The position numbers were made by a program, and so were the translations under genes. Positions 1 through 64,000 of a DNA stretch of 64,000 nucleotides are shown piece by piece; the first letter of the stretch is position 1, and each line of letters starts with the position of its first letter. This DNA is from a bacterium (GTDB lineage Bacteria > Elusimicrobiota > Elusimicrobia > Elusimicrobiales > UBA9959): NCBI GenBank assembly GCA_021789695.1, contig JAJYJH010000005.1:1-64000 (forward strand), in the 5' to 3' direction. The notes beneath the pieces were generated by a model that saw only the letters and a program-made list of their open reading frames with translations, made no database searches and had not been told where the DNA came from.

Positions 1-231
1 TTGACGCTACAAAATTTTGGGGTTAAGCGGAATTAAAGGAGGATAAACCTATGTGCGAATTCAGTTTTGACGCTACAAAATTTTGGGGTTAAGCGGAATT
101 CATTAAAACTACTGTAGCAAAAGGAACTAGTTTTGACGCTACAAAATTTTGGGGTTAAGCGGAATTGAGCTGGTCCAGCGTGGCCTTGACCGGGAGTTTT
201 GACGCTACAAAATTTTGGGGTTAAGCGGAAT
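1..231 (+). CRISPR. CRISPR array, type II-C, 4 repeats in view
   Basis: Four copies of a 36-bp repeat that begins GTTTTGACGC and ends AAGCGGAAT. The first is cut by the window edge (1-33, lacking 3 bases); the others are 64-99, 130-165 and 196-231, and all visible copies are identical. The three spacers (34-63, 100-129, 166-195) are each exactly 30 bases, the usual spacer size for Cas9 systems. The GTTTT start is typical of type II repeats, so crRNAs (spacer then repeat) should read left to right, converging with the cas genes. More repeats probably lie to the left. No degenerate terminal repeat is seen. Confidence 0.97.
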
Positions 232-250
232 AGGATCTCATAGGGGACTC

Positions 251-389
251 CTGCACCCCAAACACCCCAAATGATGTATAATGGTTTCAGCGTCTTAACC
301 AAACAAAGAAAATTTCGGCCACTGCCTAGCACGCACGGAATTTTCCTAAAACATAAAAACCGCGGACCTAATCAGTCTGCGGTTTTTAT
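251..389 (+). ncRNA. predicted tracrRNA
   Basis: This gene-free stretch lies between the array and cas2. On the + strand it carries blocks complementary to the repeat in the right order: CCCCAAA (265-271, also 256-262) pairs with repeat bases 19-25, CAGCGTC (288-294) has six bases (289-294) pairing with repeat bases 6-11, and AAC (297-299) pairs with bases 1-3, with a UU/UU bulge between. The middle holds about 10-19 extra bases compared with a simple anti-repeat. After it, GAAAATT (308-314) pairs with AATTTTC (339-345) around a small GGC/GCC hairpin, and the Rho-independent terminator at 355-387 ends the RNA. This order (anti-repeat, stem, terminator) is known for type II-C tracrRNAs. The 5' end is unclear: a TATAAT at 277-282 would start a shorter RNA near 289 that keeps only the lower stem. 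Confidence 0.55.
355..387. terminator. bidirectional Rho-independent terminator
   Basis: Arms AAAAACCGCGGAC (355-367) and GTCTGCGGTTTTT (375-387) form a 13-bp stem with one G-T pair and a 7-base loop. Runs of A and T at the two ends give a U-tract in either direction. It can end the array/tracrRNA transcript on + and the cas9-cas1-cas2 transcript on -, directly after the cas2 stop. Confidence 0.85.
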
Positions 390-739
390 TACCAAAACTG
401 CAATTGTTCTTTAATTTGCGGCTGTTCGTCTATTCGCCGCAGTAATTTGCGCTTTCCCCTACTCAAAGTAAGCATACCTCCCCACTGACCGTCGGTCATA
501 AACAGGCATTGTACGGTACCGGATTCCGGCACCATCCCCCTCAATTCATTGACCAATCCCTGTTTTTTCTCTAGCGTGACGGAGGACCTGGCATAAGCCG
601 AATACTGAAGCATGAGGTAACCGGAATCGAGAAGCTGATTCCGAAAATGCGCCGCATCCTTTCGTTCCTGCGCGGTAGTTACCGGCAAATCGAACAAGAC
701 AAGCAGCCAGCCCATGCGGTACCTACTTACCTTCCCCAT
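389..739 (-). CDS. cas2: CRISPR-associated endoribonuclease Cas2 (type II)
   Basis: Small adaptation protein of 116 aa that forms the Cas1-Cas2 integrase complex inserting new spacers. The N-terminal beta strand reads GWLLVLFDLPVTT, with the conserved Asp at position 17, followed by the ferredoxin-fold pattern of Cas2; length is slightly above the usual 90-110. The chosen ATG (737-739) lies inside the end of cas1, overlapping by 17 bases; a second ATG at codon 9 (MGWLLV) is possible. Last gene of the cas9-cas1-cas2 operon, with its stop touching the terminator hairpin. Confidence 0.93.
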   Translation of the reverse strand: MGKVSRYRMGWLLVLFDLPVTTAQERKDAAHFRNQLLDSGYLMLQYSAYARSSVTLEKKQGLVNELRGMVPESGTVQCLFMTDGQWGGMLTLSRGKRKLLRRIDEQPQIKEQLQFW

Positions 740-1640
740 TATTGTCTGGTCCTTTTATCAGAGGAAAGTCTATCTCACCCGCCGCCCCTCTTTGGAAAGC
801 GCCGCCCAGACTTTCAATGTAGCGGTCTATGGCGGTAATAAGCTTGAATTTCCTGCCATCGGTCATGGTCAATTTATATTCTAAAAGTTCAGCGGCCACA
901 TGTTTAACCCAAAGCCCTATATCTTTGCGCCGGTTCGCCCTGTAATAGGATAAAAGCAGCAGGTCGCAAACCGGCCGCAGCGGTTCCATCATGTCATACA
1001 GAAGGGGTTCCGCTTTGAACCGGAATCGGTGGTGTATGCCCAACTCCGGGTTCAGCCCATGGGCAAGCAGACTCCTGTGTATTATCGCGGAAATGACCGC
1101 GTAGCTGTAATTGAGCATCTGGTTTACCGGATGCTCGGCGACGCGTGTTTCCCGGGCCGCCGGGCCTTTCCGGCCGTAAAGAGCGAAGTAGCGCTGCCAG
1201 TAATGCCTGGCGGCATTCCCCTCGTCCAGTTTGCCGGAGAGTGCCTGCTCTCGCAAAGTATGCGCAGCCCCATAAAGGTCAAGAACCGCGGCCTGATTAC
1301 TAGTTTTTGCCTTAACCACCCGCTCCCACATGGCGTCGGCCGCGGCCGGAGCGAGGGCGATCTGCCGGGCAAATATATCCTGATGGATTACGGCTGGTAA
1401 GGGCACGGTTTTACCGCAGGGGCGGTAATTTTCGTCGCAATGCAGAACTATCCCCTTATTGGACACTATCCTGGAAATAGCGTCGGAAGTGAAAGCCACA
1501 CCGCGGGCCGCTATTATTACCGCCAGTATGTCGGACAAAGGCGCCCGTTTTTCAACACCGTCACCACGGCAAACCAGGCAACCTCGGTCTGCGCTCAGGC
1601 TTGAACCATGGCCGAGCACATGGATAATGTGGTAGCTCAT
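723..1640 (-). CDS. cas1: CRISPR-associated integrase Cas1 (type II)
   Basis: Spacer integrase of 305 aa. Family motifs are visible: Glu140 in LDEGNAARHYW, the His pair 203-204 in LGIHH, and Asp216/Glu219 in LLYDMMEPLRP, matching the metal-binding Glu/His/Asp set. The start is the ATG at 1638-1640, which overlaps the cas9 stop (ATGA), giving translational coupling. The reading frame stays open upstream to 1913, but that part lies inside cas9 and has no Cas1 similarity. With only cas9, cas1 and cas2 and no csn2 or cas4, the locus is type II-C. Confidence 0.95.
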   Translation of the reverse strand: MSYHIIHVLGHGSSLSADRGCLVCRGDGVEKRAPLSDILAVIIAARGVAFTSDAISRIVSNKGIVLHCDENYRPCGKTVPLPAVIHQDIFARQIALAPAAADAMWERVVKAKTSNQAAVLDLYGAAHTLREQALSGKLDEGNAARHYWQRYFALYGRKGPAARETRVAEHPVNQMLNYSYAVISAIIHRSLLAHGLNPELGIHHRFRFKAEPLLYDMMEPLRPVCDLLLLSYYRANRRKDIGLWVKHVAAELLEYKLTMTDGRKFKLITAIDRYIESLGGAFQRGAAGEIDFPLIKGPDNNGEGK

Positions 1641-4600
1641 TGGGAGACAACCATGAGCCCACCTTCTTCTACCAGATAACCTATATTCAATTTGCTGGGA
1701 ACAGGATTGCCATCCGGGCGTTCTAACGCAACCTGGCCTGTATAAGATATCGACCTCAATATATATCGTCCGCTTGGAATCTTGCACGTTTTCCGAATTT
1801 CCACAGTCTGGCCACTGCGGAAGAACAGGACATTCTCCCCGCCATACTTTGCCTGGATTGTGCCCCTCTTCGTCCGCAATGATTCCCACACATAAACCGG
1901 TTCGACGCGCCACTTGCCCTTTTCGTCCTTGTATACCAACTGCCCCAGATGCTCCTTTTTATCTCGGATATATTGACCAGGCATTGAGTTCTTCCTGGGC
2001 TCAAATATCTCGCCGTGCTTTTGAGGCTTAAGGCCGTCAGGCCCGGCCGTAATCCCCCTTGCTTCCACGTAAGCAATTTTCCTGGGCCGTGTCCCGTTCT
2101 TACACTTATACCCAGCGATAAAAGCGGCCCAGTCTTCCTGCGTGGGGTTAGCTGCCAGTTTGCGCTCAAACTCCCCCCGTATCTGCCCGCTGTAGATATA
2201 CCGGACACGCTTTTTGGCGTCAGCCACTTTCAGCTTTCCCCAATCCTCAAGCCGGGTAGGTTTATCGCTTGTTTTCGCCGTGGTGATAGCGACATAATCA
2301 GCATCGCCTTCGGCCTTTCTCATTCCCAGCATAGTATCCGCTATGACTGGCTTTTTGAATTTCACATTTGTAGGGACCACCGTCTCGAGATTCTTCTGCG
2401 CGTAACCGGTATGGAACCAGGCCGGCAGGTTGAAGTCCCCGGTTTCCTTGTTGTATTCCATATCCGCTTCCATTGAAATCACCAGTGCGTCCAGAGCGTG
2501 GTGCCGGAGATTACCGCGATTCTTTGCTTTCCCCGCCCTAACAAGCTTCAAAAATTCCTCATCGGTTTTGTCCGGGTGCAGCAGGCGGTCAAGTTTATAG
2601 CGCCGGCGAACACGCGCGGTCTGCGCTCCATTGGATACAAACACGCGTTTACTTTCGCCCTTTACGCCTTCGGCCCAGCCAAAATACAAGGATGTTATAT
2701 TTTGCGCCAGTTTGGCTATATATGCCGTTTCAGCCAGAGCTGTATATTTTCCCACCAACTTTTCCGGCTCGGTGGAAAGCAATAATTGCCGCTTCTTCGG
2801 GGATAGATGGCAGGAATTTCTGGCTATTTTTTCCTCCAGCTTATCCCAGGCGGGAGTATTTGCCAACCACTGGTATGGGGTCCTGTCCTTTTTGGTCTGG
2901 TTATTGGAGTAGCGCGTCAAGACCAGATTATAGAAAGCGTCCGGGCCACCTGCGGAGCGCGGCACGATATGATCTATTTCACAGGATGCGATATCAGTCT
3001 CGGCTATTTTCTCGTTCTCACCCGCCTCGTAATAATCCAGCCCGTCCTGTTCTCGAAAAAGCCGCATCTTCAGCAGGCCGTCGCCTTTCAGACCCAAGCC
3101 CTCCGCCACTTTATATGCAATGTCGCGGGCTTTCTGATTATCACGGATACGCTTCTCATATTCCTTTTTAGCTTTCTCGCCCATAAAGTCTTCGCGGACG
3201 AATTCGAAATATATCTTATCCGGAACTCCGTGGGCGTCTTTCATACTCTGCAGGCGGCTCACCAGGTAATGCAGACGGTGCCTTACAACGGGATTGCGGA
3301 CATCGTTAATTATCTCGTTTATGCGCCGCTGGCTGTCCGCGGCGCTGCCCAGGATGGATGCGTCTTTAAGGCGGTTGTCCGGTATGTGAATGGCATACCA
3401 GGAGTTCCCCATATTCTTAAGGAATTCATATTCGCTTGTCAGAAGCCCCTTACGCGGATCTTCGTTCTTAAAACCTTCCGCCTTCGTCGCATGGAATTCT
3501 GCCGGACCTGCGCCCGAAAGCAGTAACTCTTTAACCAACCGCAATGCCGGGCGGCAATAGGAAGAGCGCCCGCCGATCTTGGGAGCTGGGATATTAGGAT
3601 GCGCCGGATTGACCTCGCAGCCCATGCGGTTAGCCAGCCATTTACGCCATTGCGTAGCGGTAAGATAATACTGTGTTTTCCATACCCCTTTCTGAAACAG
3701 CAAAGCGTGCCAGGCGGCCTGCGGCGAGTCACCAGTTTTCTTGTTTTCCTGGAGCGGATATGCCTGCGGCCAGACGTTTTCAACAAAGCCCCGGAATATT
3801 TCGGCAAGTTGGGCAGGCTCAAGGGCGCAATCCGGCTTATCGCCGTATGAGTAGCGAATATTTTTCAATGCCAGCAAAAAGCGCACTTCCTTATTAAGCG
3901 GGTCTTCTGCCTTGCAAACATTTAGCCTGGGGACAAGACAGCATTTATTTACGGCGCGGTTGTCGAATCGGGGCGTTTTCTGCGCGAATATTCCCTCTCC
4001 TTCTTTTTCCCCGCCCCGAATATGCCGCCATTCTTTGGAGTTCGTTATGGACGGAAACGCTACTCCCGGCTCTCCGTACATCACATGGTTTTCCCGGCCT
4101 TTCAGTTTAGGGAACAACTTTGCGGCCTGGGCGAGCAGCAACTTCAGCTCCTTCTCAACAAGCCGCCGCGGAGCTACGAAAGCTACGCCATCTTTATTCC
4201 TGGCAGCGCCGGGAGCGGGTGTTTCATGGCGCAGTTTAAAATCTTCCGGAAACCGCGGGTTCCATAAGCCCATGCGCTCCGCCTCATAGTAGCAGGGCAG
4301 ACGGCAAGCTTCTGGATAGGTTGCAAGACGCGCCTCGTACGCGCCGGCGGCGGTGGAATTTTTCTTTTCGTCCTCATGGTCTTCCGGTTCGTGCTCCGCG
4401 GGCACGACGTTTTCTTCGCCTTCATCCTCCGGGATATTTCTTTTTGAGTTCTTAGCCCATGGCAATTCCTCTGCAGGCATAAAGCCGCGATGCTGCAGCG
4501 CGGACCAGACAGCTTTAAACACCTGCCAGCCAGCCAGCGGTTTCCCCTGCGCAAGAGCTATGCGAAGCAGTGCTGAATTGTAAATAGTGTCGTCACCGGA

Positions 4601-4921
4601 AGCGGAAAATTCCCGCAACATGCGCGGATCAGGGTTATGCCGCAGAAGGTTCCCCTCCGAAGGACCATAGATAGGCTGGCGGGTCTCCAGCGTCTCTATG
4701 CCGCACTCGGCGCAGCATTTTCGCCACCACGCCTCACGTTTTCGGTGCGCCAGCCGTGTGCGGATCATCCGTCTGCGGGTCGCGGCATCATCAGTGGATG
4801 CGTATTTCTCAGGGATTAATAAGGACTCCAACCGCTTAACTTCTTCACCCTGCCTCACACATACACCAAGGCTGGCGACTCCCATATCAAACGCAAAAAC
4901 AGGTCCCTTCTTATTGGACAT
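1637..4921 (-). CDS. cas9: CRISPR-associated endonuclease Cas9 (type II-C)
   Basis: RNA-guided DNA endonuclease of 1094 aa, in the compact II-C range. All catalytic parts are seen: RuvC-I FAFDMGVASLG (Asp12), Arg-rich bridge helix (about 46-66), RuvC-II IYFEFVRE (Glu573), HNH CEIDHIVP with Asp650/His651 and a later Asn674, and RuvC-III LRHHALDAL (His808, Asp811). The REC lobe lies around 70-550 and the PAM-interacting end around 850-1094. An unusual acidic stretch is at about 164-187. A strong Shine-Dalgarno (GGGGGAG, 4925-4931) fixes the start at 4921. It is the first gene of the operon and overlaps cas1 by 4 bases. It should use the crRNAs from the array and the tracrRNA at 251-389. Nothing suggests inactivation. 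Confidence 0.98.
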   Translation of the reverse strand: MSNKKGPVFAFDMGVASLGVCVRQGEEVKRLESLLIPEKYASTDDAATRRRMIRTRLAHRKREAWWRKCCAECGIETLETRQPIYGPSEGNLLRHNPDPRMLREFSASGDDTIYNSALLRIALAQGKPLAGWQVFKAVWSALQHRGFMPAEELPWAKNSKRNIPEDEGEENVVPAEHEPEDHEDEKKNSTAAGAYEARLATYPEACRLPCYYEAERMGLWNPRFPEDFKLRHETPAPGAARNKDGVAFVAPRRLVEKELKLLLAQAAKLFPKLKGRENHVMYGEPGVAFPSITNSKEWRHIRGGEKEGEGIFAQKTPRFDNRAVNKCCLVPRLNVCKAEDPLNKEVRFLLALKNIRYSYGDKPDCALEPAQLAEIFRGFVENVWPQAYPLQENKKTGDSPQAAWHALLFQKGVWKTQYYLTATQWRKWLANRMGCEVNPAHPNIPAPKIGGRSSYCRPALRLVKELLLSGAGPAEFHATKAEGFKNEDPRKGLLTSEYEFLKNMGNSWYAIHIPDNRLKDASILGSAADSQRRINEIINDVRNPVVRHRLHYLVSRLQSMKDAHGVPDKIYFEFVREDFMGEKAKKEYEKRIRDNQKARDIAYKVAEGLGLKGDGLLKMRLFREQDGLDYYEAGENEKIAETDIASCEIDHIVPRSAGGPDAFYNLVLTRYSNNQTKKDRTPYQWLANTPAWDKLEEKIARNSCHLSPKKRQLLLSTEPEKLVGKYTALAETAYIAKLAQNITSLYFGWAEGVKGESKRVFVSNGAQTARVRRRYKLDRLLHPDKTDEEFLKLVRAGKAKNRGNLRHHALDALVISMEADMEYNKETGDFNLPAWFHTGYAQKNLETVVPTNVKFKKPVIADTMLGMRKAEGDADYVAITTAKTSDKPTRLEDWGKLKVADAKKRVRYIYSGQIRGEFERKLAANPTQEDWAAFIAGYKCKNGTRPRKIAYVEARGITAGPDGLKPQKHGEIFEPRKNSMPGQYIRDKKEHLGQLVYKDEKGKWRVEPVYVWESLRTKRGTIQAKYGGENVLFFRSGQTVEIRKTCKIPSGRYILRSISYTGQVALERPDGNPVPSKLNIGYLVEEGGLMVVSQ

Positions 4922-4934
4922 CTTCTCCCCCTAA

Positions 4935-4963
4935 TTTATCTCAAAACGGTAGTAGTGAAACGT
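4935..4963 (-). promoter_or_regulatory. possible cas operon promoter
   Basis: On the minus strand a TTTCAC box is followed after 16 bases by TAAATT, shortly before the cas9 Shine-Dalgarno. Both boxes match the sigma-70 consensus at only about 4 of 6 bases. The gap to the fic stop is only about 60 bases, so read-through from fic is an alternative. Confidence 0.25.
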
Positions 4964-4984
4964 CCCCGTAAACGGTCTCTTCTG

Positions 4985-5986
4985 TTATTTAAGCAAATAC
5001 TTCGTATTCTTGTGCGCCCCCTCCGTAGATACTACCCCGGCTTTTAGCAGTGGCTTAAGCGCGTAATGCGCGCCGGGGGCGGTTACGCGCAGGGCGCGGG
5101 CTATTTCCCTTATGCCAAGCGGGCCGCGCTCGCGCAGGGTACGCAGAAGTTTTTCCTGCCGCAGAGTAAGGGACACGGGCAAACCTTTGCCCTTCAAGCC
5201 GAGAGCGGCCATGCGGCCCTGCACACGCTCAAGTGTCTCCAACACGGCTTCAGACATGAATTCCAACCAGGAACCCAAGTCTTCCCCTTCCACCTGCACG
5301 CGCTGGAGGGCTTTTATGTACAAGGCGCGATTCTCAAGTAATATTTCGTCCAGGGCAAAAACATGAAGCGTATCAAAACCAGCCATATAGAGCTGCCAGA
5401 TAGCCAATGCCCTGGCCACACGGCCATTGCCGTCGCGAAACGGGTGGATCTCAACAAAACGCAGATGAAGCAGTGCCGAAGAAAAAACAGCCGGCAGATC
5501 TTTGGCCTCGGTATCCAGCCAATGCAGCAAATCCCGCATTAGGCCGGGGATTTTTTTCCAAGGCGCGCCCACATGCAGTCCTGCCCGCACATCCAACCGC
5601 CGGTAAGCGCCTATCGGGCCATCGTCGCAGGCCCCTTCACCCATCAGCTTATGCATGAATAAAACGTCTTTCTCGGTAATATGCGCGGCCTTCTCACGCT
5701 TTTGCAGCCATTCCAACGCGGCAAGGTAGTTCTGCGCCATTCGGACGTCTTTATTGGGGTAGCCAAGGGCCTTTTTCCCCTCCATAAGCCCCTTCACGGC
5801 CTCAAGGGAGAGGGTGCAGCCCTCTATGGCGGTCGAACCCCAGGCGGCGCGGGCCATGGCGTCTTTTACCAGGGAAGGCACCCAGGGAACCTTTACGGCA
5901 GAAGCACGAATCTGCTCTTTGATCTCCGTTATGCTTTCCAGAAGGCGATAGACCCTGGCGGGTACCTTAAATTCAGGCTTATACAT
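4985..5986 (-). CDS. Fic family protein (probable AMP transferase) with C-terminal winged helix
   Basis: 333 aa. The Fic active-site motif HPFRDGNGR is at 181-189, complete with His181 and the GNGR anion hole. An inhibitory helix motif of the form (S/T)xxxE(G/N) is at 51-56 (STAIEG), placing it with class II Fic proteins whose activity is blocked in cis by the Glu. Residues about 268-333 look like a winged helix-turn-helix (LGIREIARALRV), common in this Fic subgroup, suggesting DNA binding and possible self-regulation. Fic enzymes usually transfer AMP to a hydroxyl of a target protein; the target here is unknown. It lies directly upstream of cas9 on the same strand, and a mutated fragment of a second copy lies at 8250-8367. 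The mRNA may be leaderless. Confidence 0.92.
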   Translation of the reverse strand: MYKPEFKVPARVYRLLESITEIKEQIRASAVKVPWVPSLVKDAMARAAWGSTAIEGCTLSLEAVKGLMEGKKALGYPNKDVRMAQNYLAALEWLQKREKAAHITEKDVLFMHKLMGEGACDDGPIGAYRRLDVRAGLHVGAPWKKIPGLMRDLLHWLDTEAKDLPAVFSSALLHLRFVEIHPFRDGNGRVARALAIWQLYMAGFDTLHVFALDEILLENRALYIKALQRVQVEGEDLGSWLEFMSEAVLETLERVQGRMAALGLKGKGLPVSLTLRQEKLLRTLRERGPLGIREIARALRVTAPGAHYALKPLLKAGVVSTEGAHKNTKYLLK

Positions 5987-5989
5987 GCA

Positions 5990-6021
5990 TAAAGTTTACA
6001 TAAAGTTATTCGTAAAGTCAA
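5990..6021 (-). promoter_or_regulatory. fic promoter with three phased TAAAGT repeats
   Basis: Minus strand: -35 TTGACT (6016-6021), 17-base spacer, -10 TAAACT (5993-5998), an almost ideal sigma-70 layout. Transcription should start about at the ATG (5986), so the mRNA would be leaderless. Read on the + strand, TAAAGT occurs at 5990-5995, 6001-6006 and 6013-6018, spaced 11 and 12 bases (about one helix turn), overlapping both boxes. This is the layout expected of an operator bound by an oligomeric repressor, possibly the Fic winged helix itself. Confidence 0.6.
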
Positions 6022-6143
6022 AACGATATTGGTTTAGGAAGCGTCATGCTTATTCGGCAGTTATGAGGCATCCGATTCACTGGAAAGTGATCGGTTGAAA
6101 ATGGTGATCGGATTGGTGATCGCTTCTAGGTCTGTCTAGCGAC

Positions 6144-6192
6144 TTCTCCTGATTCGTCAGGAGAATAAAAAAGCACGACTCTCGTCGTGCTT
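6144..6192 (-). terminator. tandem hairpins, terminator of the methyltransferase gene
   Basis: AAGCACGAC (6171-6179) and GTCGTGCTT (6184-6192) form a 9-bp stem with a 4-base loop; on the minus strand it is followed by a T-rich tract (TTTTTTATT), a classic intrinsic terminator for the gene ending at 6263. Immediately beyond is a second perfect 9-bp stem with a TTCG loop (6144-6165). The rest of 5987-6262 holds three TGATCG copies (6089-6121) and nothing else recognised. Confidence 0.75.
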
Positions 6193-6262
6193 ATTCTACC
6201 GAGATGCCCATGCTTCCTTCAATTTACACCCGAAATCTTAACACAACCGAATCCCCCTCGCT

Positions 6263-7099
6263 TCAGCTGGGATGAATTGCAGGGGGGAGGTCAGACGACG
6301 CCATTAAATTAGCCGGGATCAGCGGCTCATTAAAATCAGCAAAATATGGACGAAACTTATCAAGCAACTTTTTAAATTCAGACATCTGTTCCACAGGTCT
6401 ATTTTTCCATGCCACAAACCCCAAGTTCAATGGAATTTTCTCATTTGGATATGCGTAGTTGAAAATCATCCAATAACGAAAACCTGCTGCAAGAAGCAAT
6501 TCCCTTAAGGCATCTCTATCAAATAGAGATTTATGCAATTGTTGAGTCCAATATTCAGGAGCCATCTCGGGATCTCCGTGTGTATATCGGTACACTTGAA
6601 ATAAGTCGAAGTATTCACTGCGCCCAGGATGGCCAGGAAGGCGCGAAAGGTAGGATTCCGCGATTACTTTAAAATCCGGCAGCATCAAAAAAACGACAAC
6701 GCCATCATGATTCAAAACCCTGTGGCAGTCTTTGAGCAAAGGAATTTGTTGTCTTCTGTACAAATGTTCAAAAAACGCACTGGAAAAGATCAAACTTACA
6801 CTATTCTCCTTAAACCTGCGCAAACTGCCACAATCCATAATCACATCAGCCGCCCTTGTCGCCCGATATTCGCAGTTCAACATACCAGGCAAATGCTGAT
6901 CTCCACATCCAAGATGCAACTGAAGCCCACTTTTAGTTTTATAAAGATGGCGAGCCTTCGCGCGCCATAACAGCGCAGCACGAAGTTTTCGATAAAAATA
7001 TACCGGCGTTTTTAGTAATTCAAAGACATGTTTAGCGGCCAACACATCATTATCTCCAATTTTGTTTCTTGCGAAGTTTTTCCAATCCGAGAAGCCCAT
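6263..7099 (-). CDS. SAM-dependent methyltransferase-like protein
   Basis: 278 aa. A class I methyltransferase core is indicated by LQLHLGCGDQ (SAM-binding loop), an acidic strand end at VIMDCG, and the later segment VLNHDGVVVFLMLPDF typical of motif III in the type 11 group. The substrate cannot be told; relatives often sit in polysaccharide clusters, but none is here. The start chosen is the ATG at 7099 with AGGGGTG before it; a GTG at 7135 in frame has no ribosome site. Base composition is clearly lower in GC than the neighbours and codon choice differs (many AT-ending codons), suggesting recent transfer. Confidence 0.7.
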   Translation of the reverse strand: MGFSDWKNFARNKIGDNDVLAAKHVFELLKTPVYFYRKLRAALLWRAKARHLYKTKSGLQLHLGCGDQHLPGMLNCEYRATRAADVIMDCGSLRRFKENSVSLIFSSAFFEHLYRRQQIPLLKDCHRVLNHDGVVVFLMLPDFKVIAESYLSRLPGHPGRSEYFDLFQVYRYTHGDPEMAPEYWTQQLHKSLFDRDALRELLLAAGFRYWMIFNYAYPNEKIPLNLGFVAWKNRPVEQMSEFKKLLDKFRPYFADFNEPLIPANLMASSDLPPAIHPS

Positions 7100-7147
7100 A
7101 TTCACCCCTTGGCAGCGCGCTTTCATCTCACACACATGGAAAGGCGC

Positions 7148-8158
7148 TTACCTAGATAAAGTTATTGTAAGGAAGGCGACATAAAGCCCTCCGTTTACCA
7201 GCAAAGCTCCTATGGGCAGCCCGCCGGAACGGGCATTGAGCCGAAGCCACGCCGCGGCGACCAGGGTGATTACCATGCCGGTCAGCACCTCGACGCGCGG
7301 CTGCCAGGGCGTGAGCATGATGCCGATGGCCGGAAGCAAAGTACCCTGGAACACCATGGCCCCCGTGATATTCCCGAAAGCCAGAGTATCTTTGTCGCGC
7401 CGGATCCAGAGGATGCTGTTGACCTTCTCCGGCAACTCGGTGGCGATCGGGATAATGAGCAGCGAGATCAGCAGCGCGGAGACACCGAGCAGATGCGAAA
7501 CCCCGTCCACCGCGGTAATAAATCCTTTCGCCCCGAAGACAAGGAGCGCAAGCCCGACGGCGAGCTGGACCAGGATGGTCGCCAGGTTCGTAGGCAAGCC
7601 AAGCCGGCCCAAGAACATTTTTTCATCCGCCTCCGTGCCATGTCCGTCTTCGACCAGCTTTTCCGAAGCCCGCAGCGTAAGCATGATGTAAACAAAATAC
7701 GTCAGCACCAGCGCGAAACTTATCGCTCCGCGGATATAGCGGGCCTCCTGCGGAATATACATGGAGACGGCTGCCAAGGTGAAGGCGCATAAAAAGAAAT
7801 TCAGGTCGCGCACAAAACCTGTCCGCTCCGGCCGGATATGTCCGCTCACCCCCCGCCTCCGGAGAATGGTTAGCGCCATAAGACAGGAACTTAATGTGGA
7901 CAGCATAAGCGGCGCGCCTAGTATGGCGCCCACGCCAATCTCCTCGTTCACGTTAACGTTAGAGGTCCCCGCAAAAAGGGCGAGCAAGGGGACCATTGTT
8001 TCCGGGAGCGCCGTTCCGACGGCGGCGAAGATAGAGCCGGTCATACCCTCGGAGATCCCGAGTTTATCCCCGAGATGTTCCAGCGCGTTGGTAAAAAGCT
8101 CCGCGGCGGCCAAAATAACGAAGAGCATTAAGATCAACCGCAACCCGAAACCAGCCAT
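7148..8158 (-). CDS. sodium/calcium exchanger family protein (CaCA, YrbG-like)
   Basis: 336 aa, about ten hydrophobic segments in two homologous halves. The two alpha-repeat signatures are seen as GTALPETMVPL (first half) and IATELPEKVNS (second half), each with the Pro-Glu pair that binds the cation in NCX-type exchangers. It should exchange Ca2+ (or K+) for Na+ or H+ across the inner membrane. The ATG at 8158 with GGAG seven bases upstream is preferred over a TTG at 8170. Stand-alone gene; the fic fragment lies directly upstream. Confidence 0.85.
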   Translation of the reverse strand: MAGFGLRLILMLFVILAAAELFTNALEHLGDKLGISEGMTGSIFAAVGTALPETMVPLLALFAGTSNVNVNEEIGVGAILGAPLMLSTLSSCLMALTILRRRGVSGHIRPERTGFVRDLNFFLCAFTLAAVSMYIPQEARYIRGAISFALVLTYFVYIMLTLRASEKLVEDGHGTEADEKMFLGRLGLPTNLATILVQLAVGLALLVFGAKGFITAVDGVSHLLGVSALLISLLIIPIATELPEKVNSILWIRRDKDTLAFGNITGAMVFQGTLLPAIGIMLTPWQPRVEVLTGMVITLVAAAWLRLNARSGGLPIGALLVNGGLYVAFLTITLSR

Positions 8159-8249
8159 AATCCGCTCCAATACTGCGCAAAGAATTCCCGCTTAATGCCG
8201 TTCAAAAACCAATCTTAGAATCAGAATATGTTTGGCCCCCTGATCTTAT

Positions 8250-8367
8250 GAGGTTAACGGTCAGAGATACCGGCAGACCTTTATCCTTCAAAACAGGAGG
8301 GGCACGCGGCTATTGCCGTCACGGAACGGGTGGATCTCGACAAAACGCAGATGAAGCAGCGCCGAAG
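8250..8367 (-). pseudogene. broken fragment of a second fic gene
   Basis: On the minus strand, 8303-8367 reads ALLHLRFVEIHPFRDGNSR, nearly the Fic active-site region of the intact gene at 4985-5986; about nine in ten bases match 5420-5482. The GNGR Gly has become Ser and an in-frame TGA follows shortly after. In another frame 8250-8290 reads LKDKGLPVSLTV, matching the intact gene's C-terminal LKGKGLPVSLTL, with about 60 codons deleted between. No intact ORF remains. The rest of the gap 8171-8423 shows no gene. Confidence 0.88.
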
Positions 8368-8423
8368 TATCGCGCAACAACGCGGAAGGTTGACGTAACA
8401 GCTTTGGATAAAATTATCCGGCG

Positions 8424-9596
8424 CTACTTCTGAATCTCCAGCGTATCCACGACCTCCCCGGACTTGTCGTAGACGGTCATCTTCAGGTCCCTGTCCCTGA
8501 CGGCGAAAAAGGCGAAGGTGTACTCCGGCAGGAATTTCGCCGACCAGGGCTCGGTGCGCTGTTCTACGCCGAGGGACATTCCCCCTCCGCCCAGCGTCAC
8601 GTAGGTGACGCCGGCCACCTGGTCGGGGGTCCCGTCCTTCAACGGCACCGTGCGCTCATAATCGCGGTCCTGGCCCTGCAGCACCAGGTCCACACCGTAC
8701 TTTTGGAAGAGCGGCTCCAGCGTCTTTATCTCGCCCTCGCGCGGCTCGGAGCCGGTGGAATAGAGCGGCTCATTCAGCACGACGAACCTCCACGCCTTGT
8801 CCCTGGCGCGGGCGAGCACATACTCCAGCCACTTGTACTGCTTTAGCCCTGGCCTCAGGCCGGGGGCGTAGCGGGCGCCGGCGAAGGCGTTGGCGTCCAG
8901 CACCACGAACCGGGCGTTGCCTATGTCGAAATAGTAGTAATGCGGATAGAGGCCCGTATACGGCACGCTATGGAACGGAACGTAGTTGTAGCGCAGGAAC
9001 TCCCGGCCGGAGGGCTTGTCGTAGTCAGGGCCGTAGTCAGACAGACCCAGCGTCGGAAAGAACGGGACGTGCGCCAGCATGGAGGAATAGGGCACGAAGA
9101 ATTCGTCATCCGCCTCGGAGTCCCTGCCGGAGGAAAGCATGTCCCCGGTGTGCAATAGAAAGTCCGGCGTGAACCTGTCCATCTGCGCCGCCAGGTCCCT
9201 CTGGTCCTGCGAGCCGGAGCCGGACCCGCCGAAGGCCAGGAAGCTGAAGTCCGGCCTGTCCTCTTCTGGGAAGGTGGCGAAAGTGCCCTGGTAGGCCTGG
9301 TAGTCGCAGGTGCTTTGCTCCACAGGCAGGTAGATGCGGTAGCAGTGCGTGGTGTCCGGCAGCAGGCCGTAGAGCTGCACCCGGTGCTCAATGCCGGGCC
9401 CCGCCGGAGTGAGGAAGCGCTCGCAGTCAGGTGCGGCGCCGTAGGAGAGCCAGGCCACCGTGTCGGCATCGGTGCGGAAGCGCACCGTCACGTCGGTGGG
9501 GCCCATGCTCTCCAGGTATGGGCCGCGGGACAGTCCGGCGGCCCCGGCCCTCCCGGAGAGCAGCAGCAGCGGCAGCAACAGCGCGGCGGTCCTCAT
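8424..9596 (-). CDS. exported purple-acid-phosphatase-like protein, probably catalytically dead
   Basis: 390 aa with a clear signal peptide (1-19). An Fn3-like N domain (about 22-110) precedes a calcineurin-type metallophosphoesterase fold (about 115-330), the layout of purple acid phosphatases. The five metal-ligand motifs are mostly changed: GDxG is GGSG (Gly124), GNH(D/E) is GLSD (185-186), the VxxH His is Asn275, and GHDH is GQDR (Gln309, Arg311); only HTGD (Asp152) is kept. The fold seems intact, so a binding role is more likely than catalysis. Its ATG overlaps the adenine deaminase stop (ATGA), so the two are translationally coupled. Confidence 0.8.
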   Translation of the reverse strand: MRTAALLLPLLLLSGRAGAAGLSRGPYLESMGPTDVTVRFRTDADTVAWLSYGAAPDCERFLTPAGPGIEHRVQLYGLLPDTTHCYRIYLPVEQSTCDYQAYQGTFATFPEEDRPDFSFLAFGGSGSGSQDQRDLAAQMDRFTPDFLLHTGDMLSSGRDSEADDEFFVPYSSMLAHVPFFPTLGLSDYGPDYDKPSGREFLRYNYVPFHSVPYTGLYPHYYYFDIGNARFVVLDANAFAGARYAPGLRPGLKQYKWLEYVLARARDKAWRFVVLNEPLYSTGSEPREGEIKTLEPLFQKYGVDLVLQGQDRDYERTVPLKDGTPDQVAGVTYVTLGGGGMSLGVEQRTEPWSAKFLPEYTFAFFAVRDRDLKMTVYDKSGEVVDTLEIQK

Positions 9597-11338
9597 CTAC
9601 CGTCAGACCCGCAGAAGAGCGGCGTGACCTTGAATTTAACCGCGTCGATTACGCCGCGGTCGGTAATCCTGAGTTCTGGGATAGGCGGCAGCGTCAGAAA
9701 GGCCATCGCCATGAAGGGGTCGCTGAGCCTTGAGCCGAGCATCCGGGCGCTCTCGGAGAGGCGCTTGAGCTTCTCGCGCACGAACTCGGAACTGCGGTCC
9801 GACATCAGGCCCGCCACCGGCAGAGGCAGGGCCTCCAGCACCTGGCCATTGAGCGCGGCCACTATGCCGCCCTGCATCTTGACCACCTGCACGGCCGCGG
9901 TGTACATATCCCCGTCGTGCGTGCCGATGACGACTATGTTATGGGAATCATGGGAGACGGAGGAGGCTATCGCGCCCTTCTTCAGGCCGAAGCCCCTCAC
10001 CAGGCCCTTGGCTATGCGGCCGGAGGCCATGTGGCGCTCTATCACGGCTATCTTCAGTATGTCACGCTCCGCGTCTGAGGAAACGTAGCCGCCATCCTGC
10101 TTGACCGCCTCCACCGTCATCTTCGTCACGATCTGGTCCGGGACGACGTTGATGACGCGCGCGTATTTCCCCTCGGCTTTCAGAGCAAAATCCTCGTGCT
10201 CTATCCACTTCACGTTGACGGTGCCGCGGGCTTTTCCCTCGTAATCCTTTATCACGCCGGGCGCGATCTTTCGGTCGGAGGCGACCAGCCTGCCGTTCTT
10301 GAACACCTTGGTTATTTTAAGGCCTTTGAGGTCCTGCAGTATGACGAGGTCCGCCTGGTAGCCAGGGGCTATCGCGCCCAGGTTCTTGAGGCCGAAGTAT
10401 TCGGCCGTGTTGATTGTGGCCATCTGAATCGCGCGGATCGGGTCGACCCCGAGCTTTATCGCCGTGCGGACCAGGTAGTCGATGTGCCCCTGCTTCTCGA
10501 TGTCCTCAAGATGGCGGTCGTCGGTGACGAAAATGAATTTGCGCGAGTTTTCCGAGTTAACCAGCGGCAGCAGGCCGCGAAGGTTCTTGGCGGCCGTGCC
10601 CTCACGGATCATGATATACATGCCGGCGCGCAGCTTCTCGCGGGCTTCGTCCACGTCCGTACACTCGTGGTCGCTGGTGATGCCGGCCGAAACGTAGGCG
10701 TAGAGTTGTTTCCCCTTAAGCATGGGCGCGTGGCCGTCTATCACCTTGCTGCCGGCTATGGCGATCTTCTCCAGCACGCCGCGGTCGCGGAGGATGACGC
10801 CGGGGTAGTTCATCATCTCGCCTATGCCCAGCACGCGCTCGTCGTTGAGCAGCAGCGACAGGTCGTGCGCGTCCAGCTCGGCGCCTGCGGTTTCCAGGGA
10901 GGTGGCCGGCACGCAGGAGGGCAGCATCACGTAGACGCCCAGCACCGCGTTGAGGCTGGAGGACATCATGTAGCGTATCCCGTCGAGACCGAGCACGTTG
11001 GCAATCTCGTGCGGGTCGATGACCACGGAAGTGGTGCCGCAGGGCAGCACGGTGCGGGCGAACTCGGGAACCTTTACCATGGAGCTCTCTATGTGGACAT
11101 GGCCGTCTATGAAGCCGGGGGACACGTAGGCACCCTTCAGGTCCATCGTCTGCTTGGCCTTGTAGTCGCCGAAGCCGACCACCTTGCCGCCGTGCACCGC
11201 CACGTGGGTGCGGTGTATGTCGCCGGAGAAGGTGTTGATCACGCGGGCGTTCCTGAGCAGCAGGTCCACGCGTTTGGCCCCACCTGATATTTCTATCGTA
11301 CTGCGCAGTTTGTTAAGGCTGGAATCGGCTTCCATCAT
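9593..11338 (-). CDS. ade: adenine deaminase
   Basis: 581 aa, the usual size of the Ade family in the amidohydrolase superfamily. It deaminates adenine to hypoxanthine in purine salvage. The metal-binding GFIDGHVHIESSM, the GTTSVVIDPHEIANVLG region and the C-terminal PVAGLMSDR and SHDSHNIVVIGT motifs are all present. AGAGGTG stands before the paired ATG codons at 11333-11338. The metallophosphoesterase-like gene follows in the same operon. Confidence 0.95.
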   Translation of the reverse strand: MMEADSSLNKLRSTIEISGGAKRVDLLLRNARVINTFSGDIHRTHVAVHGGKVVGFGDYKAKQTMDLKGAYVSPGFIDGHVHIESSMVKVPEFARTVLPCGTTSVVIDPHEIANVLGLDGIRYMMSSSLNAVLGVYVMLPSCVPATSLETAGAELDAHDLSLLLNDERVLGIGEMMNYPGVILRDRGVLEKIAIAGSKVIDGHAPMLKGKQLYAYVSAGITSDHECTDVDEAREKLRAGMYIMIREGTAAKNLRGLLPLVNSENSRKFIFVTDDRHLEDIEKQGHIDYLVRTAIKLGVDPIRAIQMATINTAEYFGLKNLGAIAPGYQADLVILQDLKGLKITKVFKNGRLVASDRKIAPGVIKDYEGKARGTVNVKWIEHEDFALKAEGKYARVINVVPDQIVTKMTVEAVKQDGGYVSSDAERDILKIAVIERHMASGRIAKGLVRGFGLKKGAIASSVSHDSHNIVVIGTHDGDMYTAAVQVVKMQGGIVAALNGQVLEALPLPVAGLMSDRSSEFVREKLKRLSESARMLGSRLSDPFMAMAFLTLPPIPELRITDRGVIDAVKFKVTPLFCGSDGR

Positions 11339-11362
11339 AAGTATCGCACCTCTCGTTCCCGG

Positions 11363-11383
11363 ATAATATAATTTTACATATTA
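11363..11383. promoter_or_regulatory. AT-rich divergent promoter region for ade and the histidine kinase
   Basis: A 21-base AT-only-like island in otherwise GC-rich DNA. It holds TATAAT on + (11367-11372) and TATATT-like boxes on -, between the two divergent genes. No good -35 was found on either strand. Confidence 0.4.
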
Positions 11384-11425
11384 CCGGCGCCTTCCGCAAA
11401 ACGGGAGCCTCGCGGCGGTTTTTTT
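11384..11425 (+). terminator. hairpin with T-run before the histidine kinase (possible attenuator)
   Basis: CCGGCG plus CTTCC (11384-11395) can pair with GGGAG plus CGGCGG (about 11403-11418), followed directly by seven Ts. It looks like an intrinsic terminator on the + strand, but no + gene precedes it; it stands 36 bases before the kinase start. If the TATAAT at 11367-11372 is the promoter, this is a leader attenuator. Pairing is imperfect. Confidence 0.4.
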
Positions 11426-11461
11426 GTATCATTTCATGGTTCCGGCGGCCGGGTCAGCACG

Positions 11462-14400
11462 ATGAAAACACGTTTACCCTCCAACTTATGGTCCTTCGCG
11501 GCGGCGGCCACGCTGCTGCTAGTCGCGCCGCTATGTATCCTGCTATACACCAACCTGCTCGACTGGACCAGGACCGAGGTGCGGCTGGCTAACACCCGCG
11601 CCGCCGTCTCCGCAGCGGAAAACCTCTATTCCACCACGCTGGCCGCGGAGTCCGGAGTGCGCACCTACCTGGCCACAGGACACGCCGTCTCACTGGCGGA
11701 CTTAGAGAAGGATACGGCCGCAATGCTACGGGACATCTCCTTTCTGCGCCAGTTCTCCGGGAAGAGGCCGGCTTATTGTGGCAACGTCAACAGGCTCGGC
11801 GAGCTCACCGGGGAGCGCCTCGCCGCTTTCAGGACCTCGATACAGGCCCGCAGGAGCGGCCCCCTCCAGGCAGGCCGGCTGTCGGCGCTGACCCGCCGCG
11901 GGGACGCGCTGACCTTGCGGCTGCGCGACGAGGTCCACGCCATGCTGGGAACGCTCCGCTCGAACCAGGGTCTGATGCGCCTGGAACTTAACGCCGGGAG
12001 AGTGCAGAGCGGCCGCCTGCTGGCTGTAATCTTCTCCGTGCTCTTCATCTTCCTGCTCACGGTTTTTTACGCCCTGCTGCGCGGGGAAGGCAGGAGGCGC
12101 CGCGCCGAACTGGAACTAGCGGACCTCAACGCCAGGCTGCAGAGCGTGCTGGACTCCGCCACCCAGCTCTCGATGATAGCCACCGACCTTTCCGGCAAGA
12201 TAACGCTCTTTAATTCAGGAGCGGAGAAGATGCTGGGCTACTCCACAGCCGAGATGGTTGGCAAGGCCACGCCGGAGCGCATACACTTGAAAGAGGAGGT
12301 CGAGGCCCGGGCCCGGGAGCTCTCCGCTTCGCTGGGGCGCGAGGTTAGTGGCTTCGACGTCTTCGTGGAGCTGGCGCGCGCCGGCGGGCACGAGAGGCGC
12401 GAGTGGACCTACGTCCGTAGGGATGGCACTAAGGTTCCAGTGGAACTGGTGGTCACCGCCATCAAGGACCACTCGGGCCTACTGACTGGCTTCCTCGGGC
12501 TGGCCACGGATATAAGTTCCCGCAAGAGATCCCAGCTTCAGATGCGCAAGCTCTCCACCGCGGTAAAGTCCAGCCCCACCTCAATAGTCATCACCGGTAG
12601 GAATGGCGCGATAGAGTACGTCAACCCGAAATTCCTGGAACTGACGGGCTACGCGGAGAACGAGCTTATCGGCCAGAACCCGCGTCTTATAGCCTCCGGC
12701 AGGACCCCCAAGAGCCTCTACAAAGAGCTATGGGACACGCTGCTCTCAGGCCGTAATTGGCACGGCGAACTGCTGAACCGCAAGAAGAACGGAGAGCTTT
12801 TCTGGGAGTACGCGGACATCTCCCCGGTAAAGGACCCGGCCGGAAATATAACCAATTTCGTCGCGGTGAAGCTGGACATCACCGACCGCAGGCTGGCGCA
12901 GAGGGAGATGGAAAAAGCGCGCGACGCGGCTGTGGAGCTGGCCAGACTAAAATCGGAGTTCCTCGCCAACATGAGCCACGAGATCCGCACCCCGATGAAC
13001 GCGATTATCGGCATGACGGGGCTGCTGCTGGGCACGGAGCTTTCGCCCCGCCAGCGCGAGTACGCCGCCACCATAAGTTCCGCCGGCGAATCGCTGCTGG
13101 ATATAATCAACGACATTCTGGATTTCTCGAAGATAGAGTCCGGCAAGCTACAGATGGAGACGATCGATTTCGGTCTGCGCGAGACAGTTGAAAGCGCGCT
13201 GGACCTGCTTGCCCAGCGCGCCCAGGACAAAGGCCTGGAACTGGCGTCTTTCATCGAGGAGGCTGTGCCGGACGCGCTGCGCGGCGATCCGGGCCGCGTG
13301 CGCCAGATACTGGTCAATCTGGTAGGCAACGCGATAAAGTTTACGGAGAAAGGCGAGATACTGGCGACTGTTTCCGCGGCCGGAACTACGGCGGACGGGG
13401 TAACGCTGCGTTTTTCGGTGAAAGATACCGGGATAGGCATAGCGCCGGGGGCTGGCAGGGACCTCTTCCAGGCCTTCACCCAGGCCGACACCTCCACCAC
13501 GCGCAAATACGGCGGCACGGGACTCGGCCTGTCTATCTGCAAAAAACTGACGGAGCTTATGGGCGGCGAGATAGGTTTTTCAAGCGAGCCCGGCAAAGGC
13601 TCCGAGTTCTGGTTCAGGCTGCCGTTCGGCAGAACCGCCGGGCAGGCAGAAAGCGCACCGCGGAACGCCCTTGAAGGCCTGCGCGTCCTGGTGGTGGACG
13701 ACAACGAGGCCAGCCGGCGGATAGTGGGGCACTACCTGGGCACCTGGAAGATGGACGCCTCCGCCGAGGCCTCGGGGGAAGCCGCCCTAGCCGTCCTGCG
13801 CGGAGCGGCGGCCGACGGCCGCCCCTTCCGCCTCGCCGTGGTGGATATGCAGATGCCGGGCATGGACGGAGCCATGCTGGCCCGGAAGATAAAGGAGGGC
13901 CTCCCGGCCGGAAGTCCGGGCGTAGTCCTGCTTACCCCGCTGGGGCTGGACCTTTCCCGTAAGGAACTGGACGCGGACGGGATTGCCGTCTGCATACACA
14001 AGCCGATGAGGCCCGCCCTGCTCCGCAGCGCCCTCGAAGCCGCGCTGAAAGCGCCCCCCGGCGCGGAGAGAGGGACGGAGCCGCCGAAGGACGGGCCGGC
14101 CCGCAAATATTTCAGGGTGCTGGTGGCCGAGGACAACACAGTCAACCAGAAGGTCGCGCTGAACCAGTTGGAGCGACTGGGTTACGAGGCGGACGTGGCG
14201 GCCAACGGCCTGGAGGCGGTGGAGGCCGTCAGGACTCGCCCTTACGACCTGGTGCTGATGGACTGCCAGATGCCGGAGATGGACGGTTTCCAGGCCGCGG
14301 CCGAAATACGCAGACTGCAGGCGGACGACCAGCGCCGCACGCCGATAGTGGCCATGACGGCCAACGCGCTGAAAGGCGACCAGGAAAAATGCCTTGCCGC

Positions 14401-14818
14401 CGGCATGGACGACTATATACCAAAGCCGGTACGCATCGAGAAGCTGGCCGAGACCCTGAAGCGCTGGGACGCCCCGCTCGACCCTTTTACGATTAAAGAC
14501 CTGGAAGAGGTGGGAGGCAGGAACGCCCCGGAGTTCCTCTCAGACCTGGCCGAGGCCTATCTGAGGGACCTTAGGGCGCGCCTGGAGGCTATAACCTCCG
14601 CCGCAGCCGCAGGCGACGCGGAGGCGCTGCGCAAGGCCGCCCACTCGCTCAAAGGAAGCAGCGCCAACCTCGGCGCGCGCCGCATACAGAAGCTCTGCGA
14701 TATGCTGGAGCAGGGCGGCGCCTCCGGAGATCTGCGCAGAGCCGGGGAGCTGCTGGCGGCTCTGGCTGCCGCCGCTCGCGAGACGGCACCGGCCCTGGCT
14801 GCGCTGATACAAGGATAA
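11462..14818 (+). CDS. hybrid sensor histidine kinase (CHASE3-PAS-PAS-HK-REC-REC-HPt)
   Basis: 1118 aa, inner membrane. TM segments near 9-31 and 186-205 enclose a CHASE3-like sensor. Two PAS/PAC domains follow (about 226-355 and 363-485), then HisKA with phospho-acceptor His506 in NMSHEIRTPMN, an ATPase domain (about 610-725), receiver 1 (Asp795 in VVDMQMPGMDG), receiver 2 (Asp934 in LMDCQMPEMDG) and an HPt domain (His1061 in AAHSLKGSS). This is a full phosphorelay in one chain, as in BarA-type kinases; a separate output regulator is not in the window. The signal sensed is unknown. No clear Shine-Dalgarno. Confidence 0.93.
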   Translation: MKTRLPSNLWSFAAAATLLLVAPLCILLYTNLLDWTRTEVRLANTRAAVSAAENLYSTTLAAESGVRTYLATGHAVSLADLEKDTAAMLRDISFLRQFSGKRPAYCGNVNRLGELTGERLAAFRTSIQARRSGPLQAGRLSALTRRGDALTLRLRDEVHAMLGTLRSNQGLMRLELNAGRVQSGRLLAVIFSVLFIFLLTVFYALLRGEGRRRRAELELADLNARLQSVLDSATQLSMIATDLSGKITLFNSGAEKMLGYSTAEMVGKATPERIHLKEEVEARARELSASLGREVSGFDVFVELARAGGHERREWTYVRRDGTKVPVELVVTAIKDHSGLLTGFLGLATDISSRKRSQLQMRKLSTAVKSSPTSIVITGRNGAIEYVNPKFLELTGYAENELIGQNPRLIASGRTPKSLYKELWDTLLSGRNWHGELLNRKKNGELFWEYADISPVKDPAGNITNFVAVKLDITDRRLAQREMEKARDAAVELARLKSEFLANMSHEIRTPMNAIIGMTGLLLGTELSPRQREYAATISSAGESLLDIINDILDFSKIESGKLQMETIDFGLRETVESALDLLAQRAQDKGLELASFIEEAVPDALRGDPGRVRQILVNLVGNAIKFTEKGEILATVSAAGTTADGVTLRFSVKDTGIGIAPGAGRDLFQAFTQADTSTTRKYGGTGLGLSICKKLTELMGGEIGFSSEPGKGSEFWFRLPFGRTAGQAESAPRNALEGLRVLVVDDNEASRRIVGHYLGTWKMDASAEASGEAALAVLRGAAADGRPFRLAVVDMQMPGMDGAMLARKIKEGLPAGSPGVVLLTPLGLDLSRKELDADGIAVCIHKPMRPALLRSALEAALKAPPGAERGTEPPKDGPARKYFRVLVAEDNTVNQKVALNQLERLGYEADVAANGLEAVEAVRTRPYDLVLMDCQMPEMDGFQAAAEIRRLQADDQRRTPIVAMTANALKGDQEKCLAAGMDDYIPKPVRIEKLAETLKRWDAPLDPFTIKDLEEVGGRNAPEFLSDLAEAYLRDLRARLEAITSAAAAGDAEALRKAAHSLKGSSANLGARRIQKLCDMLEQGGASGDLRRAGELLAALAAAARETAPALAALIQG

Positions 14819-14847
14819 GAGCCACCAGTCCCGGACCGCCACAGGAT

Positions 14848-15621
14848 ATGCATATGATGCACTCCGCGCAAACCCTGCTGCCGCTGGCCTCGCTGGTCTT
14901 CCTGGCCGGCTTCGTGGATTCCATCGCCGGCGGCGGCGGGCTGATAACCCTGCCCGCCTACCTGGCCCACGGCCTGGACCCTGCGCTGCTGCTGGGGACC
15001 AATAAACTTTCTTCAGCGATGGGCACCTCGGTGGCCGCCGCTAAGTTGATAAAGGAGGCGCGCTTCGGCTGGGACTTCCTGTTCATCCTCATCGTACTGG
15101 CGGCCGGCGGCTCGTACCTGGGCGCCCGCGCCATCTCGCTGGTTCCGCCGGAACTGATACGCTACCTGCTGATAGTGGCGCTGCCGCCGGTGGCTATCTT
15201 CCTGGGCGCCAGGAAGACCTTCGGCCTGGCCGACACCAGCGCGGCCTACCCGGAGTGGACGCTGCTGCGCCGCTCGGGCGGCCTGGCCTTCTTCGTCAGC
15301 GTTTACGACGGGTTGTTGGGCCCGGGGACGGGCACATTCCTGGCGGTGGGCTTCGCCAGGCTCTGCGGCTACGACCTGCTGCGCTCCACGGCGCTGGCCA
15401 AGTTGCTGAACCTGGTCTCCAACGTTTCGGCCCTGGCCACGTTCCTGTGGTTGGGAAGGGTCGACCTGCGGCTGGGCCTGGCCATGGGCGCGGCGGGGAT
15501 GGCGGGCAACTTCGCCGGCTCGCACGTGGCGCTGAAGAAGGGCGCCTGGGTGATACGCCCGATGCTCTTCCTGGTTTCCGCGGCGCTGCTGGCCAGGATA
15601 GCCTGGTCCATGCTGGGCTAG
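14848..15621 (+). CDS. TSUP family permease (TauE/SafE, YfcA-like)
   Basis: 257 aa with about eight hydrophobic segments. The family start FVDSIAGGGGLITLPAYL and the loop GTNKLSSAMGT are typical of YfcA-like sulfite/sulfonate exporters; the C half repeats the pattern (GLLGPGTGTFLAVGF). The substrate is unproven. It follows the kinase by 29 bases; AGGA before ATGs at 14848 and 14854 allows either start. Convergent with pgeF, 7 bases apart. Confidence 0.85.
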   Translation: MHMMHSAQTLLPLASLVFLAGFVDSIAGGGGLITLPAYLAHGLDPALLLGTNKLSSAMGTSVAAAKLIKEARFGWDFLFILIVLAAGGSYLGARAISLVPPELIRYLLIVALPPVAIFLGARKTFGLADTSAAYPEWTLLRRSGGLAFFVSVYDGLLGPGTGTFLAVGFARLCGYDLLRSTALAKLLNLVSNVSALATFLWLGRVDLRLGLAMGAAGMAGNFAGSHVALKKGAWVIRPMLFLVSAALLARIAWSMLG

Positions 15622-15628
15622 TCCACCG

Positions 15629-16408
15629 TCACTTCAGCATGGCCAGCAGGCCGAACCGCCCCGTCCTTTCCCCGTCCCTGCGCCAGGAATAGAACAGTTC
15701 CTTTTCTGAGTACGTGCAGAGGTGCATGGACTCGTACCGCCGCACTCCGAGCGACTCGAGCCTCAGCCTCAGCAACTCGCGCAGATTGAAGAAGTGGCGC
15801 CCCTCTTTCAGCATCAGAAAGGGTCTGTCGGCCCCGGCAGGGTAGAAGGACTTGAGGACTTTTAGGAAATCCTCCCTGACCGGGTAATTCGCCGCCGAGA
15901 TCATCGGCGAAACCCCGGCGCAGACGTCGCCCGGCTCGGTGCCGAAGTTCAGCCTCATTACGTTCAGGACCGAGCCGTAAACGTCCAGCAACGCGCCGCG
16001 CCAGCCGCTATGCGCCACAGCCGCCGCCCTGTGGACGCTGTCATAGAAGACCGTCAACGCGCAGTCGGCGGACACGGCCAGCAGCGGAACGCCAGGCTCC
16101 GCCGTGACAAGCGCGTCGGTGTTCTCCGCCGGCACCCCGCCGGCGCGGACCACAGCCACGTTGGCTGTGTGGCGCTGGCGCATACGCGCCAGCCTGCCCG
16201 GCTCCGCTCCCAGCGCAGCGCAGAAAAGGGCCAGGTTGCGCTCCACCTTTTCAGGCGCGTCGCCGGACTCAGTCCCCAGATTGAGCTCCGCGTACCCGCC
16301 CGCGCTCCCGCCGCCCGCCCTGGTTGAGACGGCGCACTCCAGCCCCGGTTCGTCCCTGAAGACGTCGAACCGCAGCAGTTTCAGACCGTTGCGTTCTTCC
16401 GTGTGCAT
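15629..16408 (-). CDS. pgeF: PgeF/YfiH (DUF152) family multi-copper-oxidase-like protein
   Basis: 259 aa. The family zinc/active-site residues are present as QRHTANV, VSADCALTVF and AVAHSGWRGAL (His, Cys, His). Relatives edit wrongly built peptidoglycan precursors (PgeF) or act on purine nucleosides (LACC1 type). GGGGG stands before the ATG at 16408. The segment usually read as IGPxIGPCCYEV is divergent here (GVSPMISAANYPV), so the substrate may differ. Confidence 0.85.
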   Translation of the reverse strand: MHTEERNGLKLLRFDVFRDEPGLECAVSTRAGGGSAGGYAELNLGTESGDAPEKVERNLALFCAALGAEPGRLARMRQRHTANVAVVRAGGVPAENTDALVTAEPGVPLLAVSADCALTVFYDSVHRAAAVAHSGWRGALLDVYGSVLNVMRLNFGTEPGDVCAGVSPMISAANYPVREDFLKVLKSFYPAGADRPFLMLKEGRHFFNLRELLRLRLESLGVRRYESMHLCTYSEKELFYSWRRDGERTGRFGLLAMLK

Positions 16409-16430
16409 TTTTCCCCCGACGCCCGCTATT

Positions 16431-16439
16431 TGTTATCAT
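16431..16439 (+). promoter_or_regulatory. extended -10 promoter of the acetyltransferase gene
   Basis: TGTTATCAT (TGn plus TATCAT) ends 9 bases before the ATG at 16449. With no Shine-Dalgarno between, the mRNA would start within about 3 bases of the start codon. Confidence 0.4.
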
Positions 16440-16448
16440 CTAGTTAAG

Positions 16449-16874
16449 ATGACCGATTTCAAAGTCCGGCTGGTCCGCAGACCTCCCCCCCGGCTCCTGA
16501 AAGGCATTATAACACTTTACCGCTCACACGGCTGGTGGAAGCCAGGCGACACCGCCGCGGGCCTGCGCGGCTCCATCGCGGGCAGCCACTGCTTCGCGGT
16601 GGCCGTCTCTGACGGCAGGGTCATAGGCATAGGCAGGGCCATCAGCGACGGCGCCTCCGACGCCTACATACAGGACATGGCCGTCCTCCCAGAGGCGCGC
16701 TCGAAAGGGGTCGGCACGGCGCTGCTCAAGGCCGTCATGGACAGGCTCCACAAGGACGGCATAACATGGGTGGCCCTGATAGCACAGGACAACTCGGCCC
16801 ATTTCTACCGCAAGGCCGGCTTCAGGGCCCTTAAGAGAGCCCACCCGATGCTCTCCTCAAAGACCTATGTTTAA
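16449..16874 (+). CDS. GNAT family N-acetyltransferase
   Basis: 141 aa, a full single GNAT domain. The acetyl-CoA loop is LPEARSKGVGTALLKAVMD, and the C-terminal NSAHFYRKAGFRAL is typical. The target is unknown. The ATG at 16449 is chosen because the frame upstream, open from 16104, lies inside pgeF on the other strand and looks non-coding. It overlaps the next gene by 8 bases. Confidence 0.85.
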   Translation: MTDFKVRLVRRPPPRLLKGIITLYRSHGWWKPGDTAAGLRGSIAGSHCFAVAVSDGRVIGIGRAISDGASDAYIQDMAVLPEARSKGVGTALLKAVMDRLHKDGITWVALIAQDNSAHFYRKAGFRALKRAHPMLSSKTYV

Positions 16875-17772
16875 CCGCCTCAGGCCCGAGGACTACCAGA
16901 CCCTCAGGCCCTATTTCGAAAAACACCGTTACCCGCTCTGCGAGTACTCTCTGGCCTCGGCCATCGTCTGGAACCGCTGCCTTTACGAGGTGAGCTGGGC
17001 GATGGACGGGGACCTGCTGCTGCTGGCCGAGACCGACCTACAGCCGCCCTCGGCCAAACGCCTGCTGCTGCCGCTGCCGCTGCCTTTCAGGGAACTCCCC
17101 CCCTCCGAGCTGGCCGACATAGCGGCCCGGCACCGCCAAACGCGCTACTATTACGTGCCGCAGGACTACCGCGAGCGCAACGCCGCCGAGCTGGAAAAGT
17201 TTTTTACAGTGGACGAGCAGCCGGGCTATATGGACTACATCTACAGCACCGCCGACATGGCCCAGCTCGCCGGGCACAAGTATTCAAAGAAAAGGAACCT
17301 GATCTCGCAGTTCTCCAAACAAACCGCGGCGGCGAGGAAGGTGAAAGTGGAACGCCTTACGCCGGCGAACAACGGGGCCTGCCTGAACCTGCTGGACCGC
17401 TGGGCCAGGGACCCCGAAGCCGGCGCGCACCTGGACATGTTGAACTGCGAGCGCAAGGCCATTGTAAGCGGCCTCAGAAATTTCAGGGAGTTGGAACTTT
17501 CCGGCGTACTTGTGCGTTTGGACCGCGAGATCTGCGGCTTCGCCTTCGGTTCACGGCTTTCGGACGGAGTCTTCGTGCTGAACTTTGAGAAGGCCCTGGA
17601 CAACGTAAAGGGGCTCTATCAATTTCTGGACAACGAGCTGGCCAAGCATCTGCCCCCCGGCTACTCATTCATAAACAAGGAAAGCGACCTCTGCAAGCCC
17701 GGCCTGGCCAAGGCCAAGGAATCCTATTACCCCGCCTTCAGGATAAAGTCCTACACGCTTACGCTGAAGTAA
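16867..17772 (+). CDS. DUF2156 (phosphatidylglycerol lysyltransferase C-domain-like) protein
   Basis: 301 aa, no signal peptide or TM segment. It resembles the double-GNAT C-terminal domain of MprF, as seen in stand-alone DUF2156 proteins: an aromatic-rich N part, HKYSKKRNLISQF in the middle and the end motif NKESDLCKPGLAKAKESYYP. MprF itself moves lysine from tRNA to lipid but needs a membrane flippase half, missing here, so aminoacylation of another acceptor is possible. It is coupled to the upstream GNAT gene. Confidence 0.75.
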   Translation: MFNRLRPEDYQTLRPYFEKHRYPLCEYSLASAIVWNRCLYEVSWAMDGDLLLLAETDLQPPSAKRLLLPLPLPFRELPPSELADIAARHRQTRYYYVPQDYRERNAAELEKFFTVDEQPGYMDYIYSTADMAQLAGHKYSKKRNLISQFSKQTAAARKVKVERLTPANNGACLNLLDRWARDPEAGAHLDMLNCERKAIVSGLRNFRELELSGVLVRLDREICGFAFGSRLSDGVFVLNFEKALDNVKGLYQFLDNELAKHLPPGYSFINKESDLCKPGLAKAKESYYPAFRIKSYTLTLK

Positions 17773-17784
17773 TCCCGCAGGCCG

Positions 17785-19071
17785 CTACTGGTAGGGGTTC
17801 GCCGTCATACTGAGCAGATAGACGGCGGCCTTAACGTTGCGGTCCACCGCGCCCTTTATGATGGCAGGACCGGGATAGAAGCCGTCGCCTTCCAGTTCCA
17901 CCGTGAAGGCCAGCACCTTGTCGGTGGCGTAGGCCCAGTCGCAACTGTCGCCGGTGGCTATATAAAGGGCGCTGGACTTCTCGGCGGTATAGCCGGTCAG
18001 CTTTGCCATCTGGTCCGCTATCTTGACCAGGGCCGCCTTGTCCCTGGGGTCGGCCACGTCCTCGTCGCTGCCGCCGTAGGGATACAGTATCTCGCTGGCG
18101 TAGGAGTGATAGCTGATATGCGTCCTTATGTTCTTGTGCGCCAGGAAGAAGTCGCGGATGTGCTGGCTCTCGGGCTCGGAGAAGGCCTTGGGGCCGCAGT
18201 AGGTATCCGACGGAGGATAATGCGAGGCCCCCTCCCGGCACCACCAGGAATCGAAGTTGCGGTTCAGGTCCACGCCGAAGGAACCGTCGGAGTTCTTCTC
18301 CATGTTTTTGCGGAAGTACTGGTACTGGCCGTCCTTGATGTCGTACTCCACCCCGTCAGGATTGGCCATCGGGACGATAAAGATATCCAGCGTGGAGATG
18401 TAATTTCTGATGTCCGGGGTGTTGCGGTGGTCCATCAGCCAGGACGCGAACAGCAGCGGCACCTCGTCGGCCAGGTGCTCGCGCGCGTGGATATTTCCCA
18501 TAAAGAAGGCACCGGGCTTGTCGCTGGGGCCGTCGCCTTTGACGCTGGTGTTGATGCGCAGGCACCAGATGTCGCGGCCCTGCACGGTCTTGCCGATGGA
18601 GAAGACGGAGGCGATGTCACGGTTCTTGGCCGCCAGCTGCCGGAGCAGGTCGGTGGTCTCCTGGTAGTTGTGGTAGACGGCGTCGGCCTGGGGAAAGTCC
18701 CTGGACAACCGGGAGGCGTAGTCCGTAAGCGGCCGGCTGCTTAGCACCCTTACCGCCCTGGAGGAGAGGCGGTCCAGCAAGGCCTTGTCCGCTATGCCGG
18801 AAACGGTCTGCCTGTCCTTGCTGACCACCACTATGTCGAAACCCTCTTCCAGCAGGCGGGTGCGCGAGGGCTTATCCGGCGCCGCTATGGTAACCCAGTA
18901 ACGCCCGTCTGCCGACTGTCCCGGGACGGCCTTGACGGCCGGCGCCGGCGCGACGGGAAGCGGGGCAGAAATCTGCTCCAAAAGCTGGTCGTAGGAGGAA
19001 GAAGAGGCGGCCGCCAGTGCGGACAGAACTGAAAGAGAGGCCAGTATAAGCGGGAGCAGTATTTTTTTCAT
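17785..19071 (-). CDS. exported M14 family zinc carboxypeptidase
   Basis: About 428 aa with a signal peptide (MKKILLPLILASL...). Zinc ligands: HAREH (HxxE) in GNIHAREHL and the later His in THISYHSYASEILYPYG; the catalytic Glu is in FTVELEGDGFYP. The substrate-binding NPDGVEYD and DLNRNFDSWW motifs also fit. It removes C-terminal residues from peptides outside the cytoplasm. The chosen ATG (19071) gives a clean signal peptide; an ATG at 19095 is possible if the mRNA is nearly leaderless. Confidence 0.92.
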   Translation of the reverse strand: MKKILLPLILASLSVLSALAAASSSSYDQLLEQISAPLPVAPAPAVKAVPGQSADGRYWVTIAAPDKPSRTRLLEEGFDIVVVSKDRQTVSGIADKALLDRLSSRAVRVLSSRPLTDYASRLSRDFPQADAVYHNYQETTDLLRQLAAKNRDIASVFSIGKTVQGRDIWCLRINTSVKGDGPSDKPGAFFMGNIHAREHLADEVPLLFASWLMDHRNTPDIRNYISTLDIFIVPMANPDGVEYDIKDGQYQYFRKNMEKNSDGSFGVDLNRNFDSWWCREGASHYPPSDTYCGPKAFSEPESQHIRDFFLAHKNIRTHISYHSYASEILYPYGGSDEDVADPRDKAALVKIADQMAKLTGYTAEKSSALYIATGDSCDWAYATDKVLAFTVELEGDGFYPGPAIIKGAVDRNVKAAVYLLSMTANPYQ

Positions 19072-19093
19072 GCTGTTAATCTCTTTGCGAATC

Positions 19094-19109
19094 ATTGACT
19101 TCGGTCAAT
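19094..19109 (-). promoter_or_regulatory. perfect inverted repeat with TTCG loop at the carboxypeptidase start
   Basis: ATTGAC (19094-19099), TTCG, GTCAAT (19104-19109), between an AT-rich TATATAT box and the possible starts. It is either an operator or, in RNA, a stable tetraloop hairpin over the upstream ATG. Confidence 0.45.
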
Positions 19110-19205
19110 ATATATAAATTTTAAGGGGAAACGCAACTCTCCACAAGGCCAGATGGCCCATACTAAGATAGGGCTTAAGACCTACGCTGCAGTTCTCGGC
19201 CGGGG

Positions 19206-19820
19206 TTAGAAAAAAAATTTAAGCCCCAGCGCCAGGTACCAGAGACCGGCCAGCAGCAGGGTCAGGCGGCCTATCTCGCTAGCACGGCGCCCCAGCCAGG
19301 GAGTGCCGAGCATGACCGGTGCGGTGAAGAGCGTGGTGGCGGAGAAGAAACCGATGAAGTAGACGAGGCCTTTAGGAACATCCGCAAGCTGGAGCAGACG
19401 TATCAATCCGGCGGCGAAGGGCGGGCAGACGTTTATACCGGTAACAAAGCCGAGCAGCAGCGGTATGCGGTGGAACCACGGGTTCAGATCCGACTTCAGC
19501 AAACAGGGGCTGTCGCGGCCGGCGAGCCTGAAGACAGCCAGGAAAACCATAAGGAAGCCGCACGCCGCCATGGCGGCCGGCAGCGCCCATGCCGGCAGGG
19601 CGTAGCGGCCGGCCTCGCCAAGCACACTGGCCAGTACGGCGAAGATAAGATAGGCGGCGAAGCGCCCCCCGGTGAACTGCAGGAAGATGCCGAAGTTGAA
19701 GTCCCAGGCCATCTTTCCCTCCGCAAGCAGGTAGGGGGCCAGCAGGGGCAGGCAGGCGGCAAGGCAGTAGAAGCCCGTGGAAAGGCCCAGCAAAAAGCCT
19801 TCGGAAAAAAGGGCCGGCAC
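19206..19820 (-). CDS. TauE/DsbD-like (sulfite exporter / CcdA-type) membrane protein
   Basis: 204 aa with six hydrophobic segments. Cys-Pro features in YCLAACLPLLAP and GINVCPPFAAGL resemble the CcdA/DsbD transmembrane fold that carries electrons or metals across the membrane. The GTG start at 19818-19820 follows the zinc-ribbon stop by 2 bases, implying coupling. With the upstream iron-sulfur membrane protein it suggests a small redox or metal-handling unit. Confidence 0.7.
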   Translation of the reverse strand: MPALFSEGFLLGLSTGFYCLAACLPLLAPYLLAEGKMAWDFNFGIFLQFTGGRFAAYLIFAVLASVLGEAGRYALPAWALPAAMAACGFLMVFLAVFRLAGRDSPCLLKSDLNPWFHRIPLLLGFVTGINVCPPFAAGLIRLLQLADVPKGLVYFIGFFSATTLFTAPVMLGTPWLGRRASEIGRLTLLLAGLWYLALGLKFFF

Positions 19821-19822
19821 CG

Positions 19823-20017
19823 CTAGATGGTCACTGCCCTGTTACAGCGCTTGCACCAGCCCGCGCCCTTGCCAAAGCTGTTCTTGCGGTTCAGTTGCAG
19901 CAAAACCTTGCAGCCCGGGCAGGCCACCTCCATTCCGGCCAGGTCCAGTTTGGCGTAGTCCTTCTCGAATATTTCCTTGTTGGTATAGCGCGGTTCCAGC
20001 CATTTTCCGTCTTTCAT
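19823..20017 (-). CDS. small zinc-ribbon protein
   Basis: 64 aa. Two CxxC knuckles, ACPGC and WCKRC, lie about 19 residues apart and would bind one Zn. GGAGGT just before the ATG makes the start firm. It sits between a NapH-like protein and a TauE-like protein in one operon; function unknown. Confidence 0.75.
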   Translation of the reverse strand: MKDGKWLEPRYTNKEIFEKDYAKLDLAGMEVACPGCKVLLQLNRKNSFGKGAGWCKRCNRAVTI

Positions 20018-20033
20018 CGTACCTCCATCAGGC

Positions 20034-21167
20034 TTACCCGAAAATCAGTTTGACCATATCCCGCAGCGCCGCCGGGGCCCACAGGGAAGAGAAGGCGGAG
20101 GACAGCGTCAGGGCGGAGAAAACGTAAAAATATTTCACTGATACCAGCGCGCCGGCAGCCCCGCCGAAGGACGGCAGTTCAAGGCCGAAAACAGTATAGC
20201 GCAGCGCAGCGGAAGGGCAGGCGTCCAGGCACTGACCGCAGAGGTTGCAGTAGGCCAGTATCTCCGGCCGCGCGCCCGGAGCGAAGCTTACGGCGTTCAT
20301 TGGGCAGGCACGCTCGCAGGTCCCGCAGGCGGAGCACTTTGCGGCGTCGCCGGTCAGACGGAAAGGATTCAGCCGGCCCCATAAGGCCTGCCAGGCGGCA
20401 AAAGGACAGAGATAGGAGCAGAAGGTCCTTTTCCCGGTCAGCAGCGGACCCGCTACCAGCGCGGCCAGCGAGAGCCCCATCAGGCCGTACTGCGCGGCGC
20501 GCTCCCCGCCGCCCCTGGAGAGAAAAGCCCCTGTGAACTTGAACGGGCAGAGCCAGAGGCAGTACTCCGGAGCCATGTTGGCCAACGAAACCAGCAGGAA
20601 GAAGATCAGCAGCGCGGCGGGCAGGTCGCGCAGGAAACGAAGGCGGCCGGTCCCAACCAGCGGGCGCCGCACCGCGCCGCTCAGCCCGTCGTCTATGCCG
20701 CCGTAGAAGCAGGCCCAGGAGCACCAGCCGCGGCCTAGGGCAAGCGTGACGAAAAGCCACGCCGCGCCGAGCGTCAGCGGCCCCCACAACCGCCAGCCCG
20801 AGCTCATGAGCGCCAGGTACTGCTGGTAAAGATAACCCAAAAAATAGGGGGCCATGGCTATGTGGCAGTACGGGGTGCTGACAAAGCAGGTCGGGGCAAG
20901 GACCTTGTCCAGCAGGCCCAGCTTGAAATGGACCAAAAAAGCCAGGGCAGAAACGGAGAAGAAGAGTCTGCGGTAGAAGGAGACCTTCCCGGTGTAGGCG
21001 ATGGCGAAAGCGGCGGCCCCGGAGAAAATGGCCCAGACCATGGCATAAAGGCGGCTTATTTCCCGGCCGACTATCAGCCCTGAAAAGATGAAAGCAGGAA
21101 TGAAGACGAGCGCGAAAAAAAGGCCCGCTGCCGCGGCTTTCTTCCCCCGTGAAACTGCCGGTTCCAT
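20034..21167 (-). CDS. NapH/CcoG-like polyferredoxin membrane protein
   Basis: 377 aa. Several TM segments carry CxxxCP-type motifs (GWCSWACFYGG, YCLWLCPFK, FCSYLCPF), and near the C-terminus two 4Fe-4S sets, CSACGTCERACP and CNLCGQCLDACP. This is the layout of NapH/NosR-type electron carriers linking the quinone pool to periplasmic acceptors. No nap or nos genes are near, so the partner is unknown; the TauE/DsbD-like protein in the operon is a candidate. The ATG at 21167 with GGAGGAG is preferred over a TTG at 21182. Confidence 0.85.
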   Translation of the reverse strand: MEPAVSRGKKAAAAGLFFALVFIPAFIFSGLIVGREISRLYAMVWAIFSGAAAFAIAYTGKVSFYRRLFFSVSALAFLVHFKLGLLDKVLAPTCFVSTPYCHIAMAPYFLGYLYQQYLALMSSGWRLWGPLTLGAAWLFVTLALGRGWCSWACFYGGIDDGLSGAVRRPLVGTGRLRFLRDLPAALLIFFLLVSLANMAPEYCLWLCPFKFTGAFLSRGGGERAAQYGLMGLSLAALVAGPLLTGKRTFCSYLCPFAAWQALWGRLNPFRLTGDAAKCSACGTCERACPMNAVSFAPGARPEILAYCNLCGQCLDACPSAALRYTVFGLELPSFGGAAGALVSVKYFYVFSALTLSSAFSSLWAPAALRDMVKLIFG

Positions 21168-21186
21168 CGGCTGCTCCTCCAATTAG

Positions 21187-21192
21187 TACAAT
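21187..21192 (+). promoter_or_regulatory. -10 box of the spermidine-synthase-like gene
   Basis: TACAAT ends 9 bases before the ATG at 21202, with no Shine-Dalgarno, consistent with a leaderless message. Confidence 0.35.
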
Positions 21193-21201
21193 AATATCAA
21201 A

Positions 21202-23247
21202 ATGGGGCTTTTCCTTCTATTCGGGTTTTATTCACTGCTGGCACAGGTGCTGTTACTACGCGAGGTGAGCCAAGTCTTCGGCGCGCAGGAACTTTCGCTG
21301 GCAGCCGCGCTCTCCTTCTGGCTGTTGTGGACCGCGGGCGGCGTCAGGCTGGGCTCGGGCGCGGCGAGAAGATTACCCTTCGCGGCGGCGGCTCTGCTCT
21401 TTCCGGCAGCGGCCGCGCTGAACCTGCTGCTGGCCAGGCTGGCCCCGGCTTTCCTGCCGGCCCTCTCGCGGCCAGGGCTCTTCACGATACTGGCCGGCTC
21501 CGCCCTGCTCTGCCTGCCGGCGGCCCTGGCCAACGGCTGGGCCGCCGGCGTCGCGCTGGCCGGCAGGCCGGCTTTCTTCTACGCGGCAGAGTCGGCCGGC
21601 TCCGCCGCGGCCGGCCTTTTAAGCGTGGCGTACTATCACTGGCTACCCGGCCTCGACCCGGCGATAGTGCTGGCGGCGACGGTCCCGCCTCTTGCGGCCG
21701 CCTGCGCTCTTTCCCGCCCGGTCTCGCGCCGGCGCGCGGCCGCCGCCGCTCTCTGCGTTCTGGTCTCGGCCGGCTCCGCGGCCCTGGCCCCGCGCTGCTA
21801 CAGGCTAAAGCCACCGGCCCAGCGCCCGGAGTTGGTGATGAACACCGAAGGCTCGCGGCTGGCCGCAGTGAAGAACGGCGGCCTCTCCTTCTACGAGGAT
21901 GGGCGCCTGCTGCACGCCCCGGAGGACCCCGCGCCTGAGGAACTGGTGCATATACCTCTGCTCTCGCTGCGCCCGCGCAGGGTGCTGATGCACGGCGGCG
22001 GGGCCTTCTTCGCCCTGCCGGAGGTGCTGAAACACAAGCCGTTTGAGATAGACATAGCAGAACCGGACCGCTTCCTGGCGGCCGCGCTGGAAAAGCTGAC
22101 AGGGGCCGCGGCAGGAAAGTTCACGCTGTTGAACGAGGACCCGCGGGCTATCAAAGGGAAGAACGGCTACTACTCCGCGATTATCAACGCCGGCAGCGCC
22201 CCCGAGAACGCGGCACAGAACAGATTCTACACGCTGGAGTATTTCCGCAAGGCCGCTTCTCTGCTGGCCCCTGGAGGAGCGCTGGTCTTCCAGCTTCCGT
22301 TCGCGGCCAACTACGTGCCTCCGGAGCAGGCATACGGCGCGGCCTGCGTACTGGCCGCGGCCCGCAAGGTCTTTACACATATAGCGATACTGCCTGGCTC
22401 GAAGCTGACGGTCATAGCCTCCTACGCCCCTGTGCACCTGGACCAGGCGGCCCTAACCGCCGCCTACTCGGACAGGGCACTCAAGACCAGGACGGTGGTC
22501 CCGTCCGCTTTTCCGTTCCTTCTAGACCCCTACCGCCTGGCCTGGGCCGCGGCGGCTATCGGGGCGGTGAGGTCGCCTCCGCTCAACACCGACCTGAACC
22601 CGCTGGCCTATTTCAGGTTCTGGCGGGCCTGGCTCTCCATGGTGATGACGCCCTCCTCCCTGCTGGGCCTGGCCGGCTTGGTCCTGGCGGCGCTTGCCGC
22701 CGGGCTGAAACTGGGCAGAACCCTCAGGTTCTCCCCCGAGGAACGCACCGGTGAGGCTTTCCTGATAGGCTTCTGGGGGCTGGCCTTCGAGACGGCGGTA
22801 CTGCTGGCCTTCCAGTCCGAAACCGGACGGCTCAGCCCGGAGCTGGGAGAGATGTTCGCGCTTTTCATGGCTGGCGCCGCGGCAGGAGCCTGGGCGGCCT
22901 TGCGCGCGGGGCGCCGCCTGATACCTGTCTTCGAGGTGACCGCGGCCTTGCTTGCCTTGCTGGCTGCGCTGCGGCCGGAGTTGGCGCAGTACACCTGGGG
23001 AGCGCGAGCGTTAATCCTTTCTGGAGGCGCCGTCTCCGGAGCCTTTTTCGCTGCCGCGGCGGGCGCCACGGGGCCTCAGGTATATTCCTGGGACCTTATA
23101 GGCGGGGCCGCAGGCGGGCTCGCGACGGCGGCCTTTGCCGCCCCGATGACCGGCATCGCCGGGACCATGTATCTGGCCGCAGCCTCGGCGGGCGCGGCGC
23201 TGGCCGGCTATTTCTTTTCTCTGAAGGCGTCCACGGTGAAAGAGTAG
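21202..23247 (+). CDS. membrane-bound spermidine-synthase-like protein
   Basis: 681 aa. An N-terminal membrane block of about six segments (1-200), a SpeE-like soluble domain (about 205-415) and a second membrane block (about 470-675). RRVLMHGGGAFFALPEVLKH is the SAM-binding strand of SpeE. The stretch where SpeE carries its catalytic Asp (YDxIxxDxxDP) reads YSAIINAGSAP, so normal aminopropyl transfer is unlikely. Such fused proteins are widespread but uncharacterised. Its end overlaps the antisense end of the Memo/AMMECR1 gene by 40 bases. Confidence 0.75.
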   Translation: MGLFLLFGFYSLLAQVLLLREVSQVFGAQELSLAAALSFWLLWTAGGVRLGSGAARRLPFAAAALLFPAAAALNLLLARLAPAFLPALSRPGLFTILAGSALLCLPAALANGWAAGVALAGRPAFFYAAESAGSAAAGLLSVAYYHWLPGLDPAIVLAATVPPLAAACALSRPVSRRRAAAAALCVLVSAGSAALAPRCYRLKPPAQRPELVMNTEGSRLAAVKNGGLSFYEDGRLLHAPEDPAPEELVHIPLLSLRPRRVLMHGGGAFFALPEVLKHKPFEIDIAEPDRFLAAALEKLTGAAAGKFTLLNEDPRAIKGKNGYYSAIINAGSAPENAAQNRFYTLEYFRKAASLLAPGGALVFQLPFAANYVPPEQAYGAACVLAAARKVFTHIAILPGSKLTVIASYAPVHLDQAALTAAYSDRALKTRTVVPSAFPFLLDPYRLAWAAAAIGAVRSPPLNTDLNPLAYFRFWRAWLSMVMTPSSLLGLAGLVLAALAAGLKLGRTLRFSPEERTGEAFLIGFWGLAFETAVLLAFQSETGRLSPELGEMFALFMAGAAAGAWAALRAGRRLIPVFEVTAALLALLAALRPELAQYTWGARALILSGGAVSGAFFAAAAGATGPQVYSWDLIGGAAGGLATAAFAAPMTGIAGTMYLAAASAGAALAGYFFSLKASTVKE

Positions 23248-24680
23248 AGCTCTGTTCCCTTCTGCTTCCAGCAGTCCCGGGGAAGGCCAGCCTTCTGCGA
23301 GCAGAGTTCCCCCATGAAAGCGTCTTTGCCTGGCAGTTCCTTCCAAACCTGAGGCAGGAAGAGGCCGCTGTGCCCGTTCCCGGCCACCACCACACCCTCC
23401 TTGCCCGGTTTTATGTCCCGGGCCTTGACCGGTGTGAGCGGCGAAAGGACAGAAACTTCTATACTTACCCCGCCCAACTCTTCCTTCCCGAGCGGGCCGA
23501 ACCTGCGGTCGCGGAAGGCCGCGCTGAAAGCGGCGAAGCGCACCGCGTCCACGAGCGTCATGTCCGGTTCCACCGTACCGACGCAACCGCGCAGCTTTCC
23601 GTCTTCCTTGAGCGTCACGAAGACCGACCCCGGCAGGTCCAGTCGTGGATCAGGGTCCAGGCCGGCCGGCTGCGGTTCGCCGGCGAAGACGCGCTCCAGC
23701 GTCCGGCGCGCCTCCTTCAGCAGCGCTTGCCGTTCGGCACCGGAAAGGACGAGGTCCGCCGGCTTGCCGGCGTCGGTGAAGACCCCGCTCATGTAACCCA
23801 CTACGGACTCCGGACCGGCCTCGCCGCTCTCCGAAGAGGAATCCGAAAGCGCCAGCGGCGTGAACGACTTCGCGCCCAGAAGCTTCGCCGCCGTCATGCC
23901 GGCCTCTATGGCCGCCTCGCCACAGGCGCAGGTGACGAGGTTCTGGATGTTCTTGGCCAGTATGTAATGGGCTGTAGTCCAGACCAGGGCCGGGGCCATG
24001 CTCTCGATAGCCAGCTTCATCGCCCCGTCCGATTCCGCCGCCACGGCCTTCCGCGGGTAATGGGAGAAATCGGAGGACATGACTATCAGCGCCTTCCTGC
24101 CCTTCAGCGCGGCGGCCAGCGCCCGGCCGACGGCCTCGGCCGTAGCCAGATTGCCGGTGTTGAGCGTGGCGGCCAGCAGCTTGAACGGCTTCTTCAGGCG
24201 GCGTTGCAGGAAAGGCAACTGCACTTCTATGGAATGCTCCTTCTCGTGCGCGGCAGGATCGTCCTTGAAGAGCGGGCTCGACTTGATCAATTCCCTGGCC
24301 AGGGCCCGGTCCGTCGGCACCTTCCCCAGAGGGGTGCTGTAGTCGTCCGAGGCCAGGAGCGCGGCACCCCTGACCGGCGCGTAATGGCCGGTGCCCAGGA
24401 TCACCACGGTATCGTAGCCGGCGTCCAGGAACCAGTAGGACATGCCGGCCACGCGGCCGGAGAAGTCGTAGCCGGCGTGCGGGGATATGACCGCCAGCAC
24501 CTTGCCGGCAGGCCGCCCGGCGTCCTTAGGGACGGAAAGCCAGGCGTCCACCCGCCGGGCCAGCTCTTTCGGATTGGAAGGATAGAACTTGCCGGCCACG
24601 GCGGGCTCGCGCGCGGAGCCCGGTCCGGACAGCAGCGGCAGCGCTAAAAAAACCAGCACGGCTAACGCCTTATTGTTCAT
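23208..24680 (-). CDS. AmmeMemoRadiSam protein B (Memo) fused to protein A (AMMECR1), exported
   Basis: 490 aa with a signal peptide (1-23). Memo domain about 25-303 with the family metal-site residues His68 (ISPHAGY), His99 (GTGHYAP), His207 (SSDFSHY) and Cys253 (CACGEA). AMMECR1 domain about 310-490 with its hallmark LRGCVG at 363-368. These two proteins co-occur with the radical SAM enzyme encoded next door; the biochemical role is not established. Here they form one polypeptide that appears to leave the cytoplasm. GGAG lies 7 bases before the ATG. Separated from the radical SAM gene by 19 bases, same operon. Confidence 0.93.
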   Translation of the reverse strand: MNNKALAVLVFLALPLLSGPGSAREPAVAGKFYPSNPKELARRVDAWLSVPKDAGRPAGKVLAVISPHAGYDFSGRVAGMSYWFLDAGYDTVVILGTGHYAPVRGAALLASDDYSTPLGKVPTDRALARELIKSSPLFKDDPAAHEKEHSIEVQLPFLQRRLKKPFKLLAATLNTGNLATAEAVGRALAAALKGRKALIVMSSDFSHYPRKAVAAESDGAMKLAIESMAPALVWTTAHYILAKNIQNLVTCACGEAAIEAGMTAAKLLGAKSFTPLALSDSSSESGEAGPESVVGYMSGVFTDAGKPADLVLSGAERQALLKEARRTLERVFAGEPQPAGLDPDPRLDLPGSVFVTLKEDGKLRGCVGTVEPDMTLVDAVRFAAFSAAFRDRRFGPLGKEELGGVSIEVSVLSPLTPVKARDIKPGKEGVVVAGNGHSGLFLPQVWKELPGKDAFMGELCSQKAGLPRDCWKQKGTELYSFTVDAFREKK

Positions 24681-24699
24681 AGTCCCACTCCGTTCCGGA

Positions 24700-25929
24700 C
24701 TACTTCCAGATACCGGGAATCCTGGTCCCGTCCCAAGGGCAGAGCCCGCCGGTGGGCGTCAGGCGGTCCTCCAGCACGGCGTAGCCGTAGCGGCGCACCA
24801 GCACGCGTCCGCACTTAGGACAGAAGGTGTTCTCCCCAGGGTCTCCCGGCACGTTGCCGACGTAGACGTAATGCAGGCCCCTGGCCATCGCTATCTCCCG
24901 CGCCTTGTCCAGCACGGCCGCTGGGGTCGGCGGCGCGTCGGTCAGCAGATATTCCGGCATGAATCTGGAGAAGAACAACGGCGTGTCGGCCCCCAGGTTG
25001 TCCTTTACCCAGCCGGATAGGGCGGCCAGGTCCCGCTGCGAGTCGTTCAACCCGGGAATCACCAGATTGACCACCTCCGTCAGCTTCTTCTTTTTCTTCA
25101 GCTCCAGCAGCGTCCGCTTGACGGCCTCCAGGTCGCCCCCGGCGTAACGGCGGTAGAAGGATGGCGTGAAACCTTTCAGGTCTATCTTCACCACGTTCAT
25201 GTAGGGAAGCAGCTCGTCGAGCGGGCGGCGGTTGATGTAGCCCGCGCTGACCATGACGTTCTTCAGGCCGGCCGCGTGCGCCAGTTTCGCGGTGTCGTAC
25301 ATATACTCGTAGAAGACCGAGGGCTCGGAATAGGTGAAGGCCACGGAGCGGCAATGCGTCGCCTTGGCGTAGCGCACTACCTCCTCCGGGGAGAGCTCGG
25401 AGGTTACCGCGGTGAAAATCTCTCCGTAAAGCCTGCCGTCGGGACCCCGCCTAACGGCCAGGGAGGAAGGGACCGCGGACGCGGCCGGGGCCTGCTCCGG
25501 GTAGATTTGAGAGATCTCCCAGTTCTGGCAGCCCCTGCACCTGAGATTGCAGCCCGGAGCGGCCAGCGAATACACCAGGCTGCCAGGGTATATGTGGTAG
25601 ACCGGCTTCTTCTCTATAGGGTCAACGTGCACCGCAGCCGGCAGGGCGTAAACCAGGGTCTTCAGCTTCCCGCCGGAATTCATGCGCACCCTGCAGCGGC
25701 CCCGCGCGCCTTCCGGCAGGAAGCAGTTCCACGGACAGAGGCGGCACCGCACGCCGTCGCAGACGGGGGCCGCGAAACGGGCGTCACGGACGTGCGGGTT
25801 ACTTTCCGGAAAGAGGGAGGCGAAGGTTGAAGGAGGCGGTCTGAAGGCCGTCAGAGCCGCGGCCGCCACCGCCATGCCCGCGGCCGCGAAAGCCCAGGCG
25901 AAGGCGGCGGCCGCGCGCCGGCGGCTCAT
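24700..25929 (-). CDS. AmmeMemoRadiSam system radical SAM enzyme, membrane-anchored
   Basis: 409 aa. The radical SAM cluster motif CNLRCRGC (Cys127, 131, 134) is preceded by a Cys-rich entry (Cys57, 62, 65, 69, 79; CRLCPWNC), and CPKC lies near the C-terminus; all are usual for this family. The N-terminus SRRRAAAAF followed by a hydrophobic stretch (about 10-28) looks like a Tat-type or anchoring signal. The ATG at 25929 overlaps the LOG gene stop (ATGA). The frame extends to 26049 inside the LOG gene but shows no conserved sequence. Confidence 0.92.
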   Translation of the reverse strand: MSRRRAAAAFAWAFAAAGMAVAAAALTAFRPPPSTFASLFPESNPHVRDARFAAPVCDGVRCRLCPWNCFLPEGARGRCRVRMNSGGKLKTLVYALPAAVHVDPIEKKPVYHIYPGSLVYSLAAPGCNLRCRGCQNWEISQIYPEQAPAASAVPSSLAVRRGPDGRLYGEIFTAVTSELSPEEVVRYAKATHCRSVAFTYSEPSVFYEYMYDTAKLAHAAGLKNVMVSAGYINRRPLDELLPYMNVVKIDLKGFTPSFYRRYAGGDLEAVKRTLLELKKKKKLTEVVNLVIPGLNDSQRDLAALSGWVKDNLGADTPLFFSRFMPEYLLTDAPPTPAAVLDKAREIAMARGLHYVYVGNVPGDPGENTFCPKCGRVLVRRYGYAVLEDRLTPTGGLCPWDGTRIPGIWK

Positions 25930-26795
25930 TTTTTGCTGGCCTCTTCGTACGGGTGGGCCTTGTAGAAGGCCTTTATCCGCCCGAGGATCTCTTCGCCAGA
26001 TTCGGCGAAGGAGAAGAGGTCCAGGTCCTCCTCGGAGATGTAGCCCCACTTGGCCATGTTCCTGAAGTGGATGACGTCCTCCCAGTACTTCCTGCCCACC
26101 AGCACTATGGGCAGGCGGCTCTTCTTGCCTGTCTGCACCAGCGTCAGGACCTCGAAGAGCTCGTCCATCGTGCCGAAGCCGCCGGGGAACACCACCAGGG
26201 CCCTGGCCCGCATCACGAAGTGCATCTTACGGATCGCGAAGTAGTGGAAGCGGAAGCAGAACTCGGGGGAAACGTAAGGGTTCGGGCCCTGCTCCATCAT
26301 CAGCGTGATATTGAGGCCCACGCTGTGCGCGCCGGCCTCATGAGCGCCGCGATTGGCGGCCTCCATGATACCCGGGCCGCCTCCGGTGACCACCACCAGC
26401 TTGCGGCCGTTGTTTAGCACGTCGGTCTGCGAGACCAGACGGCCGAAATCTCGGGCTATTTCATAGAACTTGGTGGACGCCCTGAGGCGCTTCACGGAGG
26501 CCAACTTATTGCGGAGCATCGGATTCTTCGGGTCCTTCTTCAGCATGGCCTCGACGCTCTTTACGCGCTCGTCGGTCTGCTCCTTGTCCCAGCTCCGCGC
26601 GCTGCCGAAGACCACGACGGTGGACTTAACGTCGTGTTCCTCCAGTATCATCTCCGGCTTCAGCAGCTCCAGCTGCAGCCGCACAGGGCGCAGTTCGTCG
26701 CGGCTAAGGAACTCAGGGTCGGTGTAAGCCTTGCGGTAAGCTGGCGACCTGCGCAGCGCCAGAATTTCCTTGCTGACTTTGGGGGTTTTATTCAC
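25926..26795 (-). CDS. LOG family protein (TIGR00730 Rossmann fold)
   Basis: 289 aa. Signatures VVTGGGPGIMEAANRGAH and FPGGFGTMDELFE (PGGxGTxxE) define the family once called lysine decarboxylases; members split nucleoside 5'-monophosphates to release base and ribose phosphate (LOG activity in cytokinin makers). An N-terminal extension of about 90 residues is present, as in longer bacterial members. GTG start at 26793-26795 with AAGGAG six bases before it. First gene of the operon with the AmmeMemoRadiSam pair. Confidence 0.9.
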   Translation of the reverse strand: MNKTPKVSKEILALRRSPAYRKAYTDPEFLSRDELRPVRLQLELLKPEMILEEHDVKSTVVVFGSARSWDKEQTDERVKSVEAMLKKDPKNPMLRNKLASVKRLRASTKFYEIARDFGRLVSQTDVLNNGRKLVVVTGGGPGIMEAANRGAHEAGAHSVGLNITLMMEQGPNPYVSPEFCFRFHYFAIRKMHFVMRARALVVFPGGFGTMDELFEVLTLVQTGKKSRLPIVLVGRKYWEDVIHFRNMAKWGYISEEDLDLFSFAESGEEILGRIKAFYKAHPYEEASKK

Positions 26796-26825
26796 GATGG
26801 ACTCCTTGTGTCTTGGTGTAAGCGG

Positions 26826-28709
26826 TCAAACTGCAGCTCCGGCGCGCCGGCCCAGCCAGGCCGCCGCCGCCGCGGCCATCTTTTCCGGCGTCAGACCTAT
26901 CTCCTCGTAAAGCTCTTCCGGCTTGCCCTGTTCCACGTATGAATCCGGGATGCCGAGGCGCAGCAGGCGCGGCTGCAGGCCCGCGGAATTGAGGAACTCC
27001 AGCACAGCGGAACCGAAGCCGCCGGCCAGAGAATTGTCCTCCGTCGTTACCAGCGAGCCCGCGACGGCCAGTTCCTTTATCAGTTCCTCGTCCAGCGGCT
27101 TGACGAAGCGCATATCGGCCACGCCGGCGTCTATGCCGGCCGCCTTCAGCAACTCGGCCGCCTTCAGCGCCGGATGAACCCGGTTGCCTATCGCCAGGAA
27201 ATTCAGGTCGCGGCCGCGAGAGAGCGCGCGGCCGCGGCCTATAGGCAGCGCCTTCGGCTCCGGATCCATGACAACGCCGAAGCCCTTACCGCGCGGGTAG
27301 CGCAGCAGGGCCGGCCGGCCGCAGGAAAGGGCCGTAGCCAACATATGCTGCAGCTCGTTCTCGTCGGCTGGGGCCATCACGACCACGTCGGGAACCATGC
27401 GAAAAAGCCCGAGATCGAACACGCCGTGATGGGTCGGCCCGTCCTCCCCCACCACGCCGGCGCGGTCCATGGCTATGACGACCGGCAGTTTCTGCAGCGA
27501 GATGTCGTGCTGCACCTGGTCGAAGGCGCGCTGCATGAACGAGGAGTAGATCGCGGCCACCGGCCGCAGGCCCTCCGCGGCGAGGCCGGCGGCGAACGTG
27601 ACGGCGTGCTCCTCGGCTATGCCCACGTCGTAGTAGCGCCGCGGGAAAGCGTCGCGGAAAAGGTCCAGGCCGGTTCCTTCCGGCATCGCGGCGGTTATCG
27701 CGCAAATCTTCGGGTCCTTCTTGGCCAGTTCCACCAGCGTGCGGCCGAACACCTGAGTGAAGGTGGGCGTCTGCGTTCCGGCCGCAGGGGCTTTCTTCGC
27801 CTCGCCGGTCCGCACGTCGAACTTCGGCGTGCCGTGGAACTCGGTGGGCGAGTCTTCGGCGGGCTCATAACCGCGGCCCTTCTTGGTTACCACGTGCAGC
27901 AACACCGGCCCCTTGAGGCCCTTCACGTAGCCCAGCACCTCCGCCAATTCGGAAAGGTTGTGGCCGTCCACCGGACCGAAATAGGTGAACCCCATCTCCT
28001 CGAAGATCATGCCTGGGAAGAACAGCACGCGGGCGCGCTTGGCCACGCGCAGCGCCTGCTTGCCCCAGAACTGGAAGCGGTTCAGGAACAGCTCGGCCTT
28101 GCGCCCGGCGTCCTGCACGGTGCCGAGCGTGAGCAACTTCGTCAAAATGTGGCCGAGCCGGCCTACGCGCTGCGAGATGAACATCTGGTTGTCATTGAGG
28201 ACCACCAGCAGGTCGGTACGCAACTGGCCTATGTTCTGCATAGCCTCCCAGGCCATACCGCCGGTCATCGCGCCGTCGGCCACCACGGCCACAACGCGGT
28301 GCGAGGCGCCCTGCTGGTCGCGGGCCGCCGCCATGCCCGCCGCGGCGGAGAGCGCCGTGGAAGCGTGGCCGGCGCCGAAGGCGTCGTACTCCGACTCGTA
28401 GCGCTTCAGGAATCCGGAGAGGCCGCCCTTCGTGCGTATCGTGGCGAATTTGTCGGCTCGGCCGGTCAGGATCTTGTGGGCGTAGGCCTGGTGACCGGTG
28501 TCGAAAACTATGCGGTCGCGCGGCGTGTCGAAGACGTAGTGCAGGGCCAGTATCAGGTCGGTAGCGCCGAGGCTGGAGGCCAGGTGGCCGCCGGTGCTGC
28601 TGACACCATCGACTATCAGCTTGCGCACTTCGGAGGCGAGCGCCGGCAGCTGCTCCAGCGGAAGTTTCTTAATATCCTCGGGACCGCGGATGTTCTTAAG
28701 GAGTTCCAT
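26826..28709 (-). CDS. dxs: 1-deoxy-D-xylulose-5-phosphate synthase
   Basis: 627 aa, usual length. It joins pyruvate and glyceraldehyde 3-phosphate with thiamine diphosphate, the first step of the DXP pathway. The TPP-binding block VVADGAMTGGMAWEAMQN with the later NDN, GHASTALSAAAGMA, and the transketolase-type EEHAVTFAAGLA and DRAGVVGEDGPTHHGVFD are complete. It starts 1 base after the polyprenyl synthase stop, so the two are one isoprenoid operon. Confidence 0.97.
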   Translation of the reverse strand: MELLKNIRGPEDIKKLPLEQLPALASEVRKLIVDGVSSTGGHLASSLGATDLILALHYVFDTPRDRIVFDTGHQAYAHKILTGRADKFATIRTKGGLSGFLKRYESEYDAFGAGHASTALSAAAGMAAARDQQGASHRVVAVVADGAMTGGMAWEAMQNIGQLRTDLLVVLNDNQMFISQRVGRLGHILTKLLTLGTVQDAGRKAELFLNRFQFWGKQALRVAKRARVLFFPGMIFEEMGFTYFGPVDGHNLSELAEVLGYVKGLKGPVLLHVVTKKGRGYEPAEDSPTEFHGTPKFDVRTGEAKKAPAAGTQTPTFTQVFGRTLVELAKKDPKICAITAAMPEGTGLDLFRDAFPRRYYDVGIAEEHAVTFAAGLAAEGLRPVAAIYSSFMQRAFDQVQHDISLQKLPVVIAMDRAGVVGEDGPTHHGVFDLGLFRMVPDVVVMAPADENELQHMLATALSCGRPALLRYPRGKGFGVVMDPEPKALPIGRGRALSRGRDLNFLAIGNRVHPALKAAELLKAAGIDAGVADMRFVKPLDEELIKELAVAGSLVTTEDNSLAGGFGSAVLEFLNSAGLQPRLLRLGIPDSYVEQGKPEELYEEIGLTPEKMAAAAAAWLGRRAGAAV

Positions 28710-28710
28710 A

Positions 28711-29637
28711 TCAGTTTTCCCGCCTATAGACGAAATCGGCTATGCCGGCCAGGGCTTTCTTTGGCGCTTCGGCGCCACGCACTTTTTCTAGCCGCCCGAG
28801 GGCCCGCGCCATCAACCCCTCAGCCCGGCGTCGGGCCTCGCCTACCCCGAGAAGGGAGGCATAGGTGAGCTTGCGATTGCGCGCGTCGCTGCCGCTCTTG
28901 CCCAGCTTCTCCTTGTCACCGACCACGTCGAGAACGTCGTCTGTCACCTGGAAGCAGAGTCCCATTTCCCGCCCGAAAGCGGAAAGAGCCATGAAATCCT
29001 TCTCCGGAGCCCCCGCCAGCGCGGCGCCCATCTCCAGCGCGGCGGTCAGCAGGTCCGCGGTCTTGTGCAGGTGTATGTAGGAAAGCAGTTCCAGTCCCTT
29101 GCGCCCGCGGGCGGGCGTGAGCTTCGAATCCAGGAAGCCCTCGGCCTCAAGGTCCGCCGCCTGGCCCGAAACCATGCCGCGCGCCCCGGACCTGGTGGCC
29201 AGCACCGAGGCCGCTTTCAGCAGGAACGCGGGCTTAACCCGGGCCGGATACCCCGAGGACAGCAGCACGGTGAAGGAATCGGTCAGCAACGCGTCGCCGG
29301 CCAGCACGGCCAGCGCCTCGCCGTAGACCTTATGGCAGGTGGGCCTGCCGCGGCGCAGGTCGTCGTCGTCCATCGCGGGAAGGTCGTCGTGCACCAGCGA
29401 ATATGTATGCACCATCTCCAGCGCGCAGGCGGCCGGCAGTATGTCTCCGGCGCGGCCGCCGAAGATCTCGTAGGCGGCGCCCATCAACACCGGGCGCAGG
29501 CGCTTGCCCCCGGCGGACAGCGTGTAGGACATGGCCTCGGCCAGGCGCGGATGTGCCCCTTTGAGGCGAGAAACGAATAAAGGCAGCGCCCTGTTGACCG
29601 CTTGCGCCCTTTTCCTGAGGTAGAGCTCGGTACGCAT
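28711..29637 (-). CDS. polyprenyl diphosphate synthase (IspA type)
   Basis: 308 aa. Both Asp-rich motifs are seen: HDDLPAMDDDDLRRG (first) and QVTDDVLDVVGD (second). It condenses isopentenyl diphosphate with allylic diphosphates; size fits farnesyl or geranylgeranyl diphosphate synthase, and the chain length cannot be fixed from sequence by eye. Directly upstream of dxs. Confidence 0.93.
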   Translation of the reverse strand: MRTELYLRKRAQAVNRALPLFVSRLKGAHPRLAEAMSYTLSAGGKRLRPVLMGAAYEIFGGRAGDILPAACALEMVHTYSLVHDDLPAMDDDDLRRGRPTCHKVYGEALAVLAGDALLTDSFTVLLSSGYPARVKPAFLLKAASVLATRSGARGMVSGQAADLEAEGFLDSKLTPARGRKGLELLSYIHLHKTADLLTAALEMGAALAGAPEKDFMALSAFGREMGLCFQVTDDVLDVVGDKEKLGKSGSDARNRKLTYASLLGVGEARRRAEGLMARALGRLEKVRGAEAPKKALAGIADFVYRREN

Positions 29638-29684
29638 TTAGAGGAAATTATACAAATATTCTCGGCCGCGGCAGGGAAGCGCGG

Positions 29685-30716
29685 CTACCAGACCATCTGG
29701 AAACCGAACCGGTTAGTGGCGCCGAGCTCGCCGTAGCCGACATAGGAGTAGTCTATCCTGGTCCCCCCCAGCAGGCTGTTTTTGTCGGAGACGCTGTCGA
29801 AGTTGAGGCCGAAGCCGCCACTGACTTTGGAGCCGGTGTCCTTAAGCGAGGTATAGCCGAGGCGCAACTGAAAAAGGCGCATGATGTCCACCTGCAGGCC
29901 AGTGTCCGAGATATAATTCTGGTCGCGGTATTTCACCAGATCGGAGGCGACGGTGAAGATCATAATGTCGTTCACGGTGTGAAAATCCTTGGCCAGGCCG
30001 GCCCGCAGCGAGGAAGGCAGCTGCGCGGAGGATCCCTCGAACTTCTGCGCCGAGCCGAAGTTCATGGCCGAGGCGCCCAGCTGCAGGTGGTGCGGCAGCA
30101 CCAGCAGCACGCCGGCGTCGAAGGCCATGGCGGAGGAAGACGTGCCGGCCAGATCCTCGCTGATCTGCTTTACCGTGGCCCCGGCGGAAAAGCGGTAGAC
30201 CTTAGGGCGGTAGTCCCGCACCGGCTCTATGCGGGTCCAGGGCGGCGTTATCAGCATCGGGTCCAGTTTGCCGGCGTCCTGCGGGTAATGCGGCCAACTC
30301 TGGGCGAAGGAGAGCTCGGCGAAGCGGTGGCTGGTGGAGGCCTTGCCTATCGGCATATCGTTCTGGTCATAGGCGTCGATCTGCCCGCTGGAAAGCGCCG
30401 AGTAGGCCGCGCCCAGAGTCCCGAACGGGAAACGCCAGGACAGCGAGAGGTAGCCCTGGTTTACGCCCAGTATATACTGGTTATACGAGGCGGAAAGGGC
30501 CGAATAACTGAGCAGGCCCAGGCCGGCCGGGTTGTAGAGGATGGAGTCGGGCCCGACCATCGCGGTATAGGCCTCCCCCATGCCGGAAGGAATGGCCGCC
30601 ACCGGGATCTTCAGAAAATCCGCCGCCGTGGTGCCGGCGGAGGCGGCGTGCGACGGCACTCTCCCGGCGGCCAGCAGGGCCGCAGAGAAGATGAGTATCG
30701 GGACGCGCTTCGACAT
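29685..30716 (-). CDS. PorV/PorQ-type outer-membrane barrel protein
   Basis: 343 aa with a signal peptide (1-24). The N-terminal pattern TTAADFLKIPVAAIPSGMGEAYTAM followed by LYNPAGLGLL is the mark of the PorV/PorQ (UPF0164) barrels; the C-terminus ends in an aromatic strand (RFGFQMVW). In Bacteroidota PorV shuttles type IX secretion cargo; here only the fold is certain. It is transcribed divergently from the FliF-FliG operon and has its own promoter. Confidence 0.85.
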   Translation of the reverse strand: MSKRVPILIFSAALLAAGRVPSHAASAGTTAADFLKIPVAAIPSGMGEAYTAMVGPDSILYNPAGLGLLSYSALSASYNQYILGVNQGYLSLSWRFPFGTLGAAYSALSSGQIDAYDQNDMPIGKASTSHRFAELSFAQSWPHYPQDAGKLDPMLITPPWTRIEPVRDYRPKVYRFSAGATVKQISEDLAGTSSSAMAFDAGVLLVLPHHLQLGASAMNFGSAQKFEGSSAQLPSSLRAGLAKDFHTVNDIMIFTVASDLVKYRDQNYISDTGLQVDIMRLFQLRLGYTSLKDTGSKVSGGFGLNFDSVSDKNSLLGGTRIDYSYVGYGELGATNRFGFQMVW

Positions 30717-30768
30717 AGTGTATAAGCGAGGCGGCCGAAAGGGACAGACAGCCTTCCAACCGTATAAT

Positions 30769-30796
30769 AGTATACACTAATGACCGGCGGTTTCAA
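30769..30796 (-). promoter_or_regulatory. promoter of the PorV-like gene
   Basis: Minus strand: -35 TTGAAA (30791-30796), 16-base spacer, -10 TATACT (30769-30774); leader of about 45 bases to the ATG at 30716. Confidence 0.6.
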
Positions 30797-30842
30797 TAAC
30801 AGATTTGTTACAGCGCGGGTGAAAATTCCGGGCGCGCCTTTT

Positions 30843-30851
30843 TGGTATAAT
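30843..30851 (+). promoter_or_regulatory. extended -10 promoter of the motor operon
   Basis: TGGTATAAT is a perfect extended -10 box; no good -35 is seen. Start expected near 30858, followed by GGGGGGA (30881-30887) and the ATG at 30899. It lies about 75 bases from the divergent PorV-like promoter, so one regulator could serve both. Confidence 0.65.
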
Positions 30852-30898
30852 AGTGCGTTGTAACGCTGCACAATATACGCGGGGGGAAACGTTCCGTT

Positions 30899-32413
30899 AT
30901 GACTAGACAGATTCTGTTCGTGCTCGTTCTGGCCGCGCAAGCGCTGCTCTGCGGCGCCCCGGTTTTCGCCCAGTCCTCCAGCAAGACCTCGCTGGAGGCC
31001 CAGCTTGCGCTGGAAAGTTCCCTCGAAAAACGCGTCCAGATGGTGCTCTCTGAGGCACTGGGCACAGACGACGTGATAGTTATAATCTCCGCCGAGCTCC
31101 AGCAGCAGAACAAAAAAGCCCCGGAGCTCCTGCCCGGCGTGCCGCAAGAGGGCAGGATGGGCGAGCCATCGCTCTCCAGCTCCCTGACCATGGTAAAGTC
31201 AATCTCGGCACAGCTGATCCTGGACAAGGCGATGCCGGATGCTGACGTGAACCTGGCGAAGAAACTTACCGCCGGCCTGCTGGGCCTGCCGCCCGACAGG
31301 GAGGACCTTGTCAGCGTGGAGAGGATGGATTTCCGCCGCGCCAAGCCGATGACGGCATACGACCTGCTGGCGCCTGCGAACTTCTGGAGCCTGGCCTGGA
31401 TCATCGTCGTCGTCCTGCTCGCCCTTTTTACGATCTCGGTCTTCCTGGCGCCGGCCTCCAGGAGCCTGCGGACCTTCGCCGAATCCGCAGCGGCCAGGAC
31501 TGCGGCGCAGGAGGCCGCCCCCGCCGTGCGAAGGGAGGCGGCGCGAGAACCTGAGCCGAATGAACCGGCGACCGGGCAGGCCCAGCAGACCGCGCCCCCC
31601 AGGGCCCCGGCGGAAGACGGGCCAAAGCCCCCCTTTTGGTTCCTCTCACCGTCCCACCTTTCCAGCCTGGCCTTCATAATGAAGGAACACCCGGTGGAAG
31701 ACATTACCATCCTGCTGAGCTACTCCCCGCCAGAGCTGGCCGGCAAGCTGGCAGAGGCGCTGTATCCCAGGAGCGCGGAGGCTTTGGCCGCGCTGCCGCG
31801 CGTAACACTGATGCCGGAAGCACGTGTCCGGGCGCTGGAGACCGAAATCAGGAACGCGCTTGATTTCGTGGTGGGCGGAGAGGACAAGACCGTGGAGATT
31901 CTGAGCGGCCTGGACGAAAGCGTTCAGGAGAAGGCCCTGGCGGCCTTCTCCCGCCTGAATCCGGCTATGGCGCGGAAAATCCGCGCCTCCGTAGTGCGGT
32001 TAGCTAATGTGCTGGACCTGGAGCCTGCGCACGCGCAGGCGCTGGCCAGACGCCTGCCGATGCGGCTTCTTGCCGCCGCGCTCAAAGGCTCTCCGTACGC
32101 CTCCTCCTTCGCGGCAAAGCTGACCGGCGGTATGCAGGAGCGTCTCAAGCAGGAACTGGATCTCACGAGGGACCTCCCTCCGGAGGCCTACAAGGGCGAT
32201 CGCGTGAAGGTGGTGGAGGCCATGCGCCAGATGCTCAAAGAGGGGCTTATCGCCCTGAGACCGCAGGCCGCGGCGCCCCACGCGCCCAGGCCCGCCGGCG
32301 CCCCCCCAGCCGCCCAGCGCCAGCCGGTACCCGCCGCGGTTGGGGCAGCCCCCGCGCAAGCCGCCGCCATCCCCCCCGCCTCCAGGCCGGAACAGCCGGC
32401 GCCTAAACCCTGA
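30899..32413 (+). CDS. natural FliF-FliG fusion (membrane ring domain plus rotor torque domain)
   Basis: 504 aa. Signal peptide 1-24; residues 30-147 match the third ring-building domain of FliF (LEKRVQMVLSEALGTDDVIV ... DREDLVSVERMDF); TM 163-184 matches FliF's last TM; a Pro/Ala linker follows. From 251 it matches the FliG middle domain (EHPVEDITILLSYSPPE at 263-279, GG at 326-327, EILSGLDE) and then the FliG C-domain (ALKG at 394-397, then the charged helix and LKEGLIAL). The FliG N-domain, which only docks FliG onto FliF, is absent, as a fusion would allow. The first two FliF ring domains and TM1 are also absent. Pro/Ala-rich tail 456-504. First gene of a five-gene operon; next is MotA. 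Confidence 0.85.
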   Translation: MTRQILFVLVLAAQALLCGAPVFAQSSSKTSLEAQLALESSLEKRVQMVLSEALGTDDVIVIISAELQQQNKKAPELLPGVPQEGRMGEPSLSSSLTMVKSISAQLILDKAMPDADVNLAKKLTAGLLGLPPDREDLVSVERMDFRRAKPMTAYDLLAPANFWSLAWIIVVVLLALFTISVFLAPASRSLRTFAESAAARTAAQEAAPAVRREAAREPEPNEPATGQAQQTAPPRAPAEDGPKPPFWFLSPSHLSSLAFIMKEHPVEDITILLSYSPPELAGKLAEALYPRSAEALAALPRVTLMPEARVRALETEIRNALDFVVGGEDKTVEILSGLDESVQEKALAAFSRLNPAMARKIRASVVRLANVLDLEPAHAQALARRLPMRLLAAALKGSPYASSFAAKLTGGMQERLKQELDLTRDLPPEAYKGDRVKVVEAMRQMLKEGLIALRPQAAAPHAPRPAGAPPAAQRQPVPAAVGAAPAQAAAIPPASRPEQPAPKP

Positions 32414-32434
32414 CGAAGAACGAGGTAAAGAAAA

Positions 32435-33208
32435 ATGGACCTGATGACTTTTTTGGGAGCCGCCACCGGCATGGGCGTCATCGTCTTCGTCCTCTCCTCC
32501 GGCGGGATGCTGCGCTTTCTGCTGAACTGGGAGGCGATTATCCTTATTTTCGGGGGCACGCTGGGCTCTGTGATGATAGCCTACCCGTGGGCCGCGCTGA
32601 AATGGGTGAGGTCCTCGCTGGTGATGGTAATTTTCCCTCCCAGGCGGGCCCCGATCAACGAACTGATCCGCGCCATTGTCCGCTTCGCCGAGATAGCCAA
32701 GAGGAGCGGCGTCGACGCGATAGCAGGGGAACTGCGCTCCTCGCCGCATCCGTTCCTCACCGACGGCCTTCAGATGATGCTCGACGGCGTTGACATCCAC
32801 ATCCTGCGCGAGCGCATGGAGAACGACATCAACACGACGCGCCTGCGCCACCAGCAGCAGACCAACATCTTCACCTCGGCCGGCACCTTCGCCCCGATTT
32901 TCGGACTGCTCGGCACGCTCATAGGCGTCGTGCAGGTGCTCCGGAACATCCAGAACCCTCAGATGATGGGCTCTTCCATGGCCATCGCGATGACCGCGTC
33001 GTTCTACGGCATCTTCTCGGCCAACTTCCTGTTCCTGCCGATAGCCAGCAAGCTCGGCTACTATTCCGACGAGGACATCCTGAGCCGGGAGATCATCGCC
33101 AAGGGCGTGCTGTCCGTCTACGAGGGCGACGTACCGTGGCTGGTCTCAAAAAAACTGGAAGGTTATTTATCCCTGGCACTCAGGCGCAAGGCGAAGGCCG
33201 GAAAGTAG
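32435..33208 (+). CDS. motA: MotA-like stator protein
   Basis: 257 aa with four TM segments and a large cytoplasmic loop. Pro154 (TFAPIFGLLGTLIG) and Pro202 (ANFLFLPIASKL) correspond to the two prolines needed for torque in MotA. The loop holds the LRERMEND charged segment that contacts FliG, and EGDVPWLVSKKL matches the usual end motif. It should form the five-subunit ring around the MotB pair and push on the FliG domain of the preceding gene. GAGGT before the ATG. Confidence 0.94.
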   Translation: MDLMTFLGAATGMGVIVFVLSSGGMLRFLLNWEAIILIFGGTLGSVMIAYPWAALKWVRSSLVMVIFPPRRAPINELIRAIVRFAEIAKRSGVDAIAGELRSSPHPFLTDGLQMMLDGVDIHILRERMENDINTTRLRHQQQTNIFTSAGTFAPIFGLLGTLIGVVQVLRNIQNPQMMGSSMAIAMTASFYGIFSANFLFLPIASKLGYYSDEDILSREIIAKGVLSVYEGDVPWLVSKKLEGYLSLALRRKAKAGK

Positions 33209-33238
33209 TGGGCCGCGCTCGGGACCGGACGGCCGAAG

Positions 33239-33913
33239 ATGAAGTTCTTCATCGAACGCTACACTAAACGCAAGGTAGAGGAGAACCCCCTCTGGCTGGT
33301 CGTACTGTCCGACATCATGACCAATCTGATGCTGTTCTTTTTAATCCTCTACGTCTTCGCTATCCAGCCGGAGTCCGACGCGCGGGCGATGTTCATGAGC
33401 GGCTTCGACAAGGAGGCCGCTCAGAAGATGAAGGAGAAGAAGGCCGAGGAAGTGGTAAAGAAGTTCACCGAAGAAGACGTGGCGAAGAGGCTCGACGAGG
33501 ACCTGCTCAGGGCGGGAATGAAGGACATGGCGCAGGTGCAGGTGACCTCCAAGGAGATAAAGATAAACATAGCCGCCCCTATACTTTTCCCCTCCGGCAG
33601 CGCGGATCCCGCCCCCTCCTCGGCGCGGGTCCTCGGACCGGTGGCCGCCATACTAAACAAGCTCCCGAACGACGTGATAGTGGAAGGTTTCACGGACAAC
33701 GTGCCGATAAAGTCCGGCAGGTACGCCACCAACTGGGAACTGTCCGCCGCCCGGGCCACGGCCATCGTGGACCTGCTGGCGGACAAGTACTCGGTCTCTC
33801 AGGCCAGGATGATCGCCGCCGCCTACGGCGAGTACCGCCCTGTCGCGGACAACAATACGCGCGAGGGGCGGGCGCGCAACCGCCGCATTGAGATCATAGT
33901 ACCCAGAAAATGA
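33239..33913 (+). CDS. MotB-like stator protein, first copy
   Basis: 224 aa. A single TM carries the ion-binding Asp25 (LVVLSDIMTNLMLFFL). A charged Lys/Glu-rich helix follows (about 55-95, possible plug/linker). The OmpA-like peptidoglycan-binding domain (about 110-222) has EGFTDNVP, NWELSAARA and NRRIEI. It anchors the stator to the wall. Its stop overlaps the start of the second MotB-like gene. Confidence 0.92.
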   Translation: MKFFIERYTKRKVEENPLWLVVLSDIMTNLMLFFLILYVFAIQPESDARAMFMSGFDKEAAQKMKEKKAEEVVKKFTEEDVAKRLDEDLLRAGMKDMAQVQVTSKEIKINIAAPILFPSGSADPAPSSARVLGPVAAILNKLPNDVIVEGFTDNVPIKSGRYATNWELSAARATAIVDLLADKYSVSQARMIAAAYGEYRPVADNNTREGRARNRRIEIIVPRK

Positions 33914-34569
33914 GAGCTAACGACGCGAAAAAGACCAACACGCAACTCTGGATGGTGCCCTACGCGGACCTGATGTCCACGTTGGTGATACTTTTCCTGG
34001 CGCTGTACGGCTTCGCCTACAACTCCAAGCGCCCCGACTACGAGGCGGCTCTCGCCAAAATGCAGGAGGAACTGGGGATACGGCCTCCGCAGGAGCGCAA
34101 AAAAGAGATAGAGGCGGCCTCTAAGGTGGAGCGCGAGCTGAAGGACCAGATTAAGCAAGGCAGCCTTGGCATGGAAGTGACGGTCTCGCGGATAAAATTG
34201 ACTTTTTCCTCCCCGGTGCTCTTCGACTCCGGCTCGGCCGCGCTAAAACCCGCCGCCAGGCGCGTCCTCGCCCCCATAGCGGGCAGCCTTCTGAAGATGG
34301 ACAACCGGGTGATCGTAGGGGGCCACACGGATTCTTCCCCCGTCGTCGGCCACAAGTTCGCCTCGAACAGGGAGCTCTCACTGATGCGGGCCTTCTCGGT
34401 GATAGACTACCTGGTGAAGAAAGGCGTGGAGCCGGCGCGCCTGACCGCTTTCGGATACGGCGAGTACCGCCCGGTCGCACGCAACGACACTGCGGAGGGA
34501 CGCTTGAAGAACCGCCGGATTGAGCTGATCATAGTACGGCAAGCGGGCAAGGAGGAAGGTACCCCATGA
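33910..34569 (+). CDS. MotB-like stator protein, second copy
   Basis: 219 aa. TM with Asp20 in WMVPYADLMSTLVILFL, closer to the flagellar MotB consensus (YADxMT) than the first copy. OmpA-like domain about 100-210 with GGHTDSSP, SNRELSLMRA and NRRIEL. The two MotB proteins differ throughout but share the GYGEYRPVA/AYGEYRPVA segment. Overlaps both neighbours by 4 bases, so all three should be made in matched amounts. Confidence 0.92.
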   Translation: MRANDAKKTNTQLWMVPYADLMSTLVILFLALYGFAYNSKRPDYEAALAKMQEELGIRPPQERKKEIEAASKVERELKDQIKQGSLGMEVTVSRIKLTFSSPVLFDSGSAALKPAARRVLAPIAGSLLKMDNRVIVGGHTDSSPVVGHKFASNRELSLMRAFSVIDYLVKKGVEPARLTAFGYGEYRPVARNDTAEGRLKNRRIELIIVRQAGKEEGTP

Positions 34570-35453
34570 GAAGTCTTGCGCTTACGGTTCTGCTGCTGCC
34601 AACGCCGGCCGCGGCCGCGGCCACCCAGGACCGGCCGGCCGACGCCGCCATGAAGGGGTACTATGACAAGGCCTTCACCTACTACGTGGATGGTGACTAT
34701 CCGAAGGCCATAGAGCAGTGGGACATGGTCCTGCAAGAGGACCCGAAGCAGACAACGGCCAGGAACATGATAGACCAAGCCCGCAGGAAAATGGCCGGCT
34801 CGGCCGGGAAGTTGAAGGACGAGTTCATGGGCCTAGTTGACAGGGGCCGCTATCAGGACGCGCTGCTTAAACTGGAAGAACTTCTCGCCACCGACCCCAC
34901 AAATCCGTATTACCTACGGGCGCAGTCCAGGCTGCAGCGGATTGCGGGTACGGTCAGGGCCAGCCGGCGTTCCGCGGCCTGGCGCGCGGCGGAAAAAGGG
35001 ATCAGCGCCTGGGTAGGCGAAGACGAGGACCTCCCTTTCGCTTACGACGCCCTGCGCTACGCCAAGGAGCTGGCCCCGGCTGAAAAGGCCTTTCCCAGAC
35101 TGATTGCCGACCTGGAGCGGGAATCCCCGCAGCTTAAGCTGAACGACACCAAGCCCCCGGATACGCCCGTTCTGGAGCATAAGAAAGACCTGGCGCTGCA
35201 GGACATCTACGACACCAAGTACTATCTTGCGGTAAAGGAACTGGAAGAGGTGCTGCGGTTGGCGCCAGACGACCTGACGGCCTTGAAGCGCCTCGGCTCC
35301 GCCTATCTGCAGCTCAAGGATTATCCCCGCGCTAGACGCTCGTGGCAAAAAGCCCTCCGCCTCTCGCCCGGAGATGACCAGCTCAAACAGTACCTCGACG
35401 CGCTGGACAAACTAAAGCGGCCGGCGGGCGTAGCCGCCGGGAATCCAGGATAG
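34566..35453 (+). CDS. exported TPR protein of the motor operon
   Basis: 295 aa with a short signal peptide (about 1-19). TPR-like helix pairs at about 28-72 (GDYPKAIEQWDMVLQEDPKQ), 82-120 and 215-280 (LEEVLRLAPDDLTALKRLG, DYPRARRSWQKALRLSPGD). AGGAGG lies 9 bases before the ATG, which overlaps the second MotB stop. Likely a periplasmic scaffold joining the stator to an outer-membrane partner; this role is inferred from position. Confidence 0.8.
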   Translation: MRSLALTVLLLPTPAAAAATQDRPADAAMKGYYDKAFTYYVDGDYPKAIEQWDMVLQEDPKQTTARNMIDQARRKMAGSAGKLKDEFMGLVDRGRYQDALLKLEELLATDPTNPYYLRAQSRLQRIAGTVRASRRSAAWRAAEKGISAWVGEDEDLPFAYDALRYAKELAPAEKAFPRLIADLERESPQLKLNDTKPPDTPVLEHKKDLALQDIYDTKYYLAVKELEEVLRLAPDDLTALKRLGSAYLQLKDYPRARRSWQKALRLSPGDDQLKQYLDALDKLKRPAGVAAGNPG

Positions 35454-35466
35454 TCTGACCTGGGGC

Positions 35467-37383
35467 CTAAAAAGAATAATTATAGCGGGTGAGGACGTTG
35501 AGGCTGGTACCTGTATTGGCCGTGTAGACCCTGTCCGTCCTTGAGACGCCGCCAACCCCGAAAGTGAACCTAGAGTTCTGACTGCTGACCCAGACAGTTT
35601 CCACGTTGACGGACAACGAGTTGTTCCGGGCAGGGGTCTGGATGGAATCGTTCCTGGCCGAGGCAAGAGTGACCCAGCACTGCACGGCCATCGCGCGGCG
35701 AGGCATGGCGTAGGAGACGTTCCCGGTCACGCTGGTGTTCCGATCCGTGGAGGAGTCCACCTTGTCCTTAGTGCCAGAAGCCACCAGCCCGGCGGAGAAG
35801 TTCAGCACCCTCGAGAGCGGGAAGTTGGAATTGAACGAGAACAGGGAAGTGCTGAGGTCGTGCGACAGGTGAGTGTTGTCCTTGAACTCGCTCTGCTGCA
35901 TGCCCGCGGTGAGCGTGTCCCGGCCCAGCGGCTGGGTGACGCTGAAGTTGAGGGTGGTGGTCCTGTTATCCTGCACGCCGGCCTGTTTGGCCTTGGCCGC
36001 GCTGGAACTTAGCGACGTGCTTAGTACCGTCCTTCCTCCCAGCCGCAGCATATTGCCGATCGTCGTTTGGGTCTGGGTCGTGGTGGTCTTGGACGGGTCC
36101 GAATCCAGGTTGTCGGTATAAGTATTCACAGAGGCGGAGAAGGAGGTCCAGTCCGCCGGGAAGAAGCCGAACTCCGCGTCCACGGTCCGCCTGTCAGGGA
36201 TTACCGACGGGCTGGCGAAGGAGTAGAAATCCGGGGCCACGCGCGATATTGAGCCTCTGGCGGTAAGCAGCCCGGACTTGTACTTGAGCTCCTGCCTCCA
36301 GGCCGTTCCGCCCACGCCCGCAGCCCCTGACTGCAGGTCGGCCTTATAAGAACTCAACTGGTAATCGCTGTTGAGCGAGAAACGGCCCCAGAAGCGCCAG
36401 TCGGCGTTCAGGCCGTAGACCAGGTTCTGCTGGGGTTTGACTAGGAGCGTATCCGTTGTGATGGCGATGGAATGCATGTCGTCGCGGCTCAGTACCGCGT
36501 CGGCCGAGACCATCAGGTTCGGGCGGAAGCGCCAGCCCGCCTTGAAGCCCCCTGAATAGCGGGCGTACCTCCCGCCGCCGCTCAGGCCGGGTTCCTGCGG
36601 CGCGACTATGCGGCCTATCAGCGCGGTGACGGAGTAGTCCGCAGTGTTCCGGTCGTAGGAGACGCCCCGCATACCCTGCCCGTCCATCGAGAGCGGCGTC
36701 AGCGACGGGGAGATGTCCCCCGCCGCCAGCGTCCCCCACGGAGCGTAATAGTCGAGCAGCACTACGGTCGGCGTGATCGGCTTGTTGTAGGAGTGGACGA
36801 TATAGGTGTTGAACAAAAAAGAGGACTGCTTTATCCTGCCGACCAGGTTGGCCGAAGTAATCCCCTGCGACTCCCCCCAGGAATTGTCGCTGGAGTTCTT
36901 GTAGGTAAAAGAAACGTCCCCGCCGACCTTAAAATCCTGCGGTATCGGCGGCCGCAGCTCCTTCTCCACCACCTGAAAGCCCTTGTAGTCCGTCGCCAAT
37001 ATCCGCTTGCCGTCTTTGATCAGGAAGACCCGGTAAAGCAGCCGGCGCCCCTGCAGATTGTCCGGCACCAGGAACGGCAGTTGCTCGCCCTGGGCCGTGC
37101 CCGGGGATACGTCCTCGGCGGGAGAAAGCGCGTCGGTCTGCGCCAGGAATTTACGGCTGTCCCCGTCTATTTCGTAAATCTCGGCTATCCAGTAGTACGT
37201 GCCGCGTTTCCAGACCGTGGAGCCTGTATTCACCGCCAGCGTCTGAAGGCGCACCTCCTCTCCAGCCATCACCGGGTCAGGGGCGGCTACTGTGAACTGG
37301 AGGCTGGCGCCGTCGTCGGCGTAGCAGGCGCCCGCGGAAAAGGACGCCAGCAGGAGCAGCGGGATAAATCTTTTTTTCAGCAT
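35467..37383 (-). CDS. predicted large outer-membrane beta-barrel with N-terminal Ig-like domain
   Basis: 638 aa. Signal peptide about 1-22, Ig-like domain about 25-140 (AAPDPVMAGEEVRLQTLAVN), then more than twenty alternating polar/hydrophobic strands with aromatic ends, closing in a C-terminal Phe (NVLTRYNYSF) as barrel proteins do. I do not recognise a named family. It converges on the motor operon, with 13 bases between stops. Confidence 0.65.
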   Translation of the reverse strand: MLKKRFIPLLLLASFSAGACYADDGASLQFTVAAPDPVMAGEEVRLQTLAVNTGSTVWKRGTYYWIAEIYEIDGDSRKFLAQTDALSPAEDVSPGTAQGEQLPFLVPDNLQGRRLLYRVFLIKDGKRILATDYKGFQVVEKELRPPIPQDFKVGGDVSFTYKNSSDNSWGESQGITSANLVGRIKQSSFLFNTYIVHSYNKPITPTVVLLDYYAPWGTLAAGDISPSLTPLSMDGQGMRGVSYDRNTADYSVTALIGRIVAPQEPGLSGGGRYARYSGGFKAGWRFRPNLMVSADAVLSRDDMHSIAITTDTLLVKPQQNLVYGLNADWRFWGRFSLNSDYQLSSYKADLQSGAAGVGGTAWRQELKYKSGLLTARGSISRVAPDFYSFASPSVIPDRRTVDAEFGFFPADWTSFSASVNTYTDNLDSDPSKTTTTQTQTTIGNMLRLGGRTVLSTSLSSSAAKAKQAGVQDNRTTTLNFSVTQPLGRDTLTAGMQQSEFKDNTHLSHDLSTSLFSFNSNFPLSRVLNFSAGLVASGTKDKVDSSTDRNTSVTGNVSYAMPRRAMAVQCWVTLASARNDSIQTPARNNSLSVNVETVWVSSQNSRFTFGVGGVSRTDRVYTANTGTSLNVLTRYNYSF

Positions 37384-37420
37384 CGGAAGCAGGAACCCAT
37401 TAATTATATATTTTTTGCCT

Positions 37421-40400
37421 TTACCTGATAATCGCGAACTTCTTCACCGCCTCGCCGGCGGCGCCAGTAGAAACGTCCCTGACGCGTAGCACGTACAAAT
37501 AGATCCCCGGAGCGATTCCGTCGCGCGCCACGTCCCAGGTCATAATCCAGCCTCCAACCGCCGGCGGAGCGGCGGAGTACGAATGCAGCGTCTTCACCAG
37601 CCGGCCGGTTATGTCGAACACCTGCACTACCGCGGTGAAGGAGGCCGCCGCGGGGGCGAAGCGGAAGTTCACCAGCGTCCTGGCCGGGTTTGGGTAGGCG
37701 AACACCCCGCTCTTGTCGAAAAGATCGAACTTTGGGGTGAAGACCAGCCGCTGTCCCGGGGAGAGCGTGACGGTCTGCATCCTGCTGAAAGCCGTCCCGT
37801 TGAAGACGCGCAGGCCATAGGTCCCCGGCAGCAGGTTCGGCACCGTAAAGGCGCCGGAGGAATCCGTGAAGGCCGCGCCGATGCGGCGGCCGCGGCTGTA
37901 GACCTCCACGAAAGGCCGGGAACCTTCCGAGGACGACACCTCCCGGGTGGTATAACGCGCTCCCGCTGTGCGGGGCACCGAGGCCGGCAGATAGGCGGAC
38001 GGGATAATGCCGGAAATTGAGGCCAGCTGGTAGGCGACGCTCAGCCTGAAATCCACTCCGGACGAGCCGTTCAGGACAGAATCCTTGGAAACCGAACTTT
38101 CTATATCCGCGGCCGTCCAGGCGGCCCGGACTGTGAGGTAAAGAGAATTCAGGCCGGGTATGGAATACCGGCCGAAGGCGTTGGTGTAATCGGAACCTTC
38201 GAGGGCCCCGGTCTGGCCGAAGGCCTGCACCAGGACCCCGGTAATGGGCTGGGTGGAGGCGTCCAGGACGGTGCCGCTCAGCGCGCCGCTGCCGGCCGTT
38301 CCCGGAAGGGACGAGGCCTCGTTAGAAGGAGGCGACCAGTTGCCGGCATCGTCCTGCGTCCAGAGCGTAAAGTAACAGGTCACTCCGGGATTCAGCGAAT
38401 TGATGGTGAACTGCTGGGTGGAGCCTGCGGTAACCGCCGAGGTCGTGATGCTGATCTGCGCCGTAGCAGTGGAGACCACGGCGCCGCTGTAGGTGGAGTA
38501 CGCCACCTTGTAGGCCCCGGACAGCAGATATCCGGACGCGCCGTTGTCCCCGGCGCTGCGCCACAACAAGGCCACGGCCCCGCCGTAGGAACCCTGCGAG
38601 GCGGCAAGGCTGTAAGTGGCGGGAGGCGGGGTCGCGTCCAGGTAGGTGAAGGTGGCGCCGGAGACGAAGAACTCACCCGCATTAGGCGGAGTCGCGGCGT
38701 CGAAGGCGCGCACGGTCGCGTAATACGAGGCGCCGTCCACCAGGGAATCCCGCAGGTAGGGAGGGAAAGTCCAGGTCCAGAATTCCGTGGTGCCGGCCAG
38801 CAGCGGGACCGGCCCGCTTCCCCATGACGAGAGGGCGCCGTTCCACCATTTTCCGTCGGAGAGGCGTTGCAGCGCCGCCTGCACGGCCGTCACTCCGGAA
38901 ACGGCGTCGGCCGCGGTCCCGCTTATCGAGACGGCCGAAGGCACAGAGGCCCCGTCCGCAGGATAAAGTAGCGCGGCCGATGGAGGCGCAGAGTCGAAGG
39001 TAAACGTGCGCGTGTCGAACACCTGCGAGTAATCTCCGGCCGAATCCGAGGACCTGGCCACTACGGCGTATTGCCGGCCGTCCACCAGAGGCAGGCCGTT
39101 GAAAGTCAGCGTGAAAGAGCTTGCCTGTTGCGAGGCGTCCAGCCAGACCACTGACGCCGAGAGGAAAGCGCTGCCGCCGTAGTACAGACCGGTGTAGAGG
39201 TCCCTGAGATAGACCTCGGTGCCCAGCACCGGGTGGGCGTTGGTCTCCGCAGTAGTTCCCGACACGGCGGTGAAGGTGGAAAGGTACATGGCGGACGGCG
39301 ATGAGATATATACCACCGGGCCCGAGACGTTCTTCGCCACGGCGAACGCGTCGAGCAGCGTGGCCGTGGACCCGGCCACGTCCACGGCCCGGAGGCTGAA
39401 ATAGTTGGAGGTCGCGTTGGCCAGCTGGTTAAAGCTGTAGGAGAGCGCGGGGGCGTACCCGGTGGCGCCGGCGGCCAACGAACCGATATCGGTCCACGGA
39501 ATCACATTCCCGTCGGCGAAGCCCTTGTTGGTGCTGACGCTGAACTGCGCCTTCTGCAGACCGGAGAAACCATCCGAAAAGCTCACCCCAGTCGCGTTCC
39601 CGGGATAATCGGCGAACCAGGCCGCAGAAACGGAATAGGTCGAGACGACCACAGGAGGTACGGCGTCCTTGAGGACGGAGAAGGTATCGCTCAGCACAGT
39701 ATAGTTGGGCGGGCTGGCGTTGTCGTAGACGCGCACCGATATGTAGTTGGACGCCCCGTCCAGCATTGAATTCCAGACCGTCTCCGGGATGGTCCAGGGG
39801 ACGACGTAGGAAGGCTGGTTTATGGCTGTGACCGCGTCCATCCAGGGAGTGAACGGGTGTCCTGGAACGGTAGAGACCTGGAGCTGGAACTTGGACAGGC
39901 CGGAAGCTCCGACGTCGGCGAAATAGATATGGCACAGGAAGGTGTTGGTGCTCTTCCAGCCCTGGAAGTCCGGCTGTTGGTCGTTTATGGTCGGGCTGTC
40001 CACGTCCAGCGTCGGGTCGAACGTGGTGCGGACAGGCGGCAGCGCGGCGAATCGGGAGGCTCGGCCGGCCGCGTCCAGCACCCTGACTTTGGCGTAGTAG
40101 GTGGTGCTCTGGGAAAGTCCGGTGAGGGTCAGCGAGCTGCCGGACGCGGTAAAGGCGGCCGGGCCGGAAAAATCCGGAGAGGTGGAGCGGACCAGCTCGT
40201 AAAGCGTTCCGGACGGGTTGCCTGCCGGGTCCCAGGCGGCCGTAGCAGAATCCACCCAGACGCCGAACCACGGGGCCGTGGCGGGGATTGCGGCGTACGT
40301 TATAGTGGAGCCCGACAGGGAATAATCCGTCTCCACGCCGGTCCAGTTACGCGCCTTGGCGCGGAAATAATAGGTCGTGTCCGGCCGCAGTCCTCCGAAG

Positions 40401-41998
40401 TCGGCCGCCGGAGAGGAGTTCCAGCCAGAGGACCTCAGGCCGGAACTGAAATCTGCACTTTCGGCTGCCTGCACCAGATAGCCGGCACCGGGAACCGTAG
40501 CGTATACCTCGTCGGAAAGAGGAGAGGCGCCAGAGGAGCCGCCGAAGAGATACAACCTGGAACCCGCCAATTCGGCCGCGGCGAATTGACGCGGGCCCGG
40601 CAGCGGCGCCACCCCTTCCCACGGCGAAAGCCCCTCAGGCGTCACCGTGGTCTGGAAGATCTGGGCCTGCGCCGTATAACCGTTGTTTCCTCCTATCACG
40701 TAGAGGCGGGTGCCAGCGGCGGCGGCCTGATGGCCGTAGCGCGGAGAGGGCAACGGTGCGTAATCGGACCAGTGGCCGGACGCCAGGTTGTAGATCCAGA
40801 CCTCGGAGCGGGCGGAAACGCCGTCCTTTCCCCCGGCTATCACCAGTTCCCCGGGCAGCAGGGTCATCGAGTGGGCATAGCGCGGGGCCGGAAGCGTAGA
40901 GGTGGTCACCCAGGCCTGCAGCGCCCCGTCATCCGACAGGTCCGCGTATTCAAGGCCGTCAAGCACACCGGAGCCGCTGCTGTAACCCCCGGAAACGTAT
41001 ATCCGGTCACCCGCCAGGGCGGCAGCGTGGAAATAGGCCGGCGCCGGCAGGGAAGCCTCCCTCTCCCATGGCCCTGTCGCCCCGGAGGAGGAGATATCGG
41101 CCGACCAGACGTCGGCCCGGGAACCGTCGGACGCGTAACCGCCAAGCACATAGAGCCGGCCCCTGGCCGCCACCATCTGGTGCCCGTAAAGCCCGACCGG
41201 CATGTACCCCGCCGTCTGCCAGCTTCCCAGGGTCCCGTCCTGGGCTACCGGCGCCATAAACACCGCGCTGGAGAAATAAACTCCGTCAAAGCCGCCGCTC
41301 ACGTAGACGTAGGTGCCGTAGACCACGGAGGCTTCTCCGTAAAGGGGCCGCGGGAGTTGCGCCGCGGGCGACGTCCAGCCCTGTATCTGCGGCGGCGGAG
41401 TATCCTGATAACCGGCGAAAGAAAGGGAAAGTGTGTTGTGGCCGGCGTCCGACAGGGTCAGAACTCCGGTCGACGGGACTACAGCCAGCGTTACCGCCGT
41501 GGTGGAGGCCGGAAAGGAATAGTCTCCCTCCATATAGTTGGCGACGACGAAGGAGTAATAGCTGGTGTTCGGGGCTAGCGACTCCACCGGATAGCCGTTC
41601 TGGTCGGTGGAGTAAAAGACCATATAGGGCTCGGCCAGTGCCCACGTGGAAACGAAGAGGTCGTAAGTGGTGCCGGCCGGCTCGGCGGCGGTGCCGTAGA
41701 CTACGGTGTAACTGCTGACGCCGTCAGGAGAATAAGCGAACGCGGCCGGCGAGGAGACCAGTCGCGAATAGAAGCCCGACTCCAGCACGGAAGCGATGCC
41801 GCCGACAACGGACAGTTCGTGCGCTACCGGGGACAGCCCCCCCTGGACCACGGAGACGCCGGCGGCCTGGCCGGAGCTGGCCGACGAATAGTCGTCCGCG
41901 TCCCCGAGCACGGTGATGTAGCCAGCCGTTTTGTTCCCGGCCAGGGCCGGCCGGCCCAGCGCCAGGGCAAGGCAGACCGCGGCCAACAGCGTCCTCAT
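37421..41998 (-). CDS. giant secreted protein: kelch propeller, Ig/Fn3 domains, FlgD/type-A-like C-domain
   Basis: 1525 aa with a signal peptide (1-20). About 215-505: six kelch-type repeats (YVSGG, YVLGG, YVSGG, VIAGG, YVIGG, YLFGG), likely a six-bladed propeller. Then Fn3-like and Ig-like domains to about 1300, a carboxypeptidase-regulatory-like domain (SGTVLDASTQPITGVLVQAF) and a last domain of about 85 aa (YPNPARTLVNFRF ... GIYLYVLRV ... KKFAIIR), which follows the FlgD-Ig/type IX sorting pattern. The same ending (RKFAVVR) occurs in the gene at 50201-53914. Probably exposed on the surface. Confidence 0.8.
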   Translation of the reverse strand: MRTLLAAVCLALALGRPALAGNKTAGYITVLGDADDYSSASSGQAAGVSVVQGGLSPVAHELSVVGGIASVLESGFYSRLVSSPAAFAYSPDGVSSYTVVYGTAAEPAGTTYDLFVSTWALAEPYMVFYSTDQNGYPVESLAPNTSYYSFVVANYMEGDYSFPASTTAVTLAVVPSTGVLTLSDAGHNTLSLSFAGYQDTPPPQIQGWTSPAAQLPRPLYGEASVVYGTYVYVSGGFDGVYFSSAVFMAPVAQDGTLGSWQTAGYMPVGLYGHQMVAARGRLYVLGGYASDGSRADVWSADISSSGATGPWEREASLPAPAYFHAAALAGDRIYVSGGYSSGSGVLDGLEYADLSDDGALQAWVTTSTLPAPRYAHSMTLLPGELVIAGGKDGVSARSEVWIYNLASGHWSDYAPLPSPRYGHQAAAAGTRLYVIGGNNGYTAQAQIFQTTVTPEGLSPWEGVAPLPGPRQFAAAELAGSRLYLFGGSSGASPLSDEVYATVPGAGYLVQAAESADFSSGLRSSGWNSSPAADFGGLRPDTTYYFRAKARNWTGVETDYSLSGSTITYAAIPATAPWFGVWVDSATAAWDPAGNPSGTLYELVRSTSPDFSGPAAFTASGSSLTLTGLSQSTTYYAKVRVLDAAGRASRFAALPPVRTTFDPTLDVDSPTINDQQPDFQGWKSTNTFLCHIYFADVGASGLSKFQLQVSTVPGHPFTPWMDAVTAINQPSYVVPWTIPETVWNSMLDGASNYISVRVYDNASPPNYTVLSDTFSVLKDAVPPVVVSTYSVSAAWFADYPGNATGVSFSDGFSGLQKAQFSVSTNKGFADGNVIPWTDIGSLAAGATGYAPALSYSFNQLANATSNYFSLRAVDVAGSTATLLDAFAVAKNVSGPVVYISSPSAMYLSTFTAVSGTTAETNAHPVLGTEVYLRDLYTGLYYGGSAFLSASVVWLDASQQASSFTLTFNGLPLVDGRQYAVVARSSDSAGDYSQVFDTRTFTFDSAPPSAALLYPADGASVPSAVSISGTAADAVSGVTAVQAALQRLSDGKWWNGALSSWGSGPVPLLAGTTEFWTWTFPPYLRDSLVDGASYYATVRAFDAATPPNAGEFFVSGATFTYLDATPPPATYSLAASQGSYGGAVALLWRSAGDNGASGYLLSGAYKVAYSTYSGAVVSTATAQISITTSAVTAGSTQQFTINSLNPGVTCYFTLWTQDDAGNWSPPSNEASSLPGTAGSGALSGTVLDASTQPITGVLVQAFGQTGALEGSDYTNAFGRYSIPGLNSLYLTVRAAWTAADIESSVSKDSVLNGSSGVDFRLSVAYQLASISGIIPSAYLPASVPRTAGARYTTREVSSSEGSRPFVEVYSRGRRIGAAFTDSSGAFTVPNLLPGTYGLRVFNGTAFSRMQTVTLSPGQRLVFTPKFDLFDKSGVFAYPNPARTLVNFRFAPAAASFTAVVQVFDITGRLVKTLHSYSAAPPAVGGWIMTWDVARDGIAPGIYLYVLRVRDVSTGAAGEAVKKFAIIR

Positions 41999-42040
41999 AT
42001 ACAGTTGCGAGACATCCTTTTCCCGCGCCTAAGCGCGGGG

Positions 42041-45000
42041 CTAGTTAAGTTTCACGACCGTCATATCGCCGCCGACGGGATTGCCTGCGGCAGAATAGAC
42101 CATGAGCTGCACGTAGTCCCCGGCCACGAGCCACACCGGGTACGAGATGGAAAGCGCGTCGTTGGACGCGTCCCCGACGCCCGCCCTCGTCTGCATATAC
42201 TGCAGGGCGCCGTTCTTGGATATGCCCACTCCTTCCAGCGTGGTGGTGGAAACACTCTGTGTAACCGTACCGGAGACCAGGTAGAGCCCTGGGGTAAGCG
42301 CGGTGAACTTGCCGGTCGAGGGATCTAACTCGTTATGCGTGTTGATCAGAACTGAAGGATATCCAGGTATGGGCGTCCATGACGCAGCGGTCAGTGTCGC
42401 GCTGGTAAACCGGCCCTCCGACATAGACTGCAGAGGCATGCTTACCACGCCGACGCTGGAAACGTTCAGCATCGCTGGCAGCGTGCCGGTACCCACGCGC
42501 AGCACATATGGGTCCGCTGCGGCCGTATCCGAGATCATCGTCATGGCCCCGGCGGCCGGCGGAACGCCCATCCCTATCCGCCCGTTTGTCCCGCTGTTGG
42601 TCATGTAGACGTTCCCCTCGAAACGGGCGGCGTAGCCGGAGCCGTAGGAAACGCCCTTGACGGCTGAGGCGTTGCTGGAGCCGGAACTGAAGCCGTAGAC
42701 CGCCGCGTCGGTGGCGGCCCCGCCGGAACTGAAGCCGGATATAGCACCGCCCGAGAGCGAATCCACCTCCAGTTTGGTGGAAGGCATCTCCGTGCCAATA
42801 CCGACCTTGTTGCCGTTCGTCACGTAGAGGCCGGGGTCGGAAAGGACGGGGCCAGTGGACACCCAGAAACCGCCGGCCGCCTCGAACATGACCTGGTCCG
42901 TCACGTTGTTCATCAGAGTGGACGGGGAGGAGTCCTTCCACGTGAACGTGCCCATAGCGGTGGAGGAGGATAGGTAGCCGGCTGCGAAGGAATACGGTCC
43001 AACGGCGGAATTCATCAGCCCGCCGGGGACGGAGGAATAATCGCCGTTAGCATTATTGCCCTTCCCGGCCCCGACAAAAGAGCCCATCCCCGAGGCCTGG
43101 TTGTATATGCCGGCCCCGACGAAGGCCCACGGACCGGAAGCGGTATTGGTGGAGCCGCCCCCCACCCCGGCGTAGGACCCGTTCACGCTGTTCCCCTCTC
43201 CACCGCCGATGAAGGCCCCGTTCGCCCCCGACGCGACGGCGTTCATGTAGCCTCCGGAGACGGAGGCGTAGTCCGCGTCGGCGATATTACCCTGGCCGCC
43301 GGCTATGACGGCGTAGCTGTGGCTGATGAGGTTGAGGTAGCCGCCCCCTATCATCGAAAAGGGCATCTGCACTGCGTTCATATAACCGCCGCCGATAAAC
43401 GAATGGTCCGCCGCCGGAACCACGTCGTTGGTATCGCCGCCGGCTATGACGGCAGCGTTAGATTCGGCCGCGTTGTTGACCCCGCCTCCGATTACGGAAT
43501 GGGAGCCGCTGGCGACCTGGGCCGGGCCGCTGCGGTAGGTCTGCAGGTCCACAGCGCCGCTGCCGCGCGGGTTGCCGGCCACGGTTCCGTTGCCGACGCC
43601 CGCAGTCTGGACCGCGCCGGCGGTGGAGATGGTGATACCGTCGCCGCGGAAGGCCGCCGCGAACACGTCGCTGGAAGTATAGATTCCGTAGATCCCGAAA
43701 CTCGCGGTGCCGGTGGAGTTGTTCACCGTCCCATTGCCTATGGCCACGCTGTTTGGCGCCGTGGCGCGCGCGTAGGAGCCAAGGGCCGTGCCGGAGGAAT
43801 TGGCGTAAGAGTACGCTCCGAACGCGCTGGCGAAGTTCTGATTGTTCTGCGAATAAGCCCCTACGCCCACGCCGTAGCCGGAGTTGCCGACGGCGGACGC
43901 TCCCACGCCAACGCCGTAACCGGAGTTGTTAAGAGCGCCAACTCCCACCCCCACGCCGTTGCCGGAGTTGCCGGAAGCGCCCGACCCGACACCCACGCCG
44001 CCGAGGTTGTTGCCGGAAGCGCCGAATCCCACCCCCACTCCGGAGTTGTAGTTATTAGAGGCGTCATATCCCATCCCCACGCCATAGCTGTAGTTGTCGT
44101 AGGTATCGGAGCCTATGGATATCCCATAGGCGTAGTTGCTGCCGCCGGTGCCGGCCGGCACGATGGCCAGGCTGTCCCCGGCGATGGTTATCGTGGACAC
44201 TGCGGGCAGGCCGATCCCTGTCAGCCCGGAGCCGTTGCCGTAGAAGTAGCCCTGCGAGGTCACGGAGGAAACGGCGTTGCCGTTGGAGTCGCGCCAGATC
44301 TGCGCGTAAACGTTGGACGCGGTGCCCGTGGAGACCACGTCCAGCGCGGCCTGCGGCGCTCCGGTGGAGACGCCCAGCCGCCCGTCGCCGGTCATGAAGA
44401 CGCCGCGGTTTACTGTGGCGGAAATGGTGGGTATAGTAGAGCCGGTAACCAGGAAGCCGCCCTTGGCTTTGAAGACGACCCGGTCATTGACGGCGTTCTT
44501 CAGAGGATTCCCGCCGCTGTCCTGCCAGGTGAAGGTGTTCTGCCCCGTGGACTGGGAGGCATAGCCCGCAGCGAACGAATATTGTCCTGAAGCGGTATTA
44601 AAAGCGCCGCCGGGGACTACGGCGTCGAGCTGGGACGCGGTATTCTCCTCGCCGCCCCCCACTACGGCATACATGCCGGAAGCCACCTGGGCGTTGGTGG
44701 TGCGCATGACCTGCAGGTCGATGGCGCCCGGGCCGCGCGGCCCGGCAATAACACTGCCGACACCCTGGCCCTGCGTCTGCAGGGCGCCCAAAGGCGTTAC
44801 CAGTATGCCGTTGGCCCCGGAGTAGGGCGAAGTGGCGATGCGCAGCCCGTCCCCTACTACGGTAAGCGAAGAGACGTTCAGCAGCGGGTTTGCCGACAGA
44901 TCTATGCTGCCGGTCATCGTGCCGCCGGCGAGCGGCAGTTTGCTGCTGTCGGAGATATTGCTCAGCCCGGAGCCGTTGCCGTGGAAAGTTACGGCGAACA

Positions 45001-46621
45001 CGTCGCTCGAGGTATATATACCGTACATCCCGAAGCTGGCCGTGCCGGTGAAGTTGTTCACCGTCCCATTGCCGATGGCCACGCTCTGGTAGGCGTTGGC
45101 CTTTGCATACGCCCCAAGCGCTGCCGCCGAGGAGGCCGCATACGAATACGCGCCCAGAGCTGAACCGTACCCCTGGTTATTCTGCGAATACGCGCCTATG
45201 CCTACCGCGTAATTCGCGTTGCCAGAAGCATTGGCCCCCACGCCCACGCCGGAGTTGTAATTGGCAGAAGCATTGGCCCCCACGCCCACGCCGGAGTTGT
45301 AATTACTATAAGCGTTAAGCCCCACGCCAATGCCATAACTGTTGTTGCTATAAGCGCCATATCCCACGCCCACGCCATCACTATAATTGTTGTAAGTTCC
45401 ATGCCCTAACCCTACTCCGTTACTGTAGTTGTTGTAAGTGTTAGAACCGATGGAGATGCCGTAGTTATAGTTGTTCCCGCTAGTCCCGGCAGGTATTATG
45501 CTCAGGCTGCCGTCAGTCAACGTAATAGTGGACACGCCGCTGATATAGTTCCCAGCCATGTCTATGGTTCCGGACATCGTGCCGCCGGTAAGGTGAAGAG
45601 CGTTGGGATCCGTGCCGGAGGCTCCGGTGACGCCGCTGAGCCCGGAGCCGTCGCCCACAAATTTAAGCGCGTGGACGGCGTAACTGGACACCCACATAAC
45701 GTCCCCGGAAGCGCTGGAGACTACCAGCGCGTAGGCTGGCGCGGAGGCGCCTATACCGACGTTACCGGCGAAATAGGAGGCCGCGTTGGCGTCCTCGGAG
45801 TACAGGGCGTAGGGCCTGTGGGCCTGCGTCCCCCCGGTCTGCGAGGCTATATACACGCCGTAGGTGTCCACTATGGAGCCCTTGTTGTCGAGGGCATCGA
45901 CCATCAGCCCGATAGACCGCAGCGAACTGCCAGCCGCGTCCACCGCGTTGCGGGTACGGACCCCTACCAGCATGCCGTTCTTGCCGGCGGGCACCTCTGC
46001 CTCGAAATTGCCCCCGGCCATGGCGTCCGCCTGGTCCGTGGTCTGCGAATAGACTCGTCCCTCTACCGCCACCCGGATATCCTGAACGCCTGTGCCCGAG
46101 AGGTTCTGAAGCACCGCGTAGCCCTCTACCGCGGCGTCGGTGGAAAGCTGCACGCCGGCGTCTCCTGCCGCCAGGCTCCCGGCCACTATGACGTTGGTGG
46201 ACGCAGAGACACCGGGGCCGGAGGCCGCGGCCAGCGCCGAGGCCGTGGAGGCAGAAAGTGCGTAGACGGAGTACGGCACGAAGGTAAAAAGCTCGCGGGG
46301 CGACAACGGCAGCGGCGAGGCCGGCGGCGTGCCGACCGACACCTCCAGGTACCAGGGTCCGGCGGAAAGGTCCACGGTAGGCAGCGTGAAGGTGGACTTG
46401 AACAGCCCGTTTGCCACCTCGAAAGGCTGTGCGCCGTCGGGGGAGGGCGTGCAGCCGGCGGGACTGGAGAGGCTGTTGCAGATACTGAAGGAGAAACTGC
46501 GCGTCCCGGTGACAGGCAGGTTAGACTCCTTGAGCCTCCCCTGGTAGGTCATGATCGTAGCGGCGGACGAGGACAGAGTCCAGCAGCAGAAAAGTGCGAT
46601 AGAAAGCAGCAGTTTCTTCAT
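42041..46621 (-). CDS. giant YadA-head-like repeat adhesin with C-terminal C1q-like domain
   Basis: 1526 aa from the ATG at 46621 (signal peptide MKKLLLSIALFCC...; GGAGACGG upstream). An N-terminal beta domain (about 20-130) precedes three repeat blocks: about 380-523 and 827-967, with a 14-residue period of the form GVGVGxxAxxNxxx, as in the left-handed beta roll of YadA heads; and about 1034-1227 with GGGxxNxAxG-type repeats. The last 130 residues (FTALTPGLYLVSGTV ... LVAGDYVQLMVYS) look like a C1q/TNF-like trimer domain. No YadA membrane anchor is present, so export needs another route. The frame upstream to 46699 lacks signal features. Confidence 0.8.
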   Translation of the reverse strand: MKKLLLSIALFCCWTLSSSAATIMTYQGRLKESNLPVTGTRSFSFSICNSLSSPAGCTPSPDGAQPFEVANGLFKSTFTLPTVDLSAGPWYLEVSVGTPPASPLPLSPRELFTFVPYSVYALSASTASALAAASGPGVSASTNVIVAGSLAAGDAGVQLSTDAAVEGYAVLQNLSGTGVQDIRVAVEGRVYSQTTDQADAMAGGNFEAEVPAGKNGMLVGVRTRNAVDAAGSSLRSIGLMVDALDNKGSIVDTYGVYIASQTGGTQAHRPYALYSEDANAASYFAGNVGIGASAPAYALVVSSASGDVMWVSSYAVHALKFVGDGSGLSGVTGASGTDPNALHLTGGTMSGTIDMAGNYISGVSTITLTDGSLSIIPAGTSGNNYNYGISIGSNTYNNYSNGVGLGHGTYNNYSDGVGVGYGAYSNNSYGIGVGLNAYSNYNSGVGVGANASANYNSGVGVGANASGNANYAVGIGAYSQNNQGYGSALGAYSYAASSAAALGAYAKANAYQSVAIGNGTVNNFTGTASFGMYGIYTSSDVFAVTFHGNGSGLSNISDSSKLPLAGGTMTGSIDLSANPLLNVSSLTVVGDGLRIATSPYSGANGILVTPLGALQTQGQGVGSVIAGPRGPGAIDLQVMRTTNAQVASGMYAVVGGGEENTASQLDAVVPGGAFNTASGQYSFAAGYASQSTGQNTFTWQDSGGNPLKNAVNDRVVFKAKGGFLVTGSTIPTISATVNRGVFMTGDGRLGVSTGAPQAALDVVSTGTASNVYAQIWRDSNGNAVSSVTSQGYFYGNGSGLTGIGLPAVSTITIAGDSLAIVPAGTGGSNYAYGISIGSDTYDNYSYGVGMGYDASNNYNSGVGVGFGASGNNLGGVGVGSGASGNSGNGVGVGVGALNNSGYGVGVGASAVGNSGYGVGVGAYSQNNQNFASAFGAYSYANSSGTALGSYARATAPNSVAIGNGTVNNSTGTASFGIYGIYTSSDVFAAAFRGDGITISTAGAVQTAGVGNGTVAGNPRGSGAVDLQTYRSGPAQVASGSHSVIGGGVNNAAESNAAVIAGGDTNDVVPAADHSFIGGGYMNAVQMPFSMIGGGYLNLISHSYAVIAGGQGNIADADYASVSGGYMNAVASGANGAFIGGGEGNSVNGSYAGVGGGSTNTASGPWAFVGAGIYNQASGMGSFVGAGKGNNANGDYSSVPGGLMNSAVGPYSFAAGYLSSSTAMGTFTWKDSSPSTLMNNVTDQVMFEAAGGFWVSTGPVLSDPGLYVTNGNKVGIGTEMPSTKLEVDSLSGGAISGFSSGGAATDAAVYGFSSGSSNASAVKGVSYGSGYAARFEGNVYMTNSGTNGRIGMGVPPAAGAMTMISDTAAADPYVLRVGTGTLPAMLNVSSVGVVSMPLQSMSEGRFTSATLTAASWTPIPGYPSVLINTHNELDPSTGKFTALTPGLYLVSGTVTQSVSTTTLEGVGISKNGALQYMQTRAGVGDASNDALSISYPVWLVAGDYVQLMVYSAAGNPVGGDMTVVKLN
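43800..44140 (-). repeat. 42-bp coding repeats, block B
   Basis: Imperfect 14-codon units (SGNGVGVGVGALNN, NSGYGVGVGA) in tandem inside the adhesin gene; more diverged than block A. Confidence 0.75.
45100..45480 (-). repeat. 42-bp coding repeats, block A
   Basis: Tandem 14-codon units. The copies at 45223-45264 and 45265-45304 are almost identical base for base, pointing to recent duplication, while outer copies have drifted. Confidence 0.85.
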
Positions 46622-46715
46622 AAAATACCGTCTCCAAAGCGGTCCGGGACCAACACGATAGAACGTTCGAATAAACGCGGCGTCCCGCTCTTGTTTCAAC
46701 TCCCTAAAGCCCTGG

Positions 46716-47642
46716 CTAGAACTTCATCCCCACCGAAAACCTGTGGGCCGTTCCCAAGTCGCCGTACGGCAGCATCGCGTAGTCGAACGCGAAGGCGGAG
46801 TACTCGAAACCGGCTCCGGCAAAGAAACCGTACATGCTGTCGACTCCGGAAACTCCACCGTACCCCCGCCCAAGTATGGCGTCCCGCTGGCCGGGCGCCG
46901 CGGTCTTGTAGCCCAGGCGCAGGGCTATCCCCCCGAGGCCCTTGTACTCCGCGCCGGCCATCAGGGCGGCGGGCCCGTCGTTGGGAAACTCGGCGTCCAG
47001 CGCCAGCAGCAGCCGCGGGGCCGCAAAGTCCGCCGCGGCTCCGACCTTCAGTTTCAGCGGCAACGGGAAGCTGTCGTCCTCAAATTTCACGCGCGTGCCG
47101 AAGTTGGCGAGGGCCGCCCCCAGAGAATAGGGAGTGCCCGAAAACCTGTAGAGCAGTCCCAGGTCGGCCGCCAGAGACGTGGCCCCGCTGGACTTTATTC
47201 TCTGGCTTATCACCTTGCCGGTCACGCCGGCCTCCAGCCGTCCGAAGGAGAAACCCCTGGAGAGTTGCGCCGCCACGTCCCTGGCCGTGAAGTTCCCGGT
47301 AGGATTGGCGTATATGTCCCGGCCCTCCAGTTCGCCGGCGGAGAAGTAGGTCAGGGCGGCGGCGTAGGGCCTGCGCATGAAGACCGCCTGGGAGACAGAA
47401 GTCCCCGCCAGGTGGGCCGCGTAGGCCAGATCCAGCCGTTTCCCCGCGTCTCCCGAGGCCAGGCCGGCCGGGTTATAGTATGCGCAGGAGGGCCCCTGCG
47501 CGACGGCCGTATACGCCTCTCCCATTCCCAGAGCCCTCGCGCCGAAGCCCAGGTTCAGGAACTGCGCCGCCGAAGTCCCGGCCGCGCCGGCCCGCGCGGC
47601 CTGAACCGCGAGCAGCGCGGCCAACAGTATTCCCGCTCTCAT
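46716..47642 (-). CDS. PorV/PorQ-type outer-membrane barrel protein, second copy
   Basis: 308 aa, signal peptide 1-20. TSAAQFLNLGFGARALGMGEAYTAV and YYNPAGLAS are the family marks; it ends in an aromatic strand (RFSVGMKF). Only loosely similar to the copy at 29685-30716. GAGGGG before the ATG. It lies between the adhesin and a FecR-domain gene and may help export of the large surface proteins. Confidence 0.88.
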   Translation of the reverse strand: MRAGILLAALLAVQAARAGAAGTSAAQFLNLGFGARALGMGEAYTAVAQGPSCAYYNPAGLASGDAGKRLDLAYAAHLAGTSVSQAVFMRRPYAAALTYFSAGELEGRDIYANPTGNFTARDVAAQLSRGFSFGRLEAGVTGKVISQRIKSSGATSLAADLGLLYRFSGTPYSLGAALANFGTRVKFEDDSFPLPLKLKVGAAADFAAPRLLLALDAEFPNDGPAALMAGAEYKGLGGIALRLGYKTAAPGQRDAILGRGYGGVSGVDSMYGFFAGAGFEYSAFAFDYAMLPYGDLGTAHRFSVGMKF

Positions 47643-47670
47643 ATCCCCTCCGCCCGCCGCTTCACCGCCC

Positions 47671-48402
47671 TCATTTCTTCTTGAGGGAGCCTTCTATCTG
47701 CTTCACCGAACCGTCCGGCATCCGGATGGAGGTCTTCAGCGTTTTGCCGGAGGCGGAACTATCCTTGAGCAGTTTTATGAACTTGTCGTAGTCGCTCACC
47801 TTGACCTCGTTCTGCCACTTGCCTTCCTGGGACGCCGACATCTTACTGGCGGCGGCCGGGGCGGCGTTGGCGCCGGTCACCGTAGTCATCTGGCCGGCGT
47901 GCAGTTCCTGCCTGCCAAGCGAATTCTGCACGTCCACGTGACCCTCGTAGACCTTAACGGTCAGGAGGCTGCGCTGCTCTATGTCGGCCTCGGTACCGCG
48001 TACGGCGCAGACCGCGGAAGGGGTGCGCACGTTCAGCTTGGCCATCTTGTGCAGCATCTTGGTCCAGAGCTGACCGAAAGAAAGTTTCAGCAGCTCGCGC
48101 AGCCTCCCCTCCCGGGAAATCTCGAAACTGGAGTCCGCGTTAAGACGCACCTCGGCCCCGCCCTTGGTCACTATCCCGGCCTTTGACTCCTTGCCGGTCT
48201 TCACCACGTCCCCGCCATAGAGCATATCACTGACGCTCAACGCGGCGAACTTGCCCTCTCCATAGCGCTTCACCTGCACGTCACCGGAGACATACACGGT
48301 TACGGCCGCCGCCGGGGCGCTGTAGGCCCTGCCCCCCCATCCCGCTATACAGCACGCCGCCAGCGCGGCACAGGCCGCCGCTCTCTTCATCGTTCTAGTC
48401 AT
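47671..48402 (-). CDS. FecR-domain protein
   Basis: 243 aa with a signal peptide (about 1-28). FecR domain about 45-160: LYGGDVVKTGKESKAGIV, ADSSFEISREG and VRTPSAVCAVRGTE, followed by VYEGHVDVQN. The known FecR of iron uptake is a membrane anti-sigma; this one lacks a cytoplasmic part and any sigma gene beside it, so it is more likely a periplasmic structural protein. GGGAGGAG precedes the ATG. Confidence 0.85.
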   Translation of the reverse strand: MTRTMKRAAACAALAACCIAGWGGRAYSAPAAAVTVYVSGDVQVKRYGEGKFAALSVSDMLYGGDVVKTGKESKAGIVTKGGAEVRLNADSSFEISREGRLRELLKLSFGQLWTKMLHKMAKLNVRTPSAVCAVRGTEADIEQRSLLTVKVYEGHVDVQNSLGRQELHAGQMTTVTGANAAPAAASKMSASQEGKWQNEVKVSDYDKFIKLLKDSSASGKTLKTSIRMPDGSVKQIEGSLKKK

Positions 48403-48452
48403 AACTCCTCCCGTTCTTCATACCTGCCCGGTCCGCCCCGCGGCTCGCCGGT

Positions 48453-50204
48453 TCAGTCGCCCACGTCAAGCCGCGACAGCGACGCTTTCTCATCGGAGCG
48501 CTTGTAGACGCGGAAAATATATGGCACCCTGGCCGCGGACGCTCCGGCCGGGGCCGCGATTTGGTAATAGTCGAAGGCTATCCCATAGTCGGTCCTGCGC
48601 TGCCCGAGCAGGCGCACCGCCGCGGTCCGGTCCTCAGAGCCAGAGATCACGCCGACTATCATCGACTTGCCAAAATCCACCTTCGGAACCTCCTCGGAGG
48701 AGATCTTTCCCCAGACCTCGGCCCATTGTTTTGCGTTGCGGATTACAAAGGTGGAGATTTTTTTTCCCTGCGGCCCGGTGTAGCCGGACCATTCTCCTGG
48801 AACGGAGGCGTTGACCGGCTCCAGATCGAACGAGGTCTCGCCGGAGGGGGCCTCCCCAGACTGCTCCCCGGCAGCCGCCGTTTTGGCCTGCGGGGCAGTC
48901 GCCTCGGGAGTCTCGGTTCCGGCGCCAGCGTCGGCCACCGAGGCGCTGACAAGCTGCGCGTCGCCGCTTACCAACGCGGCGATGACCTGCTGCAGTTCGC
49001 CCTGGGTGCAGTTGTCGCAGCCAAGCGACTCGAACGTGTAGCCCTGCAGGCTCTTGGCCGCGTCCGGGCCGAGCCGTTTCAATATGGCTTGGAAGATCTC
49101 GTCGTAACTGAGCTGGGCGCCGGAACCTCCGGCCGGCTGCTGCGCACCGGGATTATTCCCGACCAGCAGCGTTTTGCAGTTGTCGTTCATATTGTCGTCG
49201 AACAGGTCGGCGCAGGCCACGGCCAGCGCCTGCTCCTGACCAGGCGGCATGAAGGCGCTGAAATCCAGCTGGACCGTCTGCCCCGGGGCCAGCGAAATTA
49301 CCCGCTTAGGGGAGTCGCCCGCCGGAAGGCCGCCCAGCGAGAAACTCACCGAAACGTCCGCTTCCGGGGATGACCCCATATCGCTCAGAGAGGCGCTGAA
49401 GGAGAGAGGTTTTGAAAGGTCCATGGCCGGGGAAGCCAGGTCCAGCCGCGTCACCGCCACGTCCCTGGTCAGCGAGGCGGTCGCGCTCCCCATAGAGAAG
49501 TTATAGACGTTGCTCTCCGAAATGACGTTGCCTGCGGCGTCCAGCCCCTCGATCTTCCAGTAATAGACCTGGTCAGGCACAAGCTTCTGACGCGGGTCCG
49601 TCGGGTCCTCCGGATAGGAGGCAAAGTTTTCTCCGGAGTCGACAGCTGAGTAGGGGGCGTTGTAGAGCCCGGCGTTGTCCGCCACCGTCAACCGATAGCG
49701 GGTGGCGCCGCTGGAGGCCCACCGGAAGGTAAGAGGATTGTCGGAAAGCCCCCTCGCCCCGTAGGGAGGATAGACCAGGATAATGTTGGGCGAAGAGATT
49801 ATAAAGGAGGCCGTCTGCGTCACGCTCTCGGTCCCGAGGGAGGCTTTTCCGCGGAACGTGTAGCTGCCGGGCTGATTATAAAACCTGCTTATGGATATGC
49901 CAGAGAGCTGACTCTGCGCCCCGCCCGCGGTGCCGGGTGCGGCGTTCCCGGTCTGGGAGAACACCACCGTTCCGGCTGGGCTCAGGACATCGAAGGTGAA
50001 GGCAACGCTGTTCTGAGTGGTGGCGTTGATGTTCACCTGCTGGCGCAGCGTTATCGTTTCGCCGCTGCTGAAGGTGTCGCGCGCTTGGCCGGAGGAATCG
50101 GCCACCGAGGCGCCGGTACCGGTAAGGTTCTGGGCGTAGGCCGCCGCCGGCAGCAGCAGCAGAAAGACCGCGGTTCTCATTGCTCTCATGGTTCTCCTCA
50201 TCAT
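48453..50204 (-). CDS. exported protein with Ig-like domains and PrcB-like C-domain
   Basis: 583 aa. The start is the ATG overlapping the stop of the preceding gene (50201-50204). Signal peptide RTAVFLLLLPAAAYAQ. Ig-like domains about 25-300 (VYPPYGARGLSDNPLTFRW is Fn3/Ig type), a CARDB-like stretch, and a low-complexity Ala/Glu region. The C-terminal 100 residues (DFGKSMIVGVISG ... PYIFRVYKR) resemble the PrcB_C domain of protease-associated proteins. Role unknown; coupled to the Fn3 protein. Confidence 0.65.
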   Translation of the reverse strand: MMRRTMRAMRTAVFLLLLPAAAYAQNLTGTGASVADSSGQARDTFSSGETITLRQQVNINATTQNSVAFTFDVLSPAGTVVFSQTGNAAPGTAGGAQSQLSGISISRFYNQPGSYTFRGKASLGTESVTQTASFIISSPNIILVYPPYGARGLSDNPLTFRWASSGATRYRLTVADNAGLYNAPYSAVDSGENFASYPEDPTDPRQKLVPDQVYYWKIEGLDAAGNVISESNVYNFSMGSATASLTRDVAVTRLDLASPAMDLSKPLSFSASLSDMGSSPEADVSVSFSLGGLPAGDSPKRVISLAPGQTVQLDFSAFMPPGQEQALAVACADLFDDNMNDNCKTLLVGNNPGAQQPAGGSGAQLSYDEIFQAILKRLGPDAAKSLQGYTFESLGCDNCTQGELQQVIAALVSGDAQLVSASVADAGAGTETPEATAPQAKTAAAGEQSGEAPSGETSFDLEPVNASVPGEWSGYTGPQGKKISTFVIRNAKQWAEVWGKISSEEVPKVDFGKSMIVGVISGSEDRTAAVRLLGQRRTDYGIAFDYYQIAAPAGASAARVPYIFRVYKRSDEKASLSRLDVGD

Positions 50205-53200
50205 CTCACCACCGCGAACTTGCGCGTGACCTCCGAGGAATTCCCGCCGAGGTCGTCGGCCAGGCGGACGGTGTAGAAATAGACGCCGCTGGCCGGGGCC
50301 CGGCCCGAGAAATTCCAGGTATATTCGTACGGGGCCGAGCTGTTTATCTCCCCCTCGGCCGTCTGGACCAGCCGCCCGTCCAGCGAGAAAACGGATATCT
50401 TTACCCTCGCGGGGAAGATGCCGCTCTGCACGTGGAACCTGACCCACGCCGAAGCCGGGTCCGGATAGGCGTACACGGAAGTCTTGTCCAGCAGCGTCCC
50501 GAGCGGCTTCAACTGAAGGTCCTGGCCGGGGGCCAGGTTTATGTCGAGGGTCTTCCAGGGGCCCCCGTCCGTGACGCGCAGCGTGTATTCTCCTGGTATG
50601 AGGTTCCGGATCGCGAACCGGCCAGAGGGGTCTGGCAAGGCGCGGGCCAGCATACGCGCGCCGCGCCAGAGCTGCGCCTCGCCTCCGGAGGAGGACGGGC
50701 GCGGGCCAGCGGCCGCCGAGGCCGGCGAGAGCACGCCGGAAACGCTGGCCAACTGGTAATCCAGCGACAGGACGAAGTTAGCATCGGCGTAGCCCATCGG
50801 GATCTGGTCCTTGGCAACGGCGCTGGCGAAGCCGTTCTGCAGCCAGGTGGCCTGCACGCGGTAAATGCCGTCAGGCAGCGGAGTGAGCGCGAAAGAACCC
50901 AGCCCGTCGTCCAGCGTATACGTGGTGGCCGCAATTATTCCACCGCCATTAACGGCGTCCACAATGACTCCGGTCACCCCGACCCCGGACGGGGTCTTGA
51001 CGGTACCGGCTATCGTATAGTTCAGGCGGGTCCCAGAAAGCGTGGAGGAGAGGGCCGACGGGCCGGACCAGTTGCCGCCGTCGTCCTGCACCCACATGCG
51101 GAGATAGTACGTGGTTTCCGGCTGCAACCCGGAGATCGTATAGAACTGCGAGGACCCCGGCTGGACCATCGTGGTGGAGATCAGCACCTGTGCGGTCCCG
51201 GTGCTGAAGGCCGCGGCCGCGAAAGTGGAATACTGCACGGCGAACTGGCCGTAAGTCAGCGCCAGCTGGCCTCCATCGTCGCCAGGGAAGGTCCACGAAA
51301 GGTTTATGCGCCCGGGAGAGGTGCCGGTGGAAGGGGCGAAGGCCGTCGCGGCGTCAGGCGGCACCGTGTCCAACCAGGTGAAGGTGGAGCCGGCGGCACC
51401 GAAAGGGGACACGTTGGGCGGCAAGGCGGCGTCCTCGGCCACGGCAGCCACGAAGTAGGACTGGCCGCTGGCTACCGCGCCGCGCAGCCCGGCGCCCGGA
51501 GTGAAGGTCCATGAAGCGCCGGCCGCCGTGGCGCTGGCCACCGGCACGCCGCCCCAGGAGTCATTGGAAAAGTTCCACCACTTTCCGTCGGCCAGGCTCT
51601 TCACGTAAATATCCACCGCGTAAAGACCCGCCGGGCCGGCGTCCGCGGCGGTCCCCTGCACCGTATCCAAGTTGTAGACCGTGGAACCGGCCGGCAGCGG
51701 CGTGGAAACCCAGACCGAGGGAGCCTGCTGGTCCAGTTGGAAAGTCAGCGACGGGTACGGGAAGGCGGTCAGCAGGCCGGAGGAGTCCCTGGCCCTGGCG
51801 GTGAGAGTATACCCCGTCCCCTGCGCCAAGGGCGCCGTAGAGGCGTCGTAAGACCAGGCCGTAGTGCCGGACGCGTCCAGCCAGAGCTGGGAAGCCGAGG
51901 AGAAGGACGTCCCGTCATAATAGAGGCCCCCGGCCAGCTCTCTCAGCGAAACCTGCGTCCCTACGGGCGGACTGCTTTCCACCATAGGCGACGAGGTCCC
52001 GGAGAAGGCGGTGACGGTGGAGACCCAGGCCCCGGCAGGGGAGGTAATGACCACCGGCGGCCCGACGGTGTTCTTCAGCAGTTTGAAGGCATCGGCGTAA
52101 GTTCTCGAGTTGCCGGCCGCATCCACCGCGCGCACACTTATATAGTTGGTGACCCCGTCGCGCAGCGCGCCGAAGTTCACTCCCCACGGCGCCAGGTAAG
52201 AGGGACCGGGCGAGAACCCAGGCACCGGGGTCCAGGACAGTATAGATCCGTCCGCGGCGCCCGGAACGGCGCTCGCGCTATAGAGGAACTGCTGCAGCCC
52301 TGAAAGGGCGTCGGCGGCCTCCACGTCAAAGACGGGGCCGGGATCGGAGGAAAGCCAACCCGGCGGGGAAACGGCGCTATCGACCAGCGTCGGTTGAGTG
52401 GTGTCGCGCAGCACGTAGAAGGCGTCAGGATAGACAGTGCTGTTGCCGGCATTGTCGTAGACGCGCACGGAGACATAAGTGGTCACGTCCTGCTGTATAG
52501 CCGTGAAAACCTGGGGAGGCAGCATCCACGGGGTATTGTATTCGGCCGCGTTTATGCCCGTGACCACGTCCGTCCAGGTGGAAACGACGGCCCCGGTGAA
52601 CGCCGGGCCGGTATCGGCCAGTACCTGGAACCTGGCCAACAGGGAGCCGTAGTCCGAGAACTGCACGTTGTAGGAACCGCTGACGGAGCCGCGCCAGACG
52701 TCGTCGCCCGGCTGCAGGTCTATCACGGACGGAGGGACCGTATCGGCGCCGGACTGCGTAACGGCCGAGCCCAGATAAAGCCAGCCGCTGGCGCGGCCGG
52801 CCGAATCCCTGGCGCGGACCCGGAAATAGAAGAGAGTGGCCGGGTACAGCCCCGTGACGGTAAGGGCGGGGCCCGCGGCCCAGTGGAGAGGGCCGAAGTC
52901 CACGCCCTGGAAATCCGGGGACGTGGATACCCCGACGTAATACTCGGTATAGCCCGGATTCCCGTTGGGCGACCACTGCGTCGGCACGCTGTCAGGTCCC
53001 GGGGAGCCTATATCTGGCGGATTGTCGGCTGGCGTCGCCGCGTATGTCATAGTAGAGCCGAAGGCCGTGAAGGCGGAATAGGCGCCGCCCCAGCCATAGG
53101 CCGCGGCCCTGAAATAGAAGGTGGTGTTAGGCTGCAGGCCTGCGGCCTCGTAATAATTCGCCGGTGTCACGGTGGAGGAGTCAAGAGTGGAGAAACCGTC

Positions 53201-53914
53201 GGTGGAGACCTGCAGCAGGTAGCGGGTCCAGGCCGGGTTGCCGTTTCCGTCCCAGAACACCGACATACCGGTAGACCCGACCAGGGCGTAATCCCCTACT
53301 CCAGGCTGGTAGGGCAGCGTGATCGTCGACAACGTCACGAAGCCGGAATCCTGCCCCCCGGCCCCGAGCGTCATGACCCGCATGAAATAGGTGGAGTCCG
53401 GGTTCAGGCCGGTATACAGGGCCGCCAGGCCGGTCCCGCTTGAAACGGAAGTGATGGCGAAGGCGTCGTCCATCGAAAGCTCCGCCCAGTACTGTGTGCC
53501 CGCGGCGTTATTGCCGGCGTTCCAGCCCAGCGTAAAGCCGGAAGGCCCAAGGCCCAGCACGGCGGCGCCCTGCGGTTCCTGAGGCAGCGTCACCGTGGAA
53601 ACCGGCGCGGAGTAGGCGCTGTCCGGCTCCGTGGCTACTTTGACCGTGAAATAGTAGGTGGCGTTGGAAAAAAGACCGTAATAACTGGTGGTCTGCTGGC
53701 CAAGAGCGAGGGCGGCGCTGGAAAAGAAGGTCGAGAAAGATGGGTCTTCCGAGATGGCCGCCCACGGCGTCTCCGATGACGGGGCGTCGAGTTGCCACGA
53801 CACGGAGGCCGAGGTCGTGGAAGCCGACACAAACAGAACATTAGCCGGGATGGCGCCCATTGAGACCCCCGCAAAGATGCAGACAAAAAAGCCAACCCAA
53901 ACGGCCCGTTTCAT
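50201..53914 (-). CDS. large secreted Fn3-repeat protein with FlgD/type-A-like C-domain
   Basis: 1237 aa, signal peptide about 1-19. Six or more Fn3-type units with repeated phrases such as GLNPDSTYFMRV, GLQPNTTFYFRA and GLYPATLFYFRV fill about 20-400; Ig-like and regulatory-like domains follow. The last about 85 residues (YAYPDPASAWVRF ... GVYFYTVRL ... RKFAVVR) match the ending of the kelch protein at 37421-41998, so both may share one export or anchoring route. Domain architecture also resembles that protein from the middle onward (HVQSG, DGKWWNFSND, ISSPS-like phrases). Confidence 0.75.
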   Translation of the reverse strand: MKRAVWVGFFVCIFAGVSMGAIPANVLFVSASTTSASVSWQLDAPSSETPWAAISEDPSFSTFFSSAALALGQQTTSYYGLFSNATYYFTVKVATEPDSAYSAPVSTVTLPQEPQGAAVLGLGPSGFTLGWNAGNNAAGTQYWAELSMDDAFAITSVSSGTGLAALYTGLNPDSTYFMRVMTLGAGGQDSGFVTLSTITLPYQPGVGDYALVGSTGMSVFWDGNGNPAWTRYLLQVSTDGFSTLDSSTVTPANYYEAAGLQPNTTFYFRAAAYGWGGAYSAFTAFGSTMTYAATPADNPPDIGSPGPDSVPTQWSPNGNPGYTEYYVGVSTSPDFQGVDFGPLHWAAGPALTVTGLYPATLFYFRVRARDSAGRASGWLYLGSAVTQSGADTVPPSVIDLQPGDDVWRGSVSGSYNVQFSDYGSLLARFQVLADTGPAFTGAVVSTWTDVVTGINAAEYNTPWMLPPQVFTAIQQDVTTYVSVRVYDNAGNSTVYPDAFYVLRDTTQPTLVDSAVSPPGWLSSDPGPVFDVEAADALSGLQQFLYSASAVPGAADGSILSWTPVPGFSPGPSYLAPWGVNFGALRDGVTNYISVRAVDAAGNSRTYADAFKLLKNTVGPPVVITSPAGAWVSTVTAFSGTSSPMVESSPPVGTQVSLRELAGGLYYDGTSFSSASQLWLDASGTTAWSYDASTAPLAQGTGYTLTARARDSSGLLTAFPYPSLTFQLDQQAPSVWVSTPLPAGSTVYNLDTVQGTAADAGPAGLYAVDIYVKSLADGKWWNFSNDSWGGVPVASATAAGASWTFTPGAGLRGAVASGQSYFVAAVAEDAALPPNVSPFGAAGSTFTWLDTVPPDAATAFAPSTGTSPGRINLSWTFPGDDGGQLALTYGQFAVQYSTFAAAAFSTGTAQVLISTTMVQPGSSQFYTISGLQPETTYYLRMWVQDDGGNWSGPSALSSTLSGTRLNYTIAGTVKTPSGVGVTGVIVDAVNGGGIIAATTYTLDDGLGSFALTPLPDGIYRVQATWLQNGFASAVAKDQIPMGYADANFVLSLDYQLASVSGVLSPASAAAGPRPSSSGGEAQLWRGARMLARALPDPSGRFAIRNLIPGEYTLRVTDGGPWKTLDINLAPGQDLQLKPLGTLLDKTSVYAYPDPASAWVRFHVQSGIFPARVKISVFSLDGRLVQTAEGEINSSAPYEYTWNFSGRAPASGVYFYTVRLADDLGGNSSEVTRKFAVVR

Positions 53915-54013
53915 CCGCGTATATTATAATTAATAAAAAGCGTCGCAGGAAGGTGACGGCGTATACTTTTAGCGGAAGTTACATACGGCCCGTGTGGCGG
54001 GCGAGCGGCCGGG

Positions 54014-54652
54014 TCAATAACCAAGTTCCTCGTTGATAAGCATCACGAGTATGTCGCTCGACCGGGGACGCTTCCAGAGCGTAGTCACCTGGTTGCAGAT
54101 GCGCGAGGGCGAGGCGCAGTCCACACAGCGACCGGCCTTCACGCAGGGGTTATCCTTGGACAGGCGCAGATTATTGGCGATAGCGGCCACGTTGCGCGCC
54201 CGCCACAGGCCGTGCTCCTCGTCGCGCGCCAGTTTGTTGACGCCGGCGAGCAGAACTATCTTGCGCGGGCCGTAGATGACCGCGGCGCCGCGGTTGCCGT
54301 TGGCGTCCACGAACAGCAGTTTGCCGTCCAGCGTCACCGCCTGCGGGGACGCCAGATAGATATCGGAGGCCTGCGCGGCCAGCCAGACGGCGCGTCTCTC
54401 CTCGGCGCCCATACCGTGCGAGTGCGTAACGATGGTGTTACCCGCCTTTTCAAGCGCCGCGGGGAGCCCCAGCGAAGAGACGGTCATCGAGCCGCCCACG
54501 CCTATCTTCTTGCCGGAACCCGCCAGTTCCAGCAGGGCGGCCGAGGCCTCAGCGCCGGAGGCATGGACCTGCGCAGAGAAGTTATTGGCTCGCAGTGCCA
54601 CGGCGGCGTTCTCCAGCCTCTTCATCCCGAGTTCTGCTATCCTGGCTTCCAT
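54014..54652 (-). CDS. LUD domain protein (LutC/YkgG-like)
   Basis: 212 aa. The LUD (DUF162/1121) fold is shown by KKIGVGGSMTVSSLGL, the GMGAEERRAVWLAAQASD segment and ANGNRGAAVIYGP. A Cys-rich end (CVKAGRCVDCASPSRIC) could bind a metal or cluster. Relatives take part in lactate oxidation, but lutA and lutB are not here. A strong GGAGGGG lies before the ATG. Confidence 0.85.
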   Translation of the reverse strand: MEARIAELGMKRLENAAVALRANNFSAQVHASGAEASAALLELAGSGKKIGVGGSMTVSSLGLPAALEKAGNTIVTHSHGMGAEERRAVWLAAQASDIYLASPQAVTLDGKLLFVDANGNRGAAVIYGPRKIVLLAGVNKLARDEEHGLWRARNVAAIANNLRLSKDNPCVKAGRCVDCASPSRICNQVTTLWKRPRSSDILVMLINEELGY

Positions 54653-54685
54653 TGTCCCCTCCGTTATCCCGCTAGCGGCCCGGTC

Positions 54686-57175
54686 TCACCGGGACCGCAG
54701 GACCTCCAGCGTCAGCGGCGCGACAGAAACGTAGCCGGAGACCGGCTTGTCGGACCCCTTCACCAGGCCGGAAGCGTCTAACGCCCTGATCCAGACGCCG
54801 GACGGAAGCACGAACCTGCGCGCTTCCCCCTCGGGGTTAATCAGCACGACGACGCGTTTCCAGCTGTCTCCGACCTTGTCGCCGTAGAGTTCGTAGGCTA
54901 TGGCCGGCGGATTCACGCGCAGACCCAGTTGCTCGTAGAACTTCAGATTGTCTAGCGCCTGTTCCCGGGTCCGCATGCGGAAAGCCGGGTGGGCCTTGCG
55001 CATGGCTATCAAGTCGCGGTAGTACTCGAAGACGGCGTAGTTCTTCTTCTTGAGGTTCCAGTCCAGTTCGTTGACCGAATCGGGCAGGTTGTAGGTATTG
55101 TCCTGCCCCCCCTTGGTCCGCAGGAACTCCTCACCGGCGTGCAGGAACGGTATGCCCTGCGAGGTCAGCACTATGCCGTTGGCCAGTTTGTCCATGGCCA
55201 CCTTGCTCGCGTAGGGCGCGTCGGGGACCGACAGGTCGATGCGGTCCCACAGCGTGTTGTTGTCGTGGCAGGAGACGTAGTTGACCGTTTCCAGCGGTCC
55301 GTCTGTAAAATCGTCCACAGCGCCGCGGATGCCGCGCATCACGCCCTCGCGGTTCCGGGCGGCCTCCACGTAGCCCAGGTCCTTCAGCGAGAACACGCTG
55401 CCCTTTATGGCGTCGCGGAAGCCGTCGTTGAACACGGCGAAGCCGAGCCCTCGCTGGCTGCCCTTCACCACCCCGTTGACCGGGGAGTCGCCGGCCTTCC
55501 AAGGCTCGCCGTAGACGATGACGCCGGGCTCGGCCTTCTTCAGCGCGGCCATGATGCCGGCCGCGGTCGTCGTGTCCATCAGGCCCATCAGGTCGAAGCG
55601 GAAACCGTCCACCTTGTAGTCACGCACCCAGTGCAGCAGGCTGTCGACGATGAACTTGCGCGCCATCGGCGCCTCGGTCTTGAACTCGTTTCCGCAGCCG
55701 GAGCCGTTGTAGTACGTGCCGTCGGGCTTCACGCGGTAGTAGTAGTCCGGCGCGGCCGCGTTGAAGTTGTAGGTCTTGGCGGGCGTCTCGGCGGTGTGGT
55801 TGTACACCACGTCCATGATCACCTTCAGGCCCTTGCGGTGGAACGCGTCTATCATCTCCTTCAGTTCGCGCACACGAGAGCCGTTCAGCGGGTCCGTGGA
55901 GTAAGAGCCCTCGGGCGAGTTGTAGTTGACCGGCATGTAGCCCCAGTTGTAGACCGTAGTGCTGTCCCCGTTCTCGAAGTCCTGCACCGGCAGTATGTGA
56001 ACGGCGTTGACGCCCAGTTCCTTTATGTGGTCCAGGCCGGTCTCGATGCCCGGGAACTCGGTGTCGCGCGTACCGGATTCGGCCGCTCCGAGGTATTTGC
56101 CCTTCAGCTTCACGCCGGAATGCGGGTCCATCGTGAGATCGCGCAGGTGCACCTCGTACACGATCGCCTCCGAGCGGTCGAAGGACGGGCCGGCCGAGAC
56201 CGGAGTCGTGTCCCGCAGCACCAGCGCGCGGCCGTCGTCGGCGGTGACGCAGGCTGCGTACGGGTCCAGACCCTCGCGGATCTTTCCGTCCTCCTCCGTC
56301 CTGATGCGGTATGACTTGCCTTCCAGGGAAAAACCGAAGTCCTTCCCCCAGACTCCGTGCCCCTCGGGGGACAGTTCGTAGACGGCGGGCCGCGCAGATG
56401 CGGCGCCGTCGTACACCAGCATCTCCGCCTTCTCCGCGTACGGGGCGAACAGGCGGAAAACCGGCCTGGCCGGGTCGCCGGAAAGGCCCATTTTCTCCGT
56501 CGTGTAGAAGTATGGGTCGTAGACGACGTCGCCCAGTCTCAGCGTCACCGGGCCGTAGTCGGCGGAGCGCAGGGCGTACTCCCCCCTGTTTACCGCCATG
56601 TAGGGCGGGGCGAAGTTCTTGAAGACGAAACGCGCCGCGCGGGAATACTCCCCGCCAAGCGGCTCGGCGGAGACCGGTTTCAGCGTCTCCGTTCCTCGCT
56701 CGAGGACGAAGTTCTGCGACTCCAGGAACACGCGGCCGACCGGGCGCGTGAAGGCGGCGCGCACCACCCCGGGCGCGTCCAGCCAGGCTCCGGTGACGGC
56801 CGTGGAAACTGCCGGCGGGGAGTCGTAGACCTTCGGGTCCCCCTCCAGCAGGTAGACCTCGCCCTGGCGCGCGGAGGGCATCACGCGGTCCGGCGCGTCC
56901 TTGTCCTCCCAGTTGCCCTTCCTGGGCAGGAAGCCGGCCGCCTTGCCGGAAAGGCCGGCGGAGTCCAGGTCCAACTCGTAGAACGTCCCGAACGCGTCCT
57001 CACCGGCGGGGCGTAGCTCGAAACCGGGTTTCTTGTCCGAGTCGTCCCAAACCCAGAGGTTCCAGCCGGCGTAGGACTTGTCCAGCCGGTTGTAGTGGAC
57101 GATTAACTTGTCGGCGGCGTAAGCCCGGAGAGGCATAAGCAAGGCCCCCATCATAAGGATTTTAAGTCTTTTCAT
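54686..57175 (-). CDS. pulA: exported type I pullulanase
   Basis: 829 aa with a signal peptide (1-20). CBM41 starch-binding domain about 22-120 (LIVHYNRLDKSYAGWNLWVW), an N-terminal CBM48-like domain, then the GH13 barrel: VYNWGYMPVNYN (the pullulanase YNWGY mark), DVVYNHTAE, DGFRFDLMG (nucleophile Asp), GEPW (acid/base Glu) and VSCHDN. It cuts alpha-1,6 links in pullulan or glycogen branches outside the cytoplasm. Divergent from the glycoside-hydrolase-like gene. Confidence 0.95.
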   Translation of the reverse strand: MKRLKILMMGALLMPLRAYAADKLIVHYNRLDKSYAGWNLWVWDDSDKKPGFELRPAGEDAFGTFYELDLDSAGLSGKAAGFLPRKGNWEDKDAPDRVMPSARQGEVYLLEGDPKVYDSPPAVSTAVTGAWLDAPGVVRAAFTRPVGRVFLESQNFVLERGTETLKPVSAEPLGGEYSRAARFVFKNFAPPYMAVNRGEYALRSADYGPVTLRLGDVVYDPYFYTTEKMGLSGDPARPVFRLFAPYAEKAEMLVYDGAASARPAVYELSPEGHGVWGKDFGFSLEGKSYRIRTEEDGKIREGLDPYAACVTADDGRALVLRDTTPVSAGPSFDRSEAIVYEVHLRDLTMDPHSGVKLKGKYLGAAESGTRDTEFPGIETGLDHIKELGVNAVHILPVQDFENGDSTTVYNWGYMPVNYNSPEGSYSTDPLNGSRVRELKEMIDAFHRKGLKVIMDVVYNHTAETPAKTYNFNAAAPDYYYRVKPDGTYYNGSGCGNEFKTEAPMARKFIVDSLLHWVRDYKVDGFRFDLMGLMDTTTAAGIMAALKKAEPGVIVYGEPWKAGDSPVNGVVKGSQRGLGFAVFNDGFRDAIKGSVFSLKDLGYVEAARNREGVMRGIRGAVDDFTDGPLETVNYVSCHDNNTLWDRIDLSVPDAPYASKVAMDKLANGIVLTSQGIPFLHAGEEFLRTKGGQDNTYNLPDSVNELDWNLKKKNYAVFEYYRDLIAMRKAHPAFRMRTREQALDNLKFYEQLGLRVNPPAIAYELYGDKVGDSWKRVVVLINPEGEARRFVLPSGVWIRALDASGLVKGSDKPVSGYVSVAPLTLEVLRSR

Positions 57176-57206
57176 ATATCGGCCCCTGTTGTTATCCAGT
57201 AAATTG

Positions 57207-57212
57207 TAAAAT
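57207..57212 (+). promoter_or_regulatory. -10 box of the glycoside-hydrolase-like gene
   Basis: TAAAAT ends 8 bases before the ATG at 57221 with no Shine-Dalgarno; a leaderless message is likely. Confidence 0.4.
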
Positions 57213-57220
57213 ATCTGCCT

Positions 57221-58384
57221 ATGCTGATTACAGCGCTTTCTTTACTCCTCGCCGCTCAACCCGGCGCTGCCGCCCCCGCGCCCCGGACGTCCACCGCCCC
57301 GGACGTGGAGATTTCCACCTCCGCCATCGTCAAGCTCACCGAAGAGAGCCCCCGCGTGCGCGGCATACACATCACCTCCTGGGCCGCCGGCTCCGCCAAG
57401 CAGCGCGAGCGGTTGCTGAAGCATATCTCCGGCACGGTCATAAACACTGTGGTAATCGCGGTGAAGGAGACCGACGGCCACGTCTATATTCCAGGAGTCA
57501 AAAGGGCGGAAAAATACGGCTCCTACATGGGCGCCATCCAGAGACCGGAGGAGATGCTCAAGGATTTCAAGGGAGAGGGCCTCTACACCATCGCCAGGAT
57601 AGTGGTCTTCAAAGACCAGGTCCTTCCGAAGAGGCGCCCTGACCTGGCCGTCAGGGCACCGGGCGGCGGGCTTTGGAAAAGCCGCAACGGCGCCACCTGG
57701 CTGGACCCGTACAACAGAAAAGTCTGGGACTATACGCTGGACATCGCCGAGCGCTGCGCGCAGCTCGGTTTCGACGAGATACAGTTCGACTATCTGCGCT
57801 ATCCCTCCGAGGGGGACACCAGGCTCTGCCGCTACTCTAAACCCCACACCCCGGCAACGGCCGTCAGGAACCTCGGCGAGTTCCTGGCCTACGCCCACAA
57901 GCGCCTGGCGGGTTACAAGGTAAAGGTCTCCGCCGACGTGTTCGGCCTTACCACCTCCGCGAAAACGGACATGGGAATAGGCCAGGACCTCGCCACTCTT
58001 GCCTCCGGCGCCGACTACATCTATCCGATGATGTACCCCTCGCATTACGCCCCCGGTGAATACCATCTGAAGAACCCGAACGCCGCCCCTTACGCCGTCA
58101 TAGACCACGGCCTAAAGGACGCGCTGCGCAGGCTGGGACCGCACTATGCACGCCTGCGTCCCTACCTGCAGGACTTCTCGCTTTTCGGAGTTCACTACGG
58201 ACCGGAGCAGGTGCGAGCGCAGATCATAGCCGCGCGCCGCAACATGCTGAACAGCTGGGTACTGTGGAACCCGGCGAACAAGTATACCTGGTCCGCGCTG
58301 ACCCCCCACTCCTACCGCGCCTTCGTGGACCCGCAGTTCCCCTACGACTGGCACGAGGCCAAGCCGGCCGCCAGGACGCAATAA
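57221..58384 (+). CDS. exported putative glycoside hydrolase (DUF4015 type)
   Basis: 387 aa, signal peptide about 1-18. A TIM-barrel pattern typical of DUF4015: RGIHITSWAAGS at the start, VIAVKETDGHVYIP, YTIARIVVFKDQ, and the putative catalytic region FDEIQFDYLRYPSEGD with acidic residues, then SADVFGLTT and YIYPMMYPSHY. The substrate is not known. Next to pullulanase, so polysaccharide use is plausible. Confidence 0.82.
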   Translation: MLITALSLLLAAQPGAAAPAPRTSTAPDVEISTSAIVKLTEESPRVRGIHITSWAAGSAKQRERLLKHISGTVINTVVIAVKETDGHVYIPGVKRAEKYGSYMGAIQRPEEMLKDFKGEGLYTIARIVVFKDQVLPKRRPDLAVRAPGGGLWKSRNGATWLDPYNRKVWDYTLDIAERCAQLGFDEIQFDYLRYPSEGDTRLCRYSKPHTPATAVRNLGEFLAYAHKRLAGYKVKVSADVFGLTTSAKTDMGIGQDLATLASGADYIYPMMYPSHYAPGEYHLKNPNAAPYAVIDHGLKDALRRLGPHYARLRPYLQDFSLFGVHYGPEQVRAQIIAARRNMLNSWVLWNPANKYTWSALTPHSYRAFVDPQFPYDWHEAKPAARTQ

Positions 58385-58391
58385 GCGCTAA

Positions 58392-58422
58392 GACCGCGTC
58401 CGGCCCCGCTGCGGGCGCGGTC
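58392..58422. terminator. GC-rich hairpin between convergent genes
   Basis: GACCGCG (58392-58398) and CGCGGTC (58416-58422) form a stem extended by CCG/CGG. There is no T-run; the hairpin overlaps the stop codon of the minus gene. Possible two-way terminator. Confidence 0.4.
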
Positions 58423-59671
58423 AGCTTCGGACTATCTTGCGGTACTCGTCCCGCACCCCGAAATACTGGGAGAGGACGTTCCCTATGTCGGTAAGGCCCG
58501 GCAGCAGGCCCGTCTTCAGGCCGCCGAGGCCCGCGCCGTACCCCTTGCGCCAGGCCAGGAAGGGGAGCGGCTCGTTATTGTGATAGCCGTAATCCTCCCT
58601 GTGCAGCATACCGTGGTCCGCCGTTATCATCAACAGGTCTCCCTTGGCCATGTTCCTTTCCAGCAGCGGCAGGCAGCGGTCTATCTCCTGGATGGACTTC
58701 AGCCCCCCCTCTATCTCGCGCGTGTGGCCATAGACACTGTCGGTGTCGACCAGATTCGTAAAGACAAACGTGCCGTTGGGGCGGTAGACCGCGTGCGCGG
58801 CCTGCAGGGCGTTCACCGTGCCCTGCAGCGAGAACGGGTTGGTGTCCTTCTTCTTCGGGTGCACGAAACGCAGCCTCAGCGCGGGGTCGAGGTAGGCCTC
58901 GTTGTGCAGTTTTATCTTGGCGTGGTACGAGGTATTTACCAGGTCGCTGGTCTTGCCGACCGCCACCGTCCAGACTGCGGCGGCGTGCAGTACGTCCACC
59001 AGCGTGCGCTGGCCGATGGGCAGCACGGCGTCGTGGCGGTTGGAGGTGCGGATGATCTCTCCCTCGGCGTTCCTGACGTAGGGGCGCGCTATCGCGCGGG
59101 TTATCGGTATCCCCATCTCCATGCCCAGCGCGAACGCGACGTCAGCGATACGGTGCTGCTCGGCCACCGGGATGACCGCCTCGTTCATCGCCAGCTGTAT
59201 CAGCGGGTCGCATTTACTGGCGTAGACTATCGGCCGGCCGGTGCGCTCGTGCTCCGCGGCGTTAAGCTCTATAGCCTCCATACCGCCGGCCATCCTGTTG
59301 AAGAAGGTCTTACGGCCTATGCGCCGCTCCAGCTCGTCGAGGTATTTCCGGCCGAAACCGTCCGGGAAGAGATCGTACGTGCGGTGATCTATCACGCCCA
59401 TCATCTCCCGGTGGCCCACCAGACTGTCGGCCGTGGCCGAGACCTGGACCACGCGCGCGGCATAGGCGTCGCCGGAGGCCCTGGCGAAGCGCTTCTTGAA
59501 CTCGGGGCGGACTATCTCCCCCAGGCCGAGGCGGCCGAGGTTCGGAAAGCCGAGGCGGCCGAGGTTCGGAAAGCCGACCCTGCCGGGATATTTTGAAAGC
59601 AGGTACTCCAAGGTGGTAAGCCCGACCGCGTCTATCACTATTAACAGCGCTGTTCTCTGTTCGCGTTTCAT
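58421..59671 (-). CDS. phosphopentomutase-like enzyme (DeoB, alkaline phosphatase superfamily)
   Basis: 416 aa. Metal-site motifs: LIVIDAVG near the N-terminus, TADSLVGHREMMG (the DeoB xxTTGHWEMxG region, with the active-site Thr represented by Ser/Asp context), FTNLVDTDSVYGH and ITADHGMLH. It would move phosphate between C1 and C5 of ribose. The changed TTGHWE motif means a related mutase or phosphatase cannot be excluded. Residues 31-52 hold GFPNLGRL twice from a 24-bp duplication. GGAG before the ATG. Confidence 0.75.
   Translation of the reverse strand: MKREQRTALLIVIDAVGLTTLEYLLSKYPGRVGFPNLGRLGFPNLGRLGLGEIVRPEFKKRFARASGDAYAARVVQVSATADSLVGHREMMGVIDHRTYDLFPDGFGRKYLDELERRIGRKTFFNRMAGGMEAIELNAAEHERTGRPIVYASKCDPLIQLAMNEAVIPVAEQHRIADVAFALGMEMGIPITRAIARPYVRNAEGEIIRTSNRHDAVLPIGQRTLVDVLHAAAVWTVAVGKTSDLVNTSYHAKIKLHNEAYLDPALRLRFVHPKKKDTNPFSLQGTVNALQAAHAVYRPNGTFVFTNLVDTDSVYGHTREIEGGLKSIQEIDRCLPLLERNMAKGDLLMITADHGMLHREDYGYHNNEPLPFLAWRKGYGAGLGGLKTGLLPGLTDIGNVLSQYFGVRDEYRKIVRS
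59526..59573 (-). repeat. 24-bp perfect tandem duplication in the deoB-like gene
   Basis: Two identical 24-base units (59526-59549, 59550-59573) encode GFPNLGRL twice and keep the frame. Confidence 0.95.
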
Positions 59672-59721
59672 GCGCGCTCCTTAACGGCGCCTGCGCCGCC
59701 CCACGGAGGGTCCCGGCCGCT

Positions 59722-60363
59722 TCAGGCAGCGGCGTCCAGGACGGCCTTAAGCATGGCCGGCTCCGGCTGCAGGCCGACGAGGGTTATGTTGTCGTTGATC
59801 ACTATCTGCGGCACTCCGGAGACGTTGTACTTGTCCGCCATCTGCGGGAACTCCGACGACTCCACCATCTCCGCGGTGATCTGCGGAGAGACCAGGGCGA
59901 ACTTGTGGGCCATCACCACGGCACCCGGGCAGTAAGGGCAGGAGGGCGTGACGAAAACCTTTATGTTCACTGGTTTCGACACCCCGCCCAGCGCGGTCAC
60001 GGTCTCAGGCTGCAATTCCTGCGCGGCCGAAGCGGAGTTCTTAAGGGCCTCCAGCAGCGAGACGAACTCGTACCCGGCTGGTATGCCGTAGAAACGTACG
60101 CGCGAACCGTTGGAGCCCTCTATCACGGCCGCGGGGGTCTTGTCTATGCCGTAGGCCGCGGCCTTTTCGGTGTCGGTGACCCTGTTGTAGACCTCCAGCT
60201 TCACCTTGGGGGAGAGCGAAGCGAGTTCCTTGTATAGCTCCTCAGTGGGGCCGCAGGTCTCGCAGAGCATTGTTTCCTTGAAATAGATTATCTTGACTTC
60301 TCCGGCCAGTTCGGAAAGCCTCTTCTTCACCTCGTCCGCGGTCTGCTGGTCCATGAAAGACAT
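59722..60363 (-). CDS. protein disulfide oxidoreductase with two thioredoxin folds (PDO/glutaredoxin-like)
   Basis: 213 aa. Two thioredoxin domains, each with an active-site CxxC: MLCETCG in the first half and SCPYCPG in the second; cis-Pro segments DKTPAAVI and SGVPQIVI follow each. No signal peptide, so it acts in the cytoplasm. This two-domain PDO form is best known from heat-loving archaea and bacteria. GGAGGAG before the ATG. Confidence 0.9.
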   Translation of the reverse strand: MSFMDQQTADEVKKRLSELAGEVKIIYFKETMLCETCGPTEELYKELASLSPKVKLEVYNRVTDTEKAAAYGIDKTPAAVIEGSNGSRVRFYGIPAGYEFVSLLEALKNSASAAQELQPETVTALGGVSKPVNIKVFVTPSCPYCPGAVVMAHKFALVSPQITAEMVESSEFPQMADKYNVSGVPQIVINDNITLVGLQPEPAMLKAVLDAAA

Positions 60364-60430
60364 ACCGTTCTCCTCCTTTTTCCTCGATTCAACTTAGATG
60401 CCGCCCGGGAATGAAAGTTTCGTCCGGCCT

Positions 60431-60439
60431 ATTATAGCA
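60431..60439 (-). promoter_or_regulatory. extended -10 promoter of the disulfide oxidoreductase
   Basis: Minus strand TGCTATAAT, a perfect extended -10, overlapping the stop codon of the pseudouridine synthase gene; leader of about 60 bases. Confidence 0.6.
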
Positions 60440-61091
60440 CCTTCAGGACGCCCAGGAAATCCGCCGGCGGGTCCGCCTCGAAGGAGAGCTGGCTGCCGGC
60501 CAGGTCCCTGAACTTCAACTTCCACGCATGCAGCATCAGTCGGGGATATTTCGCCTGCCTGGCGCTGTCCCCGTAAAGCCCGTCCCCGATTACCGGATGG
60601 CCTATAGAATACAGGTGCGCCCGTATCTGGTGCCTGCGGCCGGTCAGGATCGAGACCTCCAGCACGGCGGCGCCGCGCAGCTGCTCCAGCACGGAGTAGC
60701 GCGTCACCGAGGGCTTGCCGTCGAAAGCCACAGACACCCGGCCCGAACCGCGCTGCTTGAGCGGCTTATCTATCTCCCCCCTCTTTTCCTCCATCCGCCC
60801 CTCGGCCGCCACCAGGTACTTCTTCTCCACCTCGCGCGTCTCGAAAAGCCCGGAATAGTAGCGGTGGGCCTCCGGAGTGCGCGCGAAGAGTATCAGGCCG
60901 CTGGCGTCCCTGTCCAGCCGGTGCGTCACGAAGACCCGGCCGAAACGCCGGTGCAGCAGCCCGACCAGGTGCTTCTCTCCTGCCAGGTCCCCGCGGGCTG
61001 GCATGGTCAGCAGGCCCGAAGGCTTGTTAACCACCAGCAGTTCCGGCGTTTCCTTAAGCACCTCGATATCCTCCGGTCTCATTTGTTTCAT
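60432..61091 (-). CDS. RluA family pseudouridine synthase
   Basis: 219 aa. LLVVNKPSGLLTMP, the catalytic HRLDRDASGL (Asp), VEKKYLV, and TGRRHQIRAHL with HPVIGDGLYG are all present. No S4 domain, so it is a short RluA/RluC/TruC-like member; the RNA target cannot be told. ATG overlaps the MFS gene stop by 4 bases. Confidence 0.92.
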   Translation of the reverse strand: MKQMRPEDIEVLKETPELLVVNKPSGLLTMPARGDLAGEKHLVGLLHRRFGRVFVTHRLDRDASGLILFARTPEAHRYYSGLFETREVEKKYLVAAEGRMEEKRGEIDKPLKQRGSGRVSVAFDGKPSVTRYSVLEQLRGAAVLEVSILTGRRHQIRAHLYSIGHPVIGDGLYGDSARQAKYPRLMLHAWKLKFRDLAGSQLSFEADPPADFLGVLKVL

Positions 61092-62296
61092 ACGGGGCAG
61101 AAGTCCTTTTTATAGCATTCGCCGGCGGCTATAGAGGTCAGACCGCCGAAGATTAGATAAAATACGGCCAGCAGGATAGCCAGTGAAAGACCGGCCTTGT
61201 CCGAGACCACCCCCAGCAGGAACGGCGAGAGCGCGTCGCCTAGAGCGTGGATGATAAAGATGTTAACCGCGAAGGCCATCGAGCGCATCGTCACCGGGAC
61301 CGTCTCCACGATGGCCGCGTGGTAGGGGCCGGAATAGGCGAAGATGAAAAACTCCGCCGCGAAAATCAGCGCCAGGCACGGATAAAGAGAATCCGAGAAG
61401 ACAGCCGCCGCGCCGAAGGGCGCGCTGAGGAAGAAGCTGAGGTAGCCCACCACAAAATACGCCCGTTCCGTGCGCCGCCGCAACCAGTCTGCCGTCCAGC
61501 CACCGGCGAAGTTGCCTGACAGCCCGGCGGCCACCGTCACCGCGCCGAACAGGAACCCCGCCCTGGCCACCGTAAGCCCGAATTCGCGCACAAAGTAGGA
61601 AGGCATCCACGCCGCGAGCCCGCCTACGGAGAAGGTGCCGATAGACTCGGCCAGGCAAAGCAGCAGGAAGGTGCGGTTCCGGAACAGCGCCCGGTAGCCG
61701 GACATGGCTATATGCTCCGCGCGGCGCGTCTTCTCCGGGGTCTCCGGCATGAACAGCGAGGCCAGGCCCAGCAGCGCGCCGGGCAGCGCCACAATAAAGA
61801 AAGCGTTGCGCCAGCCGAAATGCTGGCCCAGCAGCCCGCCAAGCAGGTAGCCGATGGCGCTGCCGGCCGGTATGGCCAGCGCATAAACGGCCATCACGCG
61901 GGCGCGGCGGTCCTCGGGGAACCATTCGGCCAGGAACGACGGCGAGACCGTCCCGAAGCCGGCTTCCCCGACGCCGACCGCGGAGCGCGTACCGGCCAGC
62001 TGCCAGTAATTGCGGACCAGGCCGCTGAAAGCTGTGGAAACGCTCCAGAACAGGGCGCTCAGCCCCATAATGACGGGCCTGCTCAGGCGATCGCCAAGAT
62101 AACCGGTCAGCGGCGCCACGCAGATGTAGACCAGCATAAACGACGAGGCCAACAGGCCCAGCCTGGCGTCGGTCAGACGCAGGTCGGCCTTTATAAGGGG
62201 AAAAACCGCGTAGAGGGCCTGCCTGTCTATATAGTTGAACAGGCTCAGGCAGAAGATAAGCGCCAGCGCCCTGCGCGCGTACTTTTTCTCGTCCAT
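61088..62296 (-). CDS. MFS transporter (spinster-like)
   Basis: 402 aa, twelve predicted TM segments. LFNYIDRQALYAVFPLIK in TM1, GYLGDRLSRP between TM2 and TM3, and GVGEAGFGTVSPSFLAEWF in TM5 match the spinster-like MFS subgroup. The substrate is unknown. The ATG at 62296 is chosen for the usual N-terminal length; the frame upstream to 62449 runs over the divergent gene. Confidence 0.88.
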   Translation of the reverse strand: MDEKKYARRALALIFCLSLFNYIDRQALYAVFPLIKADLRLTDARLGLLASSFMLVYICVAPLTGYLGDRLSRPVIMGLSALFWSVSTAFSGLVRNYWQLAGTRSAVGVGEAGFGTVSPSFLAEWFPEDRRARVMAVYALAIPAGSAIGYLLGGLLGQHFGWRNAFFIVALPGALLGLASLFMPETPEKTRRAEHIAMSGYRALFRNRTFLLLCLAESIGTFSVGGLAAWMPSYFVREFGLTVARAGFLFGAVTVAAGLSGNFAGGWTADWLRRRTERAYFVVGYLSFFLSAPFGAAAVFSDSLYPCLALIFAAEFFIFAYSGPYHAAIVETVPVTMRSMAFAVNIFIIHALGDALSPFLLGVVSDKAGLSLAILLAVFYLIFGGLTSIAAGECYKKDFCPV

Positions 62297-62370
62297 CGGT
62301 ACTCCAATAATAGCAATCCTTCCTGCGCGGCGTAAATGAGCAGCCTCGCCGCCGGAGGATTTATTTTTTA

Positions 62371-62379
62371 TGCTAAGAT
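62371..62379 (+). promoter_or_regulatory. extended -10 promoter of the M18 aminopeptidase
   Basis: TGCTAAGAT (TGn plus TAAGAT), with start near 62386; AGGAG lies 6 bases before the ATG at 62431. Confidence 0.5.
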
Positions 62380-62430
62380 ATGCACGAGAAGACTTTTTAC
62401 CGTCCATAATCCACCCCGACAGGAGAACAT

Positions 62431-63870
62431 ATGCCCGCCAAGACCGCAAAGAAACGCTCCGCCGCCGAACTCACCTACGCCAGCAAGAACGGCTACGAGA
62501 GGATCTCTCCCGCCGAGTTGAAGCGCTGCGAGGAGATAAATCAGGCTTATATGCGGTACATAGGCAGCGCCAAGACCGAGCGCGAGGCCCACGACGAGGC
62601 CGTGCTCCTGCTGGGAGCGGCGGGCTTCAAGGACATGCGCGAGTACGAGCGCACCGGCGACAAGCTGGTCCCCGGCGACAAGGTATACCGCTCCAGCGAG
62701 GGCAAGACGCTGATGGCGCTGGTTGTGGGCAAGCGACCGTTCGAGGCCGGTATGCACATCGTGGGCGGCCATACCGATTCCCCCCGCATAGACCTCAAGC
62801 AGAACCCGCTCTACGAGAGCGGAGACATGGCGCTGCTCGACACGCACTACTACGGCGGCATCAAGAAATACCAGTGGGTCACGATCCCGCTGGCGCTGCA
62901 CGGCGTCTTCGTGAAGCCCGACGGGAAAAAGATAAAGGTCTCCATAGGCGAGGACCAGGCCGACCCGGTGTTCTGCATCACCGATTTGCTGCCGCACCTG
63001 GCCGCGGACCAGTACAAAAAGACTATCGGCGAGGCCGTCACGGGAGAGGGTCTCGACGTGCTGGCAGGCTCCGTGCCAGCGGGCGAGAAGGACAGAAAGG
63101 AGAAGTTCAAGTACAACGTTCTTAAACTCCTGCACGACAAGTACGGGATCACCGAGGCCGACTTCCTCTCCGCCGAACTCGAGATAGTGCCCGCCGGCAA
63201 GCCGCGTGAGGCGGGTCTCGACCGCTCGATGATACTGGCCTACGGGCACGACGACCGCGTTTGCGCCTGGGCTGGCCTGAAAGCGCTGATAGACCTTAAG
63301 GGCACTCCGGAATACACGGCCTGCGTGCTGCTGTGCGACAAGGAGGAGATAGGCTCCGTGGGAGCCACGGGCATGGCCTCGAACCTGTTTGAAAACGCTG
63401 CTTCCGAGCTGCTCAACCTCACCTCGCAGTCCTACAGCGAGCTCTCGCTCAAGCGGGGTCTGCACAATTCCTGGATGCTGTCGGCCGACGTGAACGCGCT
63501 GTTCGACCCGTTGTTCCCCTCGGTCTCTGAGAAACGGAACTCCGCGCACCTGAACCACGGGCTCTGCGTGACCAAGTACACGGGCTCCCGCGGAAAATCG
63601 GGCTCATCAGACGCCTCGGCCGAGTTCCTGGCGCATATCCGCCGCATCTTCGACAGGAACGGCGTGATCTGGCAGACCGGCGAACTGGGCAAGGTGGACC
63701 AGGGCGGCGGCGGCACGATAGCCTACCTGATGGCCCGATACGGTATGCAGGTGGTGGACTGCGGCGTGGGGCTGTTCTCGATGCACGCGCCGATGGAGCT
63801 GGCGGGCAAGCTGGACATATACATGGCCTACAAGGGCTACCTGGCCTTCATGAAGGACGGCAGGAAATAG
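62431..63870 (+). CDS. M18 family aspartyl aminopeptidase
   Basis: 479 aa, matching the larger bacterial M18 group. Metal and catalytic residues: GGHTDSPRIDLKQNP, CDKEEIGSVGATGM (Glu pair), AYGHDDRVCAW (Asp) and FSMHAPMEL (His). It removes N-terminal acidic residues from peptides. No signal peptide, so cytoplasmic. Confidence 0.95.
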   Translation: MPAKTAKKRSAAELTYASKNGYERISPAELKRCEEINQAYMRYIGSAKTEREAHDEAVLLLGAAGFKDMREYERTGDKLVPGDKVYRSSEGKTLMALVVGKRPFEAGMHIVGGHTDSPRIDLKQNPLYESGDMALLDTHYYGGIKKYQWVTIPLALHGVFVKPDGKKIKVSIGEDQADPVFCITDLLPHLAADQYKKTIGEAVTGEGLDVLAGSVPAGEKDRKEKFKYNVLKLLHDKYGITEADFLSAELEIVPAGKPREAGLDRSMILAYGHDDRVCAWAGLKALIDLKGTPEYTACVLLCDKEEIGSVGATGMASNLFENAASELLNLTSQSYSELSLKRGLHNSWMLSADVNALFDPLFPSVSEKRNSAHLNHGLCVTKYTGSRGKSGSSDASAEFLAHIRRIFDRNGVIWQTGELGKVDQGGGGTIAYLMARYGMQVVDCGVGLFSMHAPMELAGKLDIYMAYKGYLAFMKDGRK

Positions 63871-63937
63871 GCGCCCAGGTATGCCAGCCGGGCAGGAACG
63901 CAAAACACGGCGTCGCGAACACCGTTCTCGCGCCTCG

Positions 63938-64000
63938 TCACTCGGCCTCCATAACGGTTTTGCTTATCCTGCCAGCCCTGAATCCCTGGAGACTTTTACC
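63938..64000 (-). CDS. 3' end of a gene running off the right edge
   Basis: On the minus strand an open frame of 20 codons reads KSLQGFRAGRISKTVMEAE to a TGA at 63938-63940. The convergent position after the M18 gene fits a real gene end, but the fragment is too short to identify. Bases 63871-63937 show nothing. Confidence 0.3.
   Translation of the reverse strand, partial: GKSLQGFRAGRISKTVMEAE

Follow-up and report, generated by a model that had tools for sequence, protein, structure and literature searches.

A putative extracytoplasmic AmmeMemoRadiSam system with candidate membrane partners in an Elusimicrobiota genome

Introduction

Conservation of Memo and AMMECR1 extends to humans, and what they do biochemically is still to be settled. 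Memo-Ammecr1 systems were reportedly described by Burroughs et al. in 2019 in J Biol Chem and, as cited in PMC7159879, share their association of Memo, AMMECR1 and a radical SAM enzyme with the locus analysed here. Among the matches listed from the open-licence PMC literature, none described an exported radical SAM enzyme of the AmmeMemoRadiSam family.

The locus lies in a 64,000-nucleotide stretch of contig JAJYJH010000005.1 (assembly GCA_021789695.1), referred to as the window. Compared with the usual AmmeMemoRadiSam set (TIGR04335/04336/04337; radical SAM gene amrS), it agrees in its three domains, in its catalytic residues and in how the genes adjoin one another, but differs in export or anchor signals on both products and in extra membrane partners. 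The genome differs further in harbouring a second set alongside, in which Memo and AMMECR1 are fused too and the radical SAM enzyme has no signal. By profile, the nearest characterised radical SAM relatives are the PflA and YjjW activases (TIGR02493, TIGR04041), although the window's protein scores far below their cut-offs and no partner gene for a glycyl-radical enzyme was noticed nearby. The initial annotation of this DNA had placed both open reading frames correctly. It had overlooked the second set, the membrane neighbours (spermidine-synthase-like and NapH/DsbD-type) and the repeated reduction of the radical SAM gene.

The radical SAM protein and its membrane anchor

24700..25929, minus strand: AmmeMemoRadiSam radical SAM enzyme P0002, 409 aa, membrane-anchored form (TIGR04337, orthologues, ATGA overlap)
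25852..25908, minus strand: signal anchor of P0002, residues 8-26, predicted N-in/C-out (hydropathy, flank charges)
25693..25761, minus strand: N-terminal cysteine module of P0002, C57, C62, C65, C69, C79 (alignment, stubs)
25528..25551, minus strand: radical SAM cluster motif CNLRCRGC of P0002, C127/C131/C134 (alignment)
25926..26795, minus strand: TIGR00730 (LOG) protein upstream of P0002 with start/stop overlap, context only (profile match)

In the profile search, P0002 matched TIGR04337 at 326.5 bits (cut-off 220). Its start overlaps the stop of the upstream LOG gene as ATGA; in an 80-locus multi-phylum sample, LOG genes formed no recurrent cluster. Four cysteines of the N-terminal module and those of the CxxxCxxC motif were invariant in an alignment of 15 radical SAM proteins, and full-length exported copies keep CxxxCxxC together with other family-invariant residues. 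Orthologues of P0002 (51-92%) with the same synteny occur in several genera.

P0002 begins with MSRRR and a hydrophobic stretch (residues 8-26), and a hydrophobic N-terminus was present in the family orthologues seen. The N-terminal flank of the anchor was more positive in 23/27 N-termini, equal in 4/27 and less positive in 0/27, the count covering 27 of 30 N-termini after leaving out L039 and L055 (start unclear) and L069 (decayed). P0002 is predicted from these features to carry an N-terminal membrane anchor. The initial annotation had singled out SRRR plus a hydrophobic N-terminus; both are present, but they do not make a Tat signal. The twin arginine is absent from most P0002 orthologues, with RR in few, and no PF00902 (TatC) match was found in the window's genome, which is 95.7% complete, or in 19 other genomes of the genus among those listed. 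Tat export of P0002 was rejected, given the unconserved RR and the lack of a TatC match.

The Memo-AMMECR1 fusion

23208..24680, minus strand: Memo(B)-AMMECR1(A) fusion P0001 of 490 aa, preceded by a signal peptide (TIGR04336, TIGR04335, AF2/Foldseek)
24612..24680, minus strand: Sec-type signal peptide of P0001, predicted cleavage between GSA and REP (orthologous loci)
23577..23594, minus strand: AMMECR1 motif LRGCVG of P0001 (conserved in full and stub loci)

That A and B are fused in one chain, as annotated initially, was borne out by matches above cut-off to TIGR04336 (219 bits, cut-off 26, residues 24-301) and TIGR04335 (165 bits, cut-off 99, residues 319-486). The AF2 model of P0001 (mean pLDDT 90) gave Foldseek matches to MEMO1 (7l5c) and to the AMMECR1-family structures 1zq7/1vaj. 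Memo H68, H99, H207 and C253 and AMMECR1 R364-G365-C366 and G368 show no variation across 30 family copies from full and stub loci, in agreement with the earlier reading that the His/His/His/Cys set and LRGCVG are kept. The three histidines align with those of the MEMO1 metal set, and C253 presumably corresponds to its cysteine.

The N-terminus reads MNNKALAVLVFLALPLLSGPGSA, followed after the predicted cleavage site by REPAVAGKFYP, so that the signal directly precedes the usual Memo start. In orthologous loci a signal likewise stands before the canonical Memo start, with n-region, h-region and AxA-type site conserved as judged by eye, as were the signals on 29 Memo N-termini. P0001 is predicted to be Sec-exported, and the recurrence of both N-termini in relatives supports the earlier claim that both products carry export or anchor signals. 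Fusion is the norm, being found in both copies of the window's genome and in most of the 80-locus sample, and therefore does not make the exported version special. The view that the fusion shows A and B to act on the same substrate is weakened, as it also occurs in the set whose radical SAM enzyme lacks a signal.

Export signals in other phyla

The multi-phylum sample of 80 loci was biased by a Tat-type lead query; 79 were scored (L114 unscored), and 60/79 radical SAM proteins carried Tat, Sec or anchor signals under a hydropathy/charge rule that called 0/57 cytoplasmic controls exported and that counted L161 and L175, both doubtful, as exported. By eye, 23/30 of the best-scoring radical SAM loci of the phylum had Sec or Tat signals. 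In three homologues (L123, L165, L174), a c-heme motif CxxCH lies between the signal and the N-terminal cysteine cluster. Orthologues, Tat/Sec homologues in many phyla, flank charges and c-heme motifs together argue for an extracytoplasmic location, which the initial annotation had rightly considered odd for a radical SAM enzyme. Mis-assigned starts and cytoplasmic homologues were looked for as well, and neither accounts for the exported clade. Cultured hosts with plasmid-borne copies (6 records) were discarded, as their alignments start at query residues 40-49 and the N-terminus is thus not conserved.

Membrane redox neighbours

20034..21182, minus strand: NapH-like membrane ferredoxin P0003, probable electron conduit (TIGR02163, 62 bits)
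19206..19820, minus strand: DsbD_2 (CcdA-like) membrane protein, probable redox partner (PF13386)
17785..19095, minus strand: exported M14 carboxypeptidase, conserved neighbour, putative member at most (PF00246, kept synteny)

These neighbours share the Fer4_5, Fer4 and DsbD_2 domains with NapH/NosR/CcoG ferredoxins and with CcdA/DsbD. However, the NapH identity of P0003 is distant (62 bits, below the TIGR02163 cut-off of 213), and the linkage here is to radical SAM and Memo genes rather than to nitrate, nitrous oxide or oxidase genes. P0003-type NapH was present in 28/31 genomes with exported-type Memo (G000-G035). The same DsbD_2 type occurs at L200 and L201, with DsbD_2-type neighbours in further phyla, and L200 unites window-type NapH, DsbD, SpeE-like, Memo and radical SAM genes. 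DsbD_2/NapH/NosR-type proteins were found near 10 loci, nine with a signalled radical SAM protein plus L135, in a comparison whose 'cyto' list of 18 loci was set by eye and left out L135 and L151; weak NapH-type matches were also seen around L164, L178 and L181, which have no signal. The upstream genes dxs and polyprenyl synthetase are conserved in family f1, but the 80 loci showed no cluster of this kind, and an isoprenoid link was rejected.

The spermidine-synthase-like protein

21202..23247, plus strand: polytopic spermidine-synthase-like P0004, 7 TM, SpeE-fold domain, 7 TM, tail-to-tail with Memo-AMMECR1 (AF2, fold)
21814..22596, plus strand: SpeE-fold domain of P0004, residues 205-465, catalytic Asp replaced (IINAGSAP) (alignments)

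The AF2 model of P0004 (pLDDT 83, pTM 0.86) has a SpeE fold (Foldseek E 5e-09; TM 0.62-0.65 to 1uir, target length), and in NCBIfam the family falls close to 'fused MFS/spermidine synthase' (NF037959). Unlike SpeE, the domain is embedded between 7+7 TM helices, is predicted to be extracytoplasmic and has no catalytic Asp. It was predicted to lie outside in 29/29 members, with loop labels hand-set from the AF2 helices and two merged helices split by hand. The catalytic Asp, which we take to be the first D of VDSTDP, is lost throughout 45 aligned members, as checked also against solved SpeE, while the glycine-rich nucleotide-site positions and most of the acidic ones are kept.

SpeE-like genes stood beside 31/60 signalled and 2/19 unsignalled radical SAM genes (L135, L151) among 79 loci, with a Fisher p=0.0014 that is optimistic because the loci are related. 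In G000-G035, P0004 was present exactly in the 24 genomes with an exported full-length radical SAM protein and in G004, whose contig breaks at the locus. In family f21, about 20 genomes have a SpeE-like gene and no radical SAM protein over the TIGR04337 cut-off, so SpeE-like proteins are not exclusive partners of the enzyme, and a dedicated phylum-wide coupling is weakened. The f21 gene adjoins an exported MBL-fold protein in 5/8 inspected loci, an assignment resting on a Pfam scan for the L189 neighbour and on N-terminal likeness for the other four.

Loss of the catalytic domain

The radical SAM catalytic domain disappeared about 5-6 times within the window's family, leaving a membrane-anchored cysteine stub of about 100 residues beside Memo-AMMECR1. 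About six origins were counted, five of them forced by starred branches (five and four without G044). Stubs are intact at L063-L068 and decayed at L069. Stub loci have no P0004, which in G000-G035 was absent from 5/5 intact-stub genomes and from the decayed one, whereas NapH was kept in 5/6 of the stub or decayed genomes. For independent losses, the sign test gave p=0.06 (5/5 pairs) or p=0.125 (4/4), 0.05 being unreachable. The stub module had a dN/dS of 0.15-0.38, the two pairs involving the unrecovered L042 and L049 being left out. G044 has a stub locus plus a full-type locus with a SpeE-like gene on a 4.9-kb contig, where one TAG breaks the radical SAM frame.

Gene fission was rejected, as no separate catalytic half was found among the genome matches listed for the six stub-type genomes G005, G011, G014, G024, G025 and G030, these matches being only paralogues of ~36-41% identity. 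An altered Memo/AMMECR1 active site after the loss was likewise dismissed, the catalytic residues being unchanged; of the Memo-AMMECR1 columns that are constant in full loci, only three change, in a single stub locus each, and none of them is catalytic.

Possible mechanism and alternatives

The locus probably encodes an AmmeMemoRadiSam system that works outside the cytoplasm and is served by a supply module in the membrane; its location, conserved gene set and separable cysteine module are well supported by several independent lines of sequence comparison. The anchor would hold the radical SAM protein on the outside of the cytoplasmic membrane, and Memo-AMMECR1 would be secreted via Sec to the same side. 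The NapH-like ferredoxin and the DsbD-like protein might pass reducing equivalents through the membrane, with the N-terminal cysteine module as their probable acceptor, from which electrons would go on to the radical SAM cluster, the Memo metal or both, a direction of flow that we only infer. The 14-TM P0004, with its outward SpeE fold, would be the SAM-handling partner of the radical SAM domain and might even carry SAM across the membrane, a supply role that we regard as doubtful. Memo (extradiol-dioxygenase fold) and AMMECR1 (LRGCVG) would then work on one shared envelope substrate.

Neither a free pool of SAM nor Fe-S assembly is known to us from outside the cytoplasm, and without Tat the enzyme would have to obtain its clusters outside. 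SAM, cluster assembly and reductant would need no new biology if the radical SAM protein were membrane-tethered and cytoplasm-facing, with Memo-AMMECR1 alone exported. Equal flank charges in 4/27 N-termini and the unsignalled enzymes of L135 and L151 beside envelope-protein neighbours fit this arrangement, which is nonetheless improbable given that N-in/C-out is favoured in 23/27 and the reverse in none, that homologues of the same domain order have Tat or Sec signals, and that in three of them a c-heme motif precedes the radical SAM domain. That mis-assigned starts conceal two ordinary cytoplasmic proteins is highly implausible: the unsignalled enzyme of the second set would be in line with it, whereas the ATGA overlap, the hydrophobic N-termini conserved in orthologues and purifying selection on the N-terminal module are not.

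Other alternatives accept the outside location. The radical SAM fold could serve Memo without SAM, as an anchored Fe-S/Cys electron-transfer subunit whose catalytic domain is dispensable; repeated loss of that domain with the cysteine module kept under constraint, unchanged Memo-AMMECR1 residues and NapH retained in 5/6 stub or decayed genomes agree with this. It is still unlikely, as full-length exported copies keep CxxxCxxC and the family-invariant residues, and the catalytic domain disappears together with a protein of a SAM-type ligand fold. Somewhat less unlikely, though still a minority view, is that the SpeE-like protein functions as an active transferase in the periplasm, or as a transporter serving some other purpose, and is linked to the radical SAM enzyme by a shared pathway (e.g., envelope polyamine/lipid modification) instead of SAM supply. 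The MBL-fold neighbour in f21 genomes lacking an AmmeMemo radical SAM enzyme and the proximity to NF037959 speak for it, and the Asp lost across 45 members with retained nucleotide-site positions speaks against it.

In its broadest form, the extracytoplasmic reading is speculative and, as a whole, rather unlikely: radical SAM chemistry would then proceed at the outer face across many phyla of bacteria and in some archaea, with SAM exported and presented by a 14-TM protein with a dead SpeE fold, electrons supplied by NapH/NosR/DsbD-type conduits, and secreted Memo-AMMECR1 as the enzyme served.

Implications

By prediction, an outward-facing AmmeMemoRadiSam design is widespread in other phyla, so radical enzyme chemistry may occur outside the cytoplasm. 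The compact exported version and its recurrent partners narrow the candidates to an envelope or extracellular substrate and a need for membrane-delivered electrons. The repeated loss of the radical SAM domain from loci that retain Memo-AMMECR1 and a cysteine stub is a natural experiment on the trio with and without its radical enzyme. Should SAM-dependent radical chemistry indeed take place outside the cytoplasm, a supply route for SAM and clusters must exist there.

The gene pair and its export signals

The AmmeMemoRadiSam trio is already known and has NCBI names (amrS for the rSAM gene), and a 2019 paper on Memo-Ammecr1 systems is cited in PMC7159879; exported forms may have been described before. 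Two adjoining genes represent it in the window:

24700–25929, minus strand: P0002, AmmeMemoRadiSam radical SAM (rSAM) enzyme; TIGR04337, 326 bits against a cut-off of 220
23208–24680, minus strand: P0001, Memo-AMMECR1 fusion; TIGR04336, 219 bits; TIGR04335, 165 bits

P0002 overlaps the TIGR00730 gene that precedes it by ATGA, its start falling within that gene's stop, which supports the assigned start, and in P0001 the canonical Memo start lies directly after the end of a classical signal peptide. The initial annotation had proposed export or anchor signals on both products, and this was borne out, as they recur in syntenic orthologues: by eye, in 22 syntenic same-family loci and the window, a hydrophobic segment is retained at the N-terminus of full-length rSAMs, in most cases with a PPPxTF stretch behind it, and the adjoining Memo retains its signal peptide. 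Flank charges were counted for the 27 of 30 rSAM N-termini that could be placed, and because the N side was more positive in 23, equal in four and less positive in none, the anchor is predicted to run N-in, C-out. Tat export of P0002 was rejected since the twin arginine is missing from most orthologues and a profile search found no TatC match in the window's genome; on the same grounds, the twin arginine of P0002 is incidental. TatC was likewise unmatched in 20 genomes of the genus, the window's own among them. The same anchor type, lacking a twin arginine, also occurs in G018, G021, G027 and G033, four genomes of the family in which TatC is present and an rSAM N-terminus was read.

The same genome holds a second set. 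Its rSAM (L006, 5750–6769, 339 aa) is unsignalled, with the N-terminus MKEALLYEKLEGGKTRCGVC, and a second Memo-AMMECR1 fusion on a different contig (L007) has the likely start MIRKPAVAGKFY. The latter is likely cytoplasmic, with some uncertainty because a longer reading from an upstream ATG would add a hydrophobic stretch. As both Memo-AMMECR1 copies are fused, the B-A fusion is general here. At another locus (L199, 9106–11245), signalled and unsignalled AmmeMemo rSAM genes adjoin.

Upstream of the pair, dxs and a polyprenyl synthetase (window 26826–29637) are kept in family f1; no such neighbour cluster was found among the best 80 of at least 587 multi-phylum loci. The window also contains a CRISPR array end (four 34-nt repeats, 66-nt spacing) and cas genes in a region of lower GC (1–739 and 1637–4921) encoding Cas2 (PF09827) and a Cas9-like protein of 1094 aa with HNH_4 and RuvC_III domains. 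A Fic protein lies at 4985–5986.

rSAM export signals in the phylum and beyond

TIGR04337 matched in 155 of 340 genomes of the phylum (114 over the cut-off), and an export signal was seen by eye in 23 of the 30 best rSAM loci, one of which (L098, genome G330) has a clear Tat signal and TatC in its genome. For a wider sample, named species genomes from many phyla, archaea included, were scanned. A hydropathy/charge rule, which called none of 57 cytoplasmic control proteins, assigned a signal to 51 of 78 rSAMs, and together with a Tat-like pattern to 60 of 79 (none in 19, one further rSAM unscored); these proportions are not frequencies, because the loci are the best 80 of at least 587 confirmed stretches, ranked against a Tat-type lead sequence. 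Calls for rSAM and Memo agreed in 21 of 29 loci with both scored (18 both signalled, three neither). Among the eight discordant loci, five (L120, L122, L123, L160 and L174) carry what by eye look like signals or lipoboxes missed by the strict rule, L143 and L151 have a signalled Memo adjoining an unsignalled rSAM, and the rSAM call of L161 is doubtful. Three rSAMs (L123, L165 and L174) have a c-heme motif, CxxCH, between signal and N-terminal Cys cluster; all other CxxCH occurrences in rSAMs fall within the zinc-ribbon-like part at the C-terminus or, for L183, within the Cys cluster itself, and were left out of this count. DUF362-type proteins, some with Tat-like N-termini, adjoin the exported rSAM, and mostly also Memo, at L122, L126, L127 and L162.

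Candidate membrane partners

Clustering of 811 ORFs from the 80 loci (best 80 of at least 587) gave a spermidine-synthase-like (SpeE-like) polytopic protein of about 700–850 residues as the top neighbour after rSAM and Memo-AMMECR1. Members of at least 400 aa lie near 31 of 60 signalled rSAMs against 2 of 19 unsignalled ones (Fisher p=0.0014, ignoring kinship). The AlphaFold2 model of the window's member, P0004 (29 sequences; pLDDT 83, pTM 0.86), runs from seven helices through a domain (about 205–465) to further helices, and the domain resembles spermidine synthases (1uir, TM 0.62–0.65 by target length). In all 29 members, lysine and arginine counts (511 vs 92) predict an outward position for this domain. 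Throughout a 45-sequence alignment the SpeE catalytic Asp is absent, the glycine-rich loop is kept and the acidic nucleotide-site residue is mostly kept. In family f21, an exported MBL/beta-CASP-type protein adjoins a related SpeE-like polytopic protein in five of eight inspected loci; at L187, L188, L189, L190 and L193 the MBL-type protein stands in the rSAM's place.

The next-commonest neighbours, at 10 loci, are membrane proteins of DsbD_2, NapH-like or NosR-like (FMN_bind + Fer4_5) type. The rSAM is signalled in nine of these, the tenth (L135) having no signal by the rule; weak NapH-type matches also lie near the unsignalled rSAMs of L164, L178 and L181. The window groups all five genes (rSAM, Memo-AMMECR1, SpeE-like, NapH-like and DsbD_2), as does L200, which belongs to a different family within the class, and L201 combines SpeE-like, NapH-like and DsbD_2 proteins.

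Loss of the rSAM catalytic domain

In G005, G014, G024, G025, G030 and G044 (contig C356), the rSAM is reduced to an intact ORF, some 100 residues long, that comprises anchor and Cys module; the loci are L063–L068 (G024, G025, G005, G014, G030 and G044, respectively). These stubs end soon after a KTLVY stretch (KTLVH in G044), and the Memo gene follows directly or after no more than about 45 bases. In G011 even the stub has decayed. Small cysteine stubs of this kind have probably been missed by annotation elsewhere. In a tree of three proteins from 30 loci, six changes are needed to explain the stubs, five of them forced by starred branches, or five changes in all when G044 is left out. The dN/dS of the stub region is 0.15–0.38 (0.30 in the single sister-stub pair, L065/L066), and that of full pairs 0.11–0.22.

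Of the seven loci where the rSAM is a stub or decayed, six lack P0004; at the seventh, L067 (G030), the contig ends, and a genome search for P0004 found none. Across the family genomes G000–G035 it is present in 25 of 36, namely the 24 with an exported full-length rSAM and G004, where the contig breaks at the locus. Genome-wide it is absent from the stub or decayed genomes G005, G011, G014, G024, G025 and G030, and neither P0004 nor the exported-type Memo was found in G006, G020, G026, G031 and G032. G044 is an exception genome-wide: one of its contigs, 4.9 kb long, carries a second locus, of the full type. Among G000–G035, NapH is retained by all but one of the six genomes with a stub or decayed rSAM, and it is also kept at the G044 stub locus; every catalytic residue of Memo-AMMECR1 is retained in the stub loci. 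By this pattern of loss and retention the system falls into two sub-modules, one of rSAM domain and SpeE-like protein, the other of Memo-AMMECR1, Cys anchor and NapH.

Proposed mechanism

Signals, topology bias, gene association and separability can be read from the sequences compared here. A supply of SAM by the SpeE-like protein is speculative, and the idea is weakened by about 20 f21 genomes that have this protein with no AmmeMemo rSAM over the cut-off. Most likely, NapH/DsbD-type proteins would deliver electrons to the outer face, and the anchored Cys module would relay them onward; we infer this electron flow. The rSAM domain and the SpeE-like protein would most likely form a SAM-dependent branch, and Memo-AMMECR1 would most likely be the conserved effector.

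Follow-up and report, generated by a model that had tools for sequence, protein, structure and literature searches.

A conserved operon for a FliF-FliG fusion protein and flagellar-class stator proteins, accompanied by an outer-membrane barrel, in Elusimicrobiota without the flagellar export gate

What could a rotor and a stator of the flagellar type be turning in a bacterium that has no flagellar export gate? The question is raised by an operon in the window (the whole stretch of 64,000 nucleotides that was analysed), which is contig C28 of an Elusimicrobiota metagenome-assembled genome (MAG) of 2.45 Mb and 95.7% completeness. An earlier note on this DNA had described one tight operon of five genes, and all five ORFs were found on the + strand at 30899-35453 with gaps of 21, 30, -4 and -4 nt. 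The ORFs encoded a FliF-FliG fusion rotor protein (30899..32413, 504 aa), MotA (32435..33208, 257 aa), two MotB proteins, here MotB1 (33239..33913, 224 aa) and MotB2 (33910..34569, 219 aa), and lastly an exported (periplasmic) TPR protein (34566..35453, 295 aa), again as the earlier note had it. The intergenic region in front of the fusion gene (30717..30898) carried promoter-like sites in both directions, which are consensus matches only, and was shared with a divergent gene on the - strand for a PorV/PorQ-family outer-membrane protein (29685..30716, identified with NCBIfam).

The fusion protein was analysed with profiles, hhalign, AlphaFold, Foldseek and hydropathy. The order along the chain is a signal peptide at the N-terminus, an RBM3-like periplasmic domain (aa 33-149, nt 30995-31345), a transmembrane segment (TM; aa 165-183, nt 31391-31447), a linker, and FliG_M and FliG_C (aa ~244-453, nt ~31628-32257), with a Pro/Ala-rich tail at the C-terminus. 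Hydropathy showed one TM besides the signal peptide, and RBM1 and RBM2 of FliF and FliG_N were missing from the chain. The FliG_C model matched residues 352-453 with an E-value of 9e-11, better than the Pfam cut-off, and the NCBIfam fliG model matched residues 257-423 (E 2e-5). A profile built from 38 fusion orthologues and compared with the PDB matched FliG M+C (1lkv) at E 5e-46 and the FliF MS-ring (6scn) at E 5e-4, while hhalign of the window fusion to a FliF alignment covered residues 33-149 (E 2.4e-9, probability 96%). The AlphaFold model had a mean pLDDT of 78.7. In the Foldseek search of this model against the PDB, FliG structures ranked first (E 8e-8) and single FliG domains superposed at 1.3-1.9 A; FliF RBM3/collar rings ranked after FliG with a probability of about 1.0 and an E-value of only 0.03-0.2. 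Profiles and predicted fold both agree with a protein in which the third ring domain and last TM of FliF are joined to the middle and C domains of FliG. The homology to FliG, significant within residues 251-455, is secure and that to FliF is good.

The MotA protein was of the flagellar stator class: its best matches were the MotA/PomA models of that class (E 4e-55 to 2e-48), and TolQ reached only E 1e-3. Both torque prolines claimed for it were present in the alignment, P154 corresponding to P173 and P202 to P222 of E. coli, and the equivalents were kept in all 41 MotAs of loci of the window's type (type A) and in 10 of type B, with one position masked. The R90-equivalent, K89 in the window, was basic (Lys, or Arg kept) in 40 of the 41 type A proteins. 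On the FliG side, the D289-equivalent was Glu in 41/41 type A fusions (E419 in the window) and the K264-equivalent was basic in 38/41. The D288 position was Gln in 39/41 and the R281 position Gly in 38/41, and position E98 of MotA was not conserved, being mostly Ala or Gln. Since both R281 and E98 are replaced, one flagellar charge pair is lost, and judged from these alignments the torque face is partly retained and partly altered. The TM Asp expected in both MotB-like proteins was found as D25 in MotB1 and D20 in MotB2, and each protein also had a plug and an OmpA-type peptidoglycan-binding domain. In the MotB tree the two fell into clades apart, each forming one group across the phylum, and all 35 loci scored had one MotB1 and one MotB2. 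They arose by one old duplication after which both copies were retained, and the constant pairing leads us to predict a MotB1-MotB2 heterodimer. The MotA tree contains a mis-picked non-TolQ ORF on a very long branch and serves for loose grouping only.

Genome-wide, the host had three FliG_C matches (contigs C28, C41 and C4) and correspondingly three fusion loci, each near a MotA. A fourth MotA-family gene was a separate member of the MotA/TolQ/ExbB family. The export genes had been claimed to be missing nearby; FlhA, the type III export gate, was not found anywhere in the 95.7%-complete host genome, nor were the C-ring proteins FliM/FliN (PF01052). Neither of the two findings that the earlier note named as refuting its claim was obtained: FliG homology was significant, and no export gate for a full flagellum turned up elsewhere in the genome. 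Across the phylum, FliG_C was found in 120 of 295 Elusimicrobiota genomes in up to eight copies apiece, and FlhA in three, being absent from the other 292; FliG_C without FlhA occurred in 118 genomes. The three FlhA-bearing relatives encoded FliF and FliG separately. Together with the strict gene order described below, these counts bear out the proposal that a rotor and stator are used here for something other than a flagellum. A scan of named genomes with the MotA alignment also returned Elusimicrobia MAGs as the relatives of the window.

Neighbourhoods were read at 80 loci. The order fusion-MotA-MotB-MotB-TPR was present in 38 of 41 type A loci, and the exceptions were a locus at a contig end (L111), one with a TPR call below the threshold (L104) and one with a merged MotB call (L102). 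In type B loci a PorV-TPR protein immediately preceded a fusion with a TPR tail, and many of these loci had a coiled-coil protein, MotA and MotB; the PorV label of the neighbourhoods also catches plain TPR proteins, and statements on PorV rest on NCBIfam. Each of the two types spanned several classes and families. Beyond the phylum, full-length or contig-cut fusion matches were obtained in 10 of 396 Nitrospirota genomes, and the other Nitrospirota matches listed covered the FliG part only, in ORFs of about 330 aa. All ten Nitrospirota loci read had the five-gene order, with one fusion cut by a contig end, and FlhA was not found in the two of the ten carriers that were checked, which included CP070669.1. 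An assembly artefact was ruled out by the many independent MAGs, by the Elusimicrobiota chromosome G292 (a carrier without FlhA in a single contig of 3,802,950 bases) and by the Nitrospirota chromosome CP070669.1.

Next to the operon, on the - strand, a 638-aa outer-membrane protein was encoded at 35467..37383. Its AlphaFold model (pLDDT 88) showed an N-terminal Ig-like domain and a barrel of 26 strands, and Foldseek matched the model to outer-membrane barrels, with MtrB of the Mtr complex first. Apart from the window there were 40 type A loci, of which 30 had a relative of the barrel; none of the 40 loci of other fusion types among the neighbourhoods read had one. In some families its gene immediately precedes the fusion gene on the same strand, and in another (L109) it immediately follows the TPR gene; in the window's family it is convergent and lies next to the operon. 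The barrel is a conserved component of the locus, and its position beside the operon links the motor in the inner membrane with the outer membrane. The earlier description of a complete rotor plus stator therefore holds for the rotor and stator set and falls short in the word complete. The barrel at 35467-37383 and the two further paralogous fusion loci of the genome had been overlooked in that reading. The barrel was not recognised at the Nitrospirota five-gene loci read, and the motor may therefore have another outer-membrane partner in that phylum. Beyond the barrel, a 1525-aa surface protein with Kelch and fn3 domains and a T9SS type A sorting domain was encoded on the - strand (37421..41998); it is a candidate cargo or adhesin whose membership of the locus is uncertain. 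PorV-like proteins, of which the window encodes more than one, and T9SS-tailed surface proteins adjoined many fusion loci; at type A loci the PorV/PorQ-family neighbour was conserved mainly within the window's family, and the housekeeping neighbours were conserved within that family only.

The motor core, meaning the rotor and stator genes, is strongly supported. In the reading that we prefer, with a probability of about 55%, a peptidoglycan-anchored stator turns an MS-ring-like rotor and the torque reaches the outer membrane, where it likely moves surface adhesins in a gliding-type manner. The fusion would assemble into an MS-ring-like ring through RBM3, and because ring domain and FliG torque domains share one chain, no FliF-FliG joint, FliM or FliN would be needed. 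That artificial fusions still turn, as the earlier note stated, agrees with the literature, in which engineered fusions of FliF with FliG assemble and rotate (PMC4768692) and form MS-rings (PMC11481574). The stator would combine MotA with MotB1 and MotB2, probably as MotA5:MotB1-MotB2, and, anchored to peptidoglycan, would push the FliG_C domain of the fusion. From the periplasmic side of the ring, motion may be relayed by the TPR protein to the 26-strand barrel and/or PorV-like proteins, and exported surface proteins would be moved, with gliding-type motility as the likeliest outcome. The lost charge pair and the missing RBM1 and RBM2 count against this reading. All fusion hosts found are known from MAGs, and ring assembly, rotation and load are inferred.

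A motility-type role in which exported adhesins are moved as in gliding fits best, with secretion and other envelope work as the alternatives. Instead of moving the cell, the motor might supply the energy for exporting or assembling large surface proteins with T9SS tails, replacing or supplementing the GldLM motor. The PorV-like and T9SS-tailed neighbours of many loci agree with this, as does a SprA/Sov homologue of the host on contig C63 (TIGR04189 E 1e-40, below the curated cut-off; the Pfam SprA_N model alone had no match), although the link between such cargo and the motor is one of gene neighbourhood only. The locus also resembles the GldLM T9SS/gliding machine of Bacteroidota in that an ion-driven 5:2-type stator is expected to drive outer-membrane and surface proteins and the genome also encodes PorV- and SprA-like proteins, but it has flagellar-class MotAB and a FliF-FliG ring instead of the GldLM motor. 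However, SprA was found in 258 of the 295 genomes, dozens of them without any fusion, against about 120 genomes with a fusion or FliG_C; T9SS export in Elusimicrobiota therefore does not generally need such a motor, nor is the fusion motor a general T9SS engine, and we consider this account unlikely, if still credible. Slightly less probable again is envelope work without motility, in which a Tol-Pal- or Ton-like device would act by rotation on the barrel for transport, gating, or lipid or peptidoglycan upkeep. The peptidoglycan-binding domains of the MotBs, the export of the TPR protein and the large barrel as the most constant extra part would suit such a device, but a ring with FliG torque domains would be costly for a Ton/Tol task, the window MotA is flagellar-class and not TolQ/ExbB-class, and the host has its separate fourth MotA/TolQ/ExbB-family gene.

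Two further explanations are very improbable. Flagellar export genes do occur in three of the 295 genomes sampled, from which one might imagine a functionless relic of a lost flagellum, but in these flagellated relatives FliF and FliG are separate proteins, and the fusion exists as several old paralogous types with intact frames, strict gene order and invariant residues kept at 25-30% identity; the relic was ruled out by the operon conservation, the paralogous types and the intact frames. Anti-phage defence of the Zorya type, whose ZorAB is related to MotAB, was considered with PADLOC. Both MotBs matched ZorB models, but no PADLOC model matched MotA, the fusion, the barrel or the TPR protein, and across the phylum the loci are stable and associated with outer-membrane genes. 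With ZorB-like matches for the MotBs only, the ZorA and ZorB pair was lacking and Zorya was rejected.

Comparison with known machines bears on how the proposed motor should be classed. The Myxococcus AglRQS-Glt machine has one MotA-like and two MotB-like subunits together with TPR and outer-membrane barrel proteins, and the operon is like it in each of these parts; we know of no FliF or FliG in Agl-Glt. The operon differs from it in its flagellar-class stator, its peptidoglycan-binding MotBs and its dedicated FliG-bearing ring, and the generic TolQR/ExbBD-like stator class of Agl-Glt does not describe a MotA with best matches to MotA/PomA models. With the flagellar motor the locus shares FliF RBM3 and TM, FliG M and C, a flagellar-class MotA with both torque prolines, and MotB with plug and peptidoglycan-binding domain. 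It departs from that motor in having FliF and FliG as one polypeptide within an operon, in lacking RBM1/RBM2, FliG_N, FliM/FliN and FlhA, and in having two MotBs and an outer-membrane barrel at the locus. To our knowledge, a rotor of FliG on an MS-ring has been described only within the flagellum, apart from relics and unusual chlamydial cases. The chlamydial FliF-FliG protein is likewise a natural fusion in bacteria without flagella, but it is reported to have FliG_M only (PMC4768692), in genomes with FlhA and an injectisome, whereas FliG_C and stator genes occur here without FlhA.

Flagellar-class stators form one group distinct from non-flagellar stators (PMC12505986). In a published survey, 11% of non-motile genomes carried a rotor protein, for which another function was suggested, and we found no operon, fusion or system described there (PMC12199754). 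No description of this operon was found in open-access PMC. As a defining feature was lacking for every family compared (flagellum, T9SS/GldLM, Agl-Glt, Zorya and chlamydial fusion), we judge the system new as a whole though its parts are known; on a stricter view it could count as a variant of the flagellar motor. The results suggest that the core of the flagellar motor is also found as a machine in its own right, which turns another load, probably components of the outer cell surface. It is possible, though doubtful, that the loci encode a ring-based rotary machine of a class of its own, which does not depend on type III export, has a common origin with the flagellar motor and may have split off before the flagellum was complete; the trees do not root this split. 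If that were true, the loci would represent a living rotor and stator without a flagellum. Also in favour of the gliding-type reading, fusions were frequent among the larger Elusimicrobiota genomes and almost lacking in two small-genome families (f2 and f15), which from their genome size are probably host-associated lineages.

The position equivalent to A180 of E. coli MotA was occupied by Thr in all MotAs of both type A, the fusion-locus type of the window, and type B, in which the fusion has a TPR tail and lies downstream of a PorV-TPR protein. In the window MotA (32435-33208) this is residue 161, and Thr at this position is a possible Na+-type signature.

In the third fusion locus of the host genome (L006 and L007; G000:C4, about 199700-211200), PorV-TPR was accompanied by histidine kinases as well as a coiled-coil/kinase protein, and the presence of these proteins suggests signal control at this locus.

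A Memo and AMMECR1 fusion with an adjoining radical SAM protein (window 23208-26049, minus strand) was conserved next to the motor locus only inside the window's family. The minus strand of the window at 46716-48402 encodes another member of the PorV/PorQ family, the second one, as well as a protein with a FecR domain, and several further type A loci also had FecR relatives in their vicinity. At L227, on a closed Nitrospirota chromosome, a gene for an RCC1-repeat and Lcl_C protein (L227:4743-6452, minus strand) was divergent from the fusion gene; most other Nitrospirota loci had an ORF of similar length (about 550-580 aa) at this position.

The left end of the window (1-4921) is a type II CRISPR locus. 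This low-GC stretch (GC approximately 51%) holds a CRISPR array (1-232) of at least 4 repeats with 66-nt spacing, Cas2 (389-739, minus strand) and, at 1637-4921 on the minus strand, a Cas9-like protein that has both HNH and RuvC.
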